64,000 nucleotides of DNA from Streptomyces agglomeratus (GTDB taxonomy: Bacteria > Actinomycetota > Actinomycetes > Streptomycetales > Streptomycetaceae). The DNA lies in contig NZ_MEHJ01000001.1 in the NCBI RefSeq assembly GCF_001746415.1, positions 1,298,501 through 1,362,500 of the forward strand, given 5' to 3'. The notes under the pieces were generated by a model. The model saw nothing but the letters and a program-made list of their open reading frames with translations, did no database searches and was not told the DNA's origin. Shown piece after piece: positions 1-64,000 of the stretch (its first letter is position 1; each line of letters starts with the position of its first letter). The position numbers were made by a program, and so were the translations under genes.

Positions 1-77
1 CTTTTTGTTTTCTTCATCAGCAGCCCTGACGCAACGGCCTTACCCGGCCCGGCAGACCTGGACAGGAAACACCCGCC

Positions 78-1940
78 ATGACACACGACGTCTTTCACGT
101 CTTCGACACCACGCTGCGCGACGGCGCGCAGCGCGAGGGCATCAACCTGACCGTCGCGGACAAGCTGACCATCGCCCGGCATCTGGACGAGTTCGGCGTG
201 GGGTTCATCGAGGGCGGCCGGCCCGGCGCCAACCCGCGTGACACGGAGTTCTTCGCCCGCGCGCGGCAGGAGATCGCGTTCAAGCACGCCCAGCTCGTCG
301 CTTTCGGCGCCACGCGCCGCCCTGGCGTCCGGGCCGCTGACGATTTGCAGGTCAAGGCGCTTCTCGACTCCGGTGCCCCGGTCATCACGCTCGTGGCCAA
401 GTCGCACGACCGGCACGTCGAACTCGCCCTGCGCACCACCCTCGACGAGAACCTGGAGATGGTCCGCGACACCGTCGCCCACCTGCGCTCCCAGGGCCGC
501 CGCGTCTTCGTCGACTGCGAGCACTTCTTCGACGGCTACCGCGCCAACCCGGACTACGCGAAGGCGGTCGTGCTAGCCGCGCACGAGGCCGGAGCCGACG
601 TCGCCGTCCTCTGCGACACCAACGGCGGCATGTTGCCCGCGCAGATCCAGGCCGTCGTCGCCACCGTCCTCGCCGACACCGGCGCGCGCCTGGGCATCCA
701 CGCCCAGGACGACACCGGCTGCGCGGTCGCCAACACCCTCGCCGCCGTCGACGCGGGTGCCACCCACGTCCAGTGCACCGCCAACGGCTACGGCGAGCGT
801 GTGGGCAACGCCAACCTCTTCCCCGTCGTCGCGGCCCTGGAGCTCAAGTACGGCAAGCAGGTCCTTCCGCCGGGCGCGCTCGCCGAGATGACCCGCACCT
901 CGCACGCCATCGCCGAGGTCGTCAACCTGACGCCCTCCACCCACCAGCCGTACGTCGGCGTCTCCGCCTTCGCGCACAAGGCCGGCCTGCACGCCTCCGC
1001 GATCAAGGTCGACCCCGACCTGTACCAGCACATCGACCCGGGCCAGGTCGGCAACCACATCCGGATGCTCGTCTCCGACATGGCCGGCCGCGCCTCCATC
1101 GAGCTCAAGGGCAAGGAACTCGGCATCGACCTGGGCGACGACCGCGAGCTCGTCGGCCGCGTCGTCGAGCGCGTCAAGGAGCGCGAGCTCAAGGGCTACG
1201 CCTACGAAGCGGCCGACGCCTCCTTCGAGCTGATGCTTCGTGCGGAGGCCGAGGGCCGCACGGAGAGCTGTTTCGAGCTGGAGTCGTGGCGGGTGATCAC
1301 GGAGGGCGGGCCCGGTGTGTCGCGCCAGGCGGAGGCGACGGTGAAAATCCGCGCTCAGGGCAGGAGGACCGTCGTTACCGCCGAGGGCAACGGCCCGGTC
1401 AACGCCCTCGACCGGGCGATGCGCCAGGCGTTGAGGTCGACATACCCGGAGGTGTCTTCCTTCGAGCTGAGCGACTACAAGGTCCGCATCCTGGACGGCC
1501 ACCACGGCACCGAGTCCACGACCCGGGTCCTCGTCACCACCAGCGACGGCAACGACGAGTGGTCCACGGTCGGCGTCGCGGACAACGTGCTCGCCGCGTC
1601 CTGCGAGGCACTTCGCGAGGCCCTCACCTACGGGCTCCTGCGCGCTCGGCGCGGAGCAGGCGGGCACGGCGGCCCCTCGCCGCTCGCAGGAGCGCCGGAG
1701 CCGGACGATGCGGCGTGCACGCTCAGCGTGGCGCTCCGCGACAGCCGTGGAGCGCTGGGTCGGATCGCCGCCACGCTGAGCAGCATGCCGGTGCTGGCCC
1801 TGCACTACGGGGCGGCGGGCGCTTCCCGGGCCACCGCTGAGATCCGGGTGCCCCGGGCCCACGTGGCACGTGCACGCGGCAGGCTGAACCGCATGGTGGA
1901 CGTACTGGACGTCACCGTTTCGGTGGCCCGGCCCCGGTGA
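78..1940 (+). CDS. cimA: Citramalate synthase with ACT-like C-terminal extension
   Basis: Condenses pyruvate with acetyl-CoA to (R)-citramalate, the first step of the threonine-independent isoleucine route. The N-terminal half is an HMGL-like TIM barrel with DTTLRDGAQREG near residue 11, a metal-ligand segment GIHAQDD near 218, and GYGERVGN near 238. A LeuA dimer-type region follows. The 620-aa protein is longer than the roughly 530-540 aa I expect for actinobacterial CimA. The surplus is a Gly/Pro linker near 525-545 and a final block of about 75 residues that reads like an ACT fold (LSVALRDSRGALGRIAATL). The segment FIEGGRPGANP carries Arg where I recall Trp in orthologues. The ATG follows a GACAGGAAAC ribosome site. 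The first 77 bases of the window hold no gene I can support. The enzyme call is firm; the regulatory role of the tail is inferred. Confidence 0.88.
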   Translation: MTHDVFHVFDTTLRDGAQREGINLTVADKLTIARHLDEFGVGFIEGGRPGANPRDTEFFARARQEIAFKHAQLVAFGATRRPGVRAADDLQVKALLDSGAPVITLVAKSHDRHVELALRTTLDENLEMVRDTVAHLRSQGRRVFVDCEHFFDGYRANPDYAKAVVLAAHEAGADVAVLCDTNGGMLPAQIQAVVATVLADTGARLGIHAQDDTGCAVANTLAAVDAGATHVQCTANGYGERVGNANLFPVVAALELKYGKQVLPPGALAEMTRTSHAIAEVVNLTPSTHQPYVGVSAFAHKAGLHASAIKVDPDLYQHIDPGQVGNHIRMLVSDMAGRASIELKGKELGIDLGDDRELVGRVVERVKERELKGYAYEAADASFELMLRAEAEGRTESCFELESWRVITEGGPGVSRQAEATVKIRAQGRRTVVTAEGNGPVNALDRAMRQALRSTYPEVSSFELSDYKVRILDGHHGTESTTRVLVTTSDGNDEWSTVGVADNVLAASCEALREALTYGLLRARRGAGGHGGPSPLAGAPEPDDAACTLSVALRDSRGALGRIAATLSSMPVLALHYGAAGASRATAEIRVPRAHVARARGRLNRMVDVLDVTVSVARPR

Positions 1941-3855
1941 GCCGCTGCCGTCCGTCAGGTGACCAGTCGTACGGGCGCGGGGCGGGGCTCACTGGCGGCG
2001 GATGAGGCCGAGGTCGGTGGCGGTGGCGACGGCGGCGGTGCGGGAATCGACGCCGAGCTTGGCGAAGATGCGGGCCAGGTGGGACTTGACGGTTCCTTCG
2101 GTGAGGTGGAGCCGGTCGCCGACGGCCTGGTTGGACAGGCCCTCGGCGACCCGGGCGAGGACTTCGGTCTCGCGTCGGGTCAGGGCGATGCCGGGGGTAC
2201 GCAGCCGGTTCATCAGCCGGTCCGCGACGGCGGGTGCCAGGGTGGTGCGGCCCGTGGCGGCGGTGCGGACGGCGGCTGCCAGGTCCTCGGGCGGGGCGTC
2301 CTTGAGGAGGTAGCCGGTGGCGCCGGCTTCGATGGCGGGCAGGGTGTCGGCGTCGGTGTCGTAGGTGGTGACGATCAGGACGCGAGGTGCGCCGGGGCGG
2401 GCGGTGATGGCGGCGGTCGCCTCGGCGCCGTTCACGCCCTCGCCGAACTGGAGGTCCATGAGGACGACGTCGATGTCGCCGTGGGCGGCGCGGGCGACGG
2501 CGTCCTCGGCGGTGGCGGCCTCGGCCACCACGGTCATGCCTTCTTCGGTTTCCAGTACGGCGCGGAGTCCGGCCCGTACGACGGGGTGGTCGTCGGCCAG
2601 GAGCAGGCGGACGGGGGTGTCGGTCACGGGCGGGCCTCGGGGTGGGGCCGGGTGTGGGGCCGGGGATGGGGTCGAGGTGCAGTTGGGCGGCCAGGGCGGT
2701 GCCGTGGCTGGGGGCGGTCTCGATGGTGAGGGTGCCGCCGAGAGCGTGGACGCGGGCGCGCATGGCGGCCAGTCCGAACCCGCCGGCCTCCGGGTCGGGA
2801 GCGGGCACCTGGTCGGGGTCGAAGCCGCGTCCGTCGTCGACGACGTCGAGGGCGACGTGATCACCGAGGTAGCTGAGGGTGACGTCGGTGGTGGCGGCCC
2901 CGGCGTGGCGGACGGTGTTGGCGAGGGCGGACTGGGCGATGCGGAGCAGGGCGACCTCGTACGCGGTCGGCAGCGGCACGGGGTCGCCCGTGAGGTGGAA
3001 GCGTGCGGTGATCCGGTGGCGGGTGCTGGTGGTGGCACACAGGCGTTCCAGGGCGCCGGCGAGGGTGGTGCCCTCCAGGGAGGGCGGGGCGAGGGCGGCG
3101 ACGAAGCGGCGGGCCTCAGCGAGGTTGTCGACGGCGGCCTGCCGTGCCTGGTCGATGTAGCGGACGGCGTTCTCCGGTGCCCGCGGCAGGGCGCGTTCGG
3201 CAGCGCGCAGCAGCAGCTGGATGCTGGACAGCCCCTGGGCGAGGGTGTCGTGGATCTCGCGCGCGAGGCGTTCACGTTCGGCCAGCACTCCGGCCGCGTG
3301 CTGCGCGGTGGCCAGATCGGCACGGGTGGCGGTGAGTTCTTCGATCAGGCGTCTGCGCTGTTCGCTCTCGCGGTACAGCGCCTGGTACCCCCACACCACC
3401 GCCACCGCCACAGCGGCGCCGAGGGCCGGCCCGATCGCCATCGCGGGGCTGAACGAGCCACGGTGCGCGGCGAAGCCGGTGGTGGCCACCACCGCGGTGG
3501 TGACCACCGCGGCCAGACCGGAGCGGCGGGACAGCAGATGGAGCTGAAGGAAGTACAGCGGGAACGCCACCCACACCCCGTCGGAGGACAGGGCCAGCAG
3601 CACCAGCCAGACAGCGCTCACGGCGGCCAGCCACAGTGCGGCGGCCCGTCGTGAGCGGCGTACCCGGGGCAGGATAGGCCCGGCCGCGTAGATCACGGCA
3701 CACGCCGCAGCCGTAGTGACGATCAGTCCGGCGTGCGGGCGGTGGTCGGTGACGGCCCGGCCGGCGGCCAGAGCGAGCAGGGCGATGACCAGCAAGTGCA
3801 GGCACCAGGCCAGGGCACGCGGGGTCGGGGTCAGGGCGGGGGCAGTGGTGTTCAC
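1912..3855 (-). CDS. NarL-type sensor histidine kinase; frame runs through the regulator gene
   Basis: Membrane sensor kinase of the HisKA_3/DesK-like class. Residues 1-165 contain about five or six hydrophobic segments with no large extracellular loop. A short coiled linker follows, then the phosphoacceptor motif ERERLAREIHDTLAQGLSS near 195-213 and an HATPase_c domain (N-box near NTVRHAG, GRGFDP, GGFGLAAMRARV). The family-like sequence ends about residue 400, near base 2650, at TIETAPSHGTALAAQL. Beyond that the frame continues without a stop to 1912, giving Arg/Pro/Gly-rich sequence that is an out-of-frame reading of the response regulator. A TGA overlapping the regulator GTG (bases 2624-2626) is one frame off, so a 1-base indel in the GC-rich tail is likely. 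The functional kinase probably spans about 2625-3855. Confidence 0.75.
   Translation of the reverse strand: MNTTAPALTPTPRALAWCLHLLVIALLALAAGRAVTDHRPHAGLIVTTAAACAVIYAAGPILPRVRRSRRAAALWLAAVSAVWLVLLALSSDGVWVAFPLYFLQLHLLSRRSGLAAVVTTAVVATTGFAAHRGSFSPAMAIGPALGAAVAVAVVWGYQALYRESEQRRRLIEELTATRADLATAQHAAGVLAERERLAREIHDTLAQGLSSIQLLLRAAERALPRAPENAVRYIDQARQAAVDNLAEARRFVAALAPPSLEGTTLAGALERLCATTSTRHRITARFHLTGDPVPLPTAYEVALLRIAQSALANTVRHAGAATTDVTLSYLGDHVALDVVDDGRGFDPDQVPAPDPEAGGFGLAAMRARVHALGGTLTIETAPSHGTALAAQLHLDPIPGPTPGPTPRPARDRHPRPPAPGRRPPRRTGRTPRRTGNRRRHDRGGRGRHRRGRRRPRRPRRHRRRPHGPPVRRGRERRRGDRRHHRPPRRTSRPDRHHLRHRRRHPARHRSRRHRLPPQGRPARGPGSRRPHRRHGPHHPGTRRRGPADEPAAYPRHRPDPTRDRSPRPGRRGPVQPGRRRPAPPHRRNRQVPPGPHLRQARRRFPHRRRRHRHRPRPHPPPVSPAPRPYDWSPDGRQRLTGAGPPKR
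1989..2627 (-). CDS. NarL/FixJ-family response regulator
   Basis: A 212-aa DNA-binding response regulator. The receiver domain begins VRLLLADDHPVVRAGL, has the phosphoacceptor Asp in VVLMDL (about residue 58) and the switch Lys in GYLLKDAPPEDL. A LuxR-type HTH occupies about 148-210 (LTRRETEVLARVAEGLSNQ). The GTG start at 2627 was chosen because the receiver fold begins immediately after it. It is the cognate partner of the histidine kinase read just upstream on the same strand. The kinase frame stays open across this whole gene, which is unusual. The likely target is the divergent ABC transporter, by context only. Confidence 0.9.
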   Translation of the reverse strand: MTDTPVRLLLADDHPVVRAGLRAVLETEEGMTVVAEAATAEDAVARAAHGDIDVVLMDLQFGEGVNGAEATAAITARPGAPRVLIVTTYDTDADTLPAIEAGATGYLLKDAPPEDLAAAVRTAATGRTTLAPAVADRLMNRLRTPGIALTRRETEVLARVAEGLSNQAVGDRLHLTEGTVKSHLARIFAKLGVDSRTAAVATATDLGLIRRQ

Positions 3856-3894
3856 AGTTCTTCCAGGCTAAGGACACCCCCCGGTCCGCGCCTC

Positions 3895-3930
3895 CATCGA
3901 AAGTTGCAAGCCGCGTGCCGCCTTTCGATG
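3895..3930. promoter_or_regulatory. Inverted repeat between two-component system and ABC transporter
   Basis: Perfect 9-bp arms CATCGAAAG (3895-3903) and CTTTCGATG (3922-3930), separated by 18 bases. The site lies 40 bases upstream of the kinase start and about 107 upstream of the transporter start, in the only spacer between these divergent units. It is a good candidate binding site for the response regulator; that assignment is inferred. Confidence 0.5.
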
Positions 3931-4036
3931 CGGCAAGTGCTGTCCTGGGCCAGATGCCCAGGTGGGGGTCTGACGGCGACGGTGGAGTCATACCGCTTCC
4001 ATCCCGTGACAACCATGCAAAGGCAGGCCCAAGCCC

Positions 4037-5125
4037 GTGTTCGTCGCCTGGAGAGACCTCAAGTTCGCCAAAGGGCGCTTCGCCCTGATGGGCACCGTCA
4101 TCGTGCTGATCACCCTGCTGGTCGGGCTGCTGTCCGGGCTGACTGCCGGGCTGGGCCGGCAGAACATCTCCGCGATCACCGACCTGCCCGCGGACAGGAT
4201 CGCCTTCGGCACGCCGGGCAGCGGCGAGGAGTTGTCGTACTCCAACTCCACCGTCACCGAGAAGCAGTGGCAGCAGTGGGCCGAGGCGCCCGGCGTGAGC
4301 AGCGCCGAACCGCTGGGCATCACCACCACCAAGGCAACCGCCGGCAACCGGAGCACCGGGGTGTCGGCCTTCGGCGTGAAGCCCGGTTCCGCGCTCGCCC
4401 CCGACAGCACCAGAATCTCCGATCGCGCGACGGTCCTGTCCACCGCCGCCGCCGACGGCCTCGGCGTGACGGCGGGCGACACCTTCACCCTGGCCGGACA
4501 GAAGGTGACCGTCGCCGCGGTGAGCGGGGACGCCTCCTTCAGCCACACCCCGGTCGTCTGGACCAGCCTCGACGCCTGGCAGCAGGTCGCACCCCCCACG
4601 GGCAAGAACGACGGACCGGTCGCCACGGTCATCGCCCTGAAGACCTCCTCCGGCACCGATGTGAAGGCCACCGACGAGGCAGCGGACACCAAGACGGTCT
4701 CCAAGGACGACTCGCTGTCCGCGATCGGCTCCTACACCTCCGAGAACGGCTCCCTGCAATTGATGCGCGGCTTCCTGTTCGCGATCTCCGCCCTGGTCAT
4801 CGGCGCCTTCTTCACCGTGTGGACCATCCAGCGCAGCGGCGACGTCGCCGTCCTCAAGGCGCTGGGCGCCTCCACCGGCAACCTGCTCAAGGACGCGCTC
4901 GGCCAGGCTGTGATCCTGCTGACCGGCGGCACCCTGATCGGCACTGGCATCGCCGCCGGCCTCGGCGCCCTCGTCGCCGACTCAGCCGTGCCGTTCCTCC
5001 TCACCCCCGCCACCGTCCTGGTTCCGGCTGTCGTGATGATCGCGCTCGGCGCGCTCGGCGCCGCCCTGTCCATCCGCCGTATCACTTCCGTCGACCCGCT
5101 GACCGCCCTGGGGAGCGCCCGATGA
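4037..5125 (+). CDS. ABC transporter permease, FtsX/MacB type
   Basis: A 362-aa membrane subunit. One N-terminal transmembrane segment (about 14-38, LMGTVIVLITLLVGLLSG) is followed by an extracytoplasmic domain of about 200 residues. Three further transmembrane segments lie near 255, 295 and 330, and it ends with IRRITSVDPLTALG. This 1+3 topology with a large periplasmic-like domain is typical of MacB/FtsX permeases that act on lipids, peptides or antibiotics at the membrane rather than importing solutes. The GTG start at 4037 fits an N-terminus MFVAWRDLKFAKGRFAL, usual for the family. It overlaps the ATPase start by ATGA, so the two are coupled. Substrate unknown; regulation by the divergent two-component system is likely. 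Confidence 0.88.
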   Translation: MFVAWRDLKFAKGRFALMGTVIVLITLLVGLLSGLTAGLGRQNISAITDLPADRIAFGTPGSGEELSYSNSTVTEKQWQQWAEAPGVSSAEPLGITTTKATAGNRSTGVSAFGVKPGSALAPDSTRISDRATVLSTAAADGLGVTAGDTFTLAGQKVTVAAVSGDASFSHTPVVWTSLDAWQQVAPPTGKNDGPVATVIALKTSSGTDVKATDEAADTKTVSKDDSLSAIGSYTSENGSLQLMRGFLFAISALVIGAFFTVWTIQRSGDVAVLKALGASTGNLLKDALGQAVILLTGGTLIGTGIAAGLGALVADSAVPFLLTPATVLVPAVVMIALGALGAALSIRRITSVDPLTALGSAR

Positions 5126-5940
5126 GCCTTGACCTGACCGACATCACCCTCACCTACCCCGACGGCGAGGACCGCCTGACCGCCCTGGACCGGGTCTCCC
5201 TCCAGGTGCCGAAGGGCAGCCTGACCGCCGTCGTCGGCCCCTCCGGCTCGGGCAAGTCCAGCCTCCTCGCGGTCGCCGCCACCCTCATCACGCCCGACGC
5301 CGGCACCGTCACCATCGACGGCACCTCCACCACCGGCCTGACCCGCGCAGAACTCACGGAGCTGCGCCGCCACAAGATCGGCATCGTCTTCCAGCAGCCG
5401 AACCTGCTGTCCTCCCTCACCGCCGCCGAACAGCTCCAGGTCATGACCCAGATCGACGGCCGCCGGCCCCGCACCGCCCACCGCCGGGCCATGGAGCTCC
5501 TGGACGCCGTCGGCCTGGCAGACCAGGCCGCACGGCGGCCCCACCAGCTCTCCGGCGGACAGCGCCAGCGCGTCAACATCGCCCGTGCCCTGATGAGCGA
5601 CCCCACCGTCCTCCTGGTCGACGAACCCACCAGCGCCCTGGACCACGAACGCGGCGCCGCCGTCATCGACCTGATCACCCGCCTCACCAACCGGCAGGCC
5701 ACCGCGACCGTCCTGGTCACCCACGACCGTACCCACCTCACCGCGGTCGACCAGATCGCCGAAGTCCGCGACGGACGCCTGCGCCTCCCGGCCCAACCCG
5801 CTGATCCGCTGATCCGCACCATCAACGCGTGCACCGACAGCGCACGTTGGTCCCGAAACGGTGCGGGCCCCGGCGATGTCGGGGCCCGCACCATTGGGCT
5901 GTGTCCGTATTCGCGCGGCCAGTGTCCGGGTCAGGTCTGA
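5122..5940 (+). CDS. ABC transporter ATP-binding protein, LolD/MacB type
   Basis: The ATPase partner of the preceding permease. Walker A is GPSGSGKSS near 39-47, the Q-loop lies in FQQPNLLS, the signature is LSGGQRQRVNIARAL, Walker B is VLLVDEPTSALD, and the switch His is in VTHDRTHL. Family members usually end soon after the D-loop region, near residue 225. Here about 45 more residues (TINACTDSARW onward) have no family character. They read straight through a perfect terminator-like hairpin at 5860-5892 and into the end of the convergent MerR gene. The stop codon may therefore have been lost. The ATG overlaps the permease stop. Confidence 0.88.
   Translation: MSLDLTDITLTYPDGEDRLTALDRVSLQVPKGSLTAVVGPSGSGKSSLLAVAATLITPDAGTVTIDGTSTTGLTRAELTELRRHKIGIVFQQPNLLSSLTAAEQLQVMTQIDGRRPRTAHRRAMELLDAVGLADQAARRPHQLSGGQRQRVNIARALMSDPTVLLVDEPTSALDHERGAAVIDLITRLTNRQATATVLVTHDRTHLTAVDQIAEVRDGRLRLPAQPADPLIRTINACTDSARWSRNGAGPGDVGARTIGLCPYSRGQCPGQV
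5860..5892. terminator. Hairpin terminator inside the annotated 3' end of the ATPase gene
   Basis: Perfect 13-bp stem (5860-5872 with 5880-5892) around the 7-base loop GCGATGT. No T-tract follows, as is common in Streptomyces. It lies between the ATPase and the convergent MerR gene and probably serves both strands. Confidence 0.6.
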
Positions 5941-6839
5941 TCCGCTGCGCGCAGGGCCCGCGCCAGCCATTCCAGTTCCCCGGTCGCTTCGGGCGACGCG
6001 TTCTGCCCGCGCACACGGGCGACGAGCCGGCGGTAGTGCTCCGCTCCTGCCTCGATCCCGGCCTCCCGGCTGCGCAGCACGGCGGCCCGATCGGCGTCAC
6101 CGAACAGCTCGGACAGCACCTCGGCCGCCGCCGGCCCCTCGGGGGCGACCCCGCCGTTTCTGACCTCCGCGACGGTCTGCACGATCTGCCTGGCCCACCA
6201 GATGGACGCCCGGGGGGGACGGCCCTGCCCCGGTACGGGCGTGTTGAGTTCCATCCATGTGCGCAACCGGGTGCGGAAACCGGGGTCCCGCACCAATTCG
6301 GCCAGTTCGATCCAGGCGTCGACCTGCGCAGGTGTGGGATCGTCGGGCAATTCGATGCTGTAGGCGCGCATGCGGTCGCGCAGGCGCGGGTCGTCGAGGC
6401 CGCTGAACACCTCCTCCTTGAACTCGTCGATGATCTGCTTGCGCTCGGCGGCGGAAAGCCGCGCCAACCGGTTCATCAGTGCTGTCTCCTCAACGGTGGA
6501 ACCCCGTTTCGCCACGGTGGACAGGACGGCCCGGCTCACCTTGAGGGAGCGGATCTGCGCGTCGAGCGCGGCCACATGCGCGTCGGCGACCTCGGCGACC
6601 GTGGTGCGGCCGCTCAGGACACGGCACACGTCGTCGAGCCCGAGGCCCAACTCCCGCAGGGTGCGGACCAGTTCGACGCGGGCCACGGACTCGGCGTCGT
6701 ACAACCGGTAGCCACCCGCGGAGCGGGCCACAGGCGGCACCGCCCCCTCGTCCGACCAGAAGCGCAGGGTACGCACCGGAAGTCCGGTGCGCTGCGCGAG
6801 CCGGCCAATGGTGAGCAGGTCGGGGCGTTCGTCGTCCAT
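5931..6839 (-). CDS. MerR-family transcriptional regulator
   Basis: A 302-aa regulator. The N-terminal winged HTH (about residues 7-75) reads LLTIGRLAQRTGLPVRTLRF, then GGYRLYDAESVARVELVRTL, the classic MerR DNA-binding core. A helical dimerisation segment follows. The long C-terminal part (about 130-300, rich in Trp, Glu and Arg) resembles a helical effector domain, with no metal-binding cysteines to suggest metal sensing. The ATG at 6839 gives MDDERPDLL. An in-frame TTG at 6845, nine bases after GGAGGG, is an equally good start. The ligand is unknown. The gene is convergent with the ABC transporter. Confidence 0.85.
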   Translation of the reverse strand: MDDERPDLLTIGRLAQRTGLPVRTLRFWSDEGAVPPVARSAGGYRLYDAESVARVELVRTLRELGLGLDDVCRVLSGRTTVAEVADAHVAALDAQIRSLKVSRAVLSTVAKRGSTVEETALMNRLARLSAAERKQIIDEFKEEVFSGLDDPRLRDRMRAYSIELPDDPTPAQVDAWIELAELVRDPGFRTRLRTWMELNTPVPGQGRPPRASIWWARQIVQTVAEVRNGGVAPEGPAAAEVLSELFGDADRAAVLRSREAGIEAGAEHYRRLVARVRGQNASPEATGELEWLARALRAADQT

Positions 6840-7078
6840 GGGCAAGATCCTGAACCCTCCGGCGGCTGGAGACTCAAGTGCCTCGGTGCGACAGCCCGTG
6901 AGTTCTTCACCGGCCGATCACGCGAAGGAGAGAAAAGCCCCGGGTCAGGAGCTCAGGACCCCGGCAAGAACCACGGGAATCAATGGGATGTCGCACCGTC
7001 ATGAGGTGCGAATCGCTTACGGGTTGACGGGATCGGGTTCTGTCCGGCGTCTTATCGGCGAGGAGCCGGACGGCAGGA

Positions 7079-7579
7079 CTAGGCGATGTCCGCCGAGCGC
7101 TCCTGGCTGATTGACTCGACGGGAAGGCCGAGGTGTGCGGCGGCCGTCTGAAAGGCTTCCAGACCTTCGGCCAGCGCGGCCAGATTCGCCGGAGTCATCT
7201 GCTGGAGCACGGTTTCGACCTCACGCGCCCGGAACGCACGGGACTCGGCGAGAACAGCGCGTCCGCGCCGGCTGAGGTGCACTTCGATCTCTCTGCGGCT
7301 GGTGGTGCTCGGGTACCGCTCAACGAACCCGGCGGCTTCCAGGCGGTCGCACAGGCGGCTGACGGACGACGGTCGCGTACCGAGTACCTCGCCCAGCGCC
7401 CGCAGATTGACACCCTCCTGCCCTGCCAGCGCCGTGAGCGCACGCAACTGAGAAGGCGAGAGCGGGCCGGAAGGCGCGGCTTCCTGCCCACGTCCCCAGA
7501 GCAGCTGCAAGAGTTCCGACACCGCGCACGCGGCGTGTGCCACTTGTTCACGGTCAGCGGAATGCAGAGTGCGGGGCAT
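7079..7579 (-). CDS. MarR-family transcriptional regulator
   Basis: A 166-aa winged-helix regulator. The DNA-binding core spans about 40-105, with LSPSQLRALTALAGQEGVNL, LGTRPSSVSRLCDRLEAAGF and a wing containing SRREIEVHLSRRGRAVL. The N- and C-terminal helices that form the dimer interface are present. The spacer on its 5' side contains a palindrome just ahead of the start, as expected for autoregulation. The gene lies head to tail with MerR across a 239-base spacer. The target beyond itself is unknown. Confidence 0.87.
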   Translation of the reverse strand: MPRTLHSADREQVAHAACAVSELLQLLWGRGQEAAPSGPLSPSQLRALTALAGQEGVNLRALGEVLGTRPSSVSRLCDRLEAAGFVERYPSTTSRREIEVHLSRRGRAVLAESRAFRAREVETVLQQMTPANLAALAEGLEAFQTAAAHLGLPVESISQERSADIA

Positions 7580-7586
7580 TGGACCA

Positions 7587-7606
7587 CCCTCTCACTCGTG
7601 AGAGTG
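7587..7606. promoter_or_regulatory. Probable MarR operator
   Basis: CTCTCAC-TC-GTGAGAG (7589-7604) is a perfect 7-bp inverted repeat with a 2-base centre. It sits 10 bases upstream of the marR start codon. Size and position fit a MarR autorepression site; binding is inferred. The rest of the 7580-7875 spacer shows nothing else I can name. Confidence 0.5.
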
Positions 7607-7875
7607 GTTTGTCAGCTCCCGCCAATTCACCATGCCTATTGCTCGTGCCAGCGGCCTTGCGGCGTGCCTGCTCACCGCTTCAACGAGACGCCGCGCGCCT
7701 TGGACGGGATCTCCGCGGCTGTCCGGTGAGACCGCCGGCGCAAAGGATGAGGAGGTCGCCCCGGCAAAGGCCGGCGGGCACGTCCCCTGTCGGTGGAAAT
7801 TCCTTCCCACCCCTCAGTTTTTGCCAGGCGCGCGAGCCGGGCGTCCGGTCGGCGGGCAGGGCCGAGGGTCGCCGC

Positions 7876-9081
7876 TCAGTTCGCGGACGGATCGGCGCGG
7901 CCGAACCAGTCCAGGCACAGGACCAGCGCGTCGTCTTCGGCGTCCGCGTCGCGGTAGGAGGCCAGTTCCTGAAGGAGCGCGCGTGGCACAGCAGCAGCCG
8001 GCAACAGGCTGACGGCCTGGATGGCCCGCGCCAGAGCCCGCTCCCCGTATGCCTCCCCGGCACCCGAGACGGCCGAGTAGACGCCGTCGCTGACGAAGAT
8101 CAGGCGGTCGCCGGGCAGCGCCTCGAAGTCCTGGGCCGTATAGGCGGTCTCGTCGAACATGCCCAACGGGAGCTGCGCCTCGAAGGCGACGTGCTCGACC
8201 ATCTTGTCCCGCTGCCGCCACAGTTGAGGTGAACCGGCGTCCACCACCTGCCCCCGTCCGGTGGCCAGTTCGAAGGACAGGAGCAGAGTGGACACGTACT
8301 GCGCTCCGCGATACTGCGCGTAGACGGCCTGGTCGGCCAGGGCCGCCTGATCGGCGATGCCGATGCCGGCCCTGCGGGCGTTGCGCAGGGCGTTGACGGC
8401 CAGATTGGTGAGCAGGGACGCCTCGATCCCCTCCCCCATGCCGTTGGTGACGCTGAGAGTCAGGCTCTCGGCCGAGGACGACCAGTCGAAGTTGTCGCCG
8501 TGGATGTCGTAGGCCGGCTCCAACTGGGCGCCGATCGCGTACTCGGGGCGCTTGCACGCGCGGGCCGGCAGCAGTTGCCACTGCATCTCCGATGCCAGGG
8601 TGAGGCGACTGGCACGCCGCGCCTGCAAATACAGGTCGGTATCGCGCTCGGCGACGACGATCTCATGCCCGAGCAGTTCGGCCAGCTCGGTCAGTTCCTC
8701 AACGGTGTCGGGCGTGCATCTGTGTTTGGGCAGGCGCACGGTCAGGATGCCCAGCCTGTCCCCGCGCACGGTCACGGGCAGATGCAGATCCACGGCCCCG
8801 CCCTGGGCCACGTACTGACCGAACGGCTCCTGACTCCCGAACGCGCGGCCTTCGGGACTCGATTCCACCGGCAACGGCTCCGACGTATGGGGCAAGGCCG
8901 TCACCGGCTGGAGGCACGTGAGACTGTAGTCGGCCATCAGCAGGTCGACCTCGACGGCTTCGTAGTACGCGATCAGCGCGGCTCGCATCGCGTCGAAGAG
9001 CGCATGGGGCGCCGCAGTGCGCACCGCGCGCCCAGCAGCCAGAATGTTCGTCACGATAAAAGCCATTTCGTCGAGAATCAT
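7876..9081 (-). CDS. SpoIIE-like PP2C phosphatase with GAF-like N-terminus, altered active site
   Basis: A 401-aa protein. Residues about 1-160 look like a GAF-type sensory domain (SYLTCLQPVTALP-like core, DLHLPVTVRGDRLGILTVRL), followed by a helical linker ending EMQWQLLPA, which normally precedes SpoIIE-type phosphatase domains. The catalytic domain keeps GDNFDW, FVSDGVY and EDDALVLCLDW. However, the metal-binding motif usually read as GDxxGxG is TNGMGEG, so the aspartate is asparagine. Activity may therefore be weak or lost. The start at 9081 (MILDEMAFIVTN) is chosen over an in-frame ATG at 9201 because the extra 40 residues look non-coding; no start has a strong ribosome site. The partner anti-anti-sigma factor is not nearby. 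Confidence 0.72.
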   Translation of the reverse strand: MILDEMAFIVTNILAAGRAVRTAAPHALFDAMRAALIAYYEAVEVDLLMADYSLTCLQPVTALPHTSEPLPVESSPEGRAFGSQEPFGQYVAQGGAVDLHLPVTVRGDRLGILTVRLPKHRCTPDTVEELTELAELLGHEIVVAERDTDLYLQARRASRLTLASEMQWQLLPARACKRPEYAIGAQLEPAYDIHGDNFDWSSSAESLTLSVTNGMGEGIEASLLTNLAVNALRNARRAGIGIADQAALADQAVYAQYRGAQYVSTLLLSFELATGRGQVVDAGSPQLWRQRDKMVEHVAFEAQLPLGMFDETAYTAQDFEALPGDRLIFVSDGVYSAVSGAGEAYGERALARAIQAVSLLPAAAVPRALLQELASYRDADAEDDALVLCLDWFGRADPSAN

Positions 9082-9760
9082 ACATATAGGGATTTTGAGC
9101 AGACATGCTGCCACGAAGAGGGCGGGCGCCCGGCCCAGCCTCGGCGTCCAACCCTCAATGGCCGTCGCGGCCGCAGGGGCAGCACCCAACTGTTGCCCCA
9201 TGGCAAATGTTTACTCTACCGAGGTACCACCGCGCCAGGCGGTCCAACTGCCCACGCACTGCGCCGGTCTCGGCACGGCGCCTGGTCTCGACAGAGATCG
9301 AATCGCTCAAGTAAGGCGTAAAGCGGATCGGGCAGCGCACCGACCCATTACTTCGACGAACTCCTCGATCTGCGACATGCGAATACCCTCGCCTCCCTTT
9401 CGCCACGGCTTCGTCGTTCGACGACACCGCGATCTCGGTTCAGGGAATTGCATGTACCCCCATCGGCGAAAGCCATAGCTCCCCACTCCAGGGAAGACAC
9501 ACAGGGCGGACGAGCGGGCATGCCACGAAAAGAGCAGAGTATGCGTGCGTTTTTGCGTCACATGTACGAACGGGGCACTGGCGCGCCAACCCTGCCCGGG
9601 CGGGTCCCGTTTGCGCGCACGGGTGGAGGAAAGTGGTGGAACAAGGCGCCGGCCCGATCGAGTTGCCCGCGCGCCGAGCGCAGGTGTGCCGACCCGGGTG
9701 ACCCGGTCCAGGGCGCCTCACCCTACGGTGATAGCCACATCCGCATTAAGGAGACACGAC
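9082..9760. other. Gene-poor interval
   Basis: No gene I can support with confidence. The best small candidate is a 23-codon minus-strand frame at 9307-9378 (MSQIEEFVEVMGRCAARS...). It begins 10 bases after a strong GGGAGGCGAGGG ribosome-like site; it is recorded here but not called. The remainder shows no repeat, tRNA or clear promoter. Confidence 0.4.
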
Positions 9761-10198
9761 GTGCCCACCATGACCGGGAAGCGATGGAAGACCCGCCTGC
9801 TGCCCGCTTTCCTCATCGCCGGGTTCGTAGTCTGGATGACCATGGTGTGCGTGTCCATCGCCAACGAGCCGCCCGAGGGCTCGGCGTCCGCGCGGAGTCT
9901 GCGCGGCGACGTCGCCAAGGCAGTACAGGACCAGGACGCCGACCGGCTACAGAACCTGTTCCACCCGGACACGGTCGCCGACGGCTACGCCACGGCGCTG
10001 CTCGAGCGCCTCAAGGAAGCGGAAAGCAGCGACGTGTCGCCGACACTCCGCACAGAGGACCAGCAGCAGGTCCTGGTGCTCAAGGGAACGAGCGCCGACG
10101 GGGCCGTGTGCGTGCCCTGGCAGGTCACGGAGGAGGACAGCCGCTGGTACCTGGACGGCACACCCCCGCTCAACGCTCACTTCTGCAATGGCCGATAA
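9761..10198 (+). CDS. Small membrane-anchored protein, unknown function
   Basis: 145 aa, not recognised. A short basic N-terminus is followed by one hydrophobic segment (LLPAFLIAGFVVWMTMVCVSI, about 12-32). The remaining 110 residues are extracytoplasmic by prediction and hold two cysteines, in GAVCVPW and HFCNGR. Charge and length resemble the soluble NTF2-like tails of Streptomyces secreted proteins, but this is only an impression. The GTG at 9761 was chosen because AAGGAGA lies seven bases upstream; an in-frame ATG at 9770 is the alternative. It is followed 83 bases later by another exported protein. Confidence 0.65.
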   Translation: MPTMTGKRWKTRLLPAFLIAGFVVWMTMVCVSIANEPPEGSASARSLRGDVAKAVQDQDADRLQNLFHPDTVADGYATALLERLKEAESSDVSPTLRTEDQQQVLVLKGTSADGAVCVPWQVTEEDSRWYLDGTPPLNAHFCNGR

Positions 10199-10281
10199 CG
10201 ATCTACCGGGCGAAAGATCGCTCCTCCTAGCGTCGGTGGCGACCACACAAGCACCACCCTTCGCTAGGGGGAATTTTCTCC

Positions 10282-10674
10282 ATGCTCGTTCGCTACGCCG
10301 CCGCGACCGTTCTCCTCGCAGGCGCTCTCGCACTTCCCACGTCGACCGCGACCGCGGCGGAGATCAGCCCGCTGTCCGCCCGGGGCTGCACCGGTAACCC
10401 CGGCAGCAACGGTTCGAAGTGCATCGAGGTCAAGGGCACCCGGCTGCACGTCGACACGGTCAAGACCACGCTCACGAAGAACCACGCCGACAACTGCGGC
10501 AAGGCCACCATCCAGATCGGCTCGTGGAAGAAGACCAGCGGGAACATATGCGAGGCCCGCAGCTTCTCCTGGGGCCCGCTGACCGTCAACAGGTCGTTCC
10601 CCGACGGCACCAAGGCCTGCGCCTGGTGGTCCAACTACCCGGACGGCAAGGCCTGCGTCACCATCCACGACTGA
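10282..10674 (+). CDS. Secreted cysteine-rich small protein
   Basis: 130 aa with a clear Sec signal peptide (LVRYAAATVLLAGALALP, cleavage probably after TATAAE or ATA-A near 27-29). The mature part is about 100 residues, has six cysteines (GCTG, KCIE, NCGK, ICEA, ACAWW, ACVTI), enough for three disulfides, and a Trp-rich, basic surface pattern. No enzyme motif is visible. A GGGGGAA ribosome site precedes the ATG, and a perfect 16-bp terminator follows 21 bases after the stop, so this is likely a single-gene transcript. An enzyme inhibitor or small effector is possible but unproven. Confidence 0.75.
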   Translation: MLVRYAAATVLLAGALALPTSTATAAEISPLSARGCTGNPGSNGSKCIEVKGTRLHVDTVKTTLTKNHADNCGKATIQIGSWKKTSGNICEARSFSWGPLTVNRSFPDGTKACAWWSNYPDGKACVTIHD

Positions 10675-10695
10675 CCGACGGGCAGACGCGCCCGG

Positions 10696-10733
10696 TGCAC
10701 GCCCCGCTCACTCCACGGTGAGCGGGGCGTGCA
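10696..10733 (+). terminator. Terminator after secreted protein gene
   Basis: Perfect 16-bp stem, 10696-10711 paired with 10718-10733, with a 6-base loop TCCACG. It begins 21 bases beyond the stop codon. There is no T-tract. Confidence 0.8.
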
Positions 10734-10886
10734 CATGCCGCAGTACCGAGCCTCGCCTCCCACGAGGGCGGCAAGTGACGCGTACGGACCGCCGGCTGGC
10801 GGGAGCCGGGCGGCCGGTGAAGGCCCCACGCCTGCCTCGGCCGGCCGCGTCGGCTCTACGTCACGCGGCCATGGCCCCCGGGGGGA

Positions 10887-11480
10887 CTACCCCGGTCCGT
10901 CGACGCTGTTCGGGTTGCCCGCCGCCGGATCGCCGTCGCCGAGGGCGACCCACCAGTGCCCGTCGTCGTGGACGAGAAGGAGTTCCTGGCGCTTGCCCGT
11001 CTTCTCGTACACCAGGTCCACCTGGTTGAAGTAGTCCACCACGCCTTCCACGACGGTGGCTTCCACGTGGCCCCGCGCGCTCACGGCGTAGTCGCGGACG
11101 TGCCTGCGGGCCTCCGCGTCCGGCTGGTCGAAATCGGGGCCGGCGAGCTTCGCCAGCCCTGCGGCGTCCTCGGCCTTGAGCCGCTGGACGTACACCCGTA
11201 CAAGCGAGTCGACGTCCTCGGCGGTCTCCGCGACGTCCGGGTGGCCGGACTTCCCCGCCCTCACCGTGACGTCGACCGACGGTGAGCCGGCCAGTGAGTA
11301 GGGCGGCCGGAACCAGGTCGCCCAGCCGCCGACCGCCACGGCCGCGACCACCAGGACTGCCCCGGAGATCAGTGCGAAGCGCTTGGGGCCCGAAGCCGCC
11401 CACTTCCCCGCCACCCGTTTCGTGGACGCACAGTCCTCCGTCACCAGAACCGGCGCGGGGGTGTCGTCGTGCCGAGTCAT
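10887..11480 (-). CDS. Single-pass membrane protein, unknown function
   Basis: 197 aa. A cytoplasmic tail of about 34 residues is followed by one transmembrane helix (FALISGAVLVVAAVAVGGWA) and an outside domain of about 140 residues. That domain (SLVRVYVQRLKAEDAAGLAKL ... DGHWWVALG) resembles the NTF2/DUF4878-like fold often found in Streptomyces membrane anchors. The start is supported by AAGGAAGAGG upstream. It is convergent with the secreted protein gene; the 10675-10886 spacer holds only the terminator. The family is not firmly recognised. Confidence 0.72.
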   Translation of the reverse strand: MTRHDDTPAPVLVTEDCASTKRVAGKWAASGPKRFALISGAVLVVAAVAVGGWATWFRPPYSLAGSPSVDVTVRAGKSGHPDVAETAEDVDSLVRVYVQRLKAEDAAGLAKLAGPDFDQPDAEARRHVRDYAVSARGHVEATVVEGVVDYFNQVDLVYEKTGKRQELLLVHDDGHWWVALGDGDPAAGNPNSVDGPG

Positions 11481-11987
11481 CCGCCTCTTCCTTCAGGGCT
11501 TCCTCTGCTCGAGGAGGTCATGAGAAGGATCTTCGCGCCAGGCCGCCTCGTACAAGACGCTCCGCGATTCGATGCTCATACGTGATCATGAAGGGGCGGT
11601 CCGGCGGCCGTTCACCGCTCGGAGACAGGAACCGGCGGGGATCGGCGGGGATCGGCCCATCGACAGATGAACAAAGGCAAACGTGATCTTTCATACGTAT
11701 GTATGAAGTGGGAGGGGTGGGGGTCTGCGAGAGTGCCGTTCGCGGCAACTAGCTGTGTGGCCTTGGAATTTGGGGGAGTTTCGTGTGCTGCTGTCCGGCC
11801 CGTGGGGGCTCGCCCGGACCCGTGGCGGAGACCGGTTTCACCGCACGCCGCTCCCGCCCACGCGGTTCAGGACGTCTGCCCGGAAAAGCAATTGCCGGGA
11901 CGGCGCATTTCCCCTGGGATTGTTCCCGGACGGTTGCCCCCCAGAGATGCCGGCTGCCCGGCTGTCTTCACTTGAGAAGGAAAGTGC
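11481..11987. other. Intergenic region with a palindromic site
   Basis: A 507-base spacer between divergent genes. At 11690-11707 lies a perfect palindrome, TTCATAC-GTAT-GTATGAA. A related half-degenerate copy (TCATACGTGATCATGA) lies about 115 bases to the left. Several frames near 11755-12022 are open but have weak coding character and overlap the pepP start. They are not called. Confidence 0.45.
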
Positions 11988-13451
11988 GTGACGGATTCGC
12001 CTCAGGAGGCTGTTGTGACTGACGAGTCAGACGAGAACAAGGCCCGGAAGAACGGCCTGTACGGGGGCGTGAGCACCGAACTCGCGGAGAACATGAAGCA
12101 GGGCTGGGCCGACACCGAGCGGCGCGACCTCCAGCCCATCGCGCAGGCAGCGCACACCGCGCGCCGCCGGGCGGCGCTTTCCGCCCAATTCTCCGGCGAG
12201 CTGCTGGTGATCCCCGCCGGCAACCCGAAGGTCCGCTCCAACGACACCGACTACCCCTTCCGGCCCTCCTCCGACTACGTCTACCTGACGGGTGACCAGT
12301 CGCAGGACGCCGTGCTGGTCCTGGAGCCCGGCCAGGACGGCGGGCACCGGGCGGTCGCCTACCTGCTCCCCCGCTCCGACTACGGGTCCGGCGAGTTCTG
12401 GCTCGACTACCACGGTGAGCTCTGGGACGGCCGTCGCAACAGCCTCACCGAGAACGAGCAGCTCCTCGGCCTGCCCTGCCGCGACGTCCGCACGCTGACC
12501 GAGCGGCTCGCCGCGGCCACCGGCCCGATCCGCCTGCTGCGCGGTTACGACGCGGCCGTCGACGCCGCACTGAACGACAAGGTGACCGCCGAGCGCGACA
12601 CCGAGTTCCGCGTCGCCCTCTCCGAAATGCGCCTGGTCAAGGACGACTTCGAGATCGCCGACCTGCGCCACGCCTGCCAGGCCACCGCCCGGGGCTTCGA
12701 GGACGTCGTACGCGTCCTCGGTACCGACACGCCGACACTGGAGCGGGCCATCGAGGGCACGTTCTACATGCGTGCCCGGATCGAGGGCAACGACGTCGGT
12801 TACGCGTCGGTCTGCGCCGCGGGACCGCACGCCACGACGCTGCACTGGGTGCGCAACGACGGTGAGACCCGCCCTGGTGAACTGCTGCTGATCGACGCCG
12901 GAGTGGAGAGCCGCAACCTCTACACCGCCGACGTCACCCGCACCCTGCCGGTCGACGGCCGTTTCACGCCGGTCCAGCGCAAGGTGTACGACGCGGTGTA
13001 CGAGGCGCAGTCGGCCGGTATCGCCGCGGTCGGGCCCGGTGCCAAGTACCGGGACTTCCACCACGCCGCCCAGCGGGTGCTGGCCGAGCACCTGGCGGCC
13101 TGGGGCCTGTTCGGCGACCGGTCGGTGGACGAGGCGTACGAGCTCGGGCTGCACCGCCGCTGGACCCTGGCCGGCACGGGTCACATGATCGGCCTGGACG
13201 TCCACGACTGCGCCAAGGCCCGCACCGAGCTGTACGTGGACGGCACGCTGGAAGCGGGCATGGTGCTCACCGTCGAGCCGGGTCTGTACTTCCAGTCGGA
13301 CGACCTGACCGTTCCCGAGGAGCTCCGCGGCATCGGCATCCGGATCGAGGACGACATCCTGGTCACCGAGGAGGGCAACGAGAACCTCTCGGGCGGCCTT
13401 CCCCGGGCCGCGGACGACGTGGAGGCCTGGATGGCCAATCTGCGGGGCTGA
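11988..13451 (+). CDS. pepP: Xaa-Pro aminopeptidase (aminopeptidase P)
   Basis: Removes the N-terminal residue from peptides with proline in second position; a cytoplasmic di-metal enzyme. The N-terminal AMP_N domain (about 60-190, FRPSSDYVYLTG) precedes the pita-bread M24 domain (about 225-470). All five metal ligands are visible: Asp in LLIDAGVE, Asp in TADVTRTLPV, His in GTGHMIGLDVHD, Glu in TVEPGLYF and Glu in RIEDDI. The GTG at 11988 follows GAGAAGGAAAG. An alternative GTG at 12015 follows a better AGGAGG, giving MTDESDEN; the extra nine residues are uncertain. A terminator follows, then a divergent paralogue in tandem. Confidence 0.93.
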   Translation: MTDSPQEAVVTDESDENKARKNGLYGGVSTELAENMKQGWADTERRDLQPIAQAAHTARRRAALSAQFSGELLVIPAGNPKVRSNDTDYPFRPSSDYVYLTGDQSQDAVLVLEPGQDGGHRAVAYLLPRSDYGSGEFWLDYHGELWDGRRNSLTENEQLLGLPCRDVRTLTERLAAATGPIRLLRGYDAAVDAALNDKVTAERDTEFRVALSEMRLVKDDFEIADLRHACQATARGFEDVVRVLGTDTPTLERAIEGTFYMRARIEGNDVGYASVCAAGPHATTLHWVRNDGETRPGELLLIDAGVESRNLYTADVTRTLPVDGRFTPVQRKVYDAVYEAQSAGIAAVGPGAKYRDFHHAAQRVLAEHLAAWGLFGDRSVDEAYELGLHRRWTLAGTGHMIGLDVHDCAKARTELYVDGTLEAGMVLTVEPGLYFQSDDLTVPEELRGIGIRIEDDILVTEEGNENLSGGLPRAADDVEAWMANLRG

Positions 13452-13487
13452 CAGCGACCGCCGCGCCCGTCAGGGCAGCGGCGCCGA

Positions 13488-13519
13488 CGGCCGACCGCAC
13501 CACCGGGTGCGGTCGGCCG
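13488..13519 (+). terminator. Terminator after first pepP
   Basis: A 14-bp perfect stem (13488-13501 with 13506-13519) and 4-base loop ACCG, starting 37 bases past the stop. It separates the two pepP paralogues into different transcripts. Confidence 0.75.
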
Positions 13520-13585
13520 CGGCGTGTACCAATTCCGTTCTCTTCCTCTGGGAGAACGGACCACCACACGACGGGGAGGCGTGCG

Positions 13586-15028
13586 ATGGAACGGCAGGAC
13601 GGCTTGCGCGGGGTGCGGAGTCATGATCGTCAAGTACCGGCCGCAGTGGCCGAGGTCTTTCGGCACGGGTGGGCGGACACCAGCGTGCGGCCGCCGCTCG
13701 TCTCCGGAGCCGCGTGCGCGGCCAAGCGGCGTGCGGCGGTGTCGGAGCGGTTCCCCGGGGAACGGATCGTCGTCCCTTCGGGCGGGCTCAAGGTCCGCAG
13801 CAACGACTTCGACTACACGTTCCGGCCGCATTCCGCGTTCGTCCACCTCACCGCCGAGCAGGGGACGCAGGCGGTTCCGGACAGCGTGCTCGTCTTCGAG
13901 CCCACCGGCGGCGGGCACGAGGTCACCCTGTTCACCCGGCCGCGCTCACCCCGCGACGCCGGGCCGCACGGTGCGGAGTTCTACAGCGACCGGCAGCACG
14001 GTGAGTTCTGGGTCGGCCGGCGCCGTACGCTCCGGGAGACCGCCGACGCCCTCGGCATCGAGGCCGCCGCCCGCGACAGTCTGGAACGGGCACTCGGCGG
14101 CGGAGTCCCCACTCGGGTGGTGCGCGGCGAGGACGCGTTCGTCGACGCGCTGGTACCGCCGTCCGCACCCGCCGACGCCGAACTCCTCGCCTTCCTCTCG
14201 GAGCTGCGGCTGGTCAAGGACGACTGGGAGATCGAACAGCTGCGCGCGGCCGTGGGGTACACCGTCGCCGGTTTCCACGACGTCGTCGGGGAGCTGCCCC
14301 ACGCCACTCTCCTGGCGCGGGGTGAGCGCTGGATCGAGGGCACCTTCAACCGGCGGGCGCGGCTGGAGGGTTACGGGCTGGGGTTCGAGACCATCGCGGC
14401 GGCCGGCGCGCACGCGTGCGTGCTGCACTGGATGCGCAACGACGGCCCGGTGCGGGAAGGGGATCTGCTCCTGCTGGACGCCGGTGTCGAGGCCGACTCC
14501 TTCTACACCGGGGACGTCACCCGGACGCTGCCGGTCGGCGGACGCTTCACGGATGTCCAGCGCCGCGTCTACGACCTGGTGTTCGCCGCCCAGTCCGCGG
14601 GCATCGCCGCGCTGCGGCCCGGCGCACGGTACGGCGCCTTCCACGACGCCGCGATGCGCGTCATCGCCGAAGGGCTCGACGCGTGGGGCCTCAGGCCCGC
14701 GGGCGGGGCGATGCCGCACGAGGCCGCTCTCTACCGCCGGTACACCGTCTGCGGTTCGGGCCACATGCTCGGCCTGGACTGCCACGACTGCGCCGCCGCC
14801 CGCAGCGAGACCTACGTGGACGGTGTGCTGGAGCCGGGCCATGTGCTCACGGTCGAGCCCGGCCTGTACTTCCAGCCCGACGACCTGACGGTCCCGCAGG
14901 AGCTGCGCGGCATCGGCGTACGGATCGAGGACGACTTCGTCATCACGGCCGACGGTGCCCTGTGCCTGTCGTCGGGCCTGCCCCGCGGCGCCGACGAAGT
15001 CGAGGCGTGGATGGACGCGCTGCGGTGA
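13586..15028 (+). CDS. Second aminopeptidase P paralogue
   Basis: 480 aa, plainly homologous along its full length to the gene just upstream but well diverged at the N-terminus. The AMP_N region (SNDFDYTFRPHSAFVHLT) is present. The M24 metal ligands are retained: LLLDAGVE, TGDVTRTLPV, GSGHMLGLDCHD, TVEPGLYF, RIEDDF. The enzyme should be active. Its stop overlaps the start of the LAL regulator (GTGA), so the two are translated together. That arrangement suggests this copy has been recruited to a specialised role, perhaps with the biosynthetic locus downstream; the link is inference. The ATG follows a GGGGAGGC ribosome site. Confidence 0.9.
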   Translation: MERQDGLRGVRSHDRQVPAAVAEVFRHGWADTSVRPPLVSGAACAAKRRAAVSERFPGERIVVPSGGLKVRSNDFDYTFRPHSAFVHLTAEQGTQAVPDSVLVFEPTGGGHEVTLFTRPRSPRDAGPHGAEFYSDRQHGEFWVGRRRTLRETADALGIEAAARDSLERALGGGVPTRVVRGEDAFVDALVPPSAPADAELLAFLSELRLVKDDWEIEQLRAAVGYTVAGFHDVVGELPHATLLARGERWIEGTFNRRARLEGYGLGFETIAAAGAHACVLHWMRNDGPVREGDLLLLDAGVEADSFYTGDVTRTLPVGGRFTDVQRRVYDLVFAAQSAGIAALRPGARYGAFHDAAMRVIAEGLDAWGLRPAGGAMPHEAALYRRYTVCGSGHMLGLDCHDCAAARSETYVDGVLEPGHVLTVEPGLYFQPDDLTVPQELRGIGVRIEDDFVITADGALCLSSGLPRGADEVEAWMDALR

Positions 15029-17718
15029 GGACGCGCCGCCCCTTGGTCGACCAGGTCTGCGGACAGCTGCGGCAGGCCGGTGCGGTGGCGGTGGTCGGAC
15101 CCACCGGGTTCGGGAAGTCCGCGGTGCTGGACGCGGTGTGCACGGTGTGGCAGTCCTCCGGCGACCCCGTGGTCAGGCTCAGCTCGGCGCCCGCTGACGC
15201 ACACCTGCCGTACGTACCCCTCGTGGACCTGTTCACCGTGTGCCCGGTGGACGTGAGGGGCGAACTGCCGGACGTCCAGCGATCGACGATCGACTGGGTA
15301 CTGCGCCGTGTCACCGGACCCGAACCCGACCCCGCGATCCTCCGCGTCACGGTCCTTTCGTGCCTGCGGGCGTGGGGGCGCAGGGCCCGGCTGCTGCTGG
15401 CCGCCGACGACATGCACTGGTGGGGCCCGGACAGCCTGGACGTCTTCGGTTTCGCGGCACGCCGCAGCCGCGGCAGTGTGTCGCTCCTGGCGGCGCTGCG
15501 TCCCGACGGCCCGCTGCCGCACGACGTGCTCGGCGGCGACGCGGTGGAGATCGCGGTACCCACGCTCAGCCCGCAGGAGTCGGCGGCCGTCGTGCGGTCC
15601 TTCGGGATCCCGCTGCGGACCGCCGCGCGCATTCACACGGCGACGGGCGGCAACCCCCGCCTGGTCTCGGACATCGCCGCCGGACTGGCTCGCTCCGGGG
15701 CGCCGGCGGTACTGGACGCGCAACCGCTGGCCCCGTACGCGCGCAAGGCGCTCCGAGCCTGGCAGGCCGGGCTGGCCGCGCCGGTGCATCGGGTGCTGCT
15801 CCTGGCGGCGCTCGCGGCCGACCCGTCCCTCGACGCCGTCCGCCGGGCCGCGGGACCGTCCGCCGACGCGGCCCTCGCCGACGCCGAGGCGGCCGGGCTG
15901 ATCCGGGTGACCGGCACCGTGGTCTTTCCGGCCCCGGTCGTACGGGAGGCCGTCCTCGCCGAGGCCGGCGGTCTGGCGGTGCGTCAGGCGCACCTGGCGC
16001 TGGCCGCTGCCGCGTCGGAGGCCGGCGACCGTATCTGGCACGAGGCGTCCGCCCTGTCCCCGGCCCGGCTTCCCGCAGGTCTGGTCACCTCGCTGGCCGA
16101 TGCCGCCACTGCCGCGCGGGAGAGCGGCGACCACACCCGGGCCGCCGAGTTCGGCCTGCTGGCGGGCGGCCGGGCCGACGACGCCCGGCACGACCTGCTG
16201 GTCGCGGCCGCCCTGGACGCCGAGTCGGCCGGGCGATTCGACCTGGCCCGCACGGCGCTTGACGAGCTGGACCGCAACCGGGCGGCGCCGACGGCCCGCG
16301 CCCGGGCGCGGCTCGCCGTCGTCGACGCCGCCGGGCGGGGCGCCGCACTGGTGGAGCACGTGGCGGCCAGGGCGCTGGCCGAGGCCACGGCCGCCGGCGA
16401 GCCCGCGCTGATCTCGGCGGCGCATCTGCGTCTCGCCCGGGGCCTGCGGTGGCACCGCGGCTGCCACGCCCAGGCACTGGCGCACGCCCGGTCGGCCGAG
16501 GAGTGGGCCGAGCGGGCCGGTGACGCCGTGACCCGTGCTTCGGCCGTGGCCCTGACCGCCCGGATCGAGCAGAGCCGGGGTACGCCGGACCATGCCGCGG
16601 TGCTCCAGAGCGCCCTGGCAGCGGGCACGCCGGCCGGCATCGGCCCGGTCCCCGAGGAGCCGCGCCGGGTCGCCGTCGGTTTCGCCCTGCTCGATGACCG
16701 GCTGGACGAGGCCGGGCGGCTGCTGGACGAACTGCGCCCGGCGGACCGCCCCGCCGACCGGCTGTGGCTGCTCGGCAGCGCCGTCCAGATCCACGCACAC
16801 CGCGGCGAGGGTTCGCTCGCCTGCCAGGAGGCCCACCGCCTGCTGGCTCTGACCCGCGACCTCGGTGCCTCTCCCGGCCCGCCGTGGTACGCGGCGGCGA
16901 CCGCCGAACTCGCGGGCGGCACCCTCCAGCAGGCGCTCACGTACGCGGAACTCGGTTCGACGGCTTCGCAGGAGGACGCGGACTCCGTCTGCACCGCGCA
17001 CTGCCTGCACCTGTCCGGCATGACGCGGCTGCTGCTGCGGGACGTCGGCGGAGCCCTGGCCGATCTGCTCAGGGTCCGGGACCTGGTGCAGGGCCTGGGC
17101 ATCGTGGACCCTGCGGAGGTCCGCTACGACGCCGACCTCGCCGAAGCGCTGTTCGCCGCCGGAGACATCCCGGCCGCCATGCGTACGGTCGCCGATGCCC
17201 GGCGCCGGGCCGAGGAGCTGGGACGGCGCGGTGTGCTGGCCTCCCTCGACCGGGCCGAGGCGCTGTGTCACGCGGCGGCAGGCGAGTTCGGTCCGGCCGA
17301 GGAACTGCTCAAGCGCGCCATGCGTACCTTCGAACGGCTCGGACACCCGCTCCAGTGCGGGCGGGTGCTGCTGACCCACTCGTCCGTCGAGCAGCGGCGC
17401 CGGCGCCCGGCCCGCGCCAGGGAGTTGCGGGCGACGGCCGACGGGGTGTTCCGCAGGGCGGGCGCGCCGCTGTGGGCGCCGGCCCGGCCGGACGGGGCCC
17501 GGGTACCGGTCTGGCTGGCCGGTCTGACGGACGCGGAGCGGCGGGTCGCCGAACTGGTCACTGAAGGGCGCGGCAACCGCGACATCGCGGCCGCCCTGTA
17601 CGTCAGCGTCAAGACCGTGGAGGCGGCCCTCACCCGGATCTACCGCAAGCTCGACGTGCGGTCACGGGTCCATCTGATGGCACTCGTCCAGAAGGACGGT
17701 CACCACGCGTGCCGGTGA
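15025..17718 (+). CDS. LAL-type LuxR regulator with AAA ATPase domain
   Basis: 897 aa, a large ATP-dependent regulator. Walker A GPTGFGKS lies at 25-32, and LLLAADDMHW near 120-130 is Walker B-like. A long helical, TPR-like middle contains repeated Ala/Leu-rich helices. A LuxR HTH closes the protein (about 830-890, LTDAERRVAELVTEGRGNRD, then VSVKTVEAALTRIYRKLDVRS). The GTG overlaps the pepP paralogue stop. LAL proteins often activate antibiotic clusters. Its position 94 bases before the ligase gene makes it the likely cluster regulator, although those genes are on other strands. It is paralogous to the LAL gene at 40311. Confidence 0.9.
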   Translation: MRTRRPLVDQVCGQLRQAGAVAVVGPTGFGKSAVLDAVCTVWQSSGDPVVRLSSAPADAHLPYVPLVDLFTVCPVDVRGELPDVQRSTIDWVLRRVTGPEPDPAILRVTVLSCLRAWGRRARLLLAADDMHWWGPDSLDVFGFAARRSRGSVSLLAALRPDGPLPHDVLGGDAVEIAVPTLSPQESAAVVRSFGIPLRTAARIHTATGGNPRLVSDIAAGLARSGAPAVLDAQPLAPYARKALRAWQAGLAAPVHRVLLLAALAADPSLDAVRRAAGPSADAALADAEAAGLIRVTGTVVFPAPVVREAVLAEAGGLAVRQAHLALAAAASEAGDRIWHEASALSPARLPAGLVTSLADAATAARESGDHTRAAEFGLLAGGRADDARHDLLVAAALDAESAGRFDLARTALDELDRNRAAPTARARARLAVVDAAGRGAALVEHVAARALAEATAAGEPALISAAHLRLARGLRWHRGCHAQALAHARSAEEWAERAGDAVTRASAVALTARIEQSRGTPDHAAVLQSALAAGTPAGIGPVPEEPRRVAVGFALLDDRLDEAGRLLDELRPADRPADRLWLLGSAVQIHAHRGEGSLACQEAHRLLALTRDLGASPGPPWYAAATAELAGGTLQQALTYAELGSTASQEDADSVCTAHCLHLSGMTRLLLRDVGGALADLLRVRDLVQGLGIVDPAEVRYDADLAEALFAAGDIPAAMRTVADARRRAEELGRRGVLASLDRAEALCHAAAGEFGPAEELLKRAMRTFERLGHPLQCGRVLLTHSSVEQRRRRPARARELRATADGVFRRAGAPLWAPARPDGARVPVWLAGLTDAERRVAELVTEGRGNRDIAAALYVSVKTVEAALTRIYRKLDVRSRVHLMALVQKDGHHACR

Positions 17719-17730
17719 GAGCGACCGGTG

Positions 17731-17792
17731 GCCGGGGCAGGGCCGGGTCCGGGACGCGTGCGGCTTCCCGCCGGCGACCCGGGCGCCCCGGC
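17731..17792. terminator. Bidirectional terminator between LAL and ATP-grasp genes
   Basis: Nested inverted repeats: outer 8-bp GCCGGGGC/GCCCCGGC (17731-17738 with 17785-17792) and inner 7-bp CCGGGTC/GACCCGG (17743-17749 with 17776-17782). They fill the spacer between convergent genes. Confidence 0.6.
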
Positions 17793-17812
17793 CCCGGGCG
17801 GACGCACCGGTG

Positions 17813-19165
17813 TCAGTCCGCGTACCAGCCGACGGAGCCCAGGATGCTCGAACCCGCCGTCCCCGGTGCGGCGTTGCCCGGCGCAGGGACGTCGTAGCGC
17901 ACCACGCAGCCGGTCATCCGTCCGCCCATGAACAGCGGGCCGAACACGGCGCGCGTCGATATGCCGAGGTATTCGCCCCGGTCGCAGTCGAACACGTCCG
18001 CGTGCATCTCGGTACTGTGGACGGCCTCCTGGGCAATCCACGTGCCGGCTGTCCTGGCCTTGACGATGACGTCCTCCCACGCCGACGCGTCGGTCCTGGA
18101 GCCGATGTGGACATCGAAGTTCTGGTCGCCGTCGGAGCGCTTCAGGACGAAGTCCGCTCGCCGTTCCCTCAGCAACTCGTCCAGTTTCCAGGACTCGCCC
18201 TCGAATTCGACTGTTTCCTCCCGCGTCCCTCGCGACCAGGGAATGTACTGCTGCACGAACGCCCGGTCCCGGTCGGTCATCCACTCCTGTCCCTTGGACA
18301 GCAGGGCGAAGAGCTGCTTGTTCGCCGCCTGGTAGGAACTCTGCGGCGTCAGCACCGCGGAGCCGCACTTCCTGATCCTGAGCAGGGGATCGAGCCCCCG
18401 CCCCGCGTCGATCCACTCCTGCGGCACCGTCCGTTCGAGGACCAGTGGGAACTCGCCCCTGCGGGTGCCGAGGGCCTCGATGAACTCGTCCGTGTCGAAG
18501 TACTCCGCCCTGATGCCCGACTTCCGCAGTGAGTCGACCTCGATCTCGTAGTACCTCCGGCTCCCACCGGTGTCGGTGAGGAAGACGTCGGGGAGGTAGC
18601 CGACGAGCGCCACGTACGGGTCCAGGCCGAGGTCCTCCAGGACGGTACGCAGCATGTCGCCGCGTGCCTTGAGGGGATCCGCGAGCGTGAGCGTGGCCAG
18701 GGCCGTGTCGGGCAGCAACTGCCGCCACAGCTCGTTGAGGAGGTGGGCGTAGACCTGACCGCCGGTGGACGAGCAGAAGTTGAACTCTATGAACTTCCAC
18801 CCGGATTCGGTAAGGATCACGTCCGGCCGGCCCATGACCGTCGCGTACGTGTTCTCGAATTCCTCGTCCGCGTAGAAGTCGGTCAGTCGCTCGTCGAGGC
18901 CGAGGGCACGGTGCCGGGTCACGCAGTCGCCGCCCAGGCTCCGCACCGCCCGCCGCAGCAGGCCGGCCAAGTACGCGCTCGCACGCTCCAGTTCCTCGCC
19001 CTGCGCGGCGGGCCGGACGACGGGGCCGGCCGGGGCGATCCGGTCGAACCAGAAGGATCTGAAGCCCCGGAACTGGTGGTCGAACGCGTTGAGGAGCAGG
19101 CGCGGGTCCGTCGCGTACAGCGCCGGTGCGGCCGTTCCCTGCGCGGCCGTCGAGGTGTGTTCCAT
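17813..19165 (-). CDS. ATP-grasp-like ligase (circularly permuted, glutathionylspermidine-synthase-like)
   Basis: 450 aa. The sequence has the look of a circularly permuted ATP-grasp ligase that joins an amine to a carboxylate using ATP: a KFIEFNFCSSTGG segment near 127-140, FVLKRSDGDQNFDVHIGS near 350, and a late IAQEAV strand. There are no membrane segments or carrier domain. Family membership rests on pattern recognition and is not certain; substrates cannot be read from sequence. Next to a carboxylic acid reductase, exporter and flavin monooxygenase it probably builds the amide or peptide core of a small product. It is read in the same direction as the broken leuA fragment upstream. TTTCTACTCCTGG on the plus strand gives CCAGGAG as ribosome site on the coding strand. 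Confidence 0.62.
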   Translation of the reverse strand: MEHTSTAAQGTAAPALYATDPRLLLNAFDHQFRGFRSFWFDRIAPAGPVVRPAAQGEELERASAYLAGLLRRAVRSLGGDCVTRHRALGLDERLTDFYADEEFENTYATVMGRPDVILTESGWKFIEFNFCSSTGGQVYAHLLNELWRQLLPDTALATLTLADPLKARGDMLRTVLEDLGLDPYVALVGYLPDVFLTDTGGSRRYYEIEVDSLRKSGIRAEYFDTDEFIEALGTRRGEFPLVLERTVPQEWIDAGRGLDPLLRIRKCGSAVLTPQSSYQAANKQLFALLSKGQEWMTDRDRAFVQQYIPWSRGTREETVEFEGESWKLDELLRERRADFVLKRSDGDQNFDVHIGSRTDASAWEDVIVKARTAGTWIAQEAVHSTEMHADVFDCDRGEYLGISTRAVFGPLFMGGRMTGCVVRYDVPAPGNAAPGTAGSSILGSVGWYAD

Positions 19166-19265
19166 GTGTTTCTACTCCTGGTTGAGGGCTTGTGCGGACG
19201 GCAGCGCGCCGTCCTTCTCCCGCCGCGCCCGGCGCAGCGCGGAACGGGCCGATCCGTGTGCCGCG

Positions 19266-19704
19266 TCAGCGGCGGTGGCTGCCGGACCGAGCCCCGGAGC
19301 GTGCGGCCGCCCGCGTCCCGTCGAGTACGCGTGGCCGGCCCGGTGCGGCGTCGACGACCTCGCGCCCCGGGCACGCCGTCGCGTGGCACAAATGCACCGT
19401 GGCGCGTTCCGCCCCGCGAATCGCGCCGTGGTGCGCTCGATAAGTTCCGGACGGCCCGGCGTGAAAACCGGCATCGTCACGTCGCCCGGAATTTCCCGCT
19501 TTACAACCAATTCTCGGACCAAATCGAAGTCGAGCGCGCCGGCCACTGGAAATCCGATTTCGATGTCTTTGAAGCCGGTCGCCGCGAGCAGACCGAACAT
19601 CCGCTTCTTCCGGCGCACGTCCATGGGAGCGGCCGGCGCCTGATTCCCGTCCCGGAGATCTACCGGCGCCCACACCGGAGCACGGTAGACCGTACTGTCC
19701 GGCC
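19266..19704 (-). pseudogene. Truncated, frameshifted 2-isopropylmalate synthase (leuA) remnant
   Basis: About 105 residues match the start of the LeuA catalytic barrel: WPDSTVYRAPVWAPVDLRDG, then a KRMFGLLAATGFKDIEIGFP helix, REIPGDVTMPVFTPGRPELI and ERTTARFAG. The frame then breaks in a run of four G near 19412; adding one G restores GAERATVHLCHATA, the next LeuA strand. Even in that second frame the reading stops at 19266, before the metal-binding HxH and the rest of the barrel. It is therefore a fragment, not a working synthase. A residual ancestor of a side-chain or acid-building enzyme for the neighbouring pathway is possible. No start codon can be assigned. Confidence 0.72.
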
Positions 19705-19971
19705 ACCGCCGCGACCAGCCGGAAGGGGAATCCGACGGGCCCCGCGCACAGCGAGGTAACGGCATGGACGACAGACGATGTGAAATTCCCTGGAACTCTC
19801 CGGGAAAGGTCAATGGTGTTCCCCCCTTGCACGCCACGCCGCACTCTCTCGCGGTTCGCAGCCGCTTCGAGACTACGGAGCGTCAGGCCCCGCGGGAAGT
19901 GGACGGCCCTCTATACCTGACCCTGGAATCGGGCCATTCGGACGCCCGGACCGGACCGGCGGACTTCGCGG

Positions 19972-19999
19972 TTGACGCCCCGGTTTTCGTCACTAGGCT
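19972..19999 (+). promoter_or_regulatory. HrdB-type promoter for the MFS-CAR operon
   Basis: TTGACG (19972-19977), a 16-base spacer, and TAGGCT (19994-19999). This matches the Streptomyces vegetative consensus TTGAC and TAGPuPuT. The transcript would start about 45 bases before the MFS start codon. Confidence 0.65.
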
Positions 20000-20049
20000 T
20001 TCGCAGCATTACCGTCACTAATTCACCGCCTCATTTGAAATGGCAGGCC

Positions 20050-21441
20050 ATGGCCGAATCCATAGGTTTTGACAGCCGCGCGTCGGACACAGGCGGTGCG
20101 ACCGTGCGGCCCGGCCGCGTCCTGACGGTGGCCTGCCTGGCGCACGGGATGATCGTTGTCGACACCAGCATCGTCCATGTCGCGATACCTGCGATCAGCG
20201 AAAGCCTCCGCGCGAGCCTTCCGACGATGCAGTTAGTCGTCACCTCGTACGTGGTGGTCATCGCCAGTCTGATGCTGGCCGGAGCCGCGGCGGTCGGACG
20301 CCACGGCACGGTACGGATGTTCCGGCTCGGCGTCCTGCTGTTCGGGGTGTCTTCCGTCCTGTGCGCTCTCGCTCCCAGCGGCGCCGCGCTCGTCGCCATG
20401 CGGGCATCGCAGGGGCTGGGTGCGGTGCTGATCATGCCGGCCACCCTGGTGATGCTCACCGACACCTACCGGGAGCCCCGCGAGCGCGCCAAAGCCGTCT
20501 CCATCTGGTCGATGGTCGCGGGGAGTCCGGTCGCGTTCGGTCCCACGCTCGGGGGCGCCCTGGTCGAGACGGTGGGCTGGCGGAGCATCTTCTGGATCAA
20601 TGTGCCCGTCGTCCTGCTCGTCCTGTGGCTCTCGGCCCGGCACATGCCCCGTGACCAGCAGTCCGCGCACAAGGAACCGCAGGACGTACTGGGCCAGTTG
20701 CTGTCCGTCGTCTTCCTCGGCGGCCTCGCACTGGCGCTCATCGAAGGCCAGCACCTGGGCTGGACCCGGCCCCTGCCCGTGGTGGCGTCGCTGACGGCCG
20801 TGGTCGCGTTCGCCGCCTTCGTCGTCCGGCAGCGGAGGTACGCGTTCCCGATGATCCCGGACGACCTGTTCCGGGCCCCCGGGTTCCGCGGCTTCGTCAC
20901 CGTCGGCCTGCTGCTCTTCGTCGGATACAACGGGCTGATGTTCACGCTCAGCGTGTTCCTCCAGCAGGTACGCGGATACGACCCGGTCACCGTGGGGCTG
21001 TTCTTCCTGTCCTCCGCCCTGCCGATCACCTTCATGCCCCTGATCGCGGGACGCTTCGACGCCAGATTCGGCTCCCGGTCGGTGCTGGGCGCCGGAATCC
21101 TGTTGTCCCTGCTCGGCGGTGTGCTGCTGGCCGCCGTCGGCAGCAGCGCCCCGATCGGTACGTGCGCCGGGCTCGCCTTCATCGGACTCGGCTTCGGCCT
21201 GGTGACCGTGCCACAGATCACCCTGGCCATGGCGGCGGCTCCGGCACACCGCTCGGCCATCGCCGGCGGACTGATGTCGGCGGGCCGGTCGACCGGCTCG
21301 CTGATCGGCGTCGCCCTGCTCGCCGGCCTCCAGTCCGGTGGCGGCATCGCCGCCCCGGCGTTCGCCCTCGTCGCCATCTACGTACTGATGGGGCTGGCCG
21401 CCTGGTTCGGCGGCCGGGCACTGTCCGCCGACGCCTCCTAG
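20050..21441 (+). CDS. MFS exporter, DHA2 (14-TM) drug:H+ antiporter type
   Basis: 463 aa with a run of hydrophobic helices consistent with 14 membrane spans. The opening TVACLAHGMIVVDTSIVHVA and the antiporter motif C (GSPVAFGPTLGGALVE, about 158-173) are typical of EmrB/QacA-family proton-driven export. It probably exports or gives resistance to the product of the locus. The start ATG at 20050 is downstream of a vegetative-type promoter; an upstream in-frame TTG at 19972 is part of that promoter. Codon 62 is TTA (20233-20235), the only one I noticed in this locus, so translation should depend on the bldA tRNA. The carboxylic acid reductase follows 72 bases later in the same direction. Confidence 0.88.
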   Translation: MAESIGFDSRASDTGGATVRPGRVLTVACLAHGMIVVDTSIVHVAIPAISESLRASLPTMQLVVTSYVVVIASLMLAGAAAVGRHGTVRMFRLGVLLFGVSSVLCALAPSGAALVAMRASQGLGAVLIMPATLVMLTDTYREPRERAKAVSIWSMVAGSPVAFGPTLGGALVETVGWRSIFWINVPVVLLVLWLSARHMPRDQQSAHKEPQDVLGQLLSVVFLGGLALALIEGQHLGWTRPLPVVASLTAVVAFAAFVVRQRRYAFPMIPDDLFRAPGFRGFVTVGLLLFVGYNGLMFTLSVFLQQVRGYDPVTVGLFFLSSALPITFMPLIAGRFDARFGSRSVLGAGILLSLLGGVLLAAVGSSAPIGTCAGLAFIGLGFGLVTVPQITLAMAAAPAHRSAIAGGLMSAGRSTGSLIGVALLAGLQSGGGIAAPAFALVAIYVLMGLAAWFGGRALSADAS

Positions 21442-21513
21442 CGGACGCGCGGGCCGGCGGCACAGGCCGCCGGGGGCCTCGGTTCATCGCAGTCCACACA
21501 CACCGGAGCATTC

Positions 21514-24500
21514 ATGTCGGAGCATCAGACAGGACACGACGTCGCGTCCCGGATCGCGGCACTGCACGCGAACGATCCCGAATTCGCCCGGGCCGTTCCG
21601 TCACCTGACGTCGCCGACGCCATCCAGCGCCGCGACGGCAGCCTCATCGGTGTCATCGCGGCCGCCATGGAGGGGTACGCGGACCGGCCGGCCCTCGCCC
21701 GCAGGGCCGGCCGCGTCGTCCGCGACCCCGCAACCGGCCGCCGCACCCGCGAACTCCTCCCCGCCTTCGAGACGCTGACCTACGCCGAGCTGTGGCAACG
21801 GGTCGGCAGGCTCGCGACCGCCTGGGCCGACGGCGCGGACGGTCTGCGCGCCGGTGACTTCGTCGCGACGCTGGGATTCACCGGCGTCGACTACGCCACC
21901 ATAGACCTGGCCTGCATGTACCTGGGCGCCGTGTCGGTGCCGCTGCCCACCGGTTCGTCCGCCGCGCGGCTGGCACCGGTCGTCGCCGAAACGAGGCCGC
22001 GGGTCCTCGCCGCCGACATCGGTTCGCTCGACGCCGCGGTCGGCGCCGTCCTGGCCTCCGACTCCATCGAGCGCCTCGTGGTCTTCGACCACGACCCCCG
22101 CGTGGACGACCACCGGGAAGCCTTCGAGGCAGCCGCCGGCAAGCTGAGCGGACGGGCCCAAGTGGTGGCTCTCCAGGACGAGTTGCACCGGGGCGGCCAC
22201 CTGCCCGCCAGTCAGCCGTACGACGACGGCGATCCGGACCGGCTGGTCGGCCTGATCTACACCTCCGGGAGCACGGGCACACCCAAGGGGGCGATCTACA
22301 CCGCCTCGATGATCACGAGAATGTGGCAGAACGGCCGCGGCGGACTGAACGCCGGGGGCGGCAGCGGCACTCCGGTGCTCGTCCTGCACTACATGCCCAT
22401 GAGCCACGTCAACGGCCGTGCCTGGCTGGTCAACGGCCTCGCCTCCGGCGGCACCGGCTACTTCGCGGCCCGAAGCGACATGTCGACGCTGTTCGACGAC
22501 ATCCGCCTGTCGCGTCCCACGGTCCTGAGCCTGGTGCCGAGGATCTGCGACATGGTGTACCAGCGGTACGTGCTCGAAGCCGACCGCCTCTGCCACACCG
22601 GCACCCCCCGCCCGGAAGCCGAGGCAGCCGCATCCGTCCAGGTCCGCGACGGCATGCTCGGCGGCCGGATCGTCATCGCCCTGTGCGGTAGCGCGCCCTT
22701 GTCCGAGGCGATGCACACCTTCACGGCCGCCGTCCTCGGTACGCCGGTCATCGACTGCTACGGGTCGACGGAGACCACCCGCGCCATCGTCGTCGACCAG
22801 GAGGTGCGCTGCCCGCCGGTGACCGACTACCGGCTGGCGGACGTTCCCGAGCTCGGGTACTTCACGACCGACAAGCCGCACCCCCGGGGCGAGCTGCGGG
22901 TCAAGTCGGTCGGACTGTTCCCGGGGTACTACAAGCAGGCCGACGTCACCGCCCGGGCCTTCGACGAGGACGGCTACTACCGCACCGGCGACGTCTTCGC
23001 CGAGACCGCACCCGGCCGCCTCGTCTACGTCGACCGGATCAACAACGTCGTGAAGCTCTCCCAGGGCGAGTTCGTCGCCGTGTCCGCGCTGGAGGCGCTG
23101 TACGCGACCAGTCCGGACATCGCGCAGATCTACGTGTACGGCAGCAGCGAGCAGGCGTTCCTGCTGGCGGTGGTGGTCCCCGACGCCCGACGCCTGGGAC
23201 CGGCCGACGAGGCCACCGTACGGGCGAAGGTCCTGGACTCGATGCGGGAACTCGCCCACGGCGCCGGCCTGCACGCGTACGAGGTCCCGCACGACGTCAT
23301 CGTCGAGCAGCAGCCGTTCACCGTCACGAACGGGCTGCTGTCGGGGGTCGGCAAGCTGCTGCGCCCCGCCCTCAAGGAGCACTACGGCCCCCGGCTGGAG
23401 CGGCTGTACGCGGACATCTCGGCCGGCCGGGCAGGCCAGGTCGCGGCGCTCAGGGCCAGGGGCGCAGAGGTCGAACCGCTGGAAGCGGTCCTCGCCGCGG
23501 CTCAGATCACCCTCGGCTGCCCCTCGTCGCTGGTCCGGGCGGAGGCCGCCTTCACGGATCTGGGCGGCGACTCCCTGTCGGCGCACACCTTCTCGACCGT
23601 CCTCGAGCAGATCGTCGGCGTGGAGGTGCCCATCCAGGTCGTACTCCAGCCGTCCTCGACGCTCACCCGCATCGCGGACCACCTCGGCTCCGCACGAAGC
23701 GCCCGGCAGTCCCGCCCCACCTTCGCCTCGGTCCACGGCCGCGACGCGCACGAGGTGAGGGCGGGCGATCTGGCTCTCGACCACTTCGTCGACGGGCGGC
23801 TCCTCGCCGGGGCGCCGAAGGTCCCGGACAGCGCCGCCCCCGTCCGCAACGTCCTGCTCACCGGCGCGACCGGGTACCTCGGACAGTTCCTGGCGGTCGA
23901 ATGGCTCCAGCGCGTCGCCGAGACGGGCGGGCAGCTGACCTGCCTCGCCCGGGCCGCCGACCACGCGGCCGCACGCCAGCGCGTGGTCCAGTGCCTCCGC
24001 GCCGCGTCGGCCGACAGGACCGACTGGTTCGACGCCGCCGCGGCCCGGCATCTGACGGTCCTGGCCGCGGACGTGTCGGCGCCCAGGCTGGGCCTCGACG
24101 AGGCGGCCTGGGAGATGCTGGCCGACGGGACCGACCAGGTCGTGCACGCCGCGGCGCTGGTCAACCACGTACTTCCGTACCACCGGCTGTTCGAGCCGAA
24201 CGTCGTCGCGACGGCGGAGCTGATCGAGCTGGCGCTCACCGGTCGGACGAAGCGGTTCGTCCACGTCTCCACGGTGGCCGCCGCGATGCTGCCCGACGGT
24301 TCGTTCCTCGACGAAGCGGCCGACGTCCGCACGGCGGCCCCGGTACGACAGCTGAACGACTCCGACGCGAACGGCTACGCCACGAGCAAGTGGGCCGCCG
24401 AGGTCCTGCTGCGCGAGGCGCACGAGAGGACCGGCCTGCCGGTCACCGTGTTCCGGCCGGACATGATCCTGCCCCACAGCCGCCTGCCCGGCCGGCTGAA

Positions 24501-25032
24501 CCTGACCGACCGGTTCGCCCGGCTGCTCCTGAGCGTCCTCACGACCGGCATGGCGCCGCGCTCCTTCTACCGCCTCGACCGGGACGGCAATCGCCGGCGG
24601 GCCCACTACAGCGGCCTGCCGGTCGACTTCACGGCCTCGGCGATCACCTCGCTCAGCGCCGGAAGCACGGACGGATACGTCACGTACAACACGGTCAACG
24701 TCCACGACGACGGGGTCTCGCTGGACGAGTTCGTGGACTGGCTGATCGCCGCGGGACACCCGGTCACCCGGTTCGACGACCACCGGCAGTGGCACATGCG
24801 CGCCGAGGCCGCCCTGCGCGGCCTTCCCGACCACCAGCGCCGGCTGTCGCTGCTGCCGTTGATGCAGGCGTACGCCCGGCCGGGCGAAGCCAAGGCGGGC
24901 TCCGAGGTGCCGGCCTCGCGGTTCACCGCGGCGGTCCGCGATCTCGGCGCGGGTGAGGGAGTCGTGCCCTCGCTCTCACCGGAGTTCATCGCCAAGTGCG
25001 TCGGCGACCTGAGGCTGCACGGACTTCTCTGA
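21514..25032 (+). CDS. Carboxylic acid reductase (adenylation - carrier - thioester reductase)
   Basis: 1172 aa, the size and domain order of actinobacterial CAR enzymes that reduce a free acid to an aldehyde with ATP and NADPH. The adenylation domain carries YTSGSTGTPKG (about 249-259), YGSTETT, ELRVKSVGLFPGYY, YRTGDV and a KLSQGEF lysine region. The carrier domain has the phosphopantetheine serine in DLGGDSLSAH (Ser near 685). The reductase domain starts VLLTGATGYLG (about 780-790) and has the catalytic pair in YATSKW (Tyr near 955). No condensation domain is present. It needs a phosphopantetheinyl transferase, not seen in this window. It is probably co-transcribed with the exporter. The acid substrate is unknown. 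Confidence 0.92.
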   Translation: MSEHQTGHDVASRIAALHANDPEFARAVPSPDVADAIQRRDGSLIGVIAAAMEGYADRPALARRAGRVVRDPATGRRTRELLPAFETLTYAELWQRVGRLATAWADGADGLRAGDFVATLGFTGVDYATIDLACMYLGAVSVPLPTGSSAARLAPVVAETRPRVLAADIGSLDAAVGAVLASDSIERLVVFDHDPRVDDHREAFEAAAGKLSGRAQVVALQDELHRGGHLPASQPYDDGDPDRLVGLIYTSGSTGTPKGAIYTASMITRMWQNGRGGLNAGGGSGTPVLVLHYMPMSHVNGRAWLVNGLASGGTGYFAARSDMSTLFDDIRLSRPTVLSLVPRICDMVYQRYVLEADRLCHTGTPRPEAEAAASVQVRDGMLGGRIVIALCGSAPLSEAMHTFTAAVLGTPVIDCYGSTETTRAIVVDQEVRCPPVTDYRLADVPELGYFTTDKPHPRGELRVKSVGLFPGYYKQADVTARAFDEDGYYRTGDVFAETAPGRLVYVDRINNVVKLSQGEFVAVSALEALYATSPDIAQIYVYGSSEQAFLLAVVVPDARRLGPADEATVRAKVLDSMRELAHGAGLHAYEVPHDVIVEQQPFTVTNGLLSGVGKLLRPALKEHYGPRLERLYADISAGRAGQVAALRARGAEVEPLEAVLAAAQITLGCPSSLVRAEAAFTDLGGDSLSAHTFSTVLEQIVGVEVPIQVVLQPSSTLTRIADHLGSARSARQSRPTFASVHGRDAHEVRAGDLALDHFVDGRLLAGAPKVPDSAAPVRNVLLTGATGYLGQFLAVEWLQRVAETGGQLTCLARAADHAAARQRVVQCLRAASADRTDWFDAAAARHLTVLAADVSAPRLGLDEAAWEMLADGTDQVVHAAALVNHVLPYHRLFEPNVVATAELIELALTGRTKRFVHVSTVAAAMLPDGSFLDEAADVRTAAPVRQLNDSDANGYATSKWAAEVLLREAHERTGLPVTVFRPDMILPHSRLPGRLNLTDRFARLLLSVLTTGMAPRSFYRLDRDGNRRRAHYSGLPVDFTASAITSLSAGSTDGYVTYNTVNVHDDGVSLDEFVDWLIAAGHPVTRFDDHRQWHMRAEAALRGLPDHQRRLSLLPLMQAYARPGEAKAGSEVPASRFTAAVRDLGAGEGVVPSLSPEFIAKCVGDLRLHGLL

Positions 25033-25037
25033 ACCGC

Positions 25038-25081
25038 CCCGCGGCATCCTGCCGGCCATCGGGCGGGCAGGATGCCGCGGG
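25038..25081. terminator. Bidirectional terminator after carboxylic acid reductase
   Basis: Perfect 16-bp stem (25038-25053 with 25066-25081), 12-base loop. It lies between the convergent reductase and monooxygenase genes. Confidence 0.8.
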
Positions 25082-25104
25082 TTCCCGCAGGCGGTGGGAA
25101 GGGC

Positions 25105-26028
25105 TCAGCGGTGCGCGGGCGCGATCTCCTCGATGACGTGCCGGGGAGTGGCGAAGAACCCGGACTCGCGCGGGTAGTGGACCACGACGTCGGTGAAGCC
25201 CAGCTCCGCACACCGCCCCGCGACGTCCTCGAACGCCTGCGCCGACTCCATCGTCGGCAGCAGCGAGAACCCGGTCAGCAGCGTCCGGTCCAGGGACTTG
25301 GGGTCACGGCCCTCCTGCTCGCACGCGGCGTCCAGCTGCTCCATCCGGCGTGCGAGGACGGACCAGGTCCAGGCCGCCGTCCGCTCGTGCCGGGGGACGT
25401 CCCCCTGGTCGGTGACGACCCACGACGCGCCGTACCGCGCGACGGTCCGCATCCCCAGCGGACCGTTCGCCGCCAGCACGAAGGGCACGCGGGGCCGTTG
25501 CACGCAGCCCGGCTCCAGCCGGGCGTCGATCGCCTCGTAGTAGCGGCCGAGGAAGGTGGTCTGCTTCCGGCCGTCGGGCGCCCCGGTCAGCAGCCGGTCC
25601 AGCAGTTCCACGGACTCCCGGTACCGGCCGCCGCGTTCCTGCACCGACCAGCCCTTGCCGCGCTCGCCCTGGCCGAGCACGAAGGCGTCGGCGTCGGGCG
25701 AGCCGGCGCCGTAGCCGAGTACGAACCGGCCCTCGCTGATGGCGTCCAGGGTGATGACGTCGTGCGCGAGCGGCACCGGGTGCCGGTAGTTCGGCGAGGT
25801 CACCAACGTGCCGAGCCTGATCCGCGAGGTGACCCCGGCGGCGGCCGCCAGCGTGGGCATCGCACCGTACCAGGCACTGTCCGGCAGCCCGGCCCAGGTG
25901 ATGTGGTCGTAGCTGTAAGCGGCGTGGAAGCCCAGTTCCTCGGCGCGCCGCCAGGTCTCGGCCGCCTCCCGGAACGGACGGTCGGGCAGGATGCAGACGC
26001 TGACGCGCACAACGGACTCCAGATTCAT
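25105..26028 (-). CDS. Luciferase-like (LLM class) flavin-dependent oxidoreductase
   Basis: 307 aa, the bacterial-luciferase/F420-reductase TIM-barrel family. Typical elements are VSVCILPDRPFREAAETWRR, AEELGFHAAYSYDHITW, RIRLGTLVTSPNYRHPV, LDAISEGRFVLGYGAGSP and a late GFTDVVVHYP. FMN or F420 use cannot be decided by eye. It should oxidise or reduce a small organic substrate, plausibly a tailoring step of the adjacent pathway, or act on an aldehyde as luciferases do. The start ATG has only a weak AGAAG site. It is convergent with the reductase across a shared terminator. Confidence 0.85.
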   Translation of the reverse strand: MNLESVVRVSVCILPDRPFREAAETWRRAEELGFHAAYSYDHITWAGLPDSAWYGAMPTLAAAAGVTSRIRLGTLVTSPNYRHPVPLAHDVITLDAISEGRFVLGYGAGSPDADAFVLGQGERGKGWSVQERGGRYRESVELLDRLLTGAPDGRKQTTFLGRYYEAIDARLEPGCVQRPRVPFVLAANGPLGMRTVARYGASWVVTDQGDVPRHERTAAWTWSVLARRMEQLDAACEQEGRDPKSLDRTLLTGFSLLPTMESAQAFEDVAGRCAELGFTDVVVHYPRESGFFATPRHVIEEIAPAHR

Positions 26029-26504
26029 CGCTTCTGTTTCGACCTCGGTGACCGGTGGTCACCGGCACGGGAAGCCACTCAGGCGGAGCCGCACCGCTCA
26101 AGACGTCGGCGGCCGCCGCGCGGCACCCGATCACTCCCCGTCGGACACCGGGTCACTCGCCCGACGGACGCCCGGGGCCTCGACCGGCCCGGATCCGGGC
26201 CCCCGGCCCGGACACACGGCAAGCCAGGTGTTCGTAGCACCACGCTGTCCCCTCCCCCGTCACCTGGCGCTCCAGAGCGTACTGAGTTCCCGCCTCGGCG
26301 CGGAGGCAGGAATTCTCTACAACGCACCCTCGAATCCGGCCAATGCGGACAAGGGCGCCGCGTACGGCGGGCACCACCACGTTCATCGCCGTCGACAGGC
26401 CATGGGGCATACGCGCCCCGGCCGGCGAGGCCGACGTACTGGATGCGAGCGGCATCGGCGGCCGGGCCCGGCCGCCGCATCGTGCACACGGCCGGGGACG
26501 TAAA

Positions 26505-26536
26505 GGGAGCCTGGTGCCGCATGGCACCAGGCTCCC
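26505..26536. terminator. Strong hairpin terminator
   Basis: Perfect 14-bp stem GGGAGCCTGGTGCC (26505-26518) with 26523-26536, loop GCAT. It probably ends a minus-strand transcript coming from the repeat region, since no plus-strand gene precedes it. Confidence 0.7.
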
Positions 26537-26789
26537 GGGGGTTCAACACCATCTACCGGCTACTTCTGTGCCGGATTTCTGTTTCCGCATCTCCGCCGGG
26601 GGGACGGACGGGAATGCGGGGATCGCGGATGCGTGACCGGGGACCACCTTCTTTCCGGGGCCTTCGGTACCCGAGCGGACTCTTCCTCGCCCGGGCGATC
26701 CTGATGGCGTCTGCCTCCTTTTCCTTGCGATCAATCTGTCGTACTGCTGGAACCGCGGGACTGCTCGCGGCCCCTCTGGGCCGCCGGCC

Positions 26790-26929
26790 CGGCAGTCAGC
26801 GACAGGACCCCTGCATGCGTCCGGCCCTGTTGCTCCACTGCCGTGCCACAATCCGCCCCTCTGGGCCGTCCGGCCCGGCCGCCAACCTCAGGACCCCCGC
26901 ATACATCCGGCCCTGAGGTTCCGCCGCCG
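26790..26929. repeat. Two tandem covarying hairpin repeats, possible structured RNA
   Basis: Two 54-base hairpins, 26790-26843 and 26876-26929, repeat with an 86-base period inside longer imperfect direct repeats (about 26765-26850 and 26852-26937). Each has a 7-bp outer stem, a 1/2-base internal loop, a 9-bp inner stem and a 19-base loop conserved as ACCCCYGCATRCRTCCGGC. The inner stems are AGCGACAGG/CCTGTTGCT and AACCTCAGG/CCTGAGGTT, so paired positions changed together. GGGCCG..CGGCCC hairpins precede each. Strand and role are unknown; no Rfam family was recognised. Confidence 0.6.
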
Positions 26930-27257
26930 TGCCACAACTCGCTTGAACCTGCATGCGCGGCAGTTCGTCTCTGCCGCGCCTCACTCGCTGTCTTGGCTAC
27001 GAGGAAAACCCTACCCCACTGAGCGCCAATGTCTACTACCGTCACGACAGTTTTCCTCCCAGCGGGAAACCCGGGATTCTATCGCCCGCCCATCAGCCGG
27101 ATACGCCCCGTGTCCCACCGTCCCGCGGGCGACCCCACCCCCGCGCGAATCGAAGATCCTTCTCTGGCAGGATTGGCGGCACGTCAAAGGTCCGGCCGTG
27201 CGGGCGACTTGCCCCGGCCGGGCGAACGGTGACATCCAACGGGGAAAGTGAGATGCG

Positions 27258-27869
27258 ATGCGTACGTGGACTCGCGCCGTACCGGCGGCGATGGGTGCTC
27301 TGGCCCTCGCCCTGGCGCTGACCGGCTGCAACGACCTGGGGTCGGGCAAGAACCGGGGTGGTTCCGGCTCCCAGGCGTCCGGCTCCGGTACGAACGCGGA
27401 CGAGAAGAAGACCTTCCGCCTGGGCGAGGAAGGCCCGGAGCAGGAAAGCGACATGCAGAAGTCGTCCGGTGCCAAGTACACGGTCACGCCGACCGAGGTG
27501 CGGACCGGCACGAAGGCCGACATGGACAATTCCGGGCTGAGGAAGGACAAGGAGGACGGTCCGCAGATACCCGTCTACGTCTGGTCGACGCTCACCCACA
27601 AGAGCGGCCCGGCCATGGAGGTCGGCGACATGGACGACGACCTCGTCATCAGGGCGGACAGCGGCCTGCGCACCCGCGCCCTGCTCGTGATGCTGGGCGC
27701 GGCGAAGTGGCCCAACTGCCCGGAGCCGGACACCGAGAAGAAGCTGAGCCCGGGCCAGTCGGAAAAGATCTGCACCGCCTTCCTCATCCCGGAGGGCCAG
27801 AAGCCCACCGCCGTGGAAGTGACGCGCGGCTTCCACAACGAACCGCTGGAATGGCCGGTCGCCGGCTGA
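27258..27869 (+). CDS. Putative lipoprotein, unknown function
   Basis: 203 aa. A type II signal peptide with lipobox LTGC (Cys near 24) predicts lipid anchoring on the outer face of the membrane. A Gly/Ser-rich linker to about 45 is followed by a domain of about 150 residues (KYTVTPTEVRTGTKADMD, PVYVWSTLTHKSG, a PNCPEPDT...KICTAF pair of cysteines). It resembles immunoglobulin-like lipoproteins common in Streptomyces, but I cannot name a family. GGGGAAAGTGAG precedes the ATG. Confidence 0.75.
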   Translation: MRTWTRAVPAAMGALALALALTGCNDLGSGKNRGGSGSQASGSGTNADEKKTFRLGEEGPEQESDMQKSSGAKYTVTPTEVRTGTKADMDNSGLRKDKEDGPQIPVYVWSTLTHKSGPAMEVGDMDDDLVIRADSGLRTRALLVMLGAAKWPNCPEPDTEKKLSPGQSEKICTAFLIPEGQKPTAVEVTRGFHNEPLEWPVAG

Positions 27870-27944
27870 CCGGGCCGCCCGGACCGACCGGTCACCTGAA
27901 CCGGCCGGGCGCCCACCACCGGCACGACGCGGCACCCGCGCGTG

Positions 27945-27998
27945 AGGGCCCTCCCCCGCGGACGCCCCCTGGAAAGTGCCGACGCCGGGGAGGGCCTT
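27945..27998. terminator. Imperfect hairpin terminator
   Basis: GGGCCCTCCCC pairs with GGGGAGGGCC-type sequence. The stem is about 15 bp with one mismatch and a long loop (27961-27982). It lies between the convergent lipoprotein and DUF4242 genes. Confidence 0.5.
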
Positions 27999-28070
27999 CA
28001 CCGTTGCCGGTGCCGCTCGGCTTCGTCGCCCGCCGACCGCGCACGGCCCCCGGCGGTCGGGGACCAGGTC

Positions 28071-28319
28071 CTAGACGGACAGCGGCACGGGGTGGATTTC
28101 GGAAGCCGGGTGACCGGTTCGTTCGTGTACCCGCTGCACCGCGTCGGCGGAGGGCGCCTCGGAGAGGCAGTACACGACTCCGGCCTCGGGGTCGGCCCAG
28201 GCCCTCTCGAAGTGCACGCCTTCCTCCGCCTCGATCTCCAGGTCGGCCCGGTGGGCCGCCGAGAGCTCGTCGGACGTGATGCCCTTCATTCCGTGGTGGA
28301 CGTCCATGAATGTGGTCAT
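28071..28319 (-). CDS. DUF4242 small protein
   Basis: 82 aa beginning MTTFMDVHHGMKGITSDELS, with a ferredoxin-like pattern and HFERAWADPEAGVVYCLSEAP. This matches the DUF4242 family, whose Streptomyces coelicolor member was described as nickel-binding; the His-His near the N-terminus fits that. The start at 28319 was chosen because the family begins there; an upstream in-frame start would add about 32 unrelated residues. Cytoplasmic. Physiological role unknown. Confidence 0.82.
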   Translation of the reverse strand: MTTFMDVHHGMKGITSDELSAAHRADLEIEAEEGVHFERAWADPEAGVVYCLSEAPSADAVQRVHERTGHPASEIHPVPLSV

Positions 28320-28467
28320 CGCCCCCACCTCCGGTTCGTCTCGTCGGTTCAAGGCTTCGGCACGGACGGGCGGGCGCGTGTCCCGCCCCCGCTGCCGGAA
28401 CGCTCCTCCCCCCATCGTGCGCCCTGCACCACCCTGGGGCGACCCCGGCCGGCCTCCCGGTGGCGGC

Positions 28468-29142
28468 CTAGTCCCGCCCGGCCGTCAGGAGGATCTTCAG
28501 CAGCTCGTCGGGAGCGTCCCCCATCACGTTGTGACCGGACGCCACCGCGTGTGTGCGCCAGGCGGGGTCGCCGAGGAGCCGTTCGTAGAGGCCGCTGAAC
28601 GGGGACCGCCCGTCCCAGCCGGTGGCGTAGACGTAGTCCCGGCTCCGGAACCGGTCGAGACCGCCCTCCAGGCGGATCGACTGGAGCAGGGAGGCCAGCG
28701 GGTGCGGGGTGGCCCGGGCGTCGAAGAAGGGCAGCGGCGCGCTGGTGTAGCCGGTCTCGCCCGCGCCGTCGAGGTACCAGGCGCGTTCCCGTTCGGTGAC
28801 GAGCGACCAGCACGAGTCCCCGTCCCCGGGAACCACGGCGTCGACGTAGACCAGCCCGGCCACCCGCCCGGGGACGCGGTCGGCGGCGCCGGTGATCACC
28901 ATGCCGCCGTAGCTGTGGCCGACCAGCACGGCGTTGGTGACCTGCTGGTCCGTCAGGACGTTGACGACGTCGTCGACATGGGTGTCGAGGTTGACCGAGG
29001 CGCTGATCAGGTGCCTGCGGTCCCCCACTCCGGTGAGCGTGAGGGGGTACGCCTGGTGGCCGTGTGCCCGGAGCTGCCGGGCCAGCGGTTCGAAGGTCCA
29101 TGCCCCGTGCCAGGCGCCGGGTACGAGGACGAAATCGGTCAT
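28468..29142 (-). CDS. Alpha/beta hydrolase
   Basis: 224 aa, EstE/salicylic-acid-binding-like hydrolase. The oxyanion strand is LVPGAWHGAW (about 6-15). The nucleophile elbow is GHSYGG (Ser near 79), the acid is probably in the late VYATGWDG-FSGL region, and the His is in SGHNVMGDAP (about 203-212). It is a cytoplasmic esterase-type enzyme of unknown substrate. It is followed on the same strand by nothing coupled; a quinone-oxidoreductase-like gene lies 16 bases upstream and probably shares its transcript. Confidence 0.85.
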   Translation of the reverse strand: MTDFVLVPGAWHGAWTFEPLARQLRAHGHQAYPLTLTGVGDRRHLISASVNLDTHVDDVVNVLTDQQVTNAVLVGHSYGGMVITGAADRVPGRVAGLVYVDAVVPGDGDSCWSLVTERERAWYLDGAGETGYTSAPLPFFDARATPHPLASLLQSIRLEGGLDRFRSRDYVYATGWDGRSPFSGLYERLLGDPAWRTHAVASGHNVMGDAPDELLKILLTAGRD

Positions 29143-29158
29143 CGGGAGCTCCCTGGGG

Positions 29159-30091
29159 TCAGTCGGTGACGGACAGGACGATCTTGCCGGTGGTGCGCCG
29201 GCCGTCGGCGAGCTCGTGCGCCTTGGCCGCGTGCTCCAACGGGAAGACCGTGTCGATCTCGGGCCGCAGCAGCCCCTTCCCGGCCAGCGCGGCGATCTCC
29301 CGCATACCCGCGTGGTCCGCTTCCACCGCCATGAAGGCGGCGCGCAGGCCGAGCGGACGGGCCTCGTCGGCGAGGTACGCCTCGGCCGGAGAGGCGAGGG
29401 CTACGAGTACGCCGCCCGGGCGGAGGGTGCGCAGCGAGCGCGGCCCGTACGCGCCGCCGATCGCGTCGATGACGACGTCGACCGGTTCGATGGCGGTCTC
29501 GAAGTCGGTCCGGGTGTAGTCGACCGGTTCGTCCGCGCCGAGGCCGCGCAGGAAGTCGTGCTTCGCCGAGCGGGCCGTGCCGATCACGTACGCGCCTCGG
29601 GCCTTGGCGATCTGTACGGCGAGGTGGCCGACGCCGCCCGCCGCCGCGTGGATCAGCACTCTCTGGCCGGGCCGCACGTCCGCGACGTCCACCAGGGCCT
29701 GCCAGGCGGTGAGCGCGGCCAACGGCAGCGCGGCGGCCTCCACATGGGTCAGGCGGGCCGGCTTGCGGACCAGGTGCCGGGCGGGGGAGGTGACGTACTC
29801 CGCGTACGTGCCCGCCGGGAGAGGGTGGCGCGGCATGCCGAACACCTCGTCGCCGGGGGCCAGCGTGGTCACCCCGAGGCCGACCGCCTCGACCACGCCC
29901 GAGACGTCCCAGCCGAGCCGGATCACCGCGCCGGCCAGCCCGCCGGAGGCCCGGTGCCAGGAGTCGGTCGGGTTGACTCCCGCCGCGTGCACCCGCACCA
30001 GCACCTCGGCCGGCCCGGGTTCCGGGCGCTCCACCTCGACGACCTTGAGCACCGCTGGCCCGCCGAATTCATCCTGACCGATCGCACGCAT
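29159..30091 (-). CDS. NADP-dependent zinc-type alcohol dehydrogenase / quinone oxidoreductase
   Basis: 310 aa of the medium-chain dehydrogenase family. MRAIGQDEFGGPAVLKV opens the GroES-like domain. The Rossmann motif is AAAGGVGHLAVQIAKARGAY. There are no zinc-ligand cysteines, pointing to quinone reductase or enone reductase activity. The start at 30091 was chosen because AAAGGGAG lies six bases upstream; in-frame starts at 30097 and 30109 sit on top of that site. It is divergent from a GlxA-type regulator across a spacer with a clear inverted repeat, suggesting that regulator controls it. It likely forms an operon with the hydrolase. Confidence 0.87.
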   Translation of the reverse strand: MRAIGQDEFGGPAVLKVVEVERPEPGPAEVLVRVHAAGVNPTDSWHRASGGLAGAVIRLGWDVSGVVEAVGLGVTTLAPGDEVFGMPRHPLPAGTYAEYVTSPARHLVRKPARLTHVEAAALPLAALTAWQALVDVADVRPGQRVLIHAAAGGVGHLAVQIAKARGAYVIGTARSAKHDFLRGLGADEPVDYTRTDFETAIEPVDVVIDAIGGAYGPRSLRTLRPGGVLVALASPAEAYLADEARPLGLRAAFMAVEADHAGMREIAALAGKGLLRPEIDTVFPLEHAAKAHELADGRRTTGKIVLSVTD

Positions 30092-30168
30092 CGTCATCTC
30101 CCTTTTCACCGGGGCCGGTTCCGGCCCGCCCGGATCAAGGTTTGCGCGTTCCGGCGACAGGAACGAGT

Positions 30169-30201
30169 GGCAAGATTGCCATTACTTGAAAGGATCTTGC
30201 C
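30169..30201. promoter_or_regulatory. Operator-like inverted repeat ahead of GlxA-type regulator
   Basis: GGCAAGAT (30169-30176) and ATCTTGCC (30194-30201) form a perfect 8-bp repeat with a 17-base spacer, or 9 bp with T30168 and A30202. It abuts the regulator start codon and lies 78 bases from the divergent oxidoreductase start. It is a good candidate for autoregulation and cross-control. Confidence 0.5.
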
Positions 30202-31158
30202 ATGCATCGTGTTGTGGTCCTGGCCCTCGAAGGGGTCTATCCCTTCGAACTGAGCATTCCCGTAAGGATCTTCGGCACCGCCACCGGCCCCGACGGCGAG
30301 GCGCTGTACGAGGTGTCCACGTGCAGCCTGGACGGCGGGCCCGTCACCACGAGCGCCGACTTCACCATCGCCGTGGCCCACGGGAGCGAGGCACTCGGGC
30401 GCGCGGACACCCTGGTCGTGCCGCCCTTCACCTGCGGCCCCGGCGAGGAACGGGAGTGGCTCTCCGACGAGTTGGCCCAGGCACTCGGGCTGCTGCCCGC
30501 CGGGGCGCGCATCGTCTCGATCTGCACCGCCTCCTACGTCCTGGCCGCAGCCGGCCTGCTCGACGGCCGTCCCGCCACCACCCACTGGAACGAGGCCGAC
30601 CACTTCCAGCGGGCCTTCCCGCAGATCCAGGTCGACGCGAACGTCCTGTTCGTCGACGACGGTCAGGTCCTCACGGCGGCGGGTGTCGCCGCCGGGGTCG
30701 ATCTCTGCCTGCATCTGGTACGCCGCGACCACGGCAGCGACATCGCCAACCGGGTGGCCCGGCTCTGTGTCGTACCCCCGTGGCGGGAGGGCGGCCAGGC
30801 CCAGTACATCGAGCGCCCGGTACCGCGCCCGTCGACCGCCGGCACCGCGCCGACCCGCGCATGGGCCCTGGGGCAGCTCCACCGGCCCCTGCCCCTCGCC
30901 GAGCTGGCGGAGCACGCCCGCATGAGCGTGCGGACCTTCTGCCGGCGCTTCAGGGACGAGGTGGGAATGCCGCCCGGCCAGTGGCTCGCCCAGCAACGGG
31001 TCGAGCACGCCCGGCGGCTCCTGGAGACCACCGATCTGCCGGTGGACCAGGTCGCCGCCCACGCCGGCTTCGGCACCGCCGTCTCGCTCCGCCAGCACCT
31101 GTCCGCCACCATCGGGGTCTCCCCCACGGCGTACCGCCAGGCTTTCCGCACGGGGTGA
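30202..31158 (+). CDS. GlxA-type regulator: DJ-1/PfpI domain with AraC HTH
   Basis: 318 aa. The N-terminal DJ-1/PfpI-like domain (about 1-180) has VVVLALEGVYPFELSIPVRI and a nucleophile-elbow-like IVSICTASYVLAAAGLLDG with Cys at the usual place. An AraC-family double HTH lies at about 225-318 (LPLAELAEHARMSVRTFCRR, then VAAHAGFGTAVSLRQHL). The family couples sensing of a small molecule to gene activation. It is divergent from an oxidoreductase-hydrolase pair, the probable targets. The start is fixed by the inverted repeat just before the ATG; there is no classic ribosome site. Confidence 0.88.
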   Translation: MHRVVVLALEGVYPFELSIPVRIFGTATGPDGEALYEVSTCSLDGGPVTTSADFTIAVAHGSEALGRADTLVVPPFTCGPGEEREWLSDELAQALGLLPAGARIVSICTASYVLAAAGLLDGRPATTHWNEADHFQRAFPQIQVDANVLFVDDGQVLTAAGVAAGVDLCLHLVRRDHGSDIANRVARLCVVPPWREGGQAQYIERPVPRPSTAGTAPTRAWALGQLHRPLPLAELAEHARMSVRTFCRRFRDEVGMPPGQWLAQQRVEHARRLLETTDLPVDQVAAHAGFGTAVSLRQHLSATIGVSPTAYRQAFRTG

Positions 31159-31231
31159 GGGCCCGGCTCACCCACGCCTGGAAGCGGCCCACCTCCCGGT
31201 GGCGGCCCGCCGGGCCCGTCGTCCGCCGGGC

Positions 31232-33418
31232 TCAGTCGTTGAGGTGTCGTTCCATCCAGTCGGCCGCGGCGCGGCGGAACAGCCGCCGGTTGTCCGCCCG
31301 CAGGAAGTCGTGCCCCTCGTTGCGCAGCAGCAGCAGCTCCGCCGGGACGCCCCGTTCGCGAGCCGCTCGTACGATCTGCTCCGACTCGCCGGGCGGGACG
31401 TTCGTGTCGTATTCACCGTGGACGGCCAGCAGCGGGGCCCGCAGGGCGTCGACGCGGCTCATGGGGGACAGCGCCCGCAGGAGTTCCCGGTCGTGTTCGG
31501 GATGGCCGTACTTGGCCGCCGCCGACTGCGCGATCCACTGCTCGGTCCCGGCGAAGAACGTGGCGAAGTCCGACATGCCGCAGACCGCGACCCCGGTACG
31601 GAACAGGTCCGGGTGCCACACCAGGGACGCCAGCACCAGATAGCCGCCGTACGAACGTCCCATCACCGCCAGCCGCGTGGGGTCGGCGAGTCCGGCACCG
31701 ACGGCGTGCGCGGCGCAGTCCGCGACGTCGTCGATGGCCGCGAACCGCCCGGTGCCCAGATCGGCGTCCACGAAGGAGCGGCCCCAGCCCGACGAGCCGC
31801 GGACATCCGGCGCGAAGACGTCCAGTCCGCGTCCGAGCAGTTCGTGGTACAGCGGATTGAACACCGGCCGTTCCTGTTCCTCCGGCCCGCCGTGCAGGTG
31901 GATCACGCACGGCGCCGGGCGGCCGGGATCGCGGCCCGGCGCCCGGTAGTACCAGCCGCCGAGCGGAAGTCCGTCGCGGGCCCGCAGGCGGACCGGTTCG
32001 GGCCGCACCGGAGGGCGTCCCGGCGGCGCGGCGTCCTCGTCGCGCGCGGACCACCCGGTGCGTACGGGCGTCGCGCCGTCGGGGAGCCGCCACACGCCCG
32101 GCCTGCGCCGGGAACCGGAGAGGGCGAGGAACATGCCGTCCGGGCCTGACGCGGCGATACGGGTGACGACTTCGTGCGGCAGCGGCACGGCCCGGGCCGA
32201 CGACGCGCCGCCGTCTCCCGCGCCGGGCAGCGCGACCGTTTCCAGCTCACTGGCACCGTGCACGTTCCAGGCCAGTACGGCGGAGGTGCCGTCGGCGCAG
32301 ACGGTCAGCAGTTCGAGGCCCGCGGCCTCGCGTTCGGCCGCGGCGCGAAGGCCCAGACACTCGCCGTCGGCACCCAGCGTGGCGGCCAGGAGGACCGGCA
32401 ACTCGCGGTCCGCGTCGCTGCGCAGCCACAGGGTCCGCGCGTCGGGTGCGAAGCGGCCGATCCACGGATCGCCGTCGGCCACCGGCACCACGCCGGCGGT
32501 CCGCGCGTCGGCGGTCCGCACCACCATCGCCTCACGCCGTCCGCGCGGCCCGTGCCGCAGGAGCGCGAGCCGGCCGTCCGCGCTGATGTCGCACACCCGC
32601 AGGGAGGCGGCCCCGGCCTCGGCGGCCAGCAGGACGGGGGCGACCGTCCCCTCGGGGTCGACGAGGTAGGCGGCCAGCCCGCCGTTCGCCGGAGGGGCTG
32701 CCGGTCCCGCCTCACCCCGGCCCCCGGCGCCGAGCAGGGTCGCGCGGCCGTCCCGCTCCGCCCAGCCCGGGGGCGGGGCAGCCGCGTACACGTCGGTGGG
32801 GGCTTCGTCCGGCACGTGGGCGGCCGGGCCGTGTTCGAGGGGTGCGGCGGCCGGTTCGGCGACCGTGACGGCCAGCGCCGCGCCGTCGCGGGTCCAGCAG
32901 CCCAGGTGGGCGAACTGGCCGGGCTCGGCGCCCGCGAGCACCCTGCGGCCGGTGCCGTCGGGGCGTACGCAGAGCACCCGGGTGTGCTCGCCGCCGCCCG
33001 GGGCGGAGGTGTACGCGATCCAGTGCCCGTCCGGTGACCAGGACACCTCCGTCACCGGGTCGGGATCGGAGTCCAGGAGGTGGGCCTCGGTGCCGTCGGC
33101 CGTCGAGGTCCACAGCTGCGGGACGCCGCCGCGGTCGCAGATGAACGCCACGTGTTCGCCGGTGGGGTCGGCCGACGGGTACCAGCAGCCGTGCACCACC
33201 AGCGGCGCCGGCGCGTCCCTCAGCCCCCGGGCGTCCGGCAGCGGCACCGTGGCCGGCGCCGTCGACGTGAACGGCGGAGGCCCGCCGGACGCGGGGCGGC
33301 CCGGCGGCCCCGGCGTGCCGGTCGGCACGGCAGCGGCCCGGGCGGGTGCGGCGGGAGCGGTCCGCGGCTGTCGCCCGCGCCGCTCTTCGATCAGCGGATT
33401 CCGTGCGTCTGGAGCCAT
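31232..33418 (-). CDS. S9 family peptidase (prolyl oligopeptidase type)
   Basis: About 728 aa. A Pro/Ala-rich N-terminus leads into a beta-propeller region (about 70-440; repeats such as EVSWSPDGHWIAYTS). A C-terminal alpha/beta hydrolase domain follows, with the nucleophile in GRSYGGYL, Asp in HGEYDTNVPP and His in NEGHDFLR. It cleaves short peptides, often after proline or as dipeptidyl/acyl-aminoacyl peptidase. There is no signal peptide. The start at 33418 overlaps the amidotransferase 3' end by 28 bases, and an in-frame start at 33442 would overlap more. Overlap implies coupling. It might degrade or process the amidotransferase product; that is inference. Confidence 0.87.
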   Translation of the reverse strand: MAPDARNPLIEERRGRQPRTAPAAPARAAAVPTGTPGPPGRPASGGPPPFTSTAPATVPLPDARGLRDAPAPLVVHGCWYPSADPTGEHVAFICDRGGVPQLWTSTADGTEAHLLDSDPDPVTEVSWSPDGHWIAYTSAPGGGEHTRVLCVRPDGTGRRVLAGAEPGQFAHLGCWTRDGAALAVTVAEPAAAPLEHGPAAHVPDEAPTDVYAAAPPPGWAERDGRATLLGAGGRGEAGPAAPPANGGLAAYLVDPEGTVAPVLLAAEAGAASLRVCDISADGRLALLRHGPRGRREAMVVRTADARTAGVVPVADGDPWIGRFAPDARTLWLRSDADRELPVLLAATLGADGECLGLRAAAEREAAGLELLTVCADGTSAVLAWNVHGASELETVALPGAGDGGASSARAVPLPHEVVTRIAASGPDGMFLALSGSRRRPGVWRLPDGATPVRTGWSARDEDAAPPGRPPVRPEPVRLRARDGLPLGGWYYRAPGRDPGRPAPCVIHLHGGPEEQERPVFNPLYHELLGRGLDVFAPDVRGSSGWGRSFVDADLGTGRFAAIDDVADCAAHAVGAGLADPTRLAVMGRSYGGYLVLASLVWHPDLFRTGVAVCGMSDFATFFAGTEQWIAQSAAAKYGHPEHDRELLRALSPMSRVDALRAPLLAVHGEYDTNVPPGESEQIVRAARERGVPAELLLLRNEGHDFLRADNRRLFRRAAADWMERHLND

Positions 33419-35175
33419 ATCTCCAGCAAAGCTACCTGCCACAGGGCGTTGGCTCCCCGCTTGGTCCGGTGGGTGTCGGGCGCCGCCAGGAGTTCGCTCA
33501 CGTACGACTCGCGGAAGATGCCGCGCCGCCGGGCCTCGGGAGCGGACAGCGCCTCGCGCACCCGGTCGAGGACCGGTCCGGCCATGTGCCGGATCGCGGG
33601 GACCGGGAAGTACCCCTTGGGCCGGTCGACGACCGAGTGGGGCAGCACCTGACGGCCGATGTCCTTGAGCACGCCTTTGCCGTCCTGCGCGAGCTTGAGC
33701 CCGGGCGGGCAGGCGGCGGCCAGTTCGACCAGCTCGTGGTCGAGGAACGGCACGCGGGCCTCCAGGCCCCAGTCCATGGTCATGTTGTCGACGCGCTTGA
33801 CCGGGTCGTCGATCATCATGACGTGGGTGTCCAGCCGCAGGGCCGCGTCGAGTGCGGTCTCGGCGCCCGGCTCCGCCATATGGGCCCGGACGAAGTCGCC
33901 GGAGACGTCGTGGCCGGCCAGCATGTGCGGTTGCAGCATCCGGGCGAGGTCCGCGTGCGGCCGGTCGAAGTACACGTCGGCGTACGTCTCGGGCTCCCGC
34001 TCGCGCGGGGCGGCCGCCAGGTCGGGGTACCAGTGGTAGCCGGCGAAGATCTCGTCCGCGCCCTGTCCGCTCTGTACGACGCTCAGCTGCTTGGCGACCT
34101 GCTCGGAAAGCAGGTGGAAGGCGACCGTGTCATGGCTGACCATGGGCTCGCTCATGGCCGCGATCGCCCCGTCCAGGCCGGCGGACACGCGGTCGGAGGG
34201 GACCATGAGCTGGTGGTGGTCGGTGGCGAACTCCTTGGCCACCAGGTCCGAGTAGGTGAACTCGTCGCCCTCCTCCCCGTTCTCCGACTCGAAGCCGATA
34301 CTGAAGGTCGCCAGGTCCGCCTGACCCTCGTCGGCCAGCAGGGCCACGATCAGGCTGGAATCCAGGCCGCCCGACAGGAGGACGCCCACCGGCACGTCCG
34401 CCACCATGCGGCGGCGTACGGCCGTGCGCAGCGCGTCCCGTACCGCGTCGCACCAGTCGGCCGCGTCCATGCCCGCGTGCTCGGGTCTTCGGGTGTACGA
34501 CGGCTGCCAGTAGCAGTGGTCCTGGTGCCTGCCGTCCGGTTCCACGGTCCGGACGGTGGCGGGGGGAAGTTTGCGCACGCCGGCGAGTACGGTCCGCGGC
34601 GCGGCCACGGTGGCGTGCCAGCTCAGGTACTGGTGCACCGCCTGCGGATCGAGGGAGGTGTCCACCCCGCCGCCCGCGAGCAGCGCCGGCAGGGACGAGG
34701 CGAATCGCAGCCGGCCCGTCTCCCCGGCCAGGTACAGCGGCTTGATGCCGAGCCGGTCGCGGCCCAGCACCAGACGCCCGGTGTCTTGCTCGACCAGGGC
34801 GAAGGCGAACATCCCCAGGAGGTGGTCGACGCAGTCTGCGCCCCACTGCCGGTAGGCCTTGAGGAGCACTTCGGTGTCCGAGGTGGAGAAGAAGCGGTGC
34901 CCGAGGCGCTCCAGCTTCCCGCGGAGTTCACGGTAGTTGTAGATGCAGCCGTTGAAGACGCCGGTGAGCCGGCTTTCCGCATCGGTCATGGGCTGGGCGC
35001 CGTGCTCGGACAGGTCGATGATCTTGAGTCTGCGGTGCCCCAGAGCCACCGCGCCCTGTGACCACAGCCCCCGTCCGTCGGGACCACGCGCCGCCAGCCG
35101 GTCTGTCATGCGTTCGACCCCGGAGATGTCGGGGCGCCCGCCGTCGAACCGGATCTCTCCGCTCAGTCCGCACAT
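33391..35175 (-). CDS. asnO: Asparagine synthase-like amidotransferase, N-acetylglutaminylglutamine amidotransferase type
   Basis: 594 aa. The N-terminal class II glutaminase begins with the catalytic Cys2 (MCGLSGEIRFDGG) and has RGPDGRG, GHRRLKIIDLSEHGAQPM and FNGCIYNYREL. The synthetase domain has the ATP-pyrophosphatase motif LLSGGLDSS near 265. The wording of the N-terminus matches the amidotransferase of the osmoprotectant N-acetylglutaminylglutamine amide route (asnO with partner ngg) rather than ordinary AsnB. The partner synthetase ngg is not seen on either side. The call of subfamily is from memory of the motif pattern. It is coupled to an S9 peptidase. Confidence 0.8.
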   Translation of the reverse strand: MCGLSGEIRFDGGRPDISGVERMTDRLAARGPDGRGLWSQGAVALGHRRLKIIDLSEHGAQPMTDAESRLTGVFNGCIYNYRELRGKLERLGHRFFSTSDTEVLLKAYRQWGADCVDHLLGMFAFALVEQDTGRLVLGRDRLGIKPLYLAGETGRLRFASSLPALLAGGGVDTSLDPQAVHQYLSWHATVAAPRTVLAGVRKLPPATVRTVEPDGRHQDHCYWQPSYTRRPEHAGMDAADWCDAVRDALRTAVRRRMVADVPVGVLLSGGLDSSLIVALLADEGQADLATFSIGFESENGEEGDEFTYSDLVAKEFATDHHQLMVPSDRVSAGLDGAIAAMSEPMVSHDTVAFHLLSEQVAKQLSVVQSGQGADEIFAGYHWYPDLAAAPREREPETYADVYFDRPHADLARMLQPHMLAGHDVSGDFVRAHMAEPGAETALDAALRLDTHVMMIDDPVKRVDNMTMDWGLEARVPFLDHELVELAAACPPGLKLAQDGKGVLKDIGRQVLPHSVVDRPKGYFPVPAIRHMAGPVLDRVREALSAPEARRRGIFRESYVSELLAAPDTHRTKRGANALWQVALLEIWLQTHGIR

Positions 35176-35312
35176 ACGGCACCGCCCCGGCCGGCGGCGG
35201 GCAACGGATCAGGAACGCTCACGGTCCTCTCCCTCACAGGTGTGCCTCACTGTGGTGCCCGGAGCCCCTCGGGCCCCGGGCCGACCTCCGGGTTCCCCGG
35301 GGCCGGCCACTT

Positions 35313-35330
35313 ATGTCACACGTGCAACAT
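35313..35330. promoter_or_regulatory. Palindromic site in the asnO / MpaB-like spacer
   Basis: ATGTCACACGTGCAACAT is an 18-bp palindrome with two mismatched pairs (ATGTYRCACGTGYRACAT). The 330-base spacer 35176-35505 between the two divergent genes shows nothing else firm. It could be an operator for either gene. Confidence 0.4.
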
Positions 35331-35505
35331 TCTCAATCGAAGCACGCTTGCGGATCCGGCGCGGGCGCGGCGCGTCTTTCCAGCGCGCCGTACGGCCTCC
35401 ATCACCCGCCGTTGCCCCGGCCGGTCGGGCGTCCGGGGCGTATGCGCTGTCCGGGCCGTCCTGGGCCGTCCTGGGCAAGGATTCCCGCCGACGGATACTG
35501 GTCGT

Positions 35506-36405
35506 ATGGACGTGTCCCCGCCTGTCCTCTCGTCCCTGCGCTCGCGGATCGGCAGCGACCTGTTCAGCCGCGTCGCCGGTCCCCGTGGCGCGGACACGCG
35601 GGCGCGCATTCACGGCACTCCGGGGCCGCGCTGGTTCGGTCCGGACAGGCCCATCCGTGCGGTGCACGGGGATGCCTCGATGTTCATCGGCGGACTGAGT
35701 GCCTTGCTGCTGCAATCGCTGCACCCGCTCGCCATGGCCGCCGTCGCGGCCCATTCCGGCTACCGGGGCGATCCGTGGGGCCGGCTCCAGCGCACCAGTA
35801 CGTTCCTGGCGGTGACGACGTACGGCACGGCGCAGGACGCGCAGCAGGCGGTGGACCAGGTCCGGGCCGTGCACGAACGGGTGAGAGGGACGACCGCCGC
35901 CGGGGAGCCGTACCACGCGGCCGACCCGCATCTGCTGATGTGGGTCCACGTTGCCGAAGTCGACAGCTTCCTGCGTGCGCACCAGCTCTACGGTGCCCAT
36001 CCACTGGACGCCGACGGCTGTGACGCGTACGTCAGCGATACGTCGCGGGTGGCGGCCGCGCTCGGCGTGAGCGACCCGCCGCGCACCCGGGCCGAACTGG
36101 CGGCCCGGCTGGACGCCTACCGGCCCGAGCTGCGGGCCACACCGGAGGCCCGCGAGGCGGCCCGTTACATCCTGCTGCGTCCGCCCCTGCCGCGGATCGC
36201 CCGGGCGCCCTACGCCGTTCTGGCCGCGAACGCCGTCGCGATGCTTCCGCCCTGGGCCCGCGAGCCGCTCGGGCTGCCCCGACTGCCGGCGCTGGAGAAG
36301 ACCTGCGTGCGCTTCACCGGACACGCGCTGACCCGGACGATCCGGTGGGCGATGGTGCCACCCCCGCCCACGCTGCCGCCCGCGCGCTCTCCGGGCGCGG
36401 CCTGA
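35506..36405 (+). CDS. MpaB-like (DUF2236) oxygenase-family protein
   Basis: 299 aa of the rubber-oxygenase/MpaB (ER-bound oxygenase) family. Recognisable parts are GDASMFIGGLSALLLQSLHP, GDPWGRLQRTSTFLAVTTYG, LMWVHVAEVDSFL and a C-terminal PRLPALEKTCVRFTG. Members bind heme through conserved histidines; candidate His residues are in LHPLAM and VHVAEV. Substrate unknown. The ATG at 35506 lacks a strong ribosome site and lies close to the promoter-like GGATACT, so a leaderless or near-leaderless message is possible. Confidence 0.8.
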   Translation: MDVSPPVLSSLRSRIGSDLFSRVAGPRGADTRARIHGTPGPRWFGPDRPIRAVHGDASMFIGGLSALLLQSLHPLAMAAVAAHSGYRGDPWGRLQRTSTFLAVTTYGTAQDAQQAVDQVRAVHERVRGTTAAGEPYHAADPHLLMWVHVAEVDSFLRAHQLYGAHPLDADGCDAYVSDTSRVAAALGVSDPPRTRAELAARLDAYRPELRATPEAREAARYILLRPPLPRIARAPYAVLAANAVAMLPPWAREPLGLPRLPALEKTCVRFTGHALTRTIRWAMVPPPPTLPPARSPGAA

Positions 36406-36532
36406 CTCCCCGGCACCTGTTCCCACGAGGCCGCCGCCCGCGTCGCACCGGGCGCCGCGAGGGCGCCGCGGACGTGGCGGGCGCCGCCACGGCGGTCGGC
36501 CGCCCGCACGGGACACGGCGCCCGCGCGATGT

Positions 36533-37063
36533 CTACGTCGCGTCGCCGGCCGCGTCCTCCGTCTGTGCCTTGCGGCGCTTGGTGAGGACACCGGCCGCCG
36601 CGAGCGCGCACCCGGTGAAGGCCAGTGCCACGGTCCAGGGCTGGTCGAAGTGGTGGCCCATGGCGTGGTCCAGCGAGTAGCGGCCGGGCCCGGCGAGGCC
36701 GATGGCGGCCGCGGTGAAGCCGAGGAACGCGGGGTACTCGTAGCCGCCCGACTGGGCGAAGAACCCAGCGGGCGCGTGTACGGCGACGGCCCCGGCCATG
36801 GCTCCGGCCGCCGCCGCGCCAGCCGCAGGAGTCGCGAGCCCGAGGGCCAGCAGCACCCCACCGCCCGCCTCGCCGAGCCCGGCCGCCACCGCGCTCTGCC
36901 GTCCGGGGCTGAAGCCCATGTGCTCCATGGCCGTAGCGGTGCCCTCCACGCCTCCGCCGCCGAACCAGCCGAGCAGCTTCTGCGTGCCGTGCGCCGCCAG
37001 CACGACGCCGGTGCCCGCGCGCAGCACGAGCAGGCCGAGGTCGCGTCGGTTGATCTGAGCCAT
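36533..37063 (-). CDS. DoxX family membrane protein
   Basis: 176 aa with four hydrophobic helices. LGLLVLRAGTGVVLAAHGTQ and the HGTQKLLGWFGGGG loop are characteristic of DoxX. Roles ascribed to the family include redox and membrane stress functions; none is evident from context here. GGGAGAG precedes the ATG. The next gene (TauE) is on the same strand 97 bases upstream. Confidence 0.85.
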   Translation of the reverse strand: MAQINRRDLGLLVLRAGTGVVLAAHGTQKLLGWFGGGGVEGTATAMEHMGFSPGRQSAVAAGLGEAGGGVLLALGLATPAAGAAAAGAMAGAVAVHAPAGFFAQSGGYEYPAFLGFTAAAIGLAGPGRYSLDHAMGHHFDQPWTVALAFTGCALAAAGVLTKRRKAQTEDAAGDAT

Positions 37064-37160
37064 GGTCTCTCCCAGCGTGAAAGGGGTGGGATTACGTCTC
37101 CACTCTCGCTACGGGACGCCCCATGCGCACCATTTCGCCCGCCACGGCACGTGCGACGTA

Positions 37161-37967
37161 TCAGCGCAGCAACAGCTGAAGGCCGCCGAGCACGGTGGCC
37201 GCGATCACCAGCCGCTCGAAGAGCCGCTGGTTGATCCGGTCGACGCACGCGCGTCCGAGCCAGGCGCCCGGGACGACGAACAGCACGAGGGCCGCGTCCA
37301 GCAGCAGGGACCGCCCGTCGATCAGCCCCAGACCGACGCTGAACGGCACCTTCGAGGTGTTGACGATCAGGAAGAACCACGCGGACGTGCCGAGGAAGCC
37401 GAGCTTTTGGAAGCCCGCGGAGAGCAGGTAGAGCGACATGACCGGGCCGCCCGCGTTGGCGACCATCGTGGTGAACCCACCGAGCACACCGTACGAACGG
37501 GCCTTGAAGCGGCCACCGCCCGGCCCCGCGTCCGCCTCCGGGGGGTTGGGCGGCGCGGGAGCACCTGGGCCTGACCCGGACCCGGCCACGGGCCCCGCCC
37601 CGGCCGGTGCGCGGCGGCGCCACAGCGTGACCCCGGCCATGAGCAGCAGGATCGCGCCGATCGACGTGCGTACGGCGTCGTCGTCGGCCCACAGCATGAA
37701 GACCGCGCCCCCCACCACCCCCACCGCGACCGCAGGGAACAGCCTCAGCAGCGTCGGCCAGTGGGCGTGCCGCCGGTAGACGAGGACCGCGATGAGGTCC
37801 CCGGCGATGAGGATCGGCAGCAGTACGCCGGTCGATTCGCGCGCCGGCAGCACGGCGGCGAAGACCGCGAGGCTGACCGTGTTGGCGCCGCTGACGGCCG
37901 TCTTGGAGAAGCCGACCAGGGCCGACGCGGCGGCCAGCGCCGCGCACTGCCACAGGGTGATGTCCAT
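37161..37967 (-). CDS. Sulfite exporter TauE/SafE family protein
   Basis: 268 aa with seven or eight predicted membrane helices. The family opening reads LWQCAALAAASALVGFSKTA and SGANTVSLAVFAAVLPARES, and the second half repeats GGFTTMVANAGGPVMSLYLL. A Pro/Gly-rich cytoplasmic loop of about 35 residues (RRRAPAGAGPVAG...) joins the halves. Family members transport sulfur oxyanions or organosulfonates; the actual substrate is not known. The start MDITLW at 37967 was preferred to an in-frame start at 37991. Confidence 0.86.
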   Translation of the reverse strand: MDITLWQCAALAAASALVGFSKTAVSGANTVSLAVFAAVLPARESTGVLLPILIAGDLIAVLVYRRHAHWPTLLRLFPAVAVGVVGGAVFMLWADDDAVRTSIGAILLLMAGVTLWRRRAPAGAGPVAGSGSGPGAPAPPNPPEADAGPGGGRFKARSYGVLGGFTTMVANAGGPVMSLYLLSAGFQKLGFLGTSAWFFLIVNTSKVPFSVGLGLIDGRSLLLDAALVLFVVPGAWLGRACVDRINQRLFERLVIAATVLGGLQLLLR

Positions 37968-38299
37968 ACCGGGGACCGACGCTACAGCCACCCCCGGGCG
38001 GACCCCCGGCCAGACCCGCCCTCACCCCTCGCGGGGGCGACAAGGGTTTTCCCCGTATCGAGTTCATCTCGCCGTTCCCTACTGTCTGCCGCACCGGCGA
38101 ATCCCGTCTCCTGAAGTGACTGTCAGGTGCATGTAGAAGGCGGGGTACGCCGGGGACGGCCTTGACCCAGGGTCGTAGCGCCGGCGGCGGCGCACGGGCT
38201 CACCCGGCCCAGGAACCGCGCACCAGTGGCCCCCACGCCACGCGTGGCTCCCGCGCCGCCCGCCAGGCGCTCCGCACGTACGTCATGAAAGGGAACACC

Positions 38300-40132
38300 T
38301 TGAACGGTTCCAGGCGGAGACTCATATCCGTCGTGGCAGCGACCGCCACGATCGCCGGCGTCGTTGCCACCTCCACCGTGGCGTCCGCCGCCGCCGCGGG
38401 CCCCTCCCCGAAGCCCGCCCCGGCTTCGCAGGCCATGACCGAACTGCCGGCCGCCCCGGTCGAGAAGGTCATCGTCACCTACAAGTCGAAGGCAGCCGAG
38501 GCCGGTTCCAACGCCGCCGCCAAGACCGACGCCGCCGCCAAGGGCAAGGAGACCGGCGAGAGCCTGTCGTTCGAGCGCCGCCTCGCCGGCGGCGCCGCCC
38601 TGGTCGACCTGGGCGGCGAGGCGTCGAAGAAGGACCTGAGCGAGGTCATGGCCGCCTTCCGCGCCGACACCTCGGTCGCGTCCGTGGAGCCCGACATCCG
38701 CGCCTACGCGATGGCGGTCACGCCGAACGACACCGACTACGCCAAGCAGTGGGATCTGTTCGAGGCCACCGGCGGCATGAACGTCCCCGGCGCCTGGGAC
38801 AAGACCACCGGCAGCGGCGTCACCGTCGCCGTCATCGACACGGGTTACGCCGCCCACACCGACCTGGCCGGCAACGTCGTCGCCGGGTACGACTTCATCT
38901 CCTCCTCCGCCGACGCCCGTGACGGCAACGGCCGTGACAACAACGCCAAGGACGAGGGCGACTGGAACGCCACCGACGGCGAGTGCGGCACCGGTTCGAA
39001 GGCGAGCAACTCCTCCTGGCACGGCACGCACGTCGCCGGCACCATCGGCGCCACGGCCAACAACACCAAGGGCGTAGCGGGCATCGCGTACAGCGCGAAG
39101 ATCCAGCCCGTGCGCGTCCTCGGCAAGTGCGGCGGCTCCTCGGCGGACATCGCCGACGCCATCACGTGGGCGTCCGGCGGCACCGTCCCGGGCGTCACGG
39201 CCAACGCGACCCCGGCCAAGGTCATCAACCTGAGCCTCGGCGGCGCCAGCGCCACCTGCCCGAGCGTCTACCAGACCGCGATCAACGGCGCCGTCTCGCG
39301 CGGCACCACCGTCGTCGTCGCGGCGGGCAACAGCAACGCCAACGCCTCCGGCTTCACGCCCGCCAACTGCTCCGGCGTCATCAACGTGGCGTCCACCAGC
39401 CGTGAGGGCAACCGTTCGTTCTACTCGAACTACGGCACCAGCATCGACGTCTCCGCGCCCGGCGGCGAGACCCGTCGCGCCACGGACACGCCCGGCACCA
39501 TCACCACCCCCGAGAACGGCATCCTCTCGACGCTGAACTCGGGCACCACGACCCAGTCCACCGAGAACTACAAGCCCTACCAGGGCACTTCGATGGCCGC
39601 CCCGCACATCGCCGGTCTCGCCGCGCTGCTGAAGTCGGCCAAGAGCACCCTCACCCCGGCCGAGATCGAGTCCGCGATCAAGGCCAACGCCCGCCCGCTG
39701 CCCGGCACCTGCACCGGCGGCTGCGGCTCCGGTATCGCCGACACCACGAAGACCGTGAACGCCGTCACCGGAACCACCACCCCGGGCGGCGCCACCTTCA
39801 CCAACGCGGCGGACGTGACGATCAACGACAACGCGACCGTCGCCTCCTCGCTGGCCGTGACCGGCCGCACCGGCAACGCCCCCGCCGCCCTCAAGGTCGA
39901 CGTAGACATCAAGCACACCTGGCGCGGCGACCTGGTCGTCGACCTGGTCGCTCCGGACGGCACCGTGCGCAACCTGAAGGCGTCGTCGTCCTCGGACAGC
40001 GCCGACAACGTCATCGCCTCGTACACGGTCGACGCGTCCAGCGAGGTCGCCAACGGCACCTGGAAGCTTCAGGTCCGCGACGTGGCATCGGGTGACACCG
40101 GCTACATCGACAGCTGGAGTCTCACCTTCTGA
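38300..40132 (+). CDS. Secreted S8 serine protease (subtilase) with P-domain
   Basis: 610 aa pre-pro-enzyme. A Sec signal (RRRLISVVAATATIAGVVAT) is followed by an inhibitor I9-like propeptide (about 50-130, KVIVTYKSKA). The subtilisin catalytic domain has Asp180 (VIDTGY), His241 (SWHGTHVAG) and Ser431 (GTSMAAPHIAG). A proprotein-convertase P-domain closes the protein (about 485-610, LKVDVDIKHTWRGDLVVDL). The TTG start at 38300 lies six bases after AAAGGGA. An ATG at 38285 is in frame but lacks a ribosome site and overlaps it. It is probably an extracellular alkaline protease used for growth on protein. Confidence 0.9.
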   Translation: MNGSRRRLISVVAATATIAGVVATSTVASAAAAGPSPKPAPASQAMTELPAAPVEKVIVTYKSKAAEAGSNAAAKTDAAAKGKETGESLSFERRLAGGAALVDLGGEASKKDLSEVMAAFRADTSVASVEPDIRAYAMAVTPNDTDYAKQWDLFEATGGMNVPGAWDKTTGSGVTVAVIDTGYAAHTDLAGNVVAGYDFISSSADARDGNGRDNNAKDEGDWNATDGECGTGSKASNSSWHGTHVAGTIGATANNTKGVAGIAYSAKIQPVRVLGKCGGSSADIADAITWASGGTVPGVTANATPAKVINLSLGGASATCPSVYQTAINGAVSRGTTVVVAAGNSNANASGFTPANCSGVINVASTSREGNRSFYSNYGTSIDVSAPGGETRRATDTPGTITTPENGILSTLNSGTTTQSTENYKPYQGTSMAAPHIAGLAALLKSAKSTLTPAEIESAIKANARPLPGTCTGGCGSGIADTTKTVNAVTGTTTPGGATFTNAADVTINDNATVASSLAVTGRTGNAPAALKVDVDIKHTWRGDLVVDLVAPDGTVRNLKASSSSDSADNVIASYTVDASSEVANGTWKLQVRDVASGDTGYIDSWSLTF

Positions 40133-40163
40133 GCACCCAGAAACTTCGCATAACCCCAGCTCA

Positions 40164-40197
40164 GGGGCGTGTCCGCGGCATATCGCGGGCGCGCCCC
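40164..40197 (+). terminator. Terminator after subtilase
   Basis: A 14-pair stem, 40164-40177 with 40184-40197 (two G-T pairs), 6-base loop GCATAT, 31 bases past the stop. Confidence 0.7.
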
Positions 40198-40310
40198 GCG
40201 CGGCGTTTGTCCGCATGCCGGACAAGTGGTCTGGACGGCGGCTGCCGACTTCGTATTCTCTGCTCGCACGGGCAGAGGGCTCGCGCGCGCCAAAGGGTGG
40301 TGGTGGGTTC

Positions 40311-43241
40311 GTGACGTCGGCGGTGTACCGGCCCGCGCCGGTCGGGCGGGCCGAGCTCCTCGCACGGCTCGAACGGGTCCTGCACTCCCGCGGCCGCGCC
40401 CTGCTCACCGGCCCCGCGGGGGTCGGCAAGACGGAACTCGCCCTGGCCGCCGCCGCGCGCGCCGAGTCCCGCGGCGAGGCCGTGATCTGGCTCGCGACCC
40501 TCCCCGCCGACCGTGACATACCGGGTGCTGCCGCCGCCGCCCTCGTCGCCTCGGTGGCGGCCTGCGTGTCCTGGCCGGCCGCCGGGACCGCCCACAGCGG
40601 CCCCGGCGGGCCGGGCGACCCGGCCGGACCGGGTACGTACGACCTGCTCGACGGGCTCCCCGGCCCGCAGCGGACCGCCGTCGCCATGCTGTGCCGCGAG
40701 GCACTCATCCCCGACGGCGGCTGGGACGCCATCGCCCTGCGGCTCGGCCTCGCCCAGATCCTGCGGACCCTCGCCGCGCGCGGACCGGTCCTGCTGGTCA
40801 TCGACGGCGTGCAGCGCGTGGACGACACCAGCGCCGACCTCGTCCGCTTCGCCCTGCACCTGGCCCCGCCCGCCCTGCGGGTCCTGGCCGTCGAGACCCC
40901 GTCCCCGTACGGCTCCGAGCCCTCCGAAGGCGGTACGCCGCGACCCGACCCGGCGGCCGGCCCGGAACCCCTGTGGGTCCCCTCCGAGGCCGACGTCCTG
41001 TTCGTACCGCCGCTCCAGGCCGACGAGATAGCGGAACTCCTCATCCACCACCGGCTGCCCTCCCGGATGGCCGGCCGCATCCACCGGGCCAGCGGCGGCA
41101 ATCCGCGCCTCGCCCTCGCCGTCGGCCGCTCGCTGGCCGACGCCCGGACGCCGGTGCACCACGCCGAGGCGCTGTCGCTGTCCGGGCGCGCCCGCGACCT
41201 GGCCCGCCAGCTCCTGGGCGCCGCCTCGCCCGGCGTACGTGCCACGCTCCTGCTCGCCGCCCTCGCCCTGCGCCCCACGGCCTCACTGATACGCCGGGCC
41301 GGCCGCCCCACCGCCGAGGCCGATCTGGCCGCCGCCGAACGGGCGAACCTGGTCTCCCTCGACGAGGACGGGACGGTCGGCTTCACAGCCGGCGTACTGC
41401 CGTCGACACTCGTGCACGACGCCTGCTGGACCGAGCGCAGCGCCGGTCACGCCGCCCTCGCGCGGGTCGTCGATGACCCCGTCGAGGAGGTCCGCCACCG
41501 GGCCCTGGCCACCGACATCCCCGACGGGGCGCTGGCCGCCGAGGTCGCCGACGCCGCCGACGTCGCGCGTCGCCGGGGCAACAGCGCGCTGGCCGCCGAA
41601 CTGGCCCTCCTGGCAGCCGAATCGACACCCGTGCAGCACGGCGCCAAGCGGATCGCCCGGCTGGTCGACGCGGCCGAGGAGGCGGCCCGCGCCGCCCGCG
41701 CCGACCTGGCCATGCGCGCGGCCACCGACCTGCTCGCCCGCGACGCCGCACCGGCCGACCGGGTCCGCGCGCGCCTCGCGGTGCTGGACACGGCGGGCCA
41801 GGGCCTGTGCGACCTGGAGGAGATCTACGTCCACGCCATGGAGGACTCCGAGGGCGACACGGCGCTGCGCGCGGCCGTGCAGCTGCGGCTCGCGGTGAAG
41901 TACGTGCTCGCCGACGGCGATCCCGTACGCTCCCGCGCCGCCGCCGTCGAGTCCGCCGCGCTGGCCGGCTCGGTCGGCGACCGCAGGACCGCGGCGAGGG
42001 CGCTGACCGTACAGGCGCGCATGGACCGTGTCCTGGGCTCGCCCGACGCGGAGCGGGTGCTGGCCGAGGCGCGCGCCCTGGAGGTGTTCGAGCGCCCGCT
42101 CGGCATCCGTAACGCCGCGCAGATACTCACGATCCGCCACGCGTTGTTCGACGACCGGCTAACCGACGCCCGCGACCAGGTCAACGCCCTGCTGCCGCTG
42201 GTCGAGCGCCGCGGCCCGGTGGAGGACGCCATCGAGCTGTTCCGCACGCTCGCCGAGATCGGCGCCCGGCAGGGCCAGTGCGCGACGGCGCTCGCGCACG
42301 CCGGCCGGTCGCTGGCCCTGACCCTGGAGGCGGGTCTCTCACCGGGGCCCGCCTGGTACGCCCTGGCCCTCGCGGAGACGGCGGGCGGCAGTTTCGAGCG
42401 CGCGGCGAGCTACGCCCGGCGCAGTGTCCGGGCCTCCGAGGAGGAGGGGGACCACGTCTTCCTCTCCCGCAGCCGGTACGCGCTCGGCCGGGTCCAGCTG
42501 ATCAACGGCGACGTGGCGTCCGCCCTGGAGAGCCTGCGCCGGGTACAGGCCGACGAGCGCGCCCAGTCGACCGTCGACCCGTCCATGCTGCGCTGGCACG
42601 AGGAGCTGGCCGAGGCACTGCTCGCCAACGACGCCCCGGAGGAGGCCGCGGCGCTGCTGGCCGGCGTACGGCCGGTCGCCGAGCGCCTCGGCCGTACGAC
42701 GGTGCTCCTCGGTTGCGACCGGGCGTACGCCCTGTACCTGGCGGCGAGCGGCAAACCGGACGAGGCCGCGGATCTGCTGTCGCGCACGGCGGACAGTTTC
42801 GCCGCGGCGGGCCTGCCGCTGGAGAGCGGCCGGGCCCTGATCGCACTGGCGCGCGTGGAGCGCCGCCGCCGCAGGCGGTCGGCGGCCCAGAGCGCGCTGC
42901 ACGCCGCGGCCGCCGTCTTCGAACGGGCCGGGGCGGTGCCCTGGCTGGGGCTGACCACGGAGACGTCGTCCCGTACGGCGGAACCCGCCCCGGCGCGCGG
43001 CGAGAACCTGTCGTCCCTCACGGACGCGGAGCTGCGCCTCGCCCTGCTGGTCGGCCAGGGCGCCAGCAATCAGGAGGCGGCGGCCAAGCTGTACCTGAGT
43101 GTGAAGACGGTCGAGGCCCGGCTGACCCGCATCTACCAGAAGCTGGACGTCCGCTCGCGCGCCCAGCTGGCGACCGCCCTGACCGCCCGGCAGGGCCACC
43201 TGCCGGCGTCCGCGGCGGCGGAAAACCCGGCGGCCGGCTGA
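40311..43241 (+). CDS. LAL-type LuxR regulator with AAA ATPase domain
   Basis: 976 aa. Walker A GPAGVGKT lies at 34-41 and the Walker B-like LLVIDGVQRVDD near 160-172. A long TPR-like helical middle is followed by a LuxR HTH (about 905-965, LTDAELRLALLVGQGASNQE, VKTVEARLTRIYQKLDVRSR). It is a paralogue of the regulator at 15025, with shared segments such as SPGP.WYA.A.AE.AGG and the basic RRRRRSA helix. The GTG at 40311 follows AAAGGGTGG. Two SpoIIE-type phosphatase genes follow directly, seven bases downstream then overlapping, so the three form one operon. Target genes unknown. Confidence 0.9.
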   Translation: MTSAVYRPAPVGRAELLARLERVLHSRGRALLTGPAGVGKTELALAAAARAESRGEAVIWLATLPADRDIPGAAAAALVASVAACVSWPAAGTAHSGPGGPGDPAGPGTYDLLDGLPGPQRTAVAMLCREALIPDGGWDAIALRLGLAQILRTLAARGPVLLVIDGVQRVDDTSADLVRFALHLAPPALRVLAVETPSPYGSEPSEGGTPRPDPAAGPEPLWVPSEADVLFVPPLQADEIAELLIHHRLPSRMAGRIHRASGGNPRLALAVGRSLADARTPVHHAEALSLSGRARDLARQLLGAASPGVRATLLLAALALRPTASLIRRAGRPTAEADLAAAERANLVSLDEDGTVGFTAGVLPSTLVHDACWTERSAGHAALARVVDDPVEEVRHRALATDIPDGALAAEVADAADVARRRGNSALAAELALLAAESTPVQHGAKRIARLVDAAEEAARAARADLAMRAATDLLARDAAPADRVRARLAVLDTAGQGLCDLEEIYVHAMEDSEGDTALRAAVQLRLAVKYVLADGDPVRSRAAAVESAALAGSVGDRRTAARALTVQARMDRVLGSPDAERVLAEARALEVFERPLGIRNAAQILTIRHALFDDRLTDARDQVNALLPLVERRGPVEDAIELFRTLAEIGARQGQCATALAHAGRSLALTLEAGLSPGPAWYALALAETAGGSFERAASYARRSVRASEEEGDHVFLSRSRYALGRVQLINGDVASALESLRRVQADERAQSTVDPSMLRWHEELAEALLANDAPEEAAALLAGVRPVAERLGRTTVLLGCDRAYALYLAASGKPDEAADLLSRTADSFAAAGLPLESGRALIALARVERRRRRRSAAQSALHAAAAVFERAGAVPWLGLTTETSSRTAEPAPARGENLSSLTDAELRLALLVGQGASNQEAAAKLYLSVKTVEARLTRIYQKLDVRSRAQLATALTARQGHLPASAAAENPAAG

Positions 43242-43248
43242 CGCGAAG

Positions 43249-45810
43249 ATGCGCGGCACCGCAGCCGGGGAGCATCCTTGCTGTGTGACCTGGTACGGCG
43301 CGGCCGGGCCCGCACCGCCGAGTGAGAGCGGGGCGACAACCGGGAGCGCGAACAGCGACGGCCAAGCTCCGGACGAACTGGCCCTGGTGCTCGCCCAAGC
43401 CGCGGTGAACGCGATCGAGTCCGCCGGCGGATTCGCCGGCGGCGTCTACCTGCGCTCCCGCACACCGGGCCTGCTGCGCATGGCGGTACTGGGCGGACTG
43501 CCCGGCCGGCTGTTCCGGCCCTGGTGGCGCATGCACGTGAACCGCCCGTTCCCGGTGGCCGAGGCGTACCGCTCGGGCCGGGCCGTCCACCTCGGCGACG
43601 CCGAGGAGGCCATGCGCCGCTTCCCGCAGCTCATGGCCGGCCTGCCGTTCCCTTTCGGCTCGCTGTACGTGCCCCTCGCCGACGGCCGCGAGAAGTTCGG
43701 CGTACTGGTGGTGCTGCGGGCGGCCACCACCGGGGTGCCCGTGGACGAGACGGACCGACGCCGGATGCGGCAGGCCGGGGAGCGGCTCACCGGCGATCTC
43801 GCCCGGCTCCGCGCGGCCGGGCACGCGGTGGAGTGGGAGGGCGAGCCGGTCTGCGTGCACCTGCCGTCGGTCACCACGCCGCCGGTCCGGATCGGGAACT
43901 TCGACTGGGACCTGGCCGCGGGCACGGTGACGGCCGACGACGAGCTGTGCGCCATCCTGGGCACTCCCCCGGGGTCGTTTCCCGGCACGATCGGCGCTCT
44001 GGCGGCGCGGCTGGCTCCCGAGGACGCGTACGGGCTGTGGGCCGTCGCCCGTCATGTGGCGAAGTCGGGTGCTCCCGCGACGCGCAGGATGCGGCTGCGG
44101 GGCCCGGACGGACGTCCCCACCTGCTCGAACTATCCGCCCGCGCGCGGCCGCCCGGAGGCGGCCCCGGGGGCCGGCTGACCGGGTTCCTGGTGGACTTCG
44201 GCACCGGTCCGGTCGTCGCGGAGGCGACCGACCGGCTGCCGCGCGCCATCCTCTCGCTCGACCGGGTGGGGCGGGTCACCTACCTGAACCGCAGCGCTGA
44301 GACGCTGCTCGGCCACGCGCGGTCCCATCTGATGGGCCGGGTCCTGTGGGAGGTCCTGCCGTGGTTCGGGCACCCCGCTTACGAGGAGCACTTCAGGGCC
44401 GCGCTGCTGTCCGACAAGGACGTCCACTTCGAGGCCCGGCGCGCGCCCGGGCCGCAGGAGTGGCTGTCGGTCTCCCTCTATCCGGGCCACGGCGGCCTGA
44501 CCGCCACGCTCGCCCCGGCGGACGAGCCCGCGTACACGCCGGGGTCGGTCGCCAGGCCGGGCGTCGGGCTCGGTTCCCCGGCCGACCGCGCGTCGGCGCT
44601 GTACCGCCCGGTCGCCCTGGCCATCGCGCTGACCGAGGCGGTCACCGCGCGCCAGGTGTCCGCCGTGGTCACCGAGGAGCTGCTGCCCGCCTTCGGCGGC
44701 CGCCAGTTGGCGATCTACCTGCTGAACGAGAGGCACCTCTACCTGTCCTGGGAAACGGGGTTCCCCCAGGGCTTCCTCGACCGCTTCGACGGCGTGGCGC
44801 TCGACGCCCGGCTGCCCGGTGTGGAGACGCTCACCTCGGGCCGTCCCCTGTTCTTCGAGTCGATGGAGCACCTGGCCGCCGCCTACCCCGGAATCCCGAT
44901 GGACTCCCATGTCGGGGCCAGGGCCTTCCTGCCGCTGATCGCCTCAGGCCGTCCCGTCGGCTCCTGCATCCTCGGTTTCGACCAGCCGCGCGGCTTCAGC
45001 GCCGAGGAGCGTACGGTCCTCACCGCTCTGGCGGGGCTCATCGCCCAGGCCCTCAAGAGGGCCCAGCGTTACGACACCGAAGCGGCGCTGGCCCGCGGTC
45101 TCCAGAGCGCGCTGCTGCCGCACCGGCTGCCCGTGATGGAGCACGTCGGCACCGTCGCCCGGTACCTGCCCGGCACCCAGGGGATGGAGGTGGGAGGCGA
45201 CTGGTATGACGTCGTCGACACCGGTAAGGGACTTGCGCTGGTGGTGGGCGACGTCCAGGGGCACGGCGTCGCCGCGGCCGCCACGATGGGCCAGCTGCGC
45301 AGTGCCGTACGGGCCTTCGCGCTCGCCGGACAGGCCCCGCAGGAGGTGATGCGCAACACCAACCGCCTGCTCATCGACATCGACCCCGGCCAGTTCGCCA
45401 GCTGCTGCTACATCGTCCTCGATCCGGTCTCCGGCTCCGCGCAGGCCGTACGCGCGGGCCACCCCCAGCCGCTGCTGCGCCACAGCGACGGCGGTACGGA
45501 GGTGCTGGACCTGGCCGGCGGCATCGTGCTGGGCGTCGACCCGAAGGCCACGTACCCGGTCACCGGACTGCACCTCGAACCGGGAGCCGTCCTCGCCCTG
45601 TTCACCGACGGGCTGGTGGAGCAGCCGGGCATCGACATCGACCTGGGCATCGAGCGGTTGCGCGCCACCTTCGCCGAGATCGGCTCGTCCTCCCTCAACG
45701 CGACGGCGGACCGTCTGATCCGGGAAGCCAGGCAGGCCGCGGACCGGCTGGACGACATCGCGCTTCTGCTCGCCGCCCGCTGGGCGGAACCGACAAGGCA
45801 GGTGCCATGA
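43249..45810 (+). CDS. Multidomain SpoIIE-type phosphatase (GAF-PAS-PAS-GAF-PP2C)
   Basis: 853 aa sensor phosphatase. An N-terminal GAF-like domain (about 40-185) is followed by two PAS domains (about 210-320, and 330-430 with LSLDRVGRVTYLNRSAETLL). A second GAF domain spans about 455-620 (TSGRPLFFESMEHLAAAYPG). The PP2C domain has intact metal motifs: GGDWYDVVD, VVGDVQGHG, LFTDGLVE and DDIALLLAAR. Such proteins dephosphorylate anti-anti-sigma factors and so release sigma factors in response to small-molecule or redox cues. The ATG at 43249 is seven bases past the regulator stop; a GTG at 43285 is the alternative. It overlaps the next gene by ATGA. Confidence 0.88.
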   Translation: MRGTAAGEHPCCVTWYGAAGPAPPSESGATTGSANSDGQAPDELALVLAQAAVNAIESAGGFAGGVYLRSRTPGLLRMAVLGGLPGRLFRPWWRMHVNRPFPVAEAYRSGRAVHLGDAEEAMRRFPQLMAGLPFPFGSLYVPLADGREKFGVLVVLRAATTGVPVDETDRRRMRQAGERLTGDLARLRAAGHAVEWEGEPVCVHLPSVTTPPVRIGNFDWDLAAGTVTADDELCAILGTPPGSFPGTIGALAARLAPEDAYGLWAVARHVAKSGAPATRRMRLRGPDGRPHLLELSARARPPGGGPGGRLTGFLVDFGTGPVVAEATDRLPRAILSLDRVGRVTYLNRSAETLLGHARSHLMGRVLWEVLPWFGHPAYEEHFRAALLSDKDVHFEARRAPGPQEWLSVSLYPGHGGLTATLAPADEPAYTPGSVARPGVGLGSPADRASALYRPVALAIALTEAVTARQVSAVVTEELLPAFGGRQLAIYLLNERHLYLSWETGFPQGFLDRFDGVALDARLPGVETLTSGRPLFFESMEHLAAAYPGIPMDSHVGARAFLPLIASGRPVGSCILGFDQPRGFSAEERTVLTALAGLIAQALKRAQRYDTEAALARGLQSALLPHRLPVMEHVGTVARYLPGTQGMEVGGDWYDVVDTGKGLALVVGDVQGHGVAAAATMGQLRSAVRAFALAGQAPQEVMRNTNRLLIDIDPGQFASCCYIVLDPVSGSAQAVRAGHPQPLLRHSDGGTEVLDLAGGIVLGVDPKATYPVTGLHLEPGAVLALFTDGLVEQPGIDIDLGIERLRATFAEIGSSSLNATADRLIREARQAADRLDDIALLLAARWAEPTRQVP

Positions 45811-48275
45811 CCTCGGTATACGCAGCAGGCGACGCGGGCCTCGGTGGTCCCCTCGACGTCTCCAGAGCGGCCACCGCCGTGCTGGACGCGGACGGCACGG
45901 TCGTCGGATGGAGCCCGGCGGCGCAGCGGCTGCTGGGACATCCGCCGCAGGAGGTGCTCGGGCAGCCCGTCGCCGCCCTTCTGGTGGGCGGTGAGGACGG
46001 GGGCGAGGACGAGGCGCACGAGAGCCGGCCGGACGGAACCGGGACGGCCGCGGGCCCGCCGGACACCGCGTCCGTCAGCCGCCGGGTGCTGCGGATGCGT
46101 CACCGCGACGGCCGAGTCCTGCGGGTGGCCACGGCGATGCTCCCGCTGTCGCCCGCCGGCACCGGGCCCGCCCGGCTGCTGGTGGTGGCCGACGCCGGGG
46201 AGACGGAGCAGTGGGAGGCCCTGCAGGCGATGCTGCGGGGGCTGGCCACGCAGTCGCCCGTGGGCCTGGCGATCTACGACAGCGGCCTGCGGGTGGTGTG
46301 GACGAACGCCGCGCTGCGCCACGAGATGGGGCCCTCGGAGTACAGCGGGCTGGGCCCGGACGAGATGGTCACCCACGGCGAGGTGCTGTCCGAGGGCTAC
46401 CCGCCGACGCTGGAGGAGATGATGCGGCGGGTGATGGCCACGGGCGAGCCCGTCATCGACCTCCAGTACCGCGGCCGCCCGCCCTTCGACCCGGAACGGG
46501 ACCACGTCTGGTCGTGTTCGTACTACTGGCTGCGGGACGCGGGCGGCGCGACGCTCGGGGTGTGCGAGGAGACGATGGACGTCACCGACCGCTACCTCGC
46601 GCAGCAGCGGCTGGATCTCCTGGTGCGGGCCGGCGGCCGGGTGGGCACGACCCTCGACATGGCCCGTACGGCGCGGGAGCTGTCGGAGGTCACCGTCCCG
46701 CAGTTCGCCGACGAGGTCACGGTCGACCTGCTGGAGGACGTGCTGGACGGCGAATCGCCCGCCCCTGGAATCGCTCCGGCGGGCCGCCTCGTCCGCGTCC
46801 GGAGGCCGGAAGGCGGACCGGGCGCCCCGCTGGCCCCCGGGGAGCGGCCGCGGATCGCCTACCCGCCGGACTCCCCGCAGACCCGCTGCCTGGCTTCGGG
46901 CCGCTCCGTGCGGGAAGACCCCTCCGAACGCCCCGGCGGGCCGCCGCCGCGCGCACGGCTGGCGGTTCCCCTGCGCGCGGAGGGCGCCACGCTGGGTGTG
47001 GTGACGTTCGCCTGGGACGGGCGCCGCGATCCGTTCGACGCCGGGGAGCTCGCCGTGGCCGACGAACTCGTCGCCCGGACCGCCGTGAGCATCGACAACG
47101 CCCGCCGCTACACCCGCGAGCACAGCGCGGCCCTCATGCTCCAGCACAGCCTGCTGCCGCAGAGCCTCCCCGAGCTGACCGGAGTCGAGCTGGCGCACCG
47201 CTACCTGCCCGCCGACAACACGGCCGGTGTCGGCGGCGACTGGTTCGACGTCATCGCGCTGTCGGGCACGCGGGTGGGCCTGGTCGTGGGAGACGTGGTC
47301 GGTCACGGTCTGCGGGCCGCCGCCACGATGGGCCGTCTGCGCACGAGCGTGCGGGCGCTCGCGCGGCTGGACCTGGCCCCCGACGAACTCCTCGCCCGGC
47401 TCGACGACCTGGTCGCGCAGGCGGCGAACGAGGGAGCCGTCCCCGTCGGCGGCCACACGATGCCCTACGACGAGGCGCTGGGCGTGACCTGCCTGTACGC
47501 CGTGTACGACCCGGTGTCGGGCCTGTGCCGGATGGCCAGGGCCGGCCACCCGGCCCCCGCGGTGGTCGACCCCGGGGCCGGCTCGGTTACCTTCCCCGAC
47601 CTGCCCGCGGGCCCGCCGCTCGGCCTGGGGGGCCTGCCCTTCGAGACGGCGGAGCTGAAACTCGAGGAGGGCAGCCTCCTCGCCCTGTTCACCGACGGCC
47701 TCGTGCAGAGCCGCGAGCGGGACCTCGGCGAACAGCTCGACGGCCTGCGCTCGGTCCTCGCCGACCACCGGCGCCCGCTGGACGAGCTGTGCGACCGGAC
47801 GGTGCGGACGCTGCTGCCCGGTTCGGTGGACGACGACGTGGCGCTGCTTCTCGTACGTACGGGCATGCTCGGCAGCGACCAGGTGGCCGTGTGGGACCTG
47901 ACCGCCGACCCGGAGGCGGTGAGCTTCGCCCGCGCGGCCGCCACCAAGAAGGTCGGCGAATGGGAGCTGGGGGAACTCTCCTTCACCACCGAGCTGGTGG
48001 TCAGCGAGCTGGTGACCAACGCCCTCCGGCACGCTCCCTCCGGCCCGATCCAGCTCCGGCTCATCCGCGACCGGACCCTGATCTGCGAGGTCTCCGACAC
48101 CGGGCACACCTCGCCCCACCTGCGTCATGCCCGCAGTGACGACGAGGGCGGCCGGGGCCTGTTCCTCGTCGCCCAGATGACGCAGCAGTGGGGTACCCGG
48201 TACACGCCCACGGGCAAGACCATCTGGGCCGAGCAGTCGCTCGTACCGGACTGGGGAGGAGACGAGGAGTTCTGA
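45807..48275 (+). CDS. Dual phosphatase-kinase: PAS-PAS-GAF-SpoIIE-HATPase
   Basis: 822 aa. PAS near 20-120 (ATAVLDADGTVVGWSPAAQR), a second PAS near 140-265, GAF near 275-440, then a canonical SpoIIE domain (GGDWFDVIA, VVGDVVGHG, LFTDGLVQ, DDVALLLVR). A C-terminal RsbW-like HATPase closes it (about 700-815; ELVVSELVTNALRHAPSG, CEVSDTG, EGGRGLFLVAQM). One protein therefore holds both the phosphatase and the anti-sigma kinase activities of a partner-switching system. No anti-anti-sigma gene lies nearby. It is translationally coupled to the preceding phosphatase. Confidence 0.9.
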   Translation: MTSVYAAGDAGLGGPLDVSRAATAVLDADGTVVGWSPAAQRLLGHPPQEVLGQPVAALLVGGEDGGEDEAHESRPDGTGTAAGPPDTASVSRRVLRMRHRDGRVLRVATAMLPLSPAGTGPARLLVVADAGETEQWEALQAMLRGLATQSPVGLAIYDSGLRVVWTNAALRHEMGPSEYSGLGPDEMVTHGEVLSEGYPPTLEEMMRRVMATGEPVIDLQYRGRPPFDPERDHVWSCSYYWLRDAGGATLGVCEETMDVTDRYLAQQRLDLLVRAGGRVGTTLDMARTARELSEVTVPQFADEVTVDLLEDVLDGESPAPGIAPAGRLVRVRRPEGGPGAPLAPGERPRIAYPPDSPQTRCLASGRSVREDPSERPGGPPPRARLAVPLRAEGATLGVVTFAWDGRRDPFDAGELAVADELVARTAVSIDNARRYTREHSAALMLQHSLLPQSLPELTGVELAHRYLPADNTAGVGGDWFDVIALSGTRVGLVVGDVVGHGLRAAATMGRLRTSVRALARLDLAPDELLARLDDLVAQAANEGAVPVGGHTMPYDEALGVTCLYAVYDPVSGLCRMARAGHPAPAVVDPGAGSVTFPDLPAGPPLGLGGLPFETAELKLEEGSLLALFTDGLVQSRERDLGEQLDGLRSVLADHRRPLDELCDRTVRTLLPGSVDDDVALLLVRTGMLGSDQVAVWDLTADPEAVSFARAAATKKVGEWELGELSFTTELVVSELVTNALRHAPSGPIQLRLIRDRTLICEVSDTGHTSPHLRHARSDDEGGRGLFLVAQMTQQWGTRYTPTGKTIWAEQSLVPDWGGDEEF

Positions 48276-48322
48276 TCCGTACGGCGGCCCGGGTGCGGGC
48301 GACTTGGCACCGGAAAACCGAA

Positions 48323-48354
48323 AAGGCCGTATCGGAATGCTCCGACACGGCCTT
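48323..48354 (-). terminator. Rho-independent terminator of tRNA-Pro
   Basis: A 13-pair stem with one G-U pair (48323-48335 with 48342-48354), six-base loop. The minus-strand RNA continues with UUUU. It lies 17 bases beyond the tRNA 3' end. Confidence 0.8.
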
Positions 48355-48370
48355 CGACCCGCGTAAACGC

Positions 48371-48447
<77 letters not shown>

Positions 48448-48594
48448 GTGCCCGCCTGACCTGGGGTTTCCCCTGGCTGGGCGTGCACCAGAACAATACC
48501 GCACTCCGCGCGTGGTCCCTACTGCGCCGTGGGGGCCAACGCCTTTCGCCCACGGGTCCGGTGAGTGCGCACCGGGACAAGTGACAATGGGCGC

Positions 48595-49137
48595 ATGGAC
48601 GACAGGGAACAGGACAAGCGGGACAGGAGGGACCGCGACGCCGAGGGACGGGCGCGCAACGCGCGGCCGCGCGACGGGCTCGGCAGGCCACTGCCGTACG
48701 GGGCCGAGGGCGTGGCCCGGCAGCCCGAGGGGGTGGAGCGCACCGGGGACGAGACGGTCGTCGAGGCGCAGCGGCTGCTCGACGCCGGTATGCCGTTCCA
48801 CGCGCACGAGGTCTTCGAGGACGCCTGGAAGTCGGGCCCCGAGGAGGAACGCGCCCTGTGGCGCGGCCTCGCCCAGCTCGCCGTCGGTCTCACCCACGCG
48901 GCCCGGGGCAACAGCGACGGCGGCGCGACGCTGCTGCGGCGCGGGGCCGCCGGTCTCGCCGCCTACGGCGACGTGCGTCCGTACGGGATCGCCCTCGTGG
49001 AACTCGTCGCGTGGGCGACGGAGCTGGTCGACCGGGTCGTGGTCCGGCAGGAGCCCGTACCGGCCGCCGGGAGCGCTCCGCGCCTGCGCGGGCGGCAGGG
49101 GGCCGGCGGAGCCGATGGGGCAGACTCCGTCCGGTGA
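48595..49137 (+). CDS. DUF309 family protein
   Basis: 180 aa. A charged, low-complexity N-terminus (DDREQDKRDRRDRDAEGRAR) leads to the DUF309 core, with LLDAGMPFHAHEVFEDAWKS and ALWRGLAQLAVGLTHAARGN. The His-Glu-Trp pattern is conserved in this small helical family of unknown biochemical function. The start MDDREQD at 48595 was chosen; the upstream in-frame start adds unrelated residues. The GACAAT-like sequence eight bases before the ATG may be a -10 element of a leaderless message. Its stop overlaps cobF by GTGA. Confidence 0.83.
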   Translation: MDDREQDKRDRRDRDAEGRARNARPRDGLGRPLPYGAEGVARQPEGVERTGDETVVEAQRLLDAGMPFHAHEVFEDAWKSGPEEERALWRGLAQLAVGLTHAARGNSDGGATLLRRGAAGLAAYGDVRPYGIALVELVAWATELVDRVVVRQEPVPAAGSAPRLRGRQGAGGADGADSVR

Positions 49138-49898
49138 GAAAGATTCATGTCATAGGCATCGGCGCGGGCGACCCGGACCATCTGACGATCCAGGCCGTCA
49201 AAGCGCTCAATACGGTCGACGTCTTCTTCCTCCTCGACAAGGGCGAGGAGAAGTCGGACCTGATCCGGCTGCGGCACGAGATCCTCGACCGTCACATCGC
49301 GCGGGGGCGGGAGTACCGGCTGGTCGAGGGGCGCGACCCGGACCGCGACCGCCGGGCCGGGGGCGCCGACTACTCCCCCGCGGTCGGCGACTGGCGCAGC
49401 CGCCGGGCCGACATCTTCGAGGCGATGATCACCGACGAACTGGGCGGGGACCAGACCGGCGCGTTCCTGGTGTGGGGCGATCCGGCGCTGTACGACAGCA
49501 CGCTCGGCATCCTGGAGGAGATCCTGGAGCGCGGGAAGGTGGCTTTCGAGTACGACGTGATCCCCGGTGTCAGCAGCGTGTCAGCACTGGTCGCACGCCA
49601 CCGCACAGGCCTGAACCAGGTCGCGAAGCCGGTCCAGATCACCACCGGCCGCCGGCTGGCCGAGGGCTGGCCGGAGGGCACGGACGACGTGGTGGTGATG
49701 CTCGACGCGCACCAGGTCTTCCAGCGGTACGCCGAGGAGGACCCGTACATCTACTGGGGTGCCTACATCGGTACGGCCGACGAGATCCTCGTGTCCGGGC
49801 GGCTCTCCGAGGTCTCGGACCGGATCCTGCGGCTGCGCGCCGAGGCCCGCGCCCGCAAGGGCTGGATCATGGACACGTACCTGCTGCGCCGGGACTGA
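49134..49898 (+). CDS. cobF: Precorrin-6A synthase (deacetylating)
   Basis: 254 aa. CobF is the SAM-dependent C1 methyltransferase of the aerobic cobalamin pathway, converting precorrin-5 to precorrin-6A with loss of acetate. Tetrapyrrole methylase features are present: KIHVIGIGAGDPDHLTIQAV, FLVWGDPALYDSTLGILEEI and VIPGVSSVSALVARH. The Asp/Arg-rich insert and the QITTGRRLAEGWPEG segment are CobF-like. The GTG overlaps the DUF309 stop. Its 3' end overlaps the convergent cobK by 32 bases. Confidence 0.92.
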   Translation: MRKIHVIGIGAGDPDHLTIQAVKALNTVDVFFLLDKGEEKSDLIRLRHEILDRHIARGREYRLVEGRDPDRDRRAGGADYSPAVGDWRSRRADIFEAMITDELGGDQTGAFLVWGDPALYDSTLGILEEILERGKVAFEYDVIPGVSSVSALVARHRTGLNQVAKPVQITTGRRLAEGWPEGTDDVVVMLDAHQVFQRYAEEDPYIYWGAYIGTADEILVSGRLSEVSDRILRLRAEARARKGWIMDTYLLRRD

Positions 49899-50652
49899 GG
49901 CACCCGAGCCGCTCCAGCTCCGCGACCACTCCGGCCACGTCGGGAACGGTACGCACACCGGGCGGCGTGGGCGGCCGCCGCACGACGACGACCGGCAGGC
50001 CGAGCTCCCGGGCCGCGGTGAGCTTGGCGGCGGTCGCGGGGCCGCCGCTGTCCTTGGTCACGAGCACATCGGAGGCGTACGCGCGCAGCAGCTCCTTCTC
50101 GCCCTCGACGGTGTACGGGCCGCGGTCGAGCAGGAGCCGCGTGTGGCGCGGCAGCGGCGGCTCCGGGGGCTCCACGGAACGTACGAGGAAGTGGAGCCCC
50201 TCCAGGCCCGCGAAGGCGGCCAGGCCGAGCCTGCCGGTGGTCAGGAAGACCCGGCGGCCGAGGGCGGGCAGCAGCGCCGCCGCCGCGGCCAGGTCGTCCA
50301 CGTGGTGCCATCGGTCGCCGGGGACCGGCTGCCAGCCCGGACGGCGCAGCGCGACCAGCGGGATGCCGGCGGCGGCCGCCGCGATCGCCGCGTTCGCGCT
50401 GATCAGGGCGGCGAACGGGTGCGTGGCGTCGATCACCGCGGCGACCCGGTGCTCGCTGAGCCAGGCCGCCATCGGCCCCGGGCCGCCGAAGCCTCCGACG
50501 CGAATCTCACCATCAGGCATCCTTGGTTGTGTCACCCGTCCTGCGAGCGAGGTCGTCACACGCAGGGAGGGGACCGGAGCCAGTGTCCGCGCGAGCTGCC
50601 TGGCCTCCGTCGTACCGCCGAGTATCAGTACATGGCCAGTGCCGGTGATCAT
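49867..50652 (-). CDS. cobK: Precorrin-6A reductase
   Basis: 261 aa. CobK uses NADPH to reduce precorrin-6A, the product of CobF, to dihydro-precorrin-6. [18 protein letters not shown] at the N-terminus and [18 protein letters not shown] are signature segments. [15 protein letters not shown] and VLVTKDSGG mark the second domain. It is encoded opposite cobF with a 32-base tail-to-tail overlap, so the two consecutive enzymes are adjacent but not co-transcribed. The remaining cob genes are not in this window. Confidence 0.92.
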
Positions 50653-50828
50653 GCCGTCACGCTACCGGAGGGGCCCCGAGCGGGCCGTTTCGGAAAAGTG
50701 GTTCAGGTCACTCTATTCAAGGCGTAACGAAATGGCGCGAGCGTGCGATGAACCCACAGGTGTCGTCGCGCTGCCCCTTACGTCATGCGACCTCGCCTAG
50801 TCATCATTTTTGCTACGAGAGGCTCCTC

Positions 50829-52370
50829 GTGTCGGTCAGTCCGTCCCGCCCGTTCCCACAGGAGATTGCGGAATCCCCTTCCCTGGTCGCGCTCATCGAG
50901 CGTGGCAAGGAGCAGGGTCACATCAACGGCGACGACGTACGCCACGCCTTCGAGGCGGACAGCATTCCCGCGGACCAGCTCAAGCGGGTGCTGCGCAGCC
51001 TCAACCAGGTCCTCGACGAAGAGGGCGTGACCCTTATGGTCACGGCGCCCAAGGCTCCGGCCAAGGCGCCCGTCAAGCGTGCGCGCAAGACCGTCGCGAG
51101 GGACGAGGAAAAGCGTCCGGCGACCAAGAAGGCCGCAGTCAAGAAGACCGTCAAGAAGACCGCTTCGGCGACGTCGCAGGCGGCTCCCGCGTCAATATCG
51201 GTAATGGACTCCACCGACGGCGCCGACGCCCCCGCGGCCCCGGCGAAGCGTGCCGCGAAGAAGACGACCGCGAAGAAGACCGCCGCCAAGAAGGCCGCCG
51301 CGGCCCCCGAGGAGCCGCAGGGCGACGCCTGGGCCGACGAGTCGGTCGCCGCCGACGAGGCGGACGAGAAGCCGGTGAAGCAGCCGCAGCAGGGCGACGG
51401 CTACGTCCTGTCCGACGAGGACGAGGACGACGCGCCCGCGCAGCAGGTGATGGTCGCCGGCGCCACCGCCGACCCCGTCAAGGACTACCTGAAGCTGATC
51501 GGCAAGGTGCCGCTGCTCAACGCCGAGCAGGAGGTCGAGCTGGCCAAGCGCATCGAGGCGGGTCTCTTCTCCGAGCACAAGCTGGAGGAGGAGGACGAGC
51601 AGGACCCTGTCTTCCGCCGGGAGCTGGAGATCCTCGTCGAGGACGGCCGCCGCGCCAAGAACCACCTGCTGGAGGCCAACCTCCGTCTCGTGGTCTCACT
51701 GGCCAAGCGCTACACCGGCCGCGGCATGCTCTTCCTGGACCTGATCCAGGAAGGCAACGTCGGTCTGATCCGCGCCGTGGAGAAGTTCGACTACACCAAG
51801 GGCTTCAAGTTCTCGACGTACGCCACGTGGTGGATCCGGCAGGCGATCACCCGCGCGATGGCCGACCAGGCCCGCACCATCCGTATCCCGGTGCACATGG
51901 TCGAGGTCATCAACAAGCTCGCGCGCGTGCAGCGCCAGATGCTCCAGGACCTGGGCCGCGAGCCCACCCCGGAGGAGCTGGCCAAGGAACTCGACATGAC
52001 CCCCGAGAAGGTCATCGAGGTCCAGAAGTACGGCCGCGAGCCGATCTCGCTGCACACCCCGCTGGGCGAGGAGGGCGACAGCGAGTTCGGTGACCTCATC
52101 GAGGACTCCGAGGCGGTCGTCCCTGCCGACGCGGTCTCGTTCACCTTCCTCCAGGAGCAGCTGCACTCGGTGCTCGACACCCTCTCGGAGCGCGAGGCGG
52201 GCGTGGTCTCGATGCGGTTCGGTCTGGCCGACGGTCAGCCGAAGACGCTGGACGAGATCGGCAAGGTCTACGGCGTGACGCGTGAGCGCATCCGCCAGAT
52301 CGAGTCGAAGACCATGTCGAAGCTGCGCCACCCCTCGCGCTCGCAGGTCCTGCGCGACTACCTCGACTAA
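50829..52370 (+). CDS. hrdB: Principal RNA polymerase sigma factor HrdB
   Basis: 513 aa group 1 sigma-70. Region 1.1-like sequence (about 5-70) is followed by a Lys/Ala-rich stretch (about 75-165, repeats such as [14 protein letters not shown]) and an acidic run. Region 1.2 is [20 protein letters not shown]. Region 2 has [17 protein letters not shown] and [20 protein letters not shown]. Region 3 is [14 protein letters not shown]. Region 4 carries the [26 protein letters not shown] at 50829 gives a protein starting [12 protein letters not shown] after a GAGAGG site; an in-frame ATG upstream at 50748 is less likely. It directs housekeeping transcription. Confidence 0.95.
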
Positions 52371-52454
52371 GAGGTCCGGGCCCCTGGGGCCCCCGGTCAC
52401 CGGCTTCGGCGCCTCGGGCGGATCACTCGCCCGTGGCGCCGAGCCGCGTTCCGG

Positions 52455-52766
52455 TCACGGGATCAGGAACGCGTCGGCCGCCACCGCCGCCGCGAGGCCC
52501 GCGCCCAGCAGCCAGGTGCCCAGGCGGGTGCGGCCGCGCCGGCTGAGCTCGATCACGATCCCGCACAGGATCAGGGCCAGGCCGTACACACCGACCACGA
52601 GAACGGACGACCGGCTCGCCAGCCGCACGACGAGGACCGCCGCCACGGCCACCATCAGTACCGACGCGGCGGCGACGCGCATCCGTCTGGCCTGACGCGG
52701 CGTTGTACCGCCGGCCTGCACGGACGACGGTTCGGTCACTGCCTGTTCCTGGTCAGATGCGCTCAT
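52455..52766 (-). CDS. Small membrane protein, unknown function
   Basis: 103 aa. A soluble N-terminus of about 27 residues ends in a basic cluster (PRQARRMR). Three hydrophobic helices follow at about 31-50, 54-73 and 82-101, the last two joined by SRRGRTRLG. Similar short triple-span proteins are common beside Streptomyces hrdB-like loci in my memory, but I cannot name a family. It is convergent with hrdB; the 84-base gap shows no strong hairpin. Confidence 0.75.
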   Translation of the reverse strand: MSASDQEQAVTEPSSVQAGGTTPRQARRMRVAAASVLMVAVAAVLVVRLASRSSVLVVGVYGLALILCGIVIELSRRGRTRLGTWLLGAGLAAAVAADAFLIP

Positions 52767-52901
52767 GAGTTCGGATCGTAATCGCTCACCCACGACGCCG
52801 TTGCGCCGCCCCGGAGCCCGTCCACCCGCCGCGGGACACCCGTGCGATAGGTTTTGCCTCTCCTTGACCACGACCCACTTCACGCGCGGAGACACAGACC
52901 A

Positions 52902-53324
52902 ATGGAAGACATCGTCAACGGACTTGGCCGCTCCGCCGCCTACGGCGCACTGGGCGTGGTGCTGCTGACGCTCGGCATATTCCTGGTGGACGCCCTGACG
53001 CCGGGCAAGCTCGGCCGGCAGATCTGGCAGGAGCGCAACCGCAACGCGGCGCTGCTGCTGAGTTCGGCGCTGCTGGGGATCGGCGGCATCGTCTTCACGT
53101 CGATCTGGACGACGTACACCGACTTCGGCAAGGGACTCGCGTCGACGGCCGCGTTCGGCCTGCTGGGGCTCGTGATGATGGCCGTGGCGTTCTGGGTCGT
53201 CGACGTGGTGACGCCGGGGAAGCTGGGCGAGACGCTCGTCCAGGAGGAACCGCACCCGGCAGTGTGGGTGACCGCGTCGTGCAACGTCGCGGTGGCGGCG
53301 ATCATTTCGGCGTCCATCGCCTGA
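52902..53324 (+). CDS. DUF350 family membrane protein
   Basis: 140 aa with four membrane helices arranged as an internal duplication. Each half has a helix pair around a VDALTPGKLG or VDVVTPGKLG motif, the hallmark of DUF350. Function is unknown; some members sit near stress or spermidine-related genes elsewhere. The start at 52902 (MEDIVNGLG) is the family start; the frame is open 48 bases upstream but without coding character. A terminator follows 38 bases after the stop. Confidence 0.87.
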   Translation: MEDIVNGLGRSAAYGALGVVLLTLGIFLVDALTPGKLGRQIWQERNRNAALLLSSALLGIGGIVFTSIWTTYTDFGKGLASTAAFGLLGLVMMAVAFWVVDVVTPGKLGETLVQEEPHPAVWVTASCNVAVAAIISASIA

Positions 53325-53362
53325 CCCGGGGGGGCGAGCACAGAGCACGCCACACACGGCCG

Positions 53363-53394
53363 AGGCCGCTTCCGCTAGCGCGGGAGCGGCCTTT
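53363..53394 (+). terminator. Terminator after DUF350 gene
   Basis: AGGCCGCTTCCGC (53363-53375) pairs with GCGGGAGCGGCCT (53380-53392, one G-T), loop TAGC, then TTT. In the rest of the 320-base spacer before the conservon I see only a small hairpin, CACTTG-TTCG-CAAGTG (53583-53598). Confidence 0.75.
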
Positions 53395-53644
53395 GTGCGT
53401 ACACAAGGCCCATACGTCACCCGATCGGTTACTCCTTGCGCACACGCGTGAGCCCAGTGTGCAAAATTGGCGAGTCTAAACCGGCCGGGAAGGCCCGTGC
53501 AGAGGGTTACGCGAATATGCCACCGCACTGATCCGTTCTGGCTAAGCTCGCTCGAAGCGCGCCGAGTTGATATGAAATCACGCACTTGTTCGCAAGTGTC
53601 CGATAGTTCGAAGAAATCCCCGAATCGACCGCCAGAGGGTTTAC

Positions 53645-55228
53645 ATGGTTCGCGTTGAATCGCCTCCGACTGACCGAGAATCCGCCCTTTTCCGCGCGCT
53701 CGTGCCACCCGTCCTCCTGATGGCCGCGGCCACCGCCGTCGCCTTCGTCGTCGTGCCGGGCTCCGCCCGGATACCGGTCGCCTGTTTCGGCGTCCTGGCG
53801 ACCGTCGTCGTCACCGCCCAGGTCGTCCGCCGCGGGCGGGCCATGCGCGCGCTGCGCGCCGAGTACGCACAGCGCCTGGCCCTCCTCGACCAGCGCGTCA
53901 CCGGGCACGACCGGCAGACCCTGCGCCTCAGCAACGAGCTGCTGCCGGCCACCATCCGCCGCCTGCGGAAGGGCCAGTCGCCCGCCGAGGTGATGCGGGA
54001 CATGGTCGACGCGGACCCGACGTACCGCGACCTTCCGGAGCCGGAGCGCGCCCTGGTGCGCTCGGTCCTCGAAATCGTCGACAACGAGGAGGCGATGCGC
54101 GACTCCGCGCAGCGCGCCTTCGTGAACATCGCGCGCCGCGTGCAGGCCATCGTCCACCAGCAGTCCAGCGAGCTGCGGTTGATGGAGGAGGACCACGGGC
54201 GCAACCCTGCGGTCTTCGACGACCTGCTGCGTCTGGACCACGGCACCTCGCTGATCGGCCGCCTCGCCGACTCCATCGCCGTACTCGGCGGTGGGCGCCC
54301 CGGACGTCAATGGCCCGAGCCCGTACCGCTGTTCAGCGTGCTGCGCGGCGCGATGTCCCGGATCCTGGAGTACCAGCGGGTCGATCTGCACTCGATCGCC
54401 AAGGTCGCCATCATCGGCACGGCCGTCGAACCGCTCATCCACGCCTGCGCGGAGCTCCTCGACAACGCCACCCGCTACTCGCCCCCGCAGACCCGGGTGC
54501 ACGTCACCGCGGTCGAGGTCCAGACCGGCATCGCCATCGAGATCGAGGACGGCGGCGTCAGCCTCAGCGAGGAGGCCAGGGGCCGGGCCGAACGCATGCT
54601 GGCCCAGGCCCAGGCGGGCATCGACCTCAACGACCTCGGCGAGACCCCGCGCCTGGGCATGGCCGTGGTGGGCCGGCTCTCGCAGATGTACGACCTGAAG
54701 GTCTCCCTGCGCCAGTCCGCGTACGGCGGCGTCCGCGCGGTGCTCATCGTGCCGCGCGAAGTGATCACCACCGGCCCCGCCCCCGGCATCGCCCACGGCA
54801 TCGGCGCCACCGCGGTTCCCCGGCAGGGCCCGTCCGGCCTGTCCGAGGCTGAAGAGGCGCGTGTCCCCCGGCGCAAGCCGCGGCCGGTCGCCCAGCCGAA
54901 GCGGCCGGTGCACGTACCGGTCGCCAGGGAGGAGGACGTCCCCGAGGTGACCGAATGGACGTCGCAGGGGCTCCCGCAGCGCCGCAGCAGGGGCCGGGCG
55001 CCGCTCGGCTCCCACAACCTGCCGCCCGAGCAGCGCCCACCGCTCAACGGGCAGCCGAACGGGTACGCCAACGGCCAGGCCAACGGTCGGCCGAACGGCC
55101 CGGCCAAGGAGGAGCCGGAGCCGGGGCTCTGGCTCGAAGCCTTCACCAAGGGGTTCAACGGCACGGCGCCGGACCCGTCCGCCGATGACGAACCTGACGA
55201 CGCGTTGGACAAGGGAGATCTCAAGTGA
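53645..55228 (+). CDS. Conservon sensor kinase-like protein (CvnA)
   Basis: 527 aa. Two membrane helices lie near 20-60. A long helical region follows (about 70-230), then an HATPase domain (HACAELLDNATRYSPPQTRV near 265-284, LGMAVVGRLSQMY near 335). The disordered Pro/Asn/Gly-rich tail contains repeats of NGQPNGYANGQANG. There is no classical HisKA box, as is usual for CvnA proteins. In the conservon model CvnA holds the roadblock, DUF742 and GTPase proteins at the membrane like a G-protein-coupled receptor complex. AGAGGG precedes the ATG. Its stop overlaps cvnB by GTGA. Confidence 0.92.
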   Translation: MVRVESPPTDRESALFRALVPPVLLMAAATAVAFVVVPGSARIPVACFGVLATVVVTAQVVRRGRAMRALRAEYAQRLALLDQRVTGHDRQTLRLSNELLPATIRRLRKGQSPAEVMRDMVDADPTYRDLPEPERALVRSVLEIVDNEEAMRDSAQRAFVNIARRVQAIVHQQSSELRLMEEDHGRNPAVFDDLLRLDHGTSLIGRLADSIAVLGGGRPGRQWPEPVPLFSVLRGAMSRILEYQRVDLHSIAKVAIIGTAVEPLIHACAELLDNATRYSPPQTRVHVTAVEVQTGIAIEIEDGGVSLSEEARGRAERMLAQAQAGIDLNDLGETPRLGMAVVGRLSQMYDLKVSLRQSAYGGVRAVLIVPREVITTGPAPGIAHGIGATAVPRQGPSGLSEAEEARVPRRKPRPVAQPKRPVHVPVAREEDVPEVTEWTSQGLPQRRSRGRAPLGSHNLPPEQRPPLNGQPNGYANGQANGRPNGPAKEEPEPGLWLEAFTKGFNGTAPDPSADDEPDDALDKGDLK

Positions 55229-55632
55229 TCCAGCAACGGGCAAATTTCGACTGGATGCTCAAGGAGCTGGCCGACGGGGTTCCGCAGGTCCAGCAAATCG
55301 TCGTCCTGTCCGCGGACGGACTGCGGATCGCCCGGCACGGCGGCGACCCCGACGCCGCCGACCGGCTCGCCGCCGCCTGCGCGGGGCTCCAGAGCCTCGC
55401 CGGGGCCGTCGCGGCGGAAATCCCGTACAGCGAGGGCAAGATGCGGCTCGTCGTCATCGAAGTCGACGGCGGCCTCTTCTACCTGATGGCGGCCGGGACC
55501 GGGGCGTACCTCGCCGTGCTCGCCGACGACACGGTGGACGCGGGCCTCATGGGAACCCGCATGCGCGACCTGGTCATCCGTATCGGCGCCCATCTGACGA
55601 GCCCTCCGCGCCATGACGGGCAGACCGTATGA
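55225..55632 (+). CDS. Roadblock/LC7 domain protein (CvnB)
   Basis: 135 aa. One Roadblock/LC7 domain fills the protein: FDWMLKELADGVPQVQQIVV, LSADGLRIARHGG, GGLFYLMAAGTGAYLAVLAD. Second protein of the conservon, thought to regulate the GTPase CvnD as MglB-like proteins do. GTG start overlapping the cvnA stop, with AAGGGAG upstream. Its stop overlaps cvnC by ATGA. Confidence 0.95.
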   Translation: MIQQRANFDWMLKELADGVPQVQQIVVLSADGLRIARHGGDPDAADRLAAACAGLQSLAGAVAAEIPYSEGKMRLVVIEVDGGLFYLMAAGTGAYLAVLADDTVDAGLMGTRMRDLVIRIGAHLTSPPRHDGQTV

Positions 55633-55994
55633 GTCCCCCCCAACGAGAACGGCGACAACCCGGGACGAAGGACCCGGAGCGGCTGTACGTGCTCACCGGC
55701 GGCCCGGACGGAGCCGAGCGCGCCCCGCTCGACCTGGTCACGATGGTCGTCTCCCGCACCGAACCGTCACCGACGGTCCAGCCCGAACAGGCCGCCATCC
55801 TGCGGCTGTGCCGGGCCCCGTTGTCCGTTGCAGAGGTCTCGGCGTACCTCAGCCTGCCCTTCAGCGTCGTGACGGCGTTACTGACCGATCTGCTCGCCAC
55901 CGAACTGATCGAATCGCGGGCGCCCATCGTCCGCGCCGCCCTGCCGGACCGGTCCCTCCTCGAAGCGGTGATGCATGGACTTCAGAAGCTCTGA
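55629..55994 (+). CDS. DUF742 protein (CvnC), contains a TTA codon
   Basis: 121 aa. DUF742 features: LYVLTGGPDGAERAPLDLVT followed by a winged-helix-like half (EQAAILRLCRAPLSVAEVSA, YLSLPFSVVTALLTDLLATE). CvnC is part of the membrane complex with CvnA, B and D. Codon 84 is TTA (55878-55880), so expression of the conservon from this point should need the bldA leucyl tRNA. The gene overlaps cvnD by 20 bases. Confidence 0.93.
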   Translation: MSPPQRERRQPGTKDPERLYVLTGGPDGAERAPLDLVTMVVSRTEPSPTVQPEQAAILRLCRAPLSVAEVSAYLSLPFSVVTALLTDLLATELIESRAPIVRAALPDRSLLEAVMHGLQKL

Positions 55995-56580
55995 CACGGT
56001 CACCGGCCCGCGCAGCGAGGACGTTCTCCCCGACACGGCCACGGCCGCGGTGAAGATCGTCATCGTGGGCGGGTTCGGTGTGGGCAAGACGACGATGGTG
56101 GGCTCGGTGAGCGAGATCCGCCCGCTGACCACCGAAGAGACCATGACCCAGGCCGGGGTCGGCGTCGACGACAACCTGGAGGGCAAGACCGCCACCACCG
56201 TCGCCATGGACTTCGGCCGGATCAGCATCAGTGAGGAACTGATCCTGTACCTCTTCGGCACCCCCGGCCAGGAGCGCTTCTGGTTCCTGTGGAACGGCCT
56301 CTTCGAGGGCGCCCTCGGCGCGGTGGTACTGATCGACACCCGCCGCCTCGAAGTGAGCTTCGACGTGATCGGGCGCCTGGAGGAGCGTGGCGTGCCGTTC
56401 GTCGTCGCGATCAACACGTTCCCCGACGCGCCCCGGCATCCCGTCGACGCCCTGCGCAGCGCCCTCGACCTGCCCCCGGAAGTACCGATAGTGGACTGCG
56501 ACGCGCGAGGGCGCGGGTCCTGCCGCGACGTGCTGCTGACGCTGATGCGCTATCTGCACTCCTTGTCCCTGACGGCCTGA
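55975..56580 (+). CDS. Ras-like GTPase of the conservon (CvnD)
   Basis: 201 aa small GTPase of the MglA-like group. The P-loop is GGFGVGKT (32-39). The DxxG-equivalent motif is FGTPGQERFWF, and the base-specificity position is AINTFPD where NKxD is usual in Ras, as in other CvnD proteins. It acts as the switch of the CvnA-D complex. The start at 55975 lies inside cvnC. The P450 gene follows 30 bases after the stop. Confidence 0.94.
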   Translation: MDFRSSDTVTGPRSEDVLPDTATAAVKIVIVGGFGVGKTTMVGSVSEIRPLTTEETMTQAGVGVDDNLEGKTATTVAMDFGRISISEELILYLFGTPGQERFWFLWNGLFEGALGAVVLIDTRRLEVSFDVIGRLEERGVPFVVAINTFPDAPRHPVDALRSALDLPPEVPIVDCDARGRGSCRDVLLTLMRYLHSLSLTA

Positions 56581-56610
56581 TCGCCCGACCTCCCCATCCC
56601 TGGAGTGACC

Positions 56611-58158
56611 GTGACAACCCCCTTCCACCATCTGCCCGGAGCGGACGGCGGGGCCGTTCCGCCGCCGGGATGCCCGGCCCACGCCACCACCGGTACGGGC
56701 CCGGGCGGCCTGCGCCGGCTGTACGGGCCGGAACACGAGAACGACCCGATGGCCGTGTACGAGAAGCTGCGCGCGGAGCACGGCCCGGTGGCCCCGGTGC
56801 TGCTGAACGACGACGTACCGGCCTGGCTGGTGCTCGGCCACACCGAGAACCTGCACATGACCCGTACGCCGTCGCAGTTCTCCCGCGACTCCCGCCGCTG
56901 GCGCCTGGTCGCCGACGGCACCGTGCCCCCGGACCATTCGCTGGCCCCCGTCTTCACCTGGCAGCCCATCTGCGTCTTCGCCGACGGCCGGGACCACGAG
57001 CGGCTGCGCGGCGCGGTCACCGACAGCATCGCGCGCATCGACACCCGCGGTGTACGCCGCCACATCAACCGGTACAGCAACCGGCTCGTCAACAGCTTCT
57101 GCCAGGACGGCAAGGCCGACCTGGTGAGCCGGTTCGCCGAGCACCTGCCGATGATGGTGATGTGCCAGATCCTCGGCATGGCGGAGGAGTACAACGAGCG
57201 GATGGTGCAGTCCGCCCGCGACATGATCAAGGGCACGGCGACGGCGAACGCCAGCAACGCCTATGTGATGGGCGTACTGAACCGGCATGTGGCCAAGCGG
57301 CGGGCCGCCCCCCAGGAGGACTTCACCACCTGGCTCGTCGAGCACCGGGCCGGTCTCACCGACGACGAGGTCAGCCAGCATCTGCGGCTGGTGCTGATCG
57401 CGGCGTACGAGACCACCGCGAATCTGATCGCCAACGTACTGCGCATGGTGCTCACCGATCCGCGCTTCCGCGCCCAGCTCAGCGGCGGCCACATGACACT
57501 GCCCGAGGCGGTCGAGCAGACCCTCTGGGACGAGCCCCCGTTCACCACGATCCTCGGCCGCTGGGCCGTCGGCGACACGGAGTTCGGCGGCCAGCAGATC
57601 AAGAAGGGCGACGCCCTGATCGTCGGCATCGCCGCCGCCAATGTGGACCCGGTGGTGCGTCCCGACCCGCACGCATCGATGCAGGGCAACCGCGCCCACC
57701 TCGCCTTCAGCGGCGGGCCGCACGAGTGCCCGGGGCAGGACATCGGGCGCGCCATCGCGGACACCGGCATCGACGCGCTGCTGATGCGACTTCCGGACGT
57801 ACAACTGGCGGTCGAGGAGGACGAGTTGCGGTACCGCAGCGCCCTCATGTCGAGGCATCTGACCGCGCTTCCGGTGAAGTTCGCTGCGCGACCGCCCGAG
57901 GCCGACACCGTCGGCCCCCTGACCACGGCGTCACGCACCACACCGCAGCCGGACTGGCAGGTGGACTCGCCGGGGGGATCGAGCGCCCCGCCCCCCGCCC
58001 GGGTACCGTCGCCCTCCCCGCAGCCCGCCCAGTCGCCGGGACACGCGTTGCCGCAGCCGGCCGCGATGCGGACGCCGGTCGTGATCCCCTCGCAGCGCAG
58101 GCCGGTGGCACCCAAGCGGATGTGGCAGGCGGTCACCCGATGGTGGCGCGGTCACTGA
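56611..58158 (+). CDS. Cytochrome P450, CYP157-like, without the ExxR motif
   Basis: 515 aa. The heme loop AFSGGPHECPGQDIGR has the axial Cys near 373, and the I-helix reads LIAAYETTANLIANVL. In the K-helix, where almost all P450s have ExxR, this protein has EQTLW (302-306): Trp sits at the Arg position, followed by DEPP. CYP157 enzymes from Streptomyces conservons were reported to lack ExxR in this way. A Pro/Ser-rich tail of about 90 residues (SSAPPPARVPSPSPQ) ends in a basic TRWWRGH. GTG at 56611 follows TGGAG; a GTG at 56605 is the alternative. Conservon fifth gene; tail overlaps the terpene synthase gene by 26 bases. Substrate unknown. Confidence 0.9.
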   Translation: MTTPFHHLPGADGGAVPPPGCPAHATTGTGPGGLRRLYGPEHENDPMAVYEKLRAEHGPVAPVLLNDDVPAWLVLGHTENLHMTRTPSQFSRDSRRWRLVADGTVPPDHSLAPVFTWQPICVFADGRDHERLRGAVTDSIARIDTRGVRRHINRYSNRLVNSFCQDGKADLVSRFAEHLPMMVMCQILGMAEEYNERMVQSARDMIKGTATANASNAYVMGVLNRHVAKRRAAPQEDFTTWLVEHRAGLTDDEVSQHLRLVLIAAYETTANLIANVLRMVLTDPRFRAQLSGGHMTLPEAVEQTLWDEPPFTTILGRWAVGDTEFGGQQIKKGDALIVGIAAANVDPVVRPDPHASMQGNRAHLAFSGGPHECPGQDIGRAIADTGIDALLMRLPDVQLAVEEDELRYRSALMSRHLTALPVKFAARPPEADTVGPLTTASRTTPQPDWQVDSPGGSSAPPPARVPSPSPQPAQSPGHALPQPAAMRTPVVIPSQRRPVAPKRMWQAVTRWWRGH

Positions 58159-59233
58159 CCGACAGCTGGTCCCACCACCAGGCGATCGTGGGGAGGGGAA
58201 GCGGCTCGAAGCTGTCGTCGGCCGGACGCTGCTTCCACCACCCCTCGTCCGGCATGTCCGTCGGGGCCGAGGGCACCTTGTAACGCGGGCAGGCGGAGGC
58301 CCAGTCGAGGTGTCCGCGGATGAACTGGCCGAGCCCCTGTACGTACCTGCGCAGAGCACCTCCCGCGTCCCTGAGCACCTGGTCGCGCAACCGGAGGAAG
58401 AGCACCATGACGCGGTCCCGCATCTCCACCGCCTCCTGGAGTGCGTGGTGCGGGTCGCAGCCGAGTTCCTGGCACAGGACGTCGATCAGGTTGAGGTTGT
58501 CGTCCGCCCGCAGCAGCTCCTTGTTGCGGGAGTAGAGGTCGTTGTCCCAGCTGACCAGGGTCCAGGTGATCTCGGTGAGGGCCCGCACCCGCGGGTCCTC
58601 CAGGTCGTTGTCGGGTACGGAGTATCCGGCGACGATCTCGATCATCGCGGTGGAGGGGGCCATCCCTATCGCGCGCATCCACAGCGTGACGTAGTCGTTC
58701 AGCGAGGGCAGTTCCGGGCTGCGGCGCCAGGCCGCCTCCCAGACCAGCCCCGAGGTGTAGACGCGCATGGCATCGGTCCAGCGGCGGATCTGCTGCCGGG
58801 AGGCGTACCGCTCCAGCTCGATGCGCAGTAAGCGCAGCGCCGCCGTGTGCGGCGAGTCGTCCGGCCGGCGTGCGGAAGGGGCCTCAATGGCGCGCATGAT
58901 CCGGGACGTCTCCTGAGCGAGCACGTCCGCGGTGACGTAGGACTCGTCGCACACGCCGTCGTCGAGCGAGAAGAGCACGGCGTGGAACTTGGCCATCAGG
59001 GTGAGCGGTTCGAGCTGCCCGTACGCCATGGTGGACGCCGTCAGTCCGCCGAAGTCGCAGAGGGCGAGCCGGCCGCGCTGATGCTCGTCCGCGTCGAGAC
59101 TCTGCTGGAGCATCCACCGGACCGTCACGTCGTTGAGTGCCTCGGCCGCCGGGTGAACGACGGACGGCACCGGGCAGTAGAACGGCACGATCGGTAGTTG
59201 CTGACCCAGTCGATGTGGCGAGATTACGGTCAT
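58133..59233 (-). CDS. Class I terpene synthase
   Basis: 366 aa. The aspartate-rich motif is DDGVCDE at 91-97, a variant of DDxxD. The NSE triad NDLYSRNKE at 231-239 has N231, S235 and E239 in register. The C-terminal tail ends with WWWDQLS, a typical Trp-rich end. Together they indicate a Mg-dependent sesquiterpene cyclase-type enzyme; the product cannot be inferred. The start MTVISPHRL at 59233 has a strong AAGGGGAGG ribosome site; upstream in-frame residues look non-coding. It overlaps the convergent P450 by 26 bases and is divergent from an XRE-TetR regulator, the probable repressor. Confidence 0.9.
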   Translation of the reverse strand: MTVISPHRLGQQLPIVPFYCPVPSVVHPAAEALNDVTVRWMLQQSLDADEHQRGRLALCDFGGLTASTMAYGQLEPLTLMAKFHAVLFSLDDGVCDESYVTADVLAQETSRIMRAIEAPSARRPDDSPHTAALRLLRIELERYASRQQIRRWTDAMRVYTSGLVWEAAWRRSPELPSLNDYVTLWMRAIGMAPSTAMIEIVAGYSVPDNDLEDPRVRALTEITWTLVSWDNDLYSRNKELLRADDNLNLIDVLCQELGCDPHHALQEAVEMRDRVMVLFLRLRDQVLRDAGGALRRYVQGLGQFIRGHLDWASACPRYKVPSAPTDMPDEGWWKQRPADDSFEPLPLPTIAWWWDQLSVSDRATIG

Positions 59234-59400
59234 GTTCGGCCTCCCCTTGGATACCCCGCGTACGCTGGGGCGTATATGCCCATGTCCGACCATCAATAAC
59301 AATGCAACTGGCCATTGCCTGAGCTGAGTTGATCGGCAGTTGCCCAAAGTCGCAGAAGGCCACTATCACCGCTGTGCCGGGGGTTTTCACGGCTATAAAG

Positions 59401-59420
59401 CTGACTGATCCATCAGTCAG
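59401..59420. promoter_or_regulatory. Perfect 20-bp palindrome, probable TetR-type operator
   Basis: CTGACTGAT-CC-ATCAGTCAG: perfect 9-bp arms with a 2-base centre. It lies 93 bases before the XRE-TetR regulator and 168 bases upstream of the terpene synthase start. Size and symmetry fit a TetR operator. The remaining spacer (59234-59512) shows no other clear element. Confidence 0.65.
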
Positions 59421-59512
59421 GGTCTCAACAACGGTCCATTTTCGTTGCGGTGCCTGGTCATCGCGGTCCCGTGTGTTGTGTTCCTCTCAACGCATCGGTA
59501 CGGTCGCCGACC

Positions 59513-60436
59513 ATGCAGCCAGAACCCGGAAGCCGAGTCGGTGACTCCGGCGGTCAGGTCGCCGAGCGGGTGCGCCGGGTAATCGGCGCCACCGGAGTGA
59601 GCCAGCGCGAGTTCGCCCGACGGGTCGCCATGGATGCGTCAAAACTGTCACGTTCGCTCAGTGGTGTGCGCCGGTTCACCGTGGCCGAATTGGTCCGCAT
59701 CGCCGCTACGGCCGAAGTGGACGTCGGATGGCTGCTCGGCTCCCCCGGCGGAACTTCCGCGAAGCCCTCCGCCGTACGCCGCGGCCGCCCCGGCGCCGCC
59801 GCCGCGCCCCCCGAGGGCGGCAGGCCGCTCCAGATCGTCCGGGAGACCGTACGGCTGATCGCGGAGCGCGGATTCCACGCGGTACGGGTCGCCGACATCG
59901 CCGAGGCGTGCGCCACCAGTACGGCCGCCGTCCACTACCACTTCCCAGGCCGGGACGAACTGCTGGAAGCGGCGGTGCGCTGGTGCATGGACGAGGACAC
60001 AGCCCGGCGGGCGGCGGGGATCGCCGACGCCGGTGACGCGGCCGACGAGCTGCGCCGGCTCATCGAGCTCCGGACGCCGTACACCGCGCAGCGGCGCCGG
60101 CAGTGGAGCGTCTGGCTCGACCTGTGGGCGGAAGCCGCCCGCGGCACCGCCGTCGGCCGGCTGCACAACGCCTACCACCGGCAGTGGCGGGCCACGGTCA
60201 CCGACGTCCTGCGGCGCGGCGTCGGCCAGGGCGTCTTCCGTCCGACCACGGACCCGGACGCCGACGCGCTGCGGCTGACGGCGCTGATCGACGGCCTGGC
60301 CGCCCAGGTCCTGGCCGTCGCACCGGGCGCGACGGCCGGCACGAGCCCCGCGGACATGCGGGCGGCGCTGCTCGCCTACGTGGACGTCACCTTGACCGCA
60401 CCGGGCCCGTCCCGCGGCTCTGCCGCGCGGTCGTAG
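59513..60436 (+). CDS. XRE-TetR fusion transcriptional regulator
   Basis: 307 aa with two DNA-binding domains. An N-terminal Cro/C1-type HTH (about 17-75) reads RRVIGATGVSQREFARRVAM and DASKLSRSLSGVRRFTVAEL. A Pro/Ala linker follows. A complete TetR repressor comes next (HTH about 105-155: TVRLIAERGFHAVRVADIAE, CATSTAAVHYHFPGRDELLE), then a helical ligand domain to about 295. The double-headed layout is uncommon. It is divergent from the terpene synthase, with a perfect palindrome between them. No strong ribosome site precedes the ATG. Confidence 0.88.
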   Translation: MQPEPGSRVGDSGGQVAERVRRVIGATGVSQREFARRVAMDASKLSRSLSGVRRFTVAELVRIAATAEVDVGWLLGSPGGTSAKPSAVRRGRPGAAAAPPEGGRPLQIVRETVRLIAERGFHAVRVADIAEACATSTAAVHYHFPGRDELLEAAVRWCMDEDTARRAAGIADAGDAADELRRLIELRTPYTAQRRRQWSVWLDLWAEAARGTAVGRLHNAYHRQWRATVTDVLRRGVGQGVFRPTTDPDADALRLTALIDGLAAQVLAVAPGATAGTSPADMRAALLAYVDVTLTAPGPSRGSAARS

Positions 60437-60517
60437 GGCAGATCGAGGAGACCGGCACCGGCATCGTCAGCCTCACCGCCGACCTGGGTGGGTCGTTCGA
60501 TCACCGCCGTGTGACGC

Positions 60518-61483
60518 TCAGGCTCCCGGACCGGGATCGGGCCTCACCGGCTCGCGCAGCCCCGCGCGGGCGGCTTCGAGCTGGGCGGCGAACGCGACGC
60601 CCAGGAAAAGCGCTATGCCGGTGAGGTTCGCCCAGAGCATCAGGGCGACGAAGGCGGTGAGCGGTCCGTACACCGCGCCGAAGGAGCCGCTCTCGGCGAC
60701 GTACAGGGCGAGCAGCCAGGTAGCCACCACCCAGAGCACCAGGTGGACGGCGGATCCGACAGCGAGCCAGGTGTAACCGGGCTGGTCACGCCGCGGTGCC
60801 CAGCGGAAGATCACCGCGGACGCCAGCAGGGCGAGGAGGACACCCACCGGAATCTGCAACGGACCCCACAGGTCGAGCAGCGACTCGGGCCACCGGAGAG
60901 CCTCCACCAGCGCGTCCCCCACCGCTTCTCCGGCGATGAGCACGAGGAAGCCCAGCACCATGGGGATCCCGGCGCCCAGAGCCAGCAGCAGGCTCCGTCC
61001 GTACTTCGCGAGGAAGGGACGGTCTCTCTCTATCCCGTAGATGCGGTTGCTGCCGCGCTCGATCTGCCCCATGGCAGAAGTGAGGTTCAGTACGGCGAAG
61101 GCCAGGCCGAGCCACATCGCGACCGCTATCGAGGTACTGCCGCCGGCGCTGCGCCGGGTGTCCGCGAGTGCCTCCTGGACCAGCTCGGTGCTCGCCCCGG
61201 GCACGATGTGTCCCAGGGTCAGCTCGACGACGCGCCCCACGCTCTCGGTGTGCACACTCGCGGCGACGCCCACCATGGCGATGGCGAACGGCACAGTACC
61301 CAGCACGACTTGGAAGGCCAACGACCGAGCGTGGCTGAACCCGTCGGCGTACCGGAACCGCGCAAAGGCATCGAGGAAGAGCTTGCGTCCCCCGTAGTGC
61401 CGTAGAGCGGTGAGGGCTTCGTCGCCGGAGAGTTCCTCCCCGATCATGTCCCGAGTCTGGGGGACATGCACCACAGTTCCCAT
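60518..61483 (-). CDS. YihY/BrkB family inner membrane protein
   Basis: 321 aa with about six membrane helices. Family features include FSHARSLAFQVVLGTVPFAI, FAVLNLTSAMGQIERGSNRI, RRDQPGYTWLAVGSAVH and FGAVYGPLTAFVALMLWANL. Once called RNase BN, this family is now regarded as membrane proteins of uncertain transport or permeability function. It is encoded just downstream of the rRNA operon on the same strand, after a strong terminator. Confidence 0.88.
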   Translation of the reverse strand: MGTVVHVPQTRDMIGEELSGDEALTALRHYGGRKLFLDAFARFRYADGFSHARSLAFQVVLGTVPFAIAMVGVAASVHTESVGRVVELTLGHIVPGASTELVQEALADTRRSAGGSTSIAVAMWLGLAFAVLNLTSAMGQIERGSNRIYGIERDRPFLAKYGRSLLLALGAGIPMVLGFLVLIAGEAVGDALVEALRWPESLLDLWGPLQIPVGVLLALLASAVIFRWAPRRDQPGYTWLAVGSAVHLVLWVVATWLLALYVAESGSFGAVYGPLTAFVALMLWANLTGIALFLGVAFAAQLEAARAGLREPVRPDPGPGA

Positions 61484-61547
61484 CGGACGCCAGCTTTCAT
61501 TCGAACCTGTTTGTTGTCCGCACAGAGACTACGAGCATTTTGGACGC

Positions 61548-61589
61548 AAAAAAGCCCCGGCCCCCGGACATAAGTCCGGGGGCCGGGGC
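61548..61589 (-). terminator. rRNA operon terminator
   Basis: Perfect 16-bp stem (61554-61569 with 61574-61589), loop ATAA, followed on the minus strand by six U. A textbook intrinsic terminator 3' of the 5S gene. Confidence 0.92.
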
Positions 61590-61599
61590 GTAAAAATTG

Positions 61600-61717
61600 T
61601 TCGGCGGTGTCCTACTCTCCCACAGGGTCCCCCCTGCAGTACCATCGGCGCTGAAAGGCTTAGCTTCCGGGTTCGGAATGTAACCGGGCGTTTCCCTAAC
61701 GCTATGACCACCGAAAC
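61600..61717 (-). rRNA. rrf: 5S ribosomal RNA
   Basis: About 118 nt on the minus strand. It begins GTTTCGGTGGTCATAGCG and ends CCGCCGAAC, with the internal CGCCCGGTTACATTCCGAAC block typical of actinobacterial 5S. The ends pair with each other. It lies between the 23S gene and the terminator; exact ends are within a few bases. Confidence 0.93.
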
Positions 61718-61795
61718 TCTATGAAGTTGAACAAACCGGAATCGGCACAGTTCGTTACTTCAGAACTAACACAGTGGACGCGAGCAACTGAGGAC

Positions 61796-64000
<2,205 letters not shown>

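Follow-up and report, generated by a model that had tools for sequence, protein, structure and literature searches.

Genes and gene remnants at the locus

The window, a stretch of 64,000 nucleotides from Streptomyces agglomeratus, holds seven intact genes (APP1, APP2, LAL, the ligase, MFS_A, CAR and LLM) together with scars of genes that have been deleted (Table 1). APP1 and APP2 each contain both PF05195 and PF00557, and are thus two-domain aminopeptidases P. The segments DAG, D-TRT, GLDxHD, VEPG and RIEDD, which we take to contain the metal-binding residues, align without loss to solved aminopeptidases P, and residues 58-484 of APP1 align to the E. coli-type aminopeptidase P 2bww with an E value of 2.8e-58. 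(Note that the name LAL is that of an earlier, sequence-only reading of this DNA; it presumably applies, as it fits the length of the gene and its C-terminal HTH-like end.)

Table 1. Genes, scars and repeat elements at the locus (positions are those of the window)
Feature	Position	Strand	Remark
APP1, aminopeptidase P-like M24 metallopeptidase, 487 aa	11988..13451	+	PF00557 and PF05195
APP2, second aminopeptidase P-like gene, 480 aa	13586..15028	+	54% to APP1
LAL-type regulator, homologous part	15166..17718	+	start approximate; ORF 14416-17718
G+C-rich palindrome between convergent LAL and ligase genes	17768..17801		without T run
Circularly permuted ATP-grasp ligase (P0001), 450 aa	17813..19165	-	intact
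Scar: deleted second MFS gene (MFS_B), 3' tail	19172..19241	-	
Scar: deleted isopropylmalate-synthase-like gene, 3' end	19226..19318	-	
Scar: isopropylmalate-synthase-like gene, short internal piece	19324..19370	-	
Scar: isopropylmalate-synthase-like gene, 5' piece ("leuA fragment")	19354..19831	-	
MFS_A, DHA2-like exporter	20050..21441	+	ORF start possible at 19972
Carboxylic acid reductase (CAR), A-PCP-R, 1172 aa	21514..25032	+	
Inverted repeat between convergent CAR and LLM	25038..25081		20-nt, 95% complementary, 4-nt loop
Luciferase-like (LLM) oxidoreductase	25105..26028	-	PF00296; membership uncertain

The ligase is rare and linked to CAR

No Pfam or NCBIfam model matched the ligase sequence; against PDB sequences there was no single-sequence match, and a profile gave no meaningful one. 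On its fold the protein belongs to the YgiC/GspS subgroup of circularly permuted ATP-grasp enzymes. Structure comparison named only the glutathione-synthetase-like group at high Z, which does not indicate a substrate. Residues D115, E127, N129, K283 and K342, candidate Mg/ATP ligands, are invariant in all 20 aligned homologs, and the first three follow a D-x11-E-x-N pattern like that of GspS. Identity to YgiC/YjfC and glutathionylspermidine synthetase (PDB 7uka, 7uk6, 2io8), set beside the ligase that has no Pfam match, is only 12-15%.

At E<=1e-60, and with its own genome included, five genomes out of 392 from Streptomyces and nine out of 394 from the family contained the ligase, which is therefore rare and not a housekeeping enzyme. 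Ligase and CAR are linked in each of the seven genomes with readable surroundings and a ligase of at least 70% identity. The linked copies are seven of eight ligases, the exception being a second copy in the window's own genome that has no adjoining CAR; most of the 22 close homologs listed stay outside this count, as they were not placed in genomes. Thus, neither of the findings that the sequence-only reading had named as fatal to its proposal, an unlinked ligase and CAR or a housekeeping ligase, was made. More distant homologs (31-43%) occur without a CAR of this kind. (The unplaced homologs include two copies from Streptomyces sp. V3I7.)

The CAR had been described as complete, and it is: PF00501, PF00550 and PF07993 lie in a single chain, and the NCBIfam equivalog NF041592 scores 1542 bits against a cut-off of 1300. 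It matches solved CARs (PDB 5msc, 5mso, 5msp) over the full A-PCP-R length and, like them, has the carrier motif LGGDS and the reductase Rossmann motif. The CARs of the cluster form a private clade, with identities of 46-52% to the remaining genome CARs in the comparison. Whereas solved CARs read SHIAGR or SHVMGR and YGSTEAG, those of the cluster read SHVNGR and YGSTETT, in all eight aligned clade members and also in G319 but in none of 18 others. The CAR therefore lacks the commonest A-domain motifs (SHxMGR/SHxAGR and YGSTEAG), which are not strictly defining: in a pattern scan of the 18 others, P.SH..GR was present in 11 and YGSTEAG in 10, the remainder having STEAA (three), STEVM (one) or no pattern match (four). 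Motifs of the SHxxGR and YGSTE type presumably line the acid pocket. Three sequences were left out of the CAR tree: a lower-scoring second copy in G182, and one partial CAR each from G093 and G120, these two being 48-51% identical to the CAR of the window. The genome that holds the window has one CAR only.

The locus is the remainder of a larger cluster

In six relatives (G066, G030, SM11, GAS204B, MAA19 and A2-31) the same genes flank an intact block of nine or ten further genes that are absent from the window. DNA alignment showed that the window keeps collinear pieces from four places of the intact cluster, in unchanged order. In particular, the MFS_B scar aligns to positions 23802-23859 of joined G066, to G030 from 23048 and to SM11 from 9877; the 3' scar of the isopropylmalate-synthase-like gene corresponds to 14541-14634 of joined G066 (82% identity), and the internal piece to 13626-13673 (83% over 48 bases, E 2.6e-7). 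Because the window holds ordered pieces of the missing genes, an insertion in the relatives can be ruled out. The locus is the remainder of an NRPS-free cluster of 16-17 genes. Three deletions (approximately 160 bp, 870 bp and 9.2 kb) took away nearly all the DNA that separated the ligase from the start of the isopropylmalate-synthase-like gene. What had been noticed as a compact locus thus consists of real genes, but these are the two ends of a larger cluster with its middle deleted, and what had been seen as a leuA fragment is the 5' piece of the isopropylmalate-synthase-like gene.

The sequence-only reading had proposed that the ligase, CAR, LLM and MFS make up a compact pathway, complete in itself, whose product is the aldehyde of a small amide or dipeptide. 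All four genes are intact and constrained, and the linkage of ligase and CAR holds in every close relative that could be read; however, in all six other genomes the two flank a biosynthetic core, and only the window is coreless and scarred, which makes such a pathway very improbable. Nor does the anatomy of the intact cluster suggest a small dipeptide aldehyde as its product.

The earlier suggestion that the LAL and aminopeptidase P genes belong to the locus is borne out, as both travel with the ligase in relatives. Homologs of APP1 (77-90%) lie in the clusters of G066, G030, GAS204B, MAA19 (where a contig end cuts the gene) and A2-31, and in the same five genomes homologs of APP2 (80-89%) adjoin LAL or the ligase. 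Aminopeptidase P was found in 10 of the 11 covered loci of the two main core types, a count that leaves out SM11, where the contig ends before the gene; the exception is G266, with none in the 19.5 kb read. The more distant loci with an alpha-oxoamine synthase (AOS) in G051, G073, G336, G795 and G115 had none in the stretches read, which were short for G073 and G336. The aminopeptidase P copies, in which the metal-ligand segments are kept, would most simply be copies of the target that confer self-resistance, or else enzymes of processing. LAL homologs (71-83%) are convergent with the ligase in G066, G030, GAS204B and A2-31, and a partial one (80%) lies at the contig end of SM11; none was found beside the ligase of MAA19.

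The place of LLM, which had been taken for a tailoring member, is uncertain. With the window, four Streptomyces versions have it next to CAR (G066, G030 and SM11, 91-94%), but it was not seen there in the Kitasatospora GAS204B and A2-31, and the MAA19 contig ends too early. Of 37 Streptomyces searched at E<=1e-100, two (G000 and G030) had it, which does not support a common housekeeping neighbour in that genus; homologs of 62-64% identity occur in another genus of the order, in 10 genomes.

The retained genes are under constraint

On the window branch, dN/dS was 0.14-0.36 for all seven retained genes (ligase 0.24, interval 0.14-0.41; MFS_A 0.33; CAR 0.33), as compared to 0.22-0.43 on the branch of the intact G030, and none of the seven has an internal stop. 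(The LAL of SM11, being half a gene, was left out of this set.) The retained genes thus show no relaxed selection on the window branch. For the leuA-like scar the branch value was 0.80, with a wide interval (0.33-2.97), versus 0.17 on the G030 branch; for its conserved-domain part alone, it was 0.38 versus 0.06. The scar dN of 0.140 (0.098-0.186) equals or exceeds the dS of its neighbours (0.08-0.14), and therefore the loss of the core seems not to be recent. Should the deletion be younger than the scar suggests, constraint could outlive function.

These values bear on the idea that the locus is a dying remnant, its core lost and the rest idle and bound to decay, with the second core described below unrelated and self-sufficient. 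The core is indeed gone from the window, the second locus carries a ligase, an MFS_B and aminopeptidases of its own, and the related cores of G266, G235 and G525 are CAR-less. Against this stand the constraint on every retained gene beside a scar that is near neutral, within its wide interval, and the fact that in G060 and G319, too, CAR and MFS_A persist separately from a related core. We consider decay possible but, on balance, unlikely.

A second core in the same chromosome

One related copy of the missing core lies 0.5 Mb away in the same chromosome and comprises genes for an isopropylmalate synthase (IPMS), MaoC, a 2OG oxygenase, HpcH, a protein of unknown family, an esterase, AOS, an OCD-type reductase and an amidase; two aminopeptidase P genes accompany it. 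Perhaps it is owing to this second copy of the missing middle that the leftover ends look preserved. The second locus may also function by itself, with no need of CAR; this seems to be the case for the CAR-less cores of G266, G235 and G525. The core protein U296 had no credible Pfam match to E<=10 and no PDB match, and its predicted structure was poor (pLDDT 47). Genes for TyrA, EamA, an aminotransferase, PhyH and an FMN dehydrogenase adjoin the second locus; they were excluded as members because their homologs are absent from the core stretches of G060, G319, G266, G235 and G525.

In G060 and G319, cluster-type CAR+MFS_A and the related core are on different contigs. The two genomes are close relatives (88-92% DNA) and therefore count as about one extra lineage; their cores lack a ligase of the window-ligase family, and ligase and core are therefore not always together. 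In G319, CAR and MFS_A form a two-gene unit whose flanking genes have no similarity to the cluster set, as might be expected if the pair had a separate role, such as acid turnover or export unrelated to the core. We regard such a role as improbable: cluster-type CAR was found only alongside an AOS core, in four of four cases in a 199-genome set (G000, G030, G060 and G066), again in G319, and in linkage in SM11, GAS204B, MAA19 and A2-31, and an AOS of this kind is present in just 10 of 295 Streptomyces genomes. In that sample the five AOS genomes with an esterase/amidase-type core all have cluster-type CAR, and the other five do not.

A proposed split pathway

We favour, with a probability of about one half, the reading that the window holds a deletion remnant whose ends are under constraint and that the two half-loci now operate together as one split pathway. 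The chemistry that follows is read from enzyme families (Pfam and NCBIfam) and from the fold of the ligase. Starting from acetyl-CoA and a 2-oxo acid, IPMS, a HpcH/RipC-like lyase running in the condensing direction and MaoC would build an acyl-CoA. AOS would couple this to an amino acid with decarboxylation, giving an amino-ketone (a ketomethylene-like pseudopeptide unit) that the OCD and 2OG enzymes would reduce and oxidise. The ligase would add an amino acid through an acyl-phosphate; CAR would activate a remaining carboxylate with ATP and pass it to its carrier arm for NADPH-dependent reduction to an aldehyde that might then cyclise; and an MFS protein would export the product. Going by gene content, an AOS product finished by ligase and CAR appears more likely than a small dipeptide aldehyde.

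More tentatively, and unlikely as we judge it, the core may have been swapped: the diverged second core would feed the retained ligase, regulator and exporter and a CAR for a new substrate class, giving an amino-ketone aldehyde directed against aminopeptidase P, with resistant copies in the cluster. The leuA-like gene and the aminopeptidases had also raised the idea of a product like bestatin or amastatin; this was set aside as less likely, as the AOS/HpcH/MaoC set fits an amino-ketone better. Open-licence PMC literature yielded no bestatin- or amastatin-type cluster of this kind and nothing relevant on leupeptin-type ligase pathways.

Relation to known systems

The intact relatives resemble the ketomemicin (ktm) clusters, which are NRPS-independent, occur in Micromonospora, Streptomyces mobaraensis and Salinispora (partial clusters in 23 Salinispora genomes), and encode an aldolase, a PLP C-acyltransferase, a dehydratase, an ATP-grasp peptide ligase and a dehydrogenase (PMC11943689). 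Judged by family descriptions, the relatives have the first four, as HpcH-type lyase, AOS, MaoC and ATP-grasp ligase, and of these the window keeps the ligase; an OCD-type reductase is present as well and may or may not be of the same family as the ktmF dehydrogenase. Additional to the ktm set as described there are the LAL, CAR and aminopeptidase P found here, together with the isopropylmalate-synthase-like enzyme, the 2OG oxygenase, the esterase and the amidase. No amidinotransferase (ktmE) was found among the Pfam-scanned genes of the window, G066/G030 and the second locus, LAL being unscanned and U296 matchless. A class sample had AOS at E<=1e-70 in 3 of 394 genomes and no recognisable ktm cluster.

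Stand-alone PLP C-acyltransferases also serve the pseudopeptides of dynaplanin (dynZ) and the arphamenines, where an enzyme of the AOS family has been proposed to attach an amino acid by an unusual carbon-carbon bond (PMC9239090); the gene sets described there differ, and CAR, ligase and M24 peptidases set the present cluster apart. Small peptide aldehydes of Streptomyces are alike in product class but are made by NRPSs (PMC10548850), whereas here a stand-alone three-domain CAR occurs in a cluster with no NRPS module. We found no earlier description of this cluster family in open-licence PMC literature.

The locus exposes a rare NRPS/PKS-free cluster family of Streptomyces and Kitasatospora, in which the aminopeptidase P copies point to a testable target and the private A-domain motifs of the CAR clade hint at another acid substrate, which would be of use in biocatalysis. 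It also cautions that a "compact" cluster seen in one genome may be a deletion product, and provides a natural setting in which to ask if a pathway can be rebuilt from loci that have become separated.

Deletion of the core from the window cluster

The sequence-only reading had described the window locus as a compact and complete ligase and carboxylic acid reductase (CAR) pathway without an NRPS or PKS. Although the genes it named are real, the observation was incomplete: pieces of core genes lie between MFS_A and the ligase, and six relatives carry a full core block between ligase and CAR. The window locus is the deletion product of this larger cluster, so its apparent completeness does not hold. 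In the six relatives, the interval contains MFS_A followed by an isopropylmalate-synthase-like gene (IPMS), MaoC, a 2OG-Fe oxygenase, an HpcH/HpaI lyase (nearest NCBIfam model, the itaconate-degradation lyase RipC, scoring below cut-off), a 296-aa protein (U296), an esterase, an alpha-oxoamine synthase (AOS), a reductase of the ornithine cyclodeaminase family (OCD), and an amidase. A second MFS gene (MFS_B) follows the amidase in four of the six and was not found in GAS204B or MAA19. At the ligase-side end, G066 and G030 carry the LAL regulator and two aminopeptidase P genes; in the three Kitasatospora relatives, one aminopeptidase P gene adjoins CAR instead, and in MAA19 no LAL gene was seen next to the ligase. 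Pfam and PDB searches and a structure model gave no family for U296, in which an HFD motif (H138, D140) and H251 are invariant in 7/7 sequences, a pattern that might be that of a metal-binding oxygenase.

Four pieces of the cluster remain between MFS_A and the ligase of the window, in the order of the intact cluster: the 5′ part of IPMS, 48 bp from inside that gene, its 3′ end, and the MFS_B tail, which runs into the ligase. The deleted parts measure about 160 bp, 870 bp, and 9.2 kb, and the alignments of the pieces overlap by ~16 bp at two joints, as expected for joints at short similar sequences. Both the "leuA fragment" and the compactness of the locus thus result from deletions. (By eye, the N-terminus of one database ligase, P0009, resembles a fusion of the MFS_B start and tail, which would suggest an independent loss of MFS_B there.)

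Coarse dN/dS values were obtained by the Nei-Gojobori method on three-taxon branches, with G030 and SM11 as references (G066 where SM11 is cut). On the window branch these were 0.24 for the ligase, 0.33 for CAR, 0.33 for MFS_A, 0.14 for LLM, 0.28 for APP1, 0.17 for APP2, and 0.36 for LAL; the same seven genes, which contain no internal stops in the window, gave 0.22–0.43 on the intact G030 branch. The IPMS scar gave 0.80 (bootstrap 0.33–2.97) versus 0.17 on the G030 branch, and its dN of 0.140 (0.098–0.186) equals or exceeds the dS of its neighbours (0.08–0.14). Restricted to its conserved-domain part, the scar gave a lower ratio (0.38 versus 0.06 on the G030 branch). We read this as early loss of the core on the window branch, with the ends of the cluster kept under constraint.

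Coordinates of features in the window and in stretches of other genomes
Feature	Location	Observation	Reading
ATP-grasp ligase	window 17813..19165 (-)		
Long ORF	window 78-1940	32-34% match to cluster IPMS over about 100 residues	Probably a citramalate-synthase-type enzyme
Second LAL-like regulator	window 40641-43199	35% to cluster LAL	
ORF group	window 53645-58158	Sensor kinase-like, two small proteins, GTPase-like, then P450-like ORF	Looks like a conservon-type operon (ORF order, first residues)
Low-G+C step	window 62001-64000	G+C 56.5% versus 66-77% in other 2-kb steps	Possible foreign DNA
U296	L073 15425-16354	With homologs, a conserved core protein of 294-309 aa	
L095	G338:C10:130000-149500	42% ligase homolog, 73% aminopeptidase P, AOS, HpcH near NRPS-like-looking ORFs	
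L101	G115:C9:214000-233500	AOS, HpcH, OCD, MaoC, 31% ligase homolog, cupin_8, DmpG-like aldolase, acetaldehyde dehydrogenase	Putative sister NRPS-free pathway

Linkage of ligase, CAR, and AOS

A ligase search of 199 genomes returned two close homologs beyond the window's own genome, in G066 (83%) and G030 (84%), each 12.6–12.9 kb from CAR. Four more genomes (SM11, GAS204B, MAA19, and A2-31) came from searches of genome contigs and of a family sample; in each, ligase and CAR share a contig with 11.3–12.9 kb between them, whereas the distance in the window is 2.3 kb. Linkage of ligase and CAR, as read from the sequence alone, was borne out in 7/7 genomes whose ligase is 70% or more identical, a count that takes in genomes with readable ligase surroundings, most other close protein-database homologs not being placed in a genome. 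Counted by ligase copies, the figure is 7/8, the exception being a second copy in the window's genome. For more distant ligase homologs, no CAR was found at E<=1e-100 in G338 or G381, and none was seen in 19.5-kb stretches around those of G774, G584, G674, G130, G115, and G160. An LLM homolog lies near the ligase in three of the eight distant-ligase stretches read (L096, L097, and L099, from G381, G774, and G674; ligases 34–36%, LLM homologs 46–47%, ~2.3 kb apart), possibly a separate ligase-LLM system.

AOS occurs, in single copy, in 10 of 295 Streptomyces genomes (E<=1e-120). Cluster-type CAR is present in all five whose core includes esterase and amidase (G030, G060, G066, G319, and G000, which is the window's own genome) and absent from the other five. 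Among the latter, G235 and G266 have a core lacking esterase and amidase, as does G525 from another sample, which has no CAR; in G051, G073, and G336 the AOS is more distant, at 50% to the query, and HpcH and MaoC alone were recognised beside it (short stretches in G073 and G336). The CAR that G336 does have shows 49% identity. Since these genomes are not independent, we attach no probability to the co-occurrence. Twenty genomes passed the cut-off in a CAR search of the 199 genomes, and of these only G000, G030, G060, and G066 have CARs that fall in the cluster clade, together with the linked CARs of other cluster genomes. SHVNGR and YGSTETT are found in all eight clade members aligned and in G319, and in none of 18 other CARs, whose own motifs at these sites vary. 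These sites, which we take to line the CAR acid pocket, suggest that the pocket is altered in the clade.

A second core in the same chromosome

The second ligase copy (72% identity) lies 0.5 Mb away in the same chromosome, with IPMS, MaoC, 2OG, HpcH, U296, esterase, AOS, OCD, MFS_B, amidase, and two aminopeptidase P genes (44–48% identity to those of the window). CAR, LLM, LAL, and MFS_A are all absent from the 53 kb read there, and the genome has one CAR (E<=1e-20). In trees of five core genes, the second core groups with G060, G319, G266, G235, and G525, separate from the first type. In G060, CAR and MFS_A lie at a contig end (381 bases past MFS_A) and the second-type core on a different contig; in G319, CAR and MFS_A form a two-gene unit, with no further cluster genes seen in 30 kb around it, and the core is again on a different contig. 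No ligase of the window ligase's family was found in either genome. Because the two are close relatives in the CAR-MFS_A region (88–92%), they represent one extra lineage at best. The second core, with its own ligase, may be self-sufficient without the window genes; cores without CAR exist, as do cores without ligase. The deleted form of the cluster seems to persist beside it.

Eleven loci belonging to the two main core types have readable neighbourhoods, and 10 of them carry aminopeptidase P (exception, G266; SM11 not readable); in the differently built G338 locus, aminopeptidase P lies 2 kb from the ligase homolog. Its presence at these loci suggests a role in self-resistance or processing. 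None was seen in the stretches read around the more distant AOS genes in G051, G073, G336, G795, and G115.

Proposed chemistry and significance

Judging from the families to which they belong, IPMS and the HpcH lyase would join a 2-oxo acid to acetyl-CoA, MaoC would dehydrate a CoA ester, and AOS would condense an acyl-CoA with an amino acid with loss of CO2, while the OCD enzyme would serve to reduce either an imine or a ketone and the 2OG enzyme to oxidise; for every step we infer the substrate. The ligase would then extend an amino-ketone or ketomethylene unit, and CAR would reduce a carboxylate. We expect a product with such a unit because the enzyme set resembles both the one that PMC11943689 gives for ketomemicin (aldolase, PLP C-acyltransferase, dehydratase, ATP-grasp ligase, amidinotransferase, and dehydrogenase) and the logic noted for dynaplanin and arphamenine in PMC9239090.

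No description of the cluster was found in open-licence papers. It represents a rare NRPS-free cluster family, apparently undescribed, whose CARs form a clade of their own. Recognising this family, of which the window holds a deleted form, is the most useful result of the analysis.
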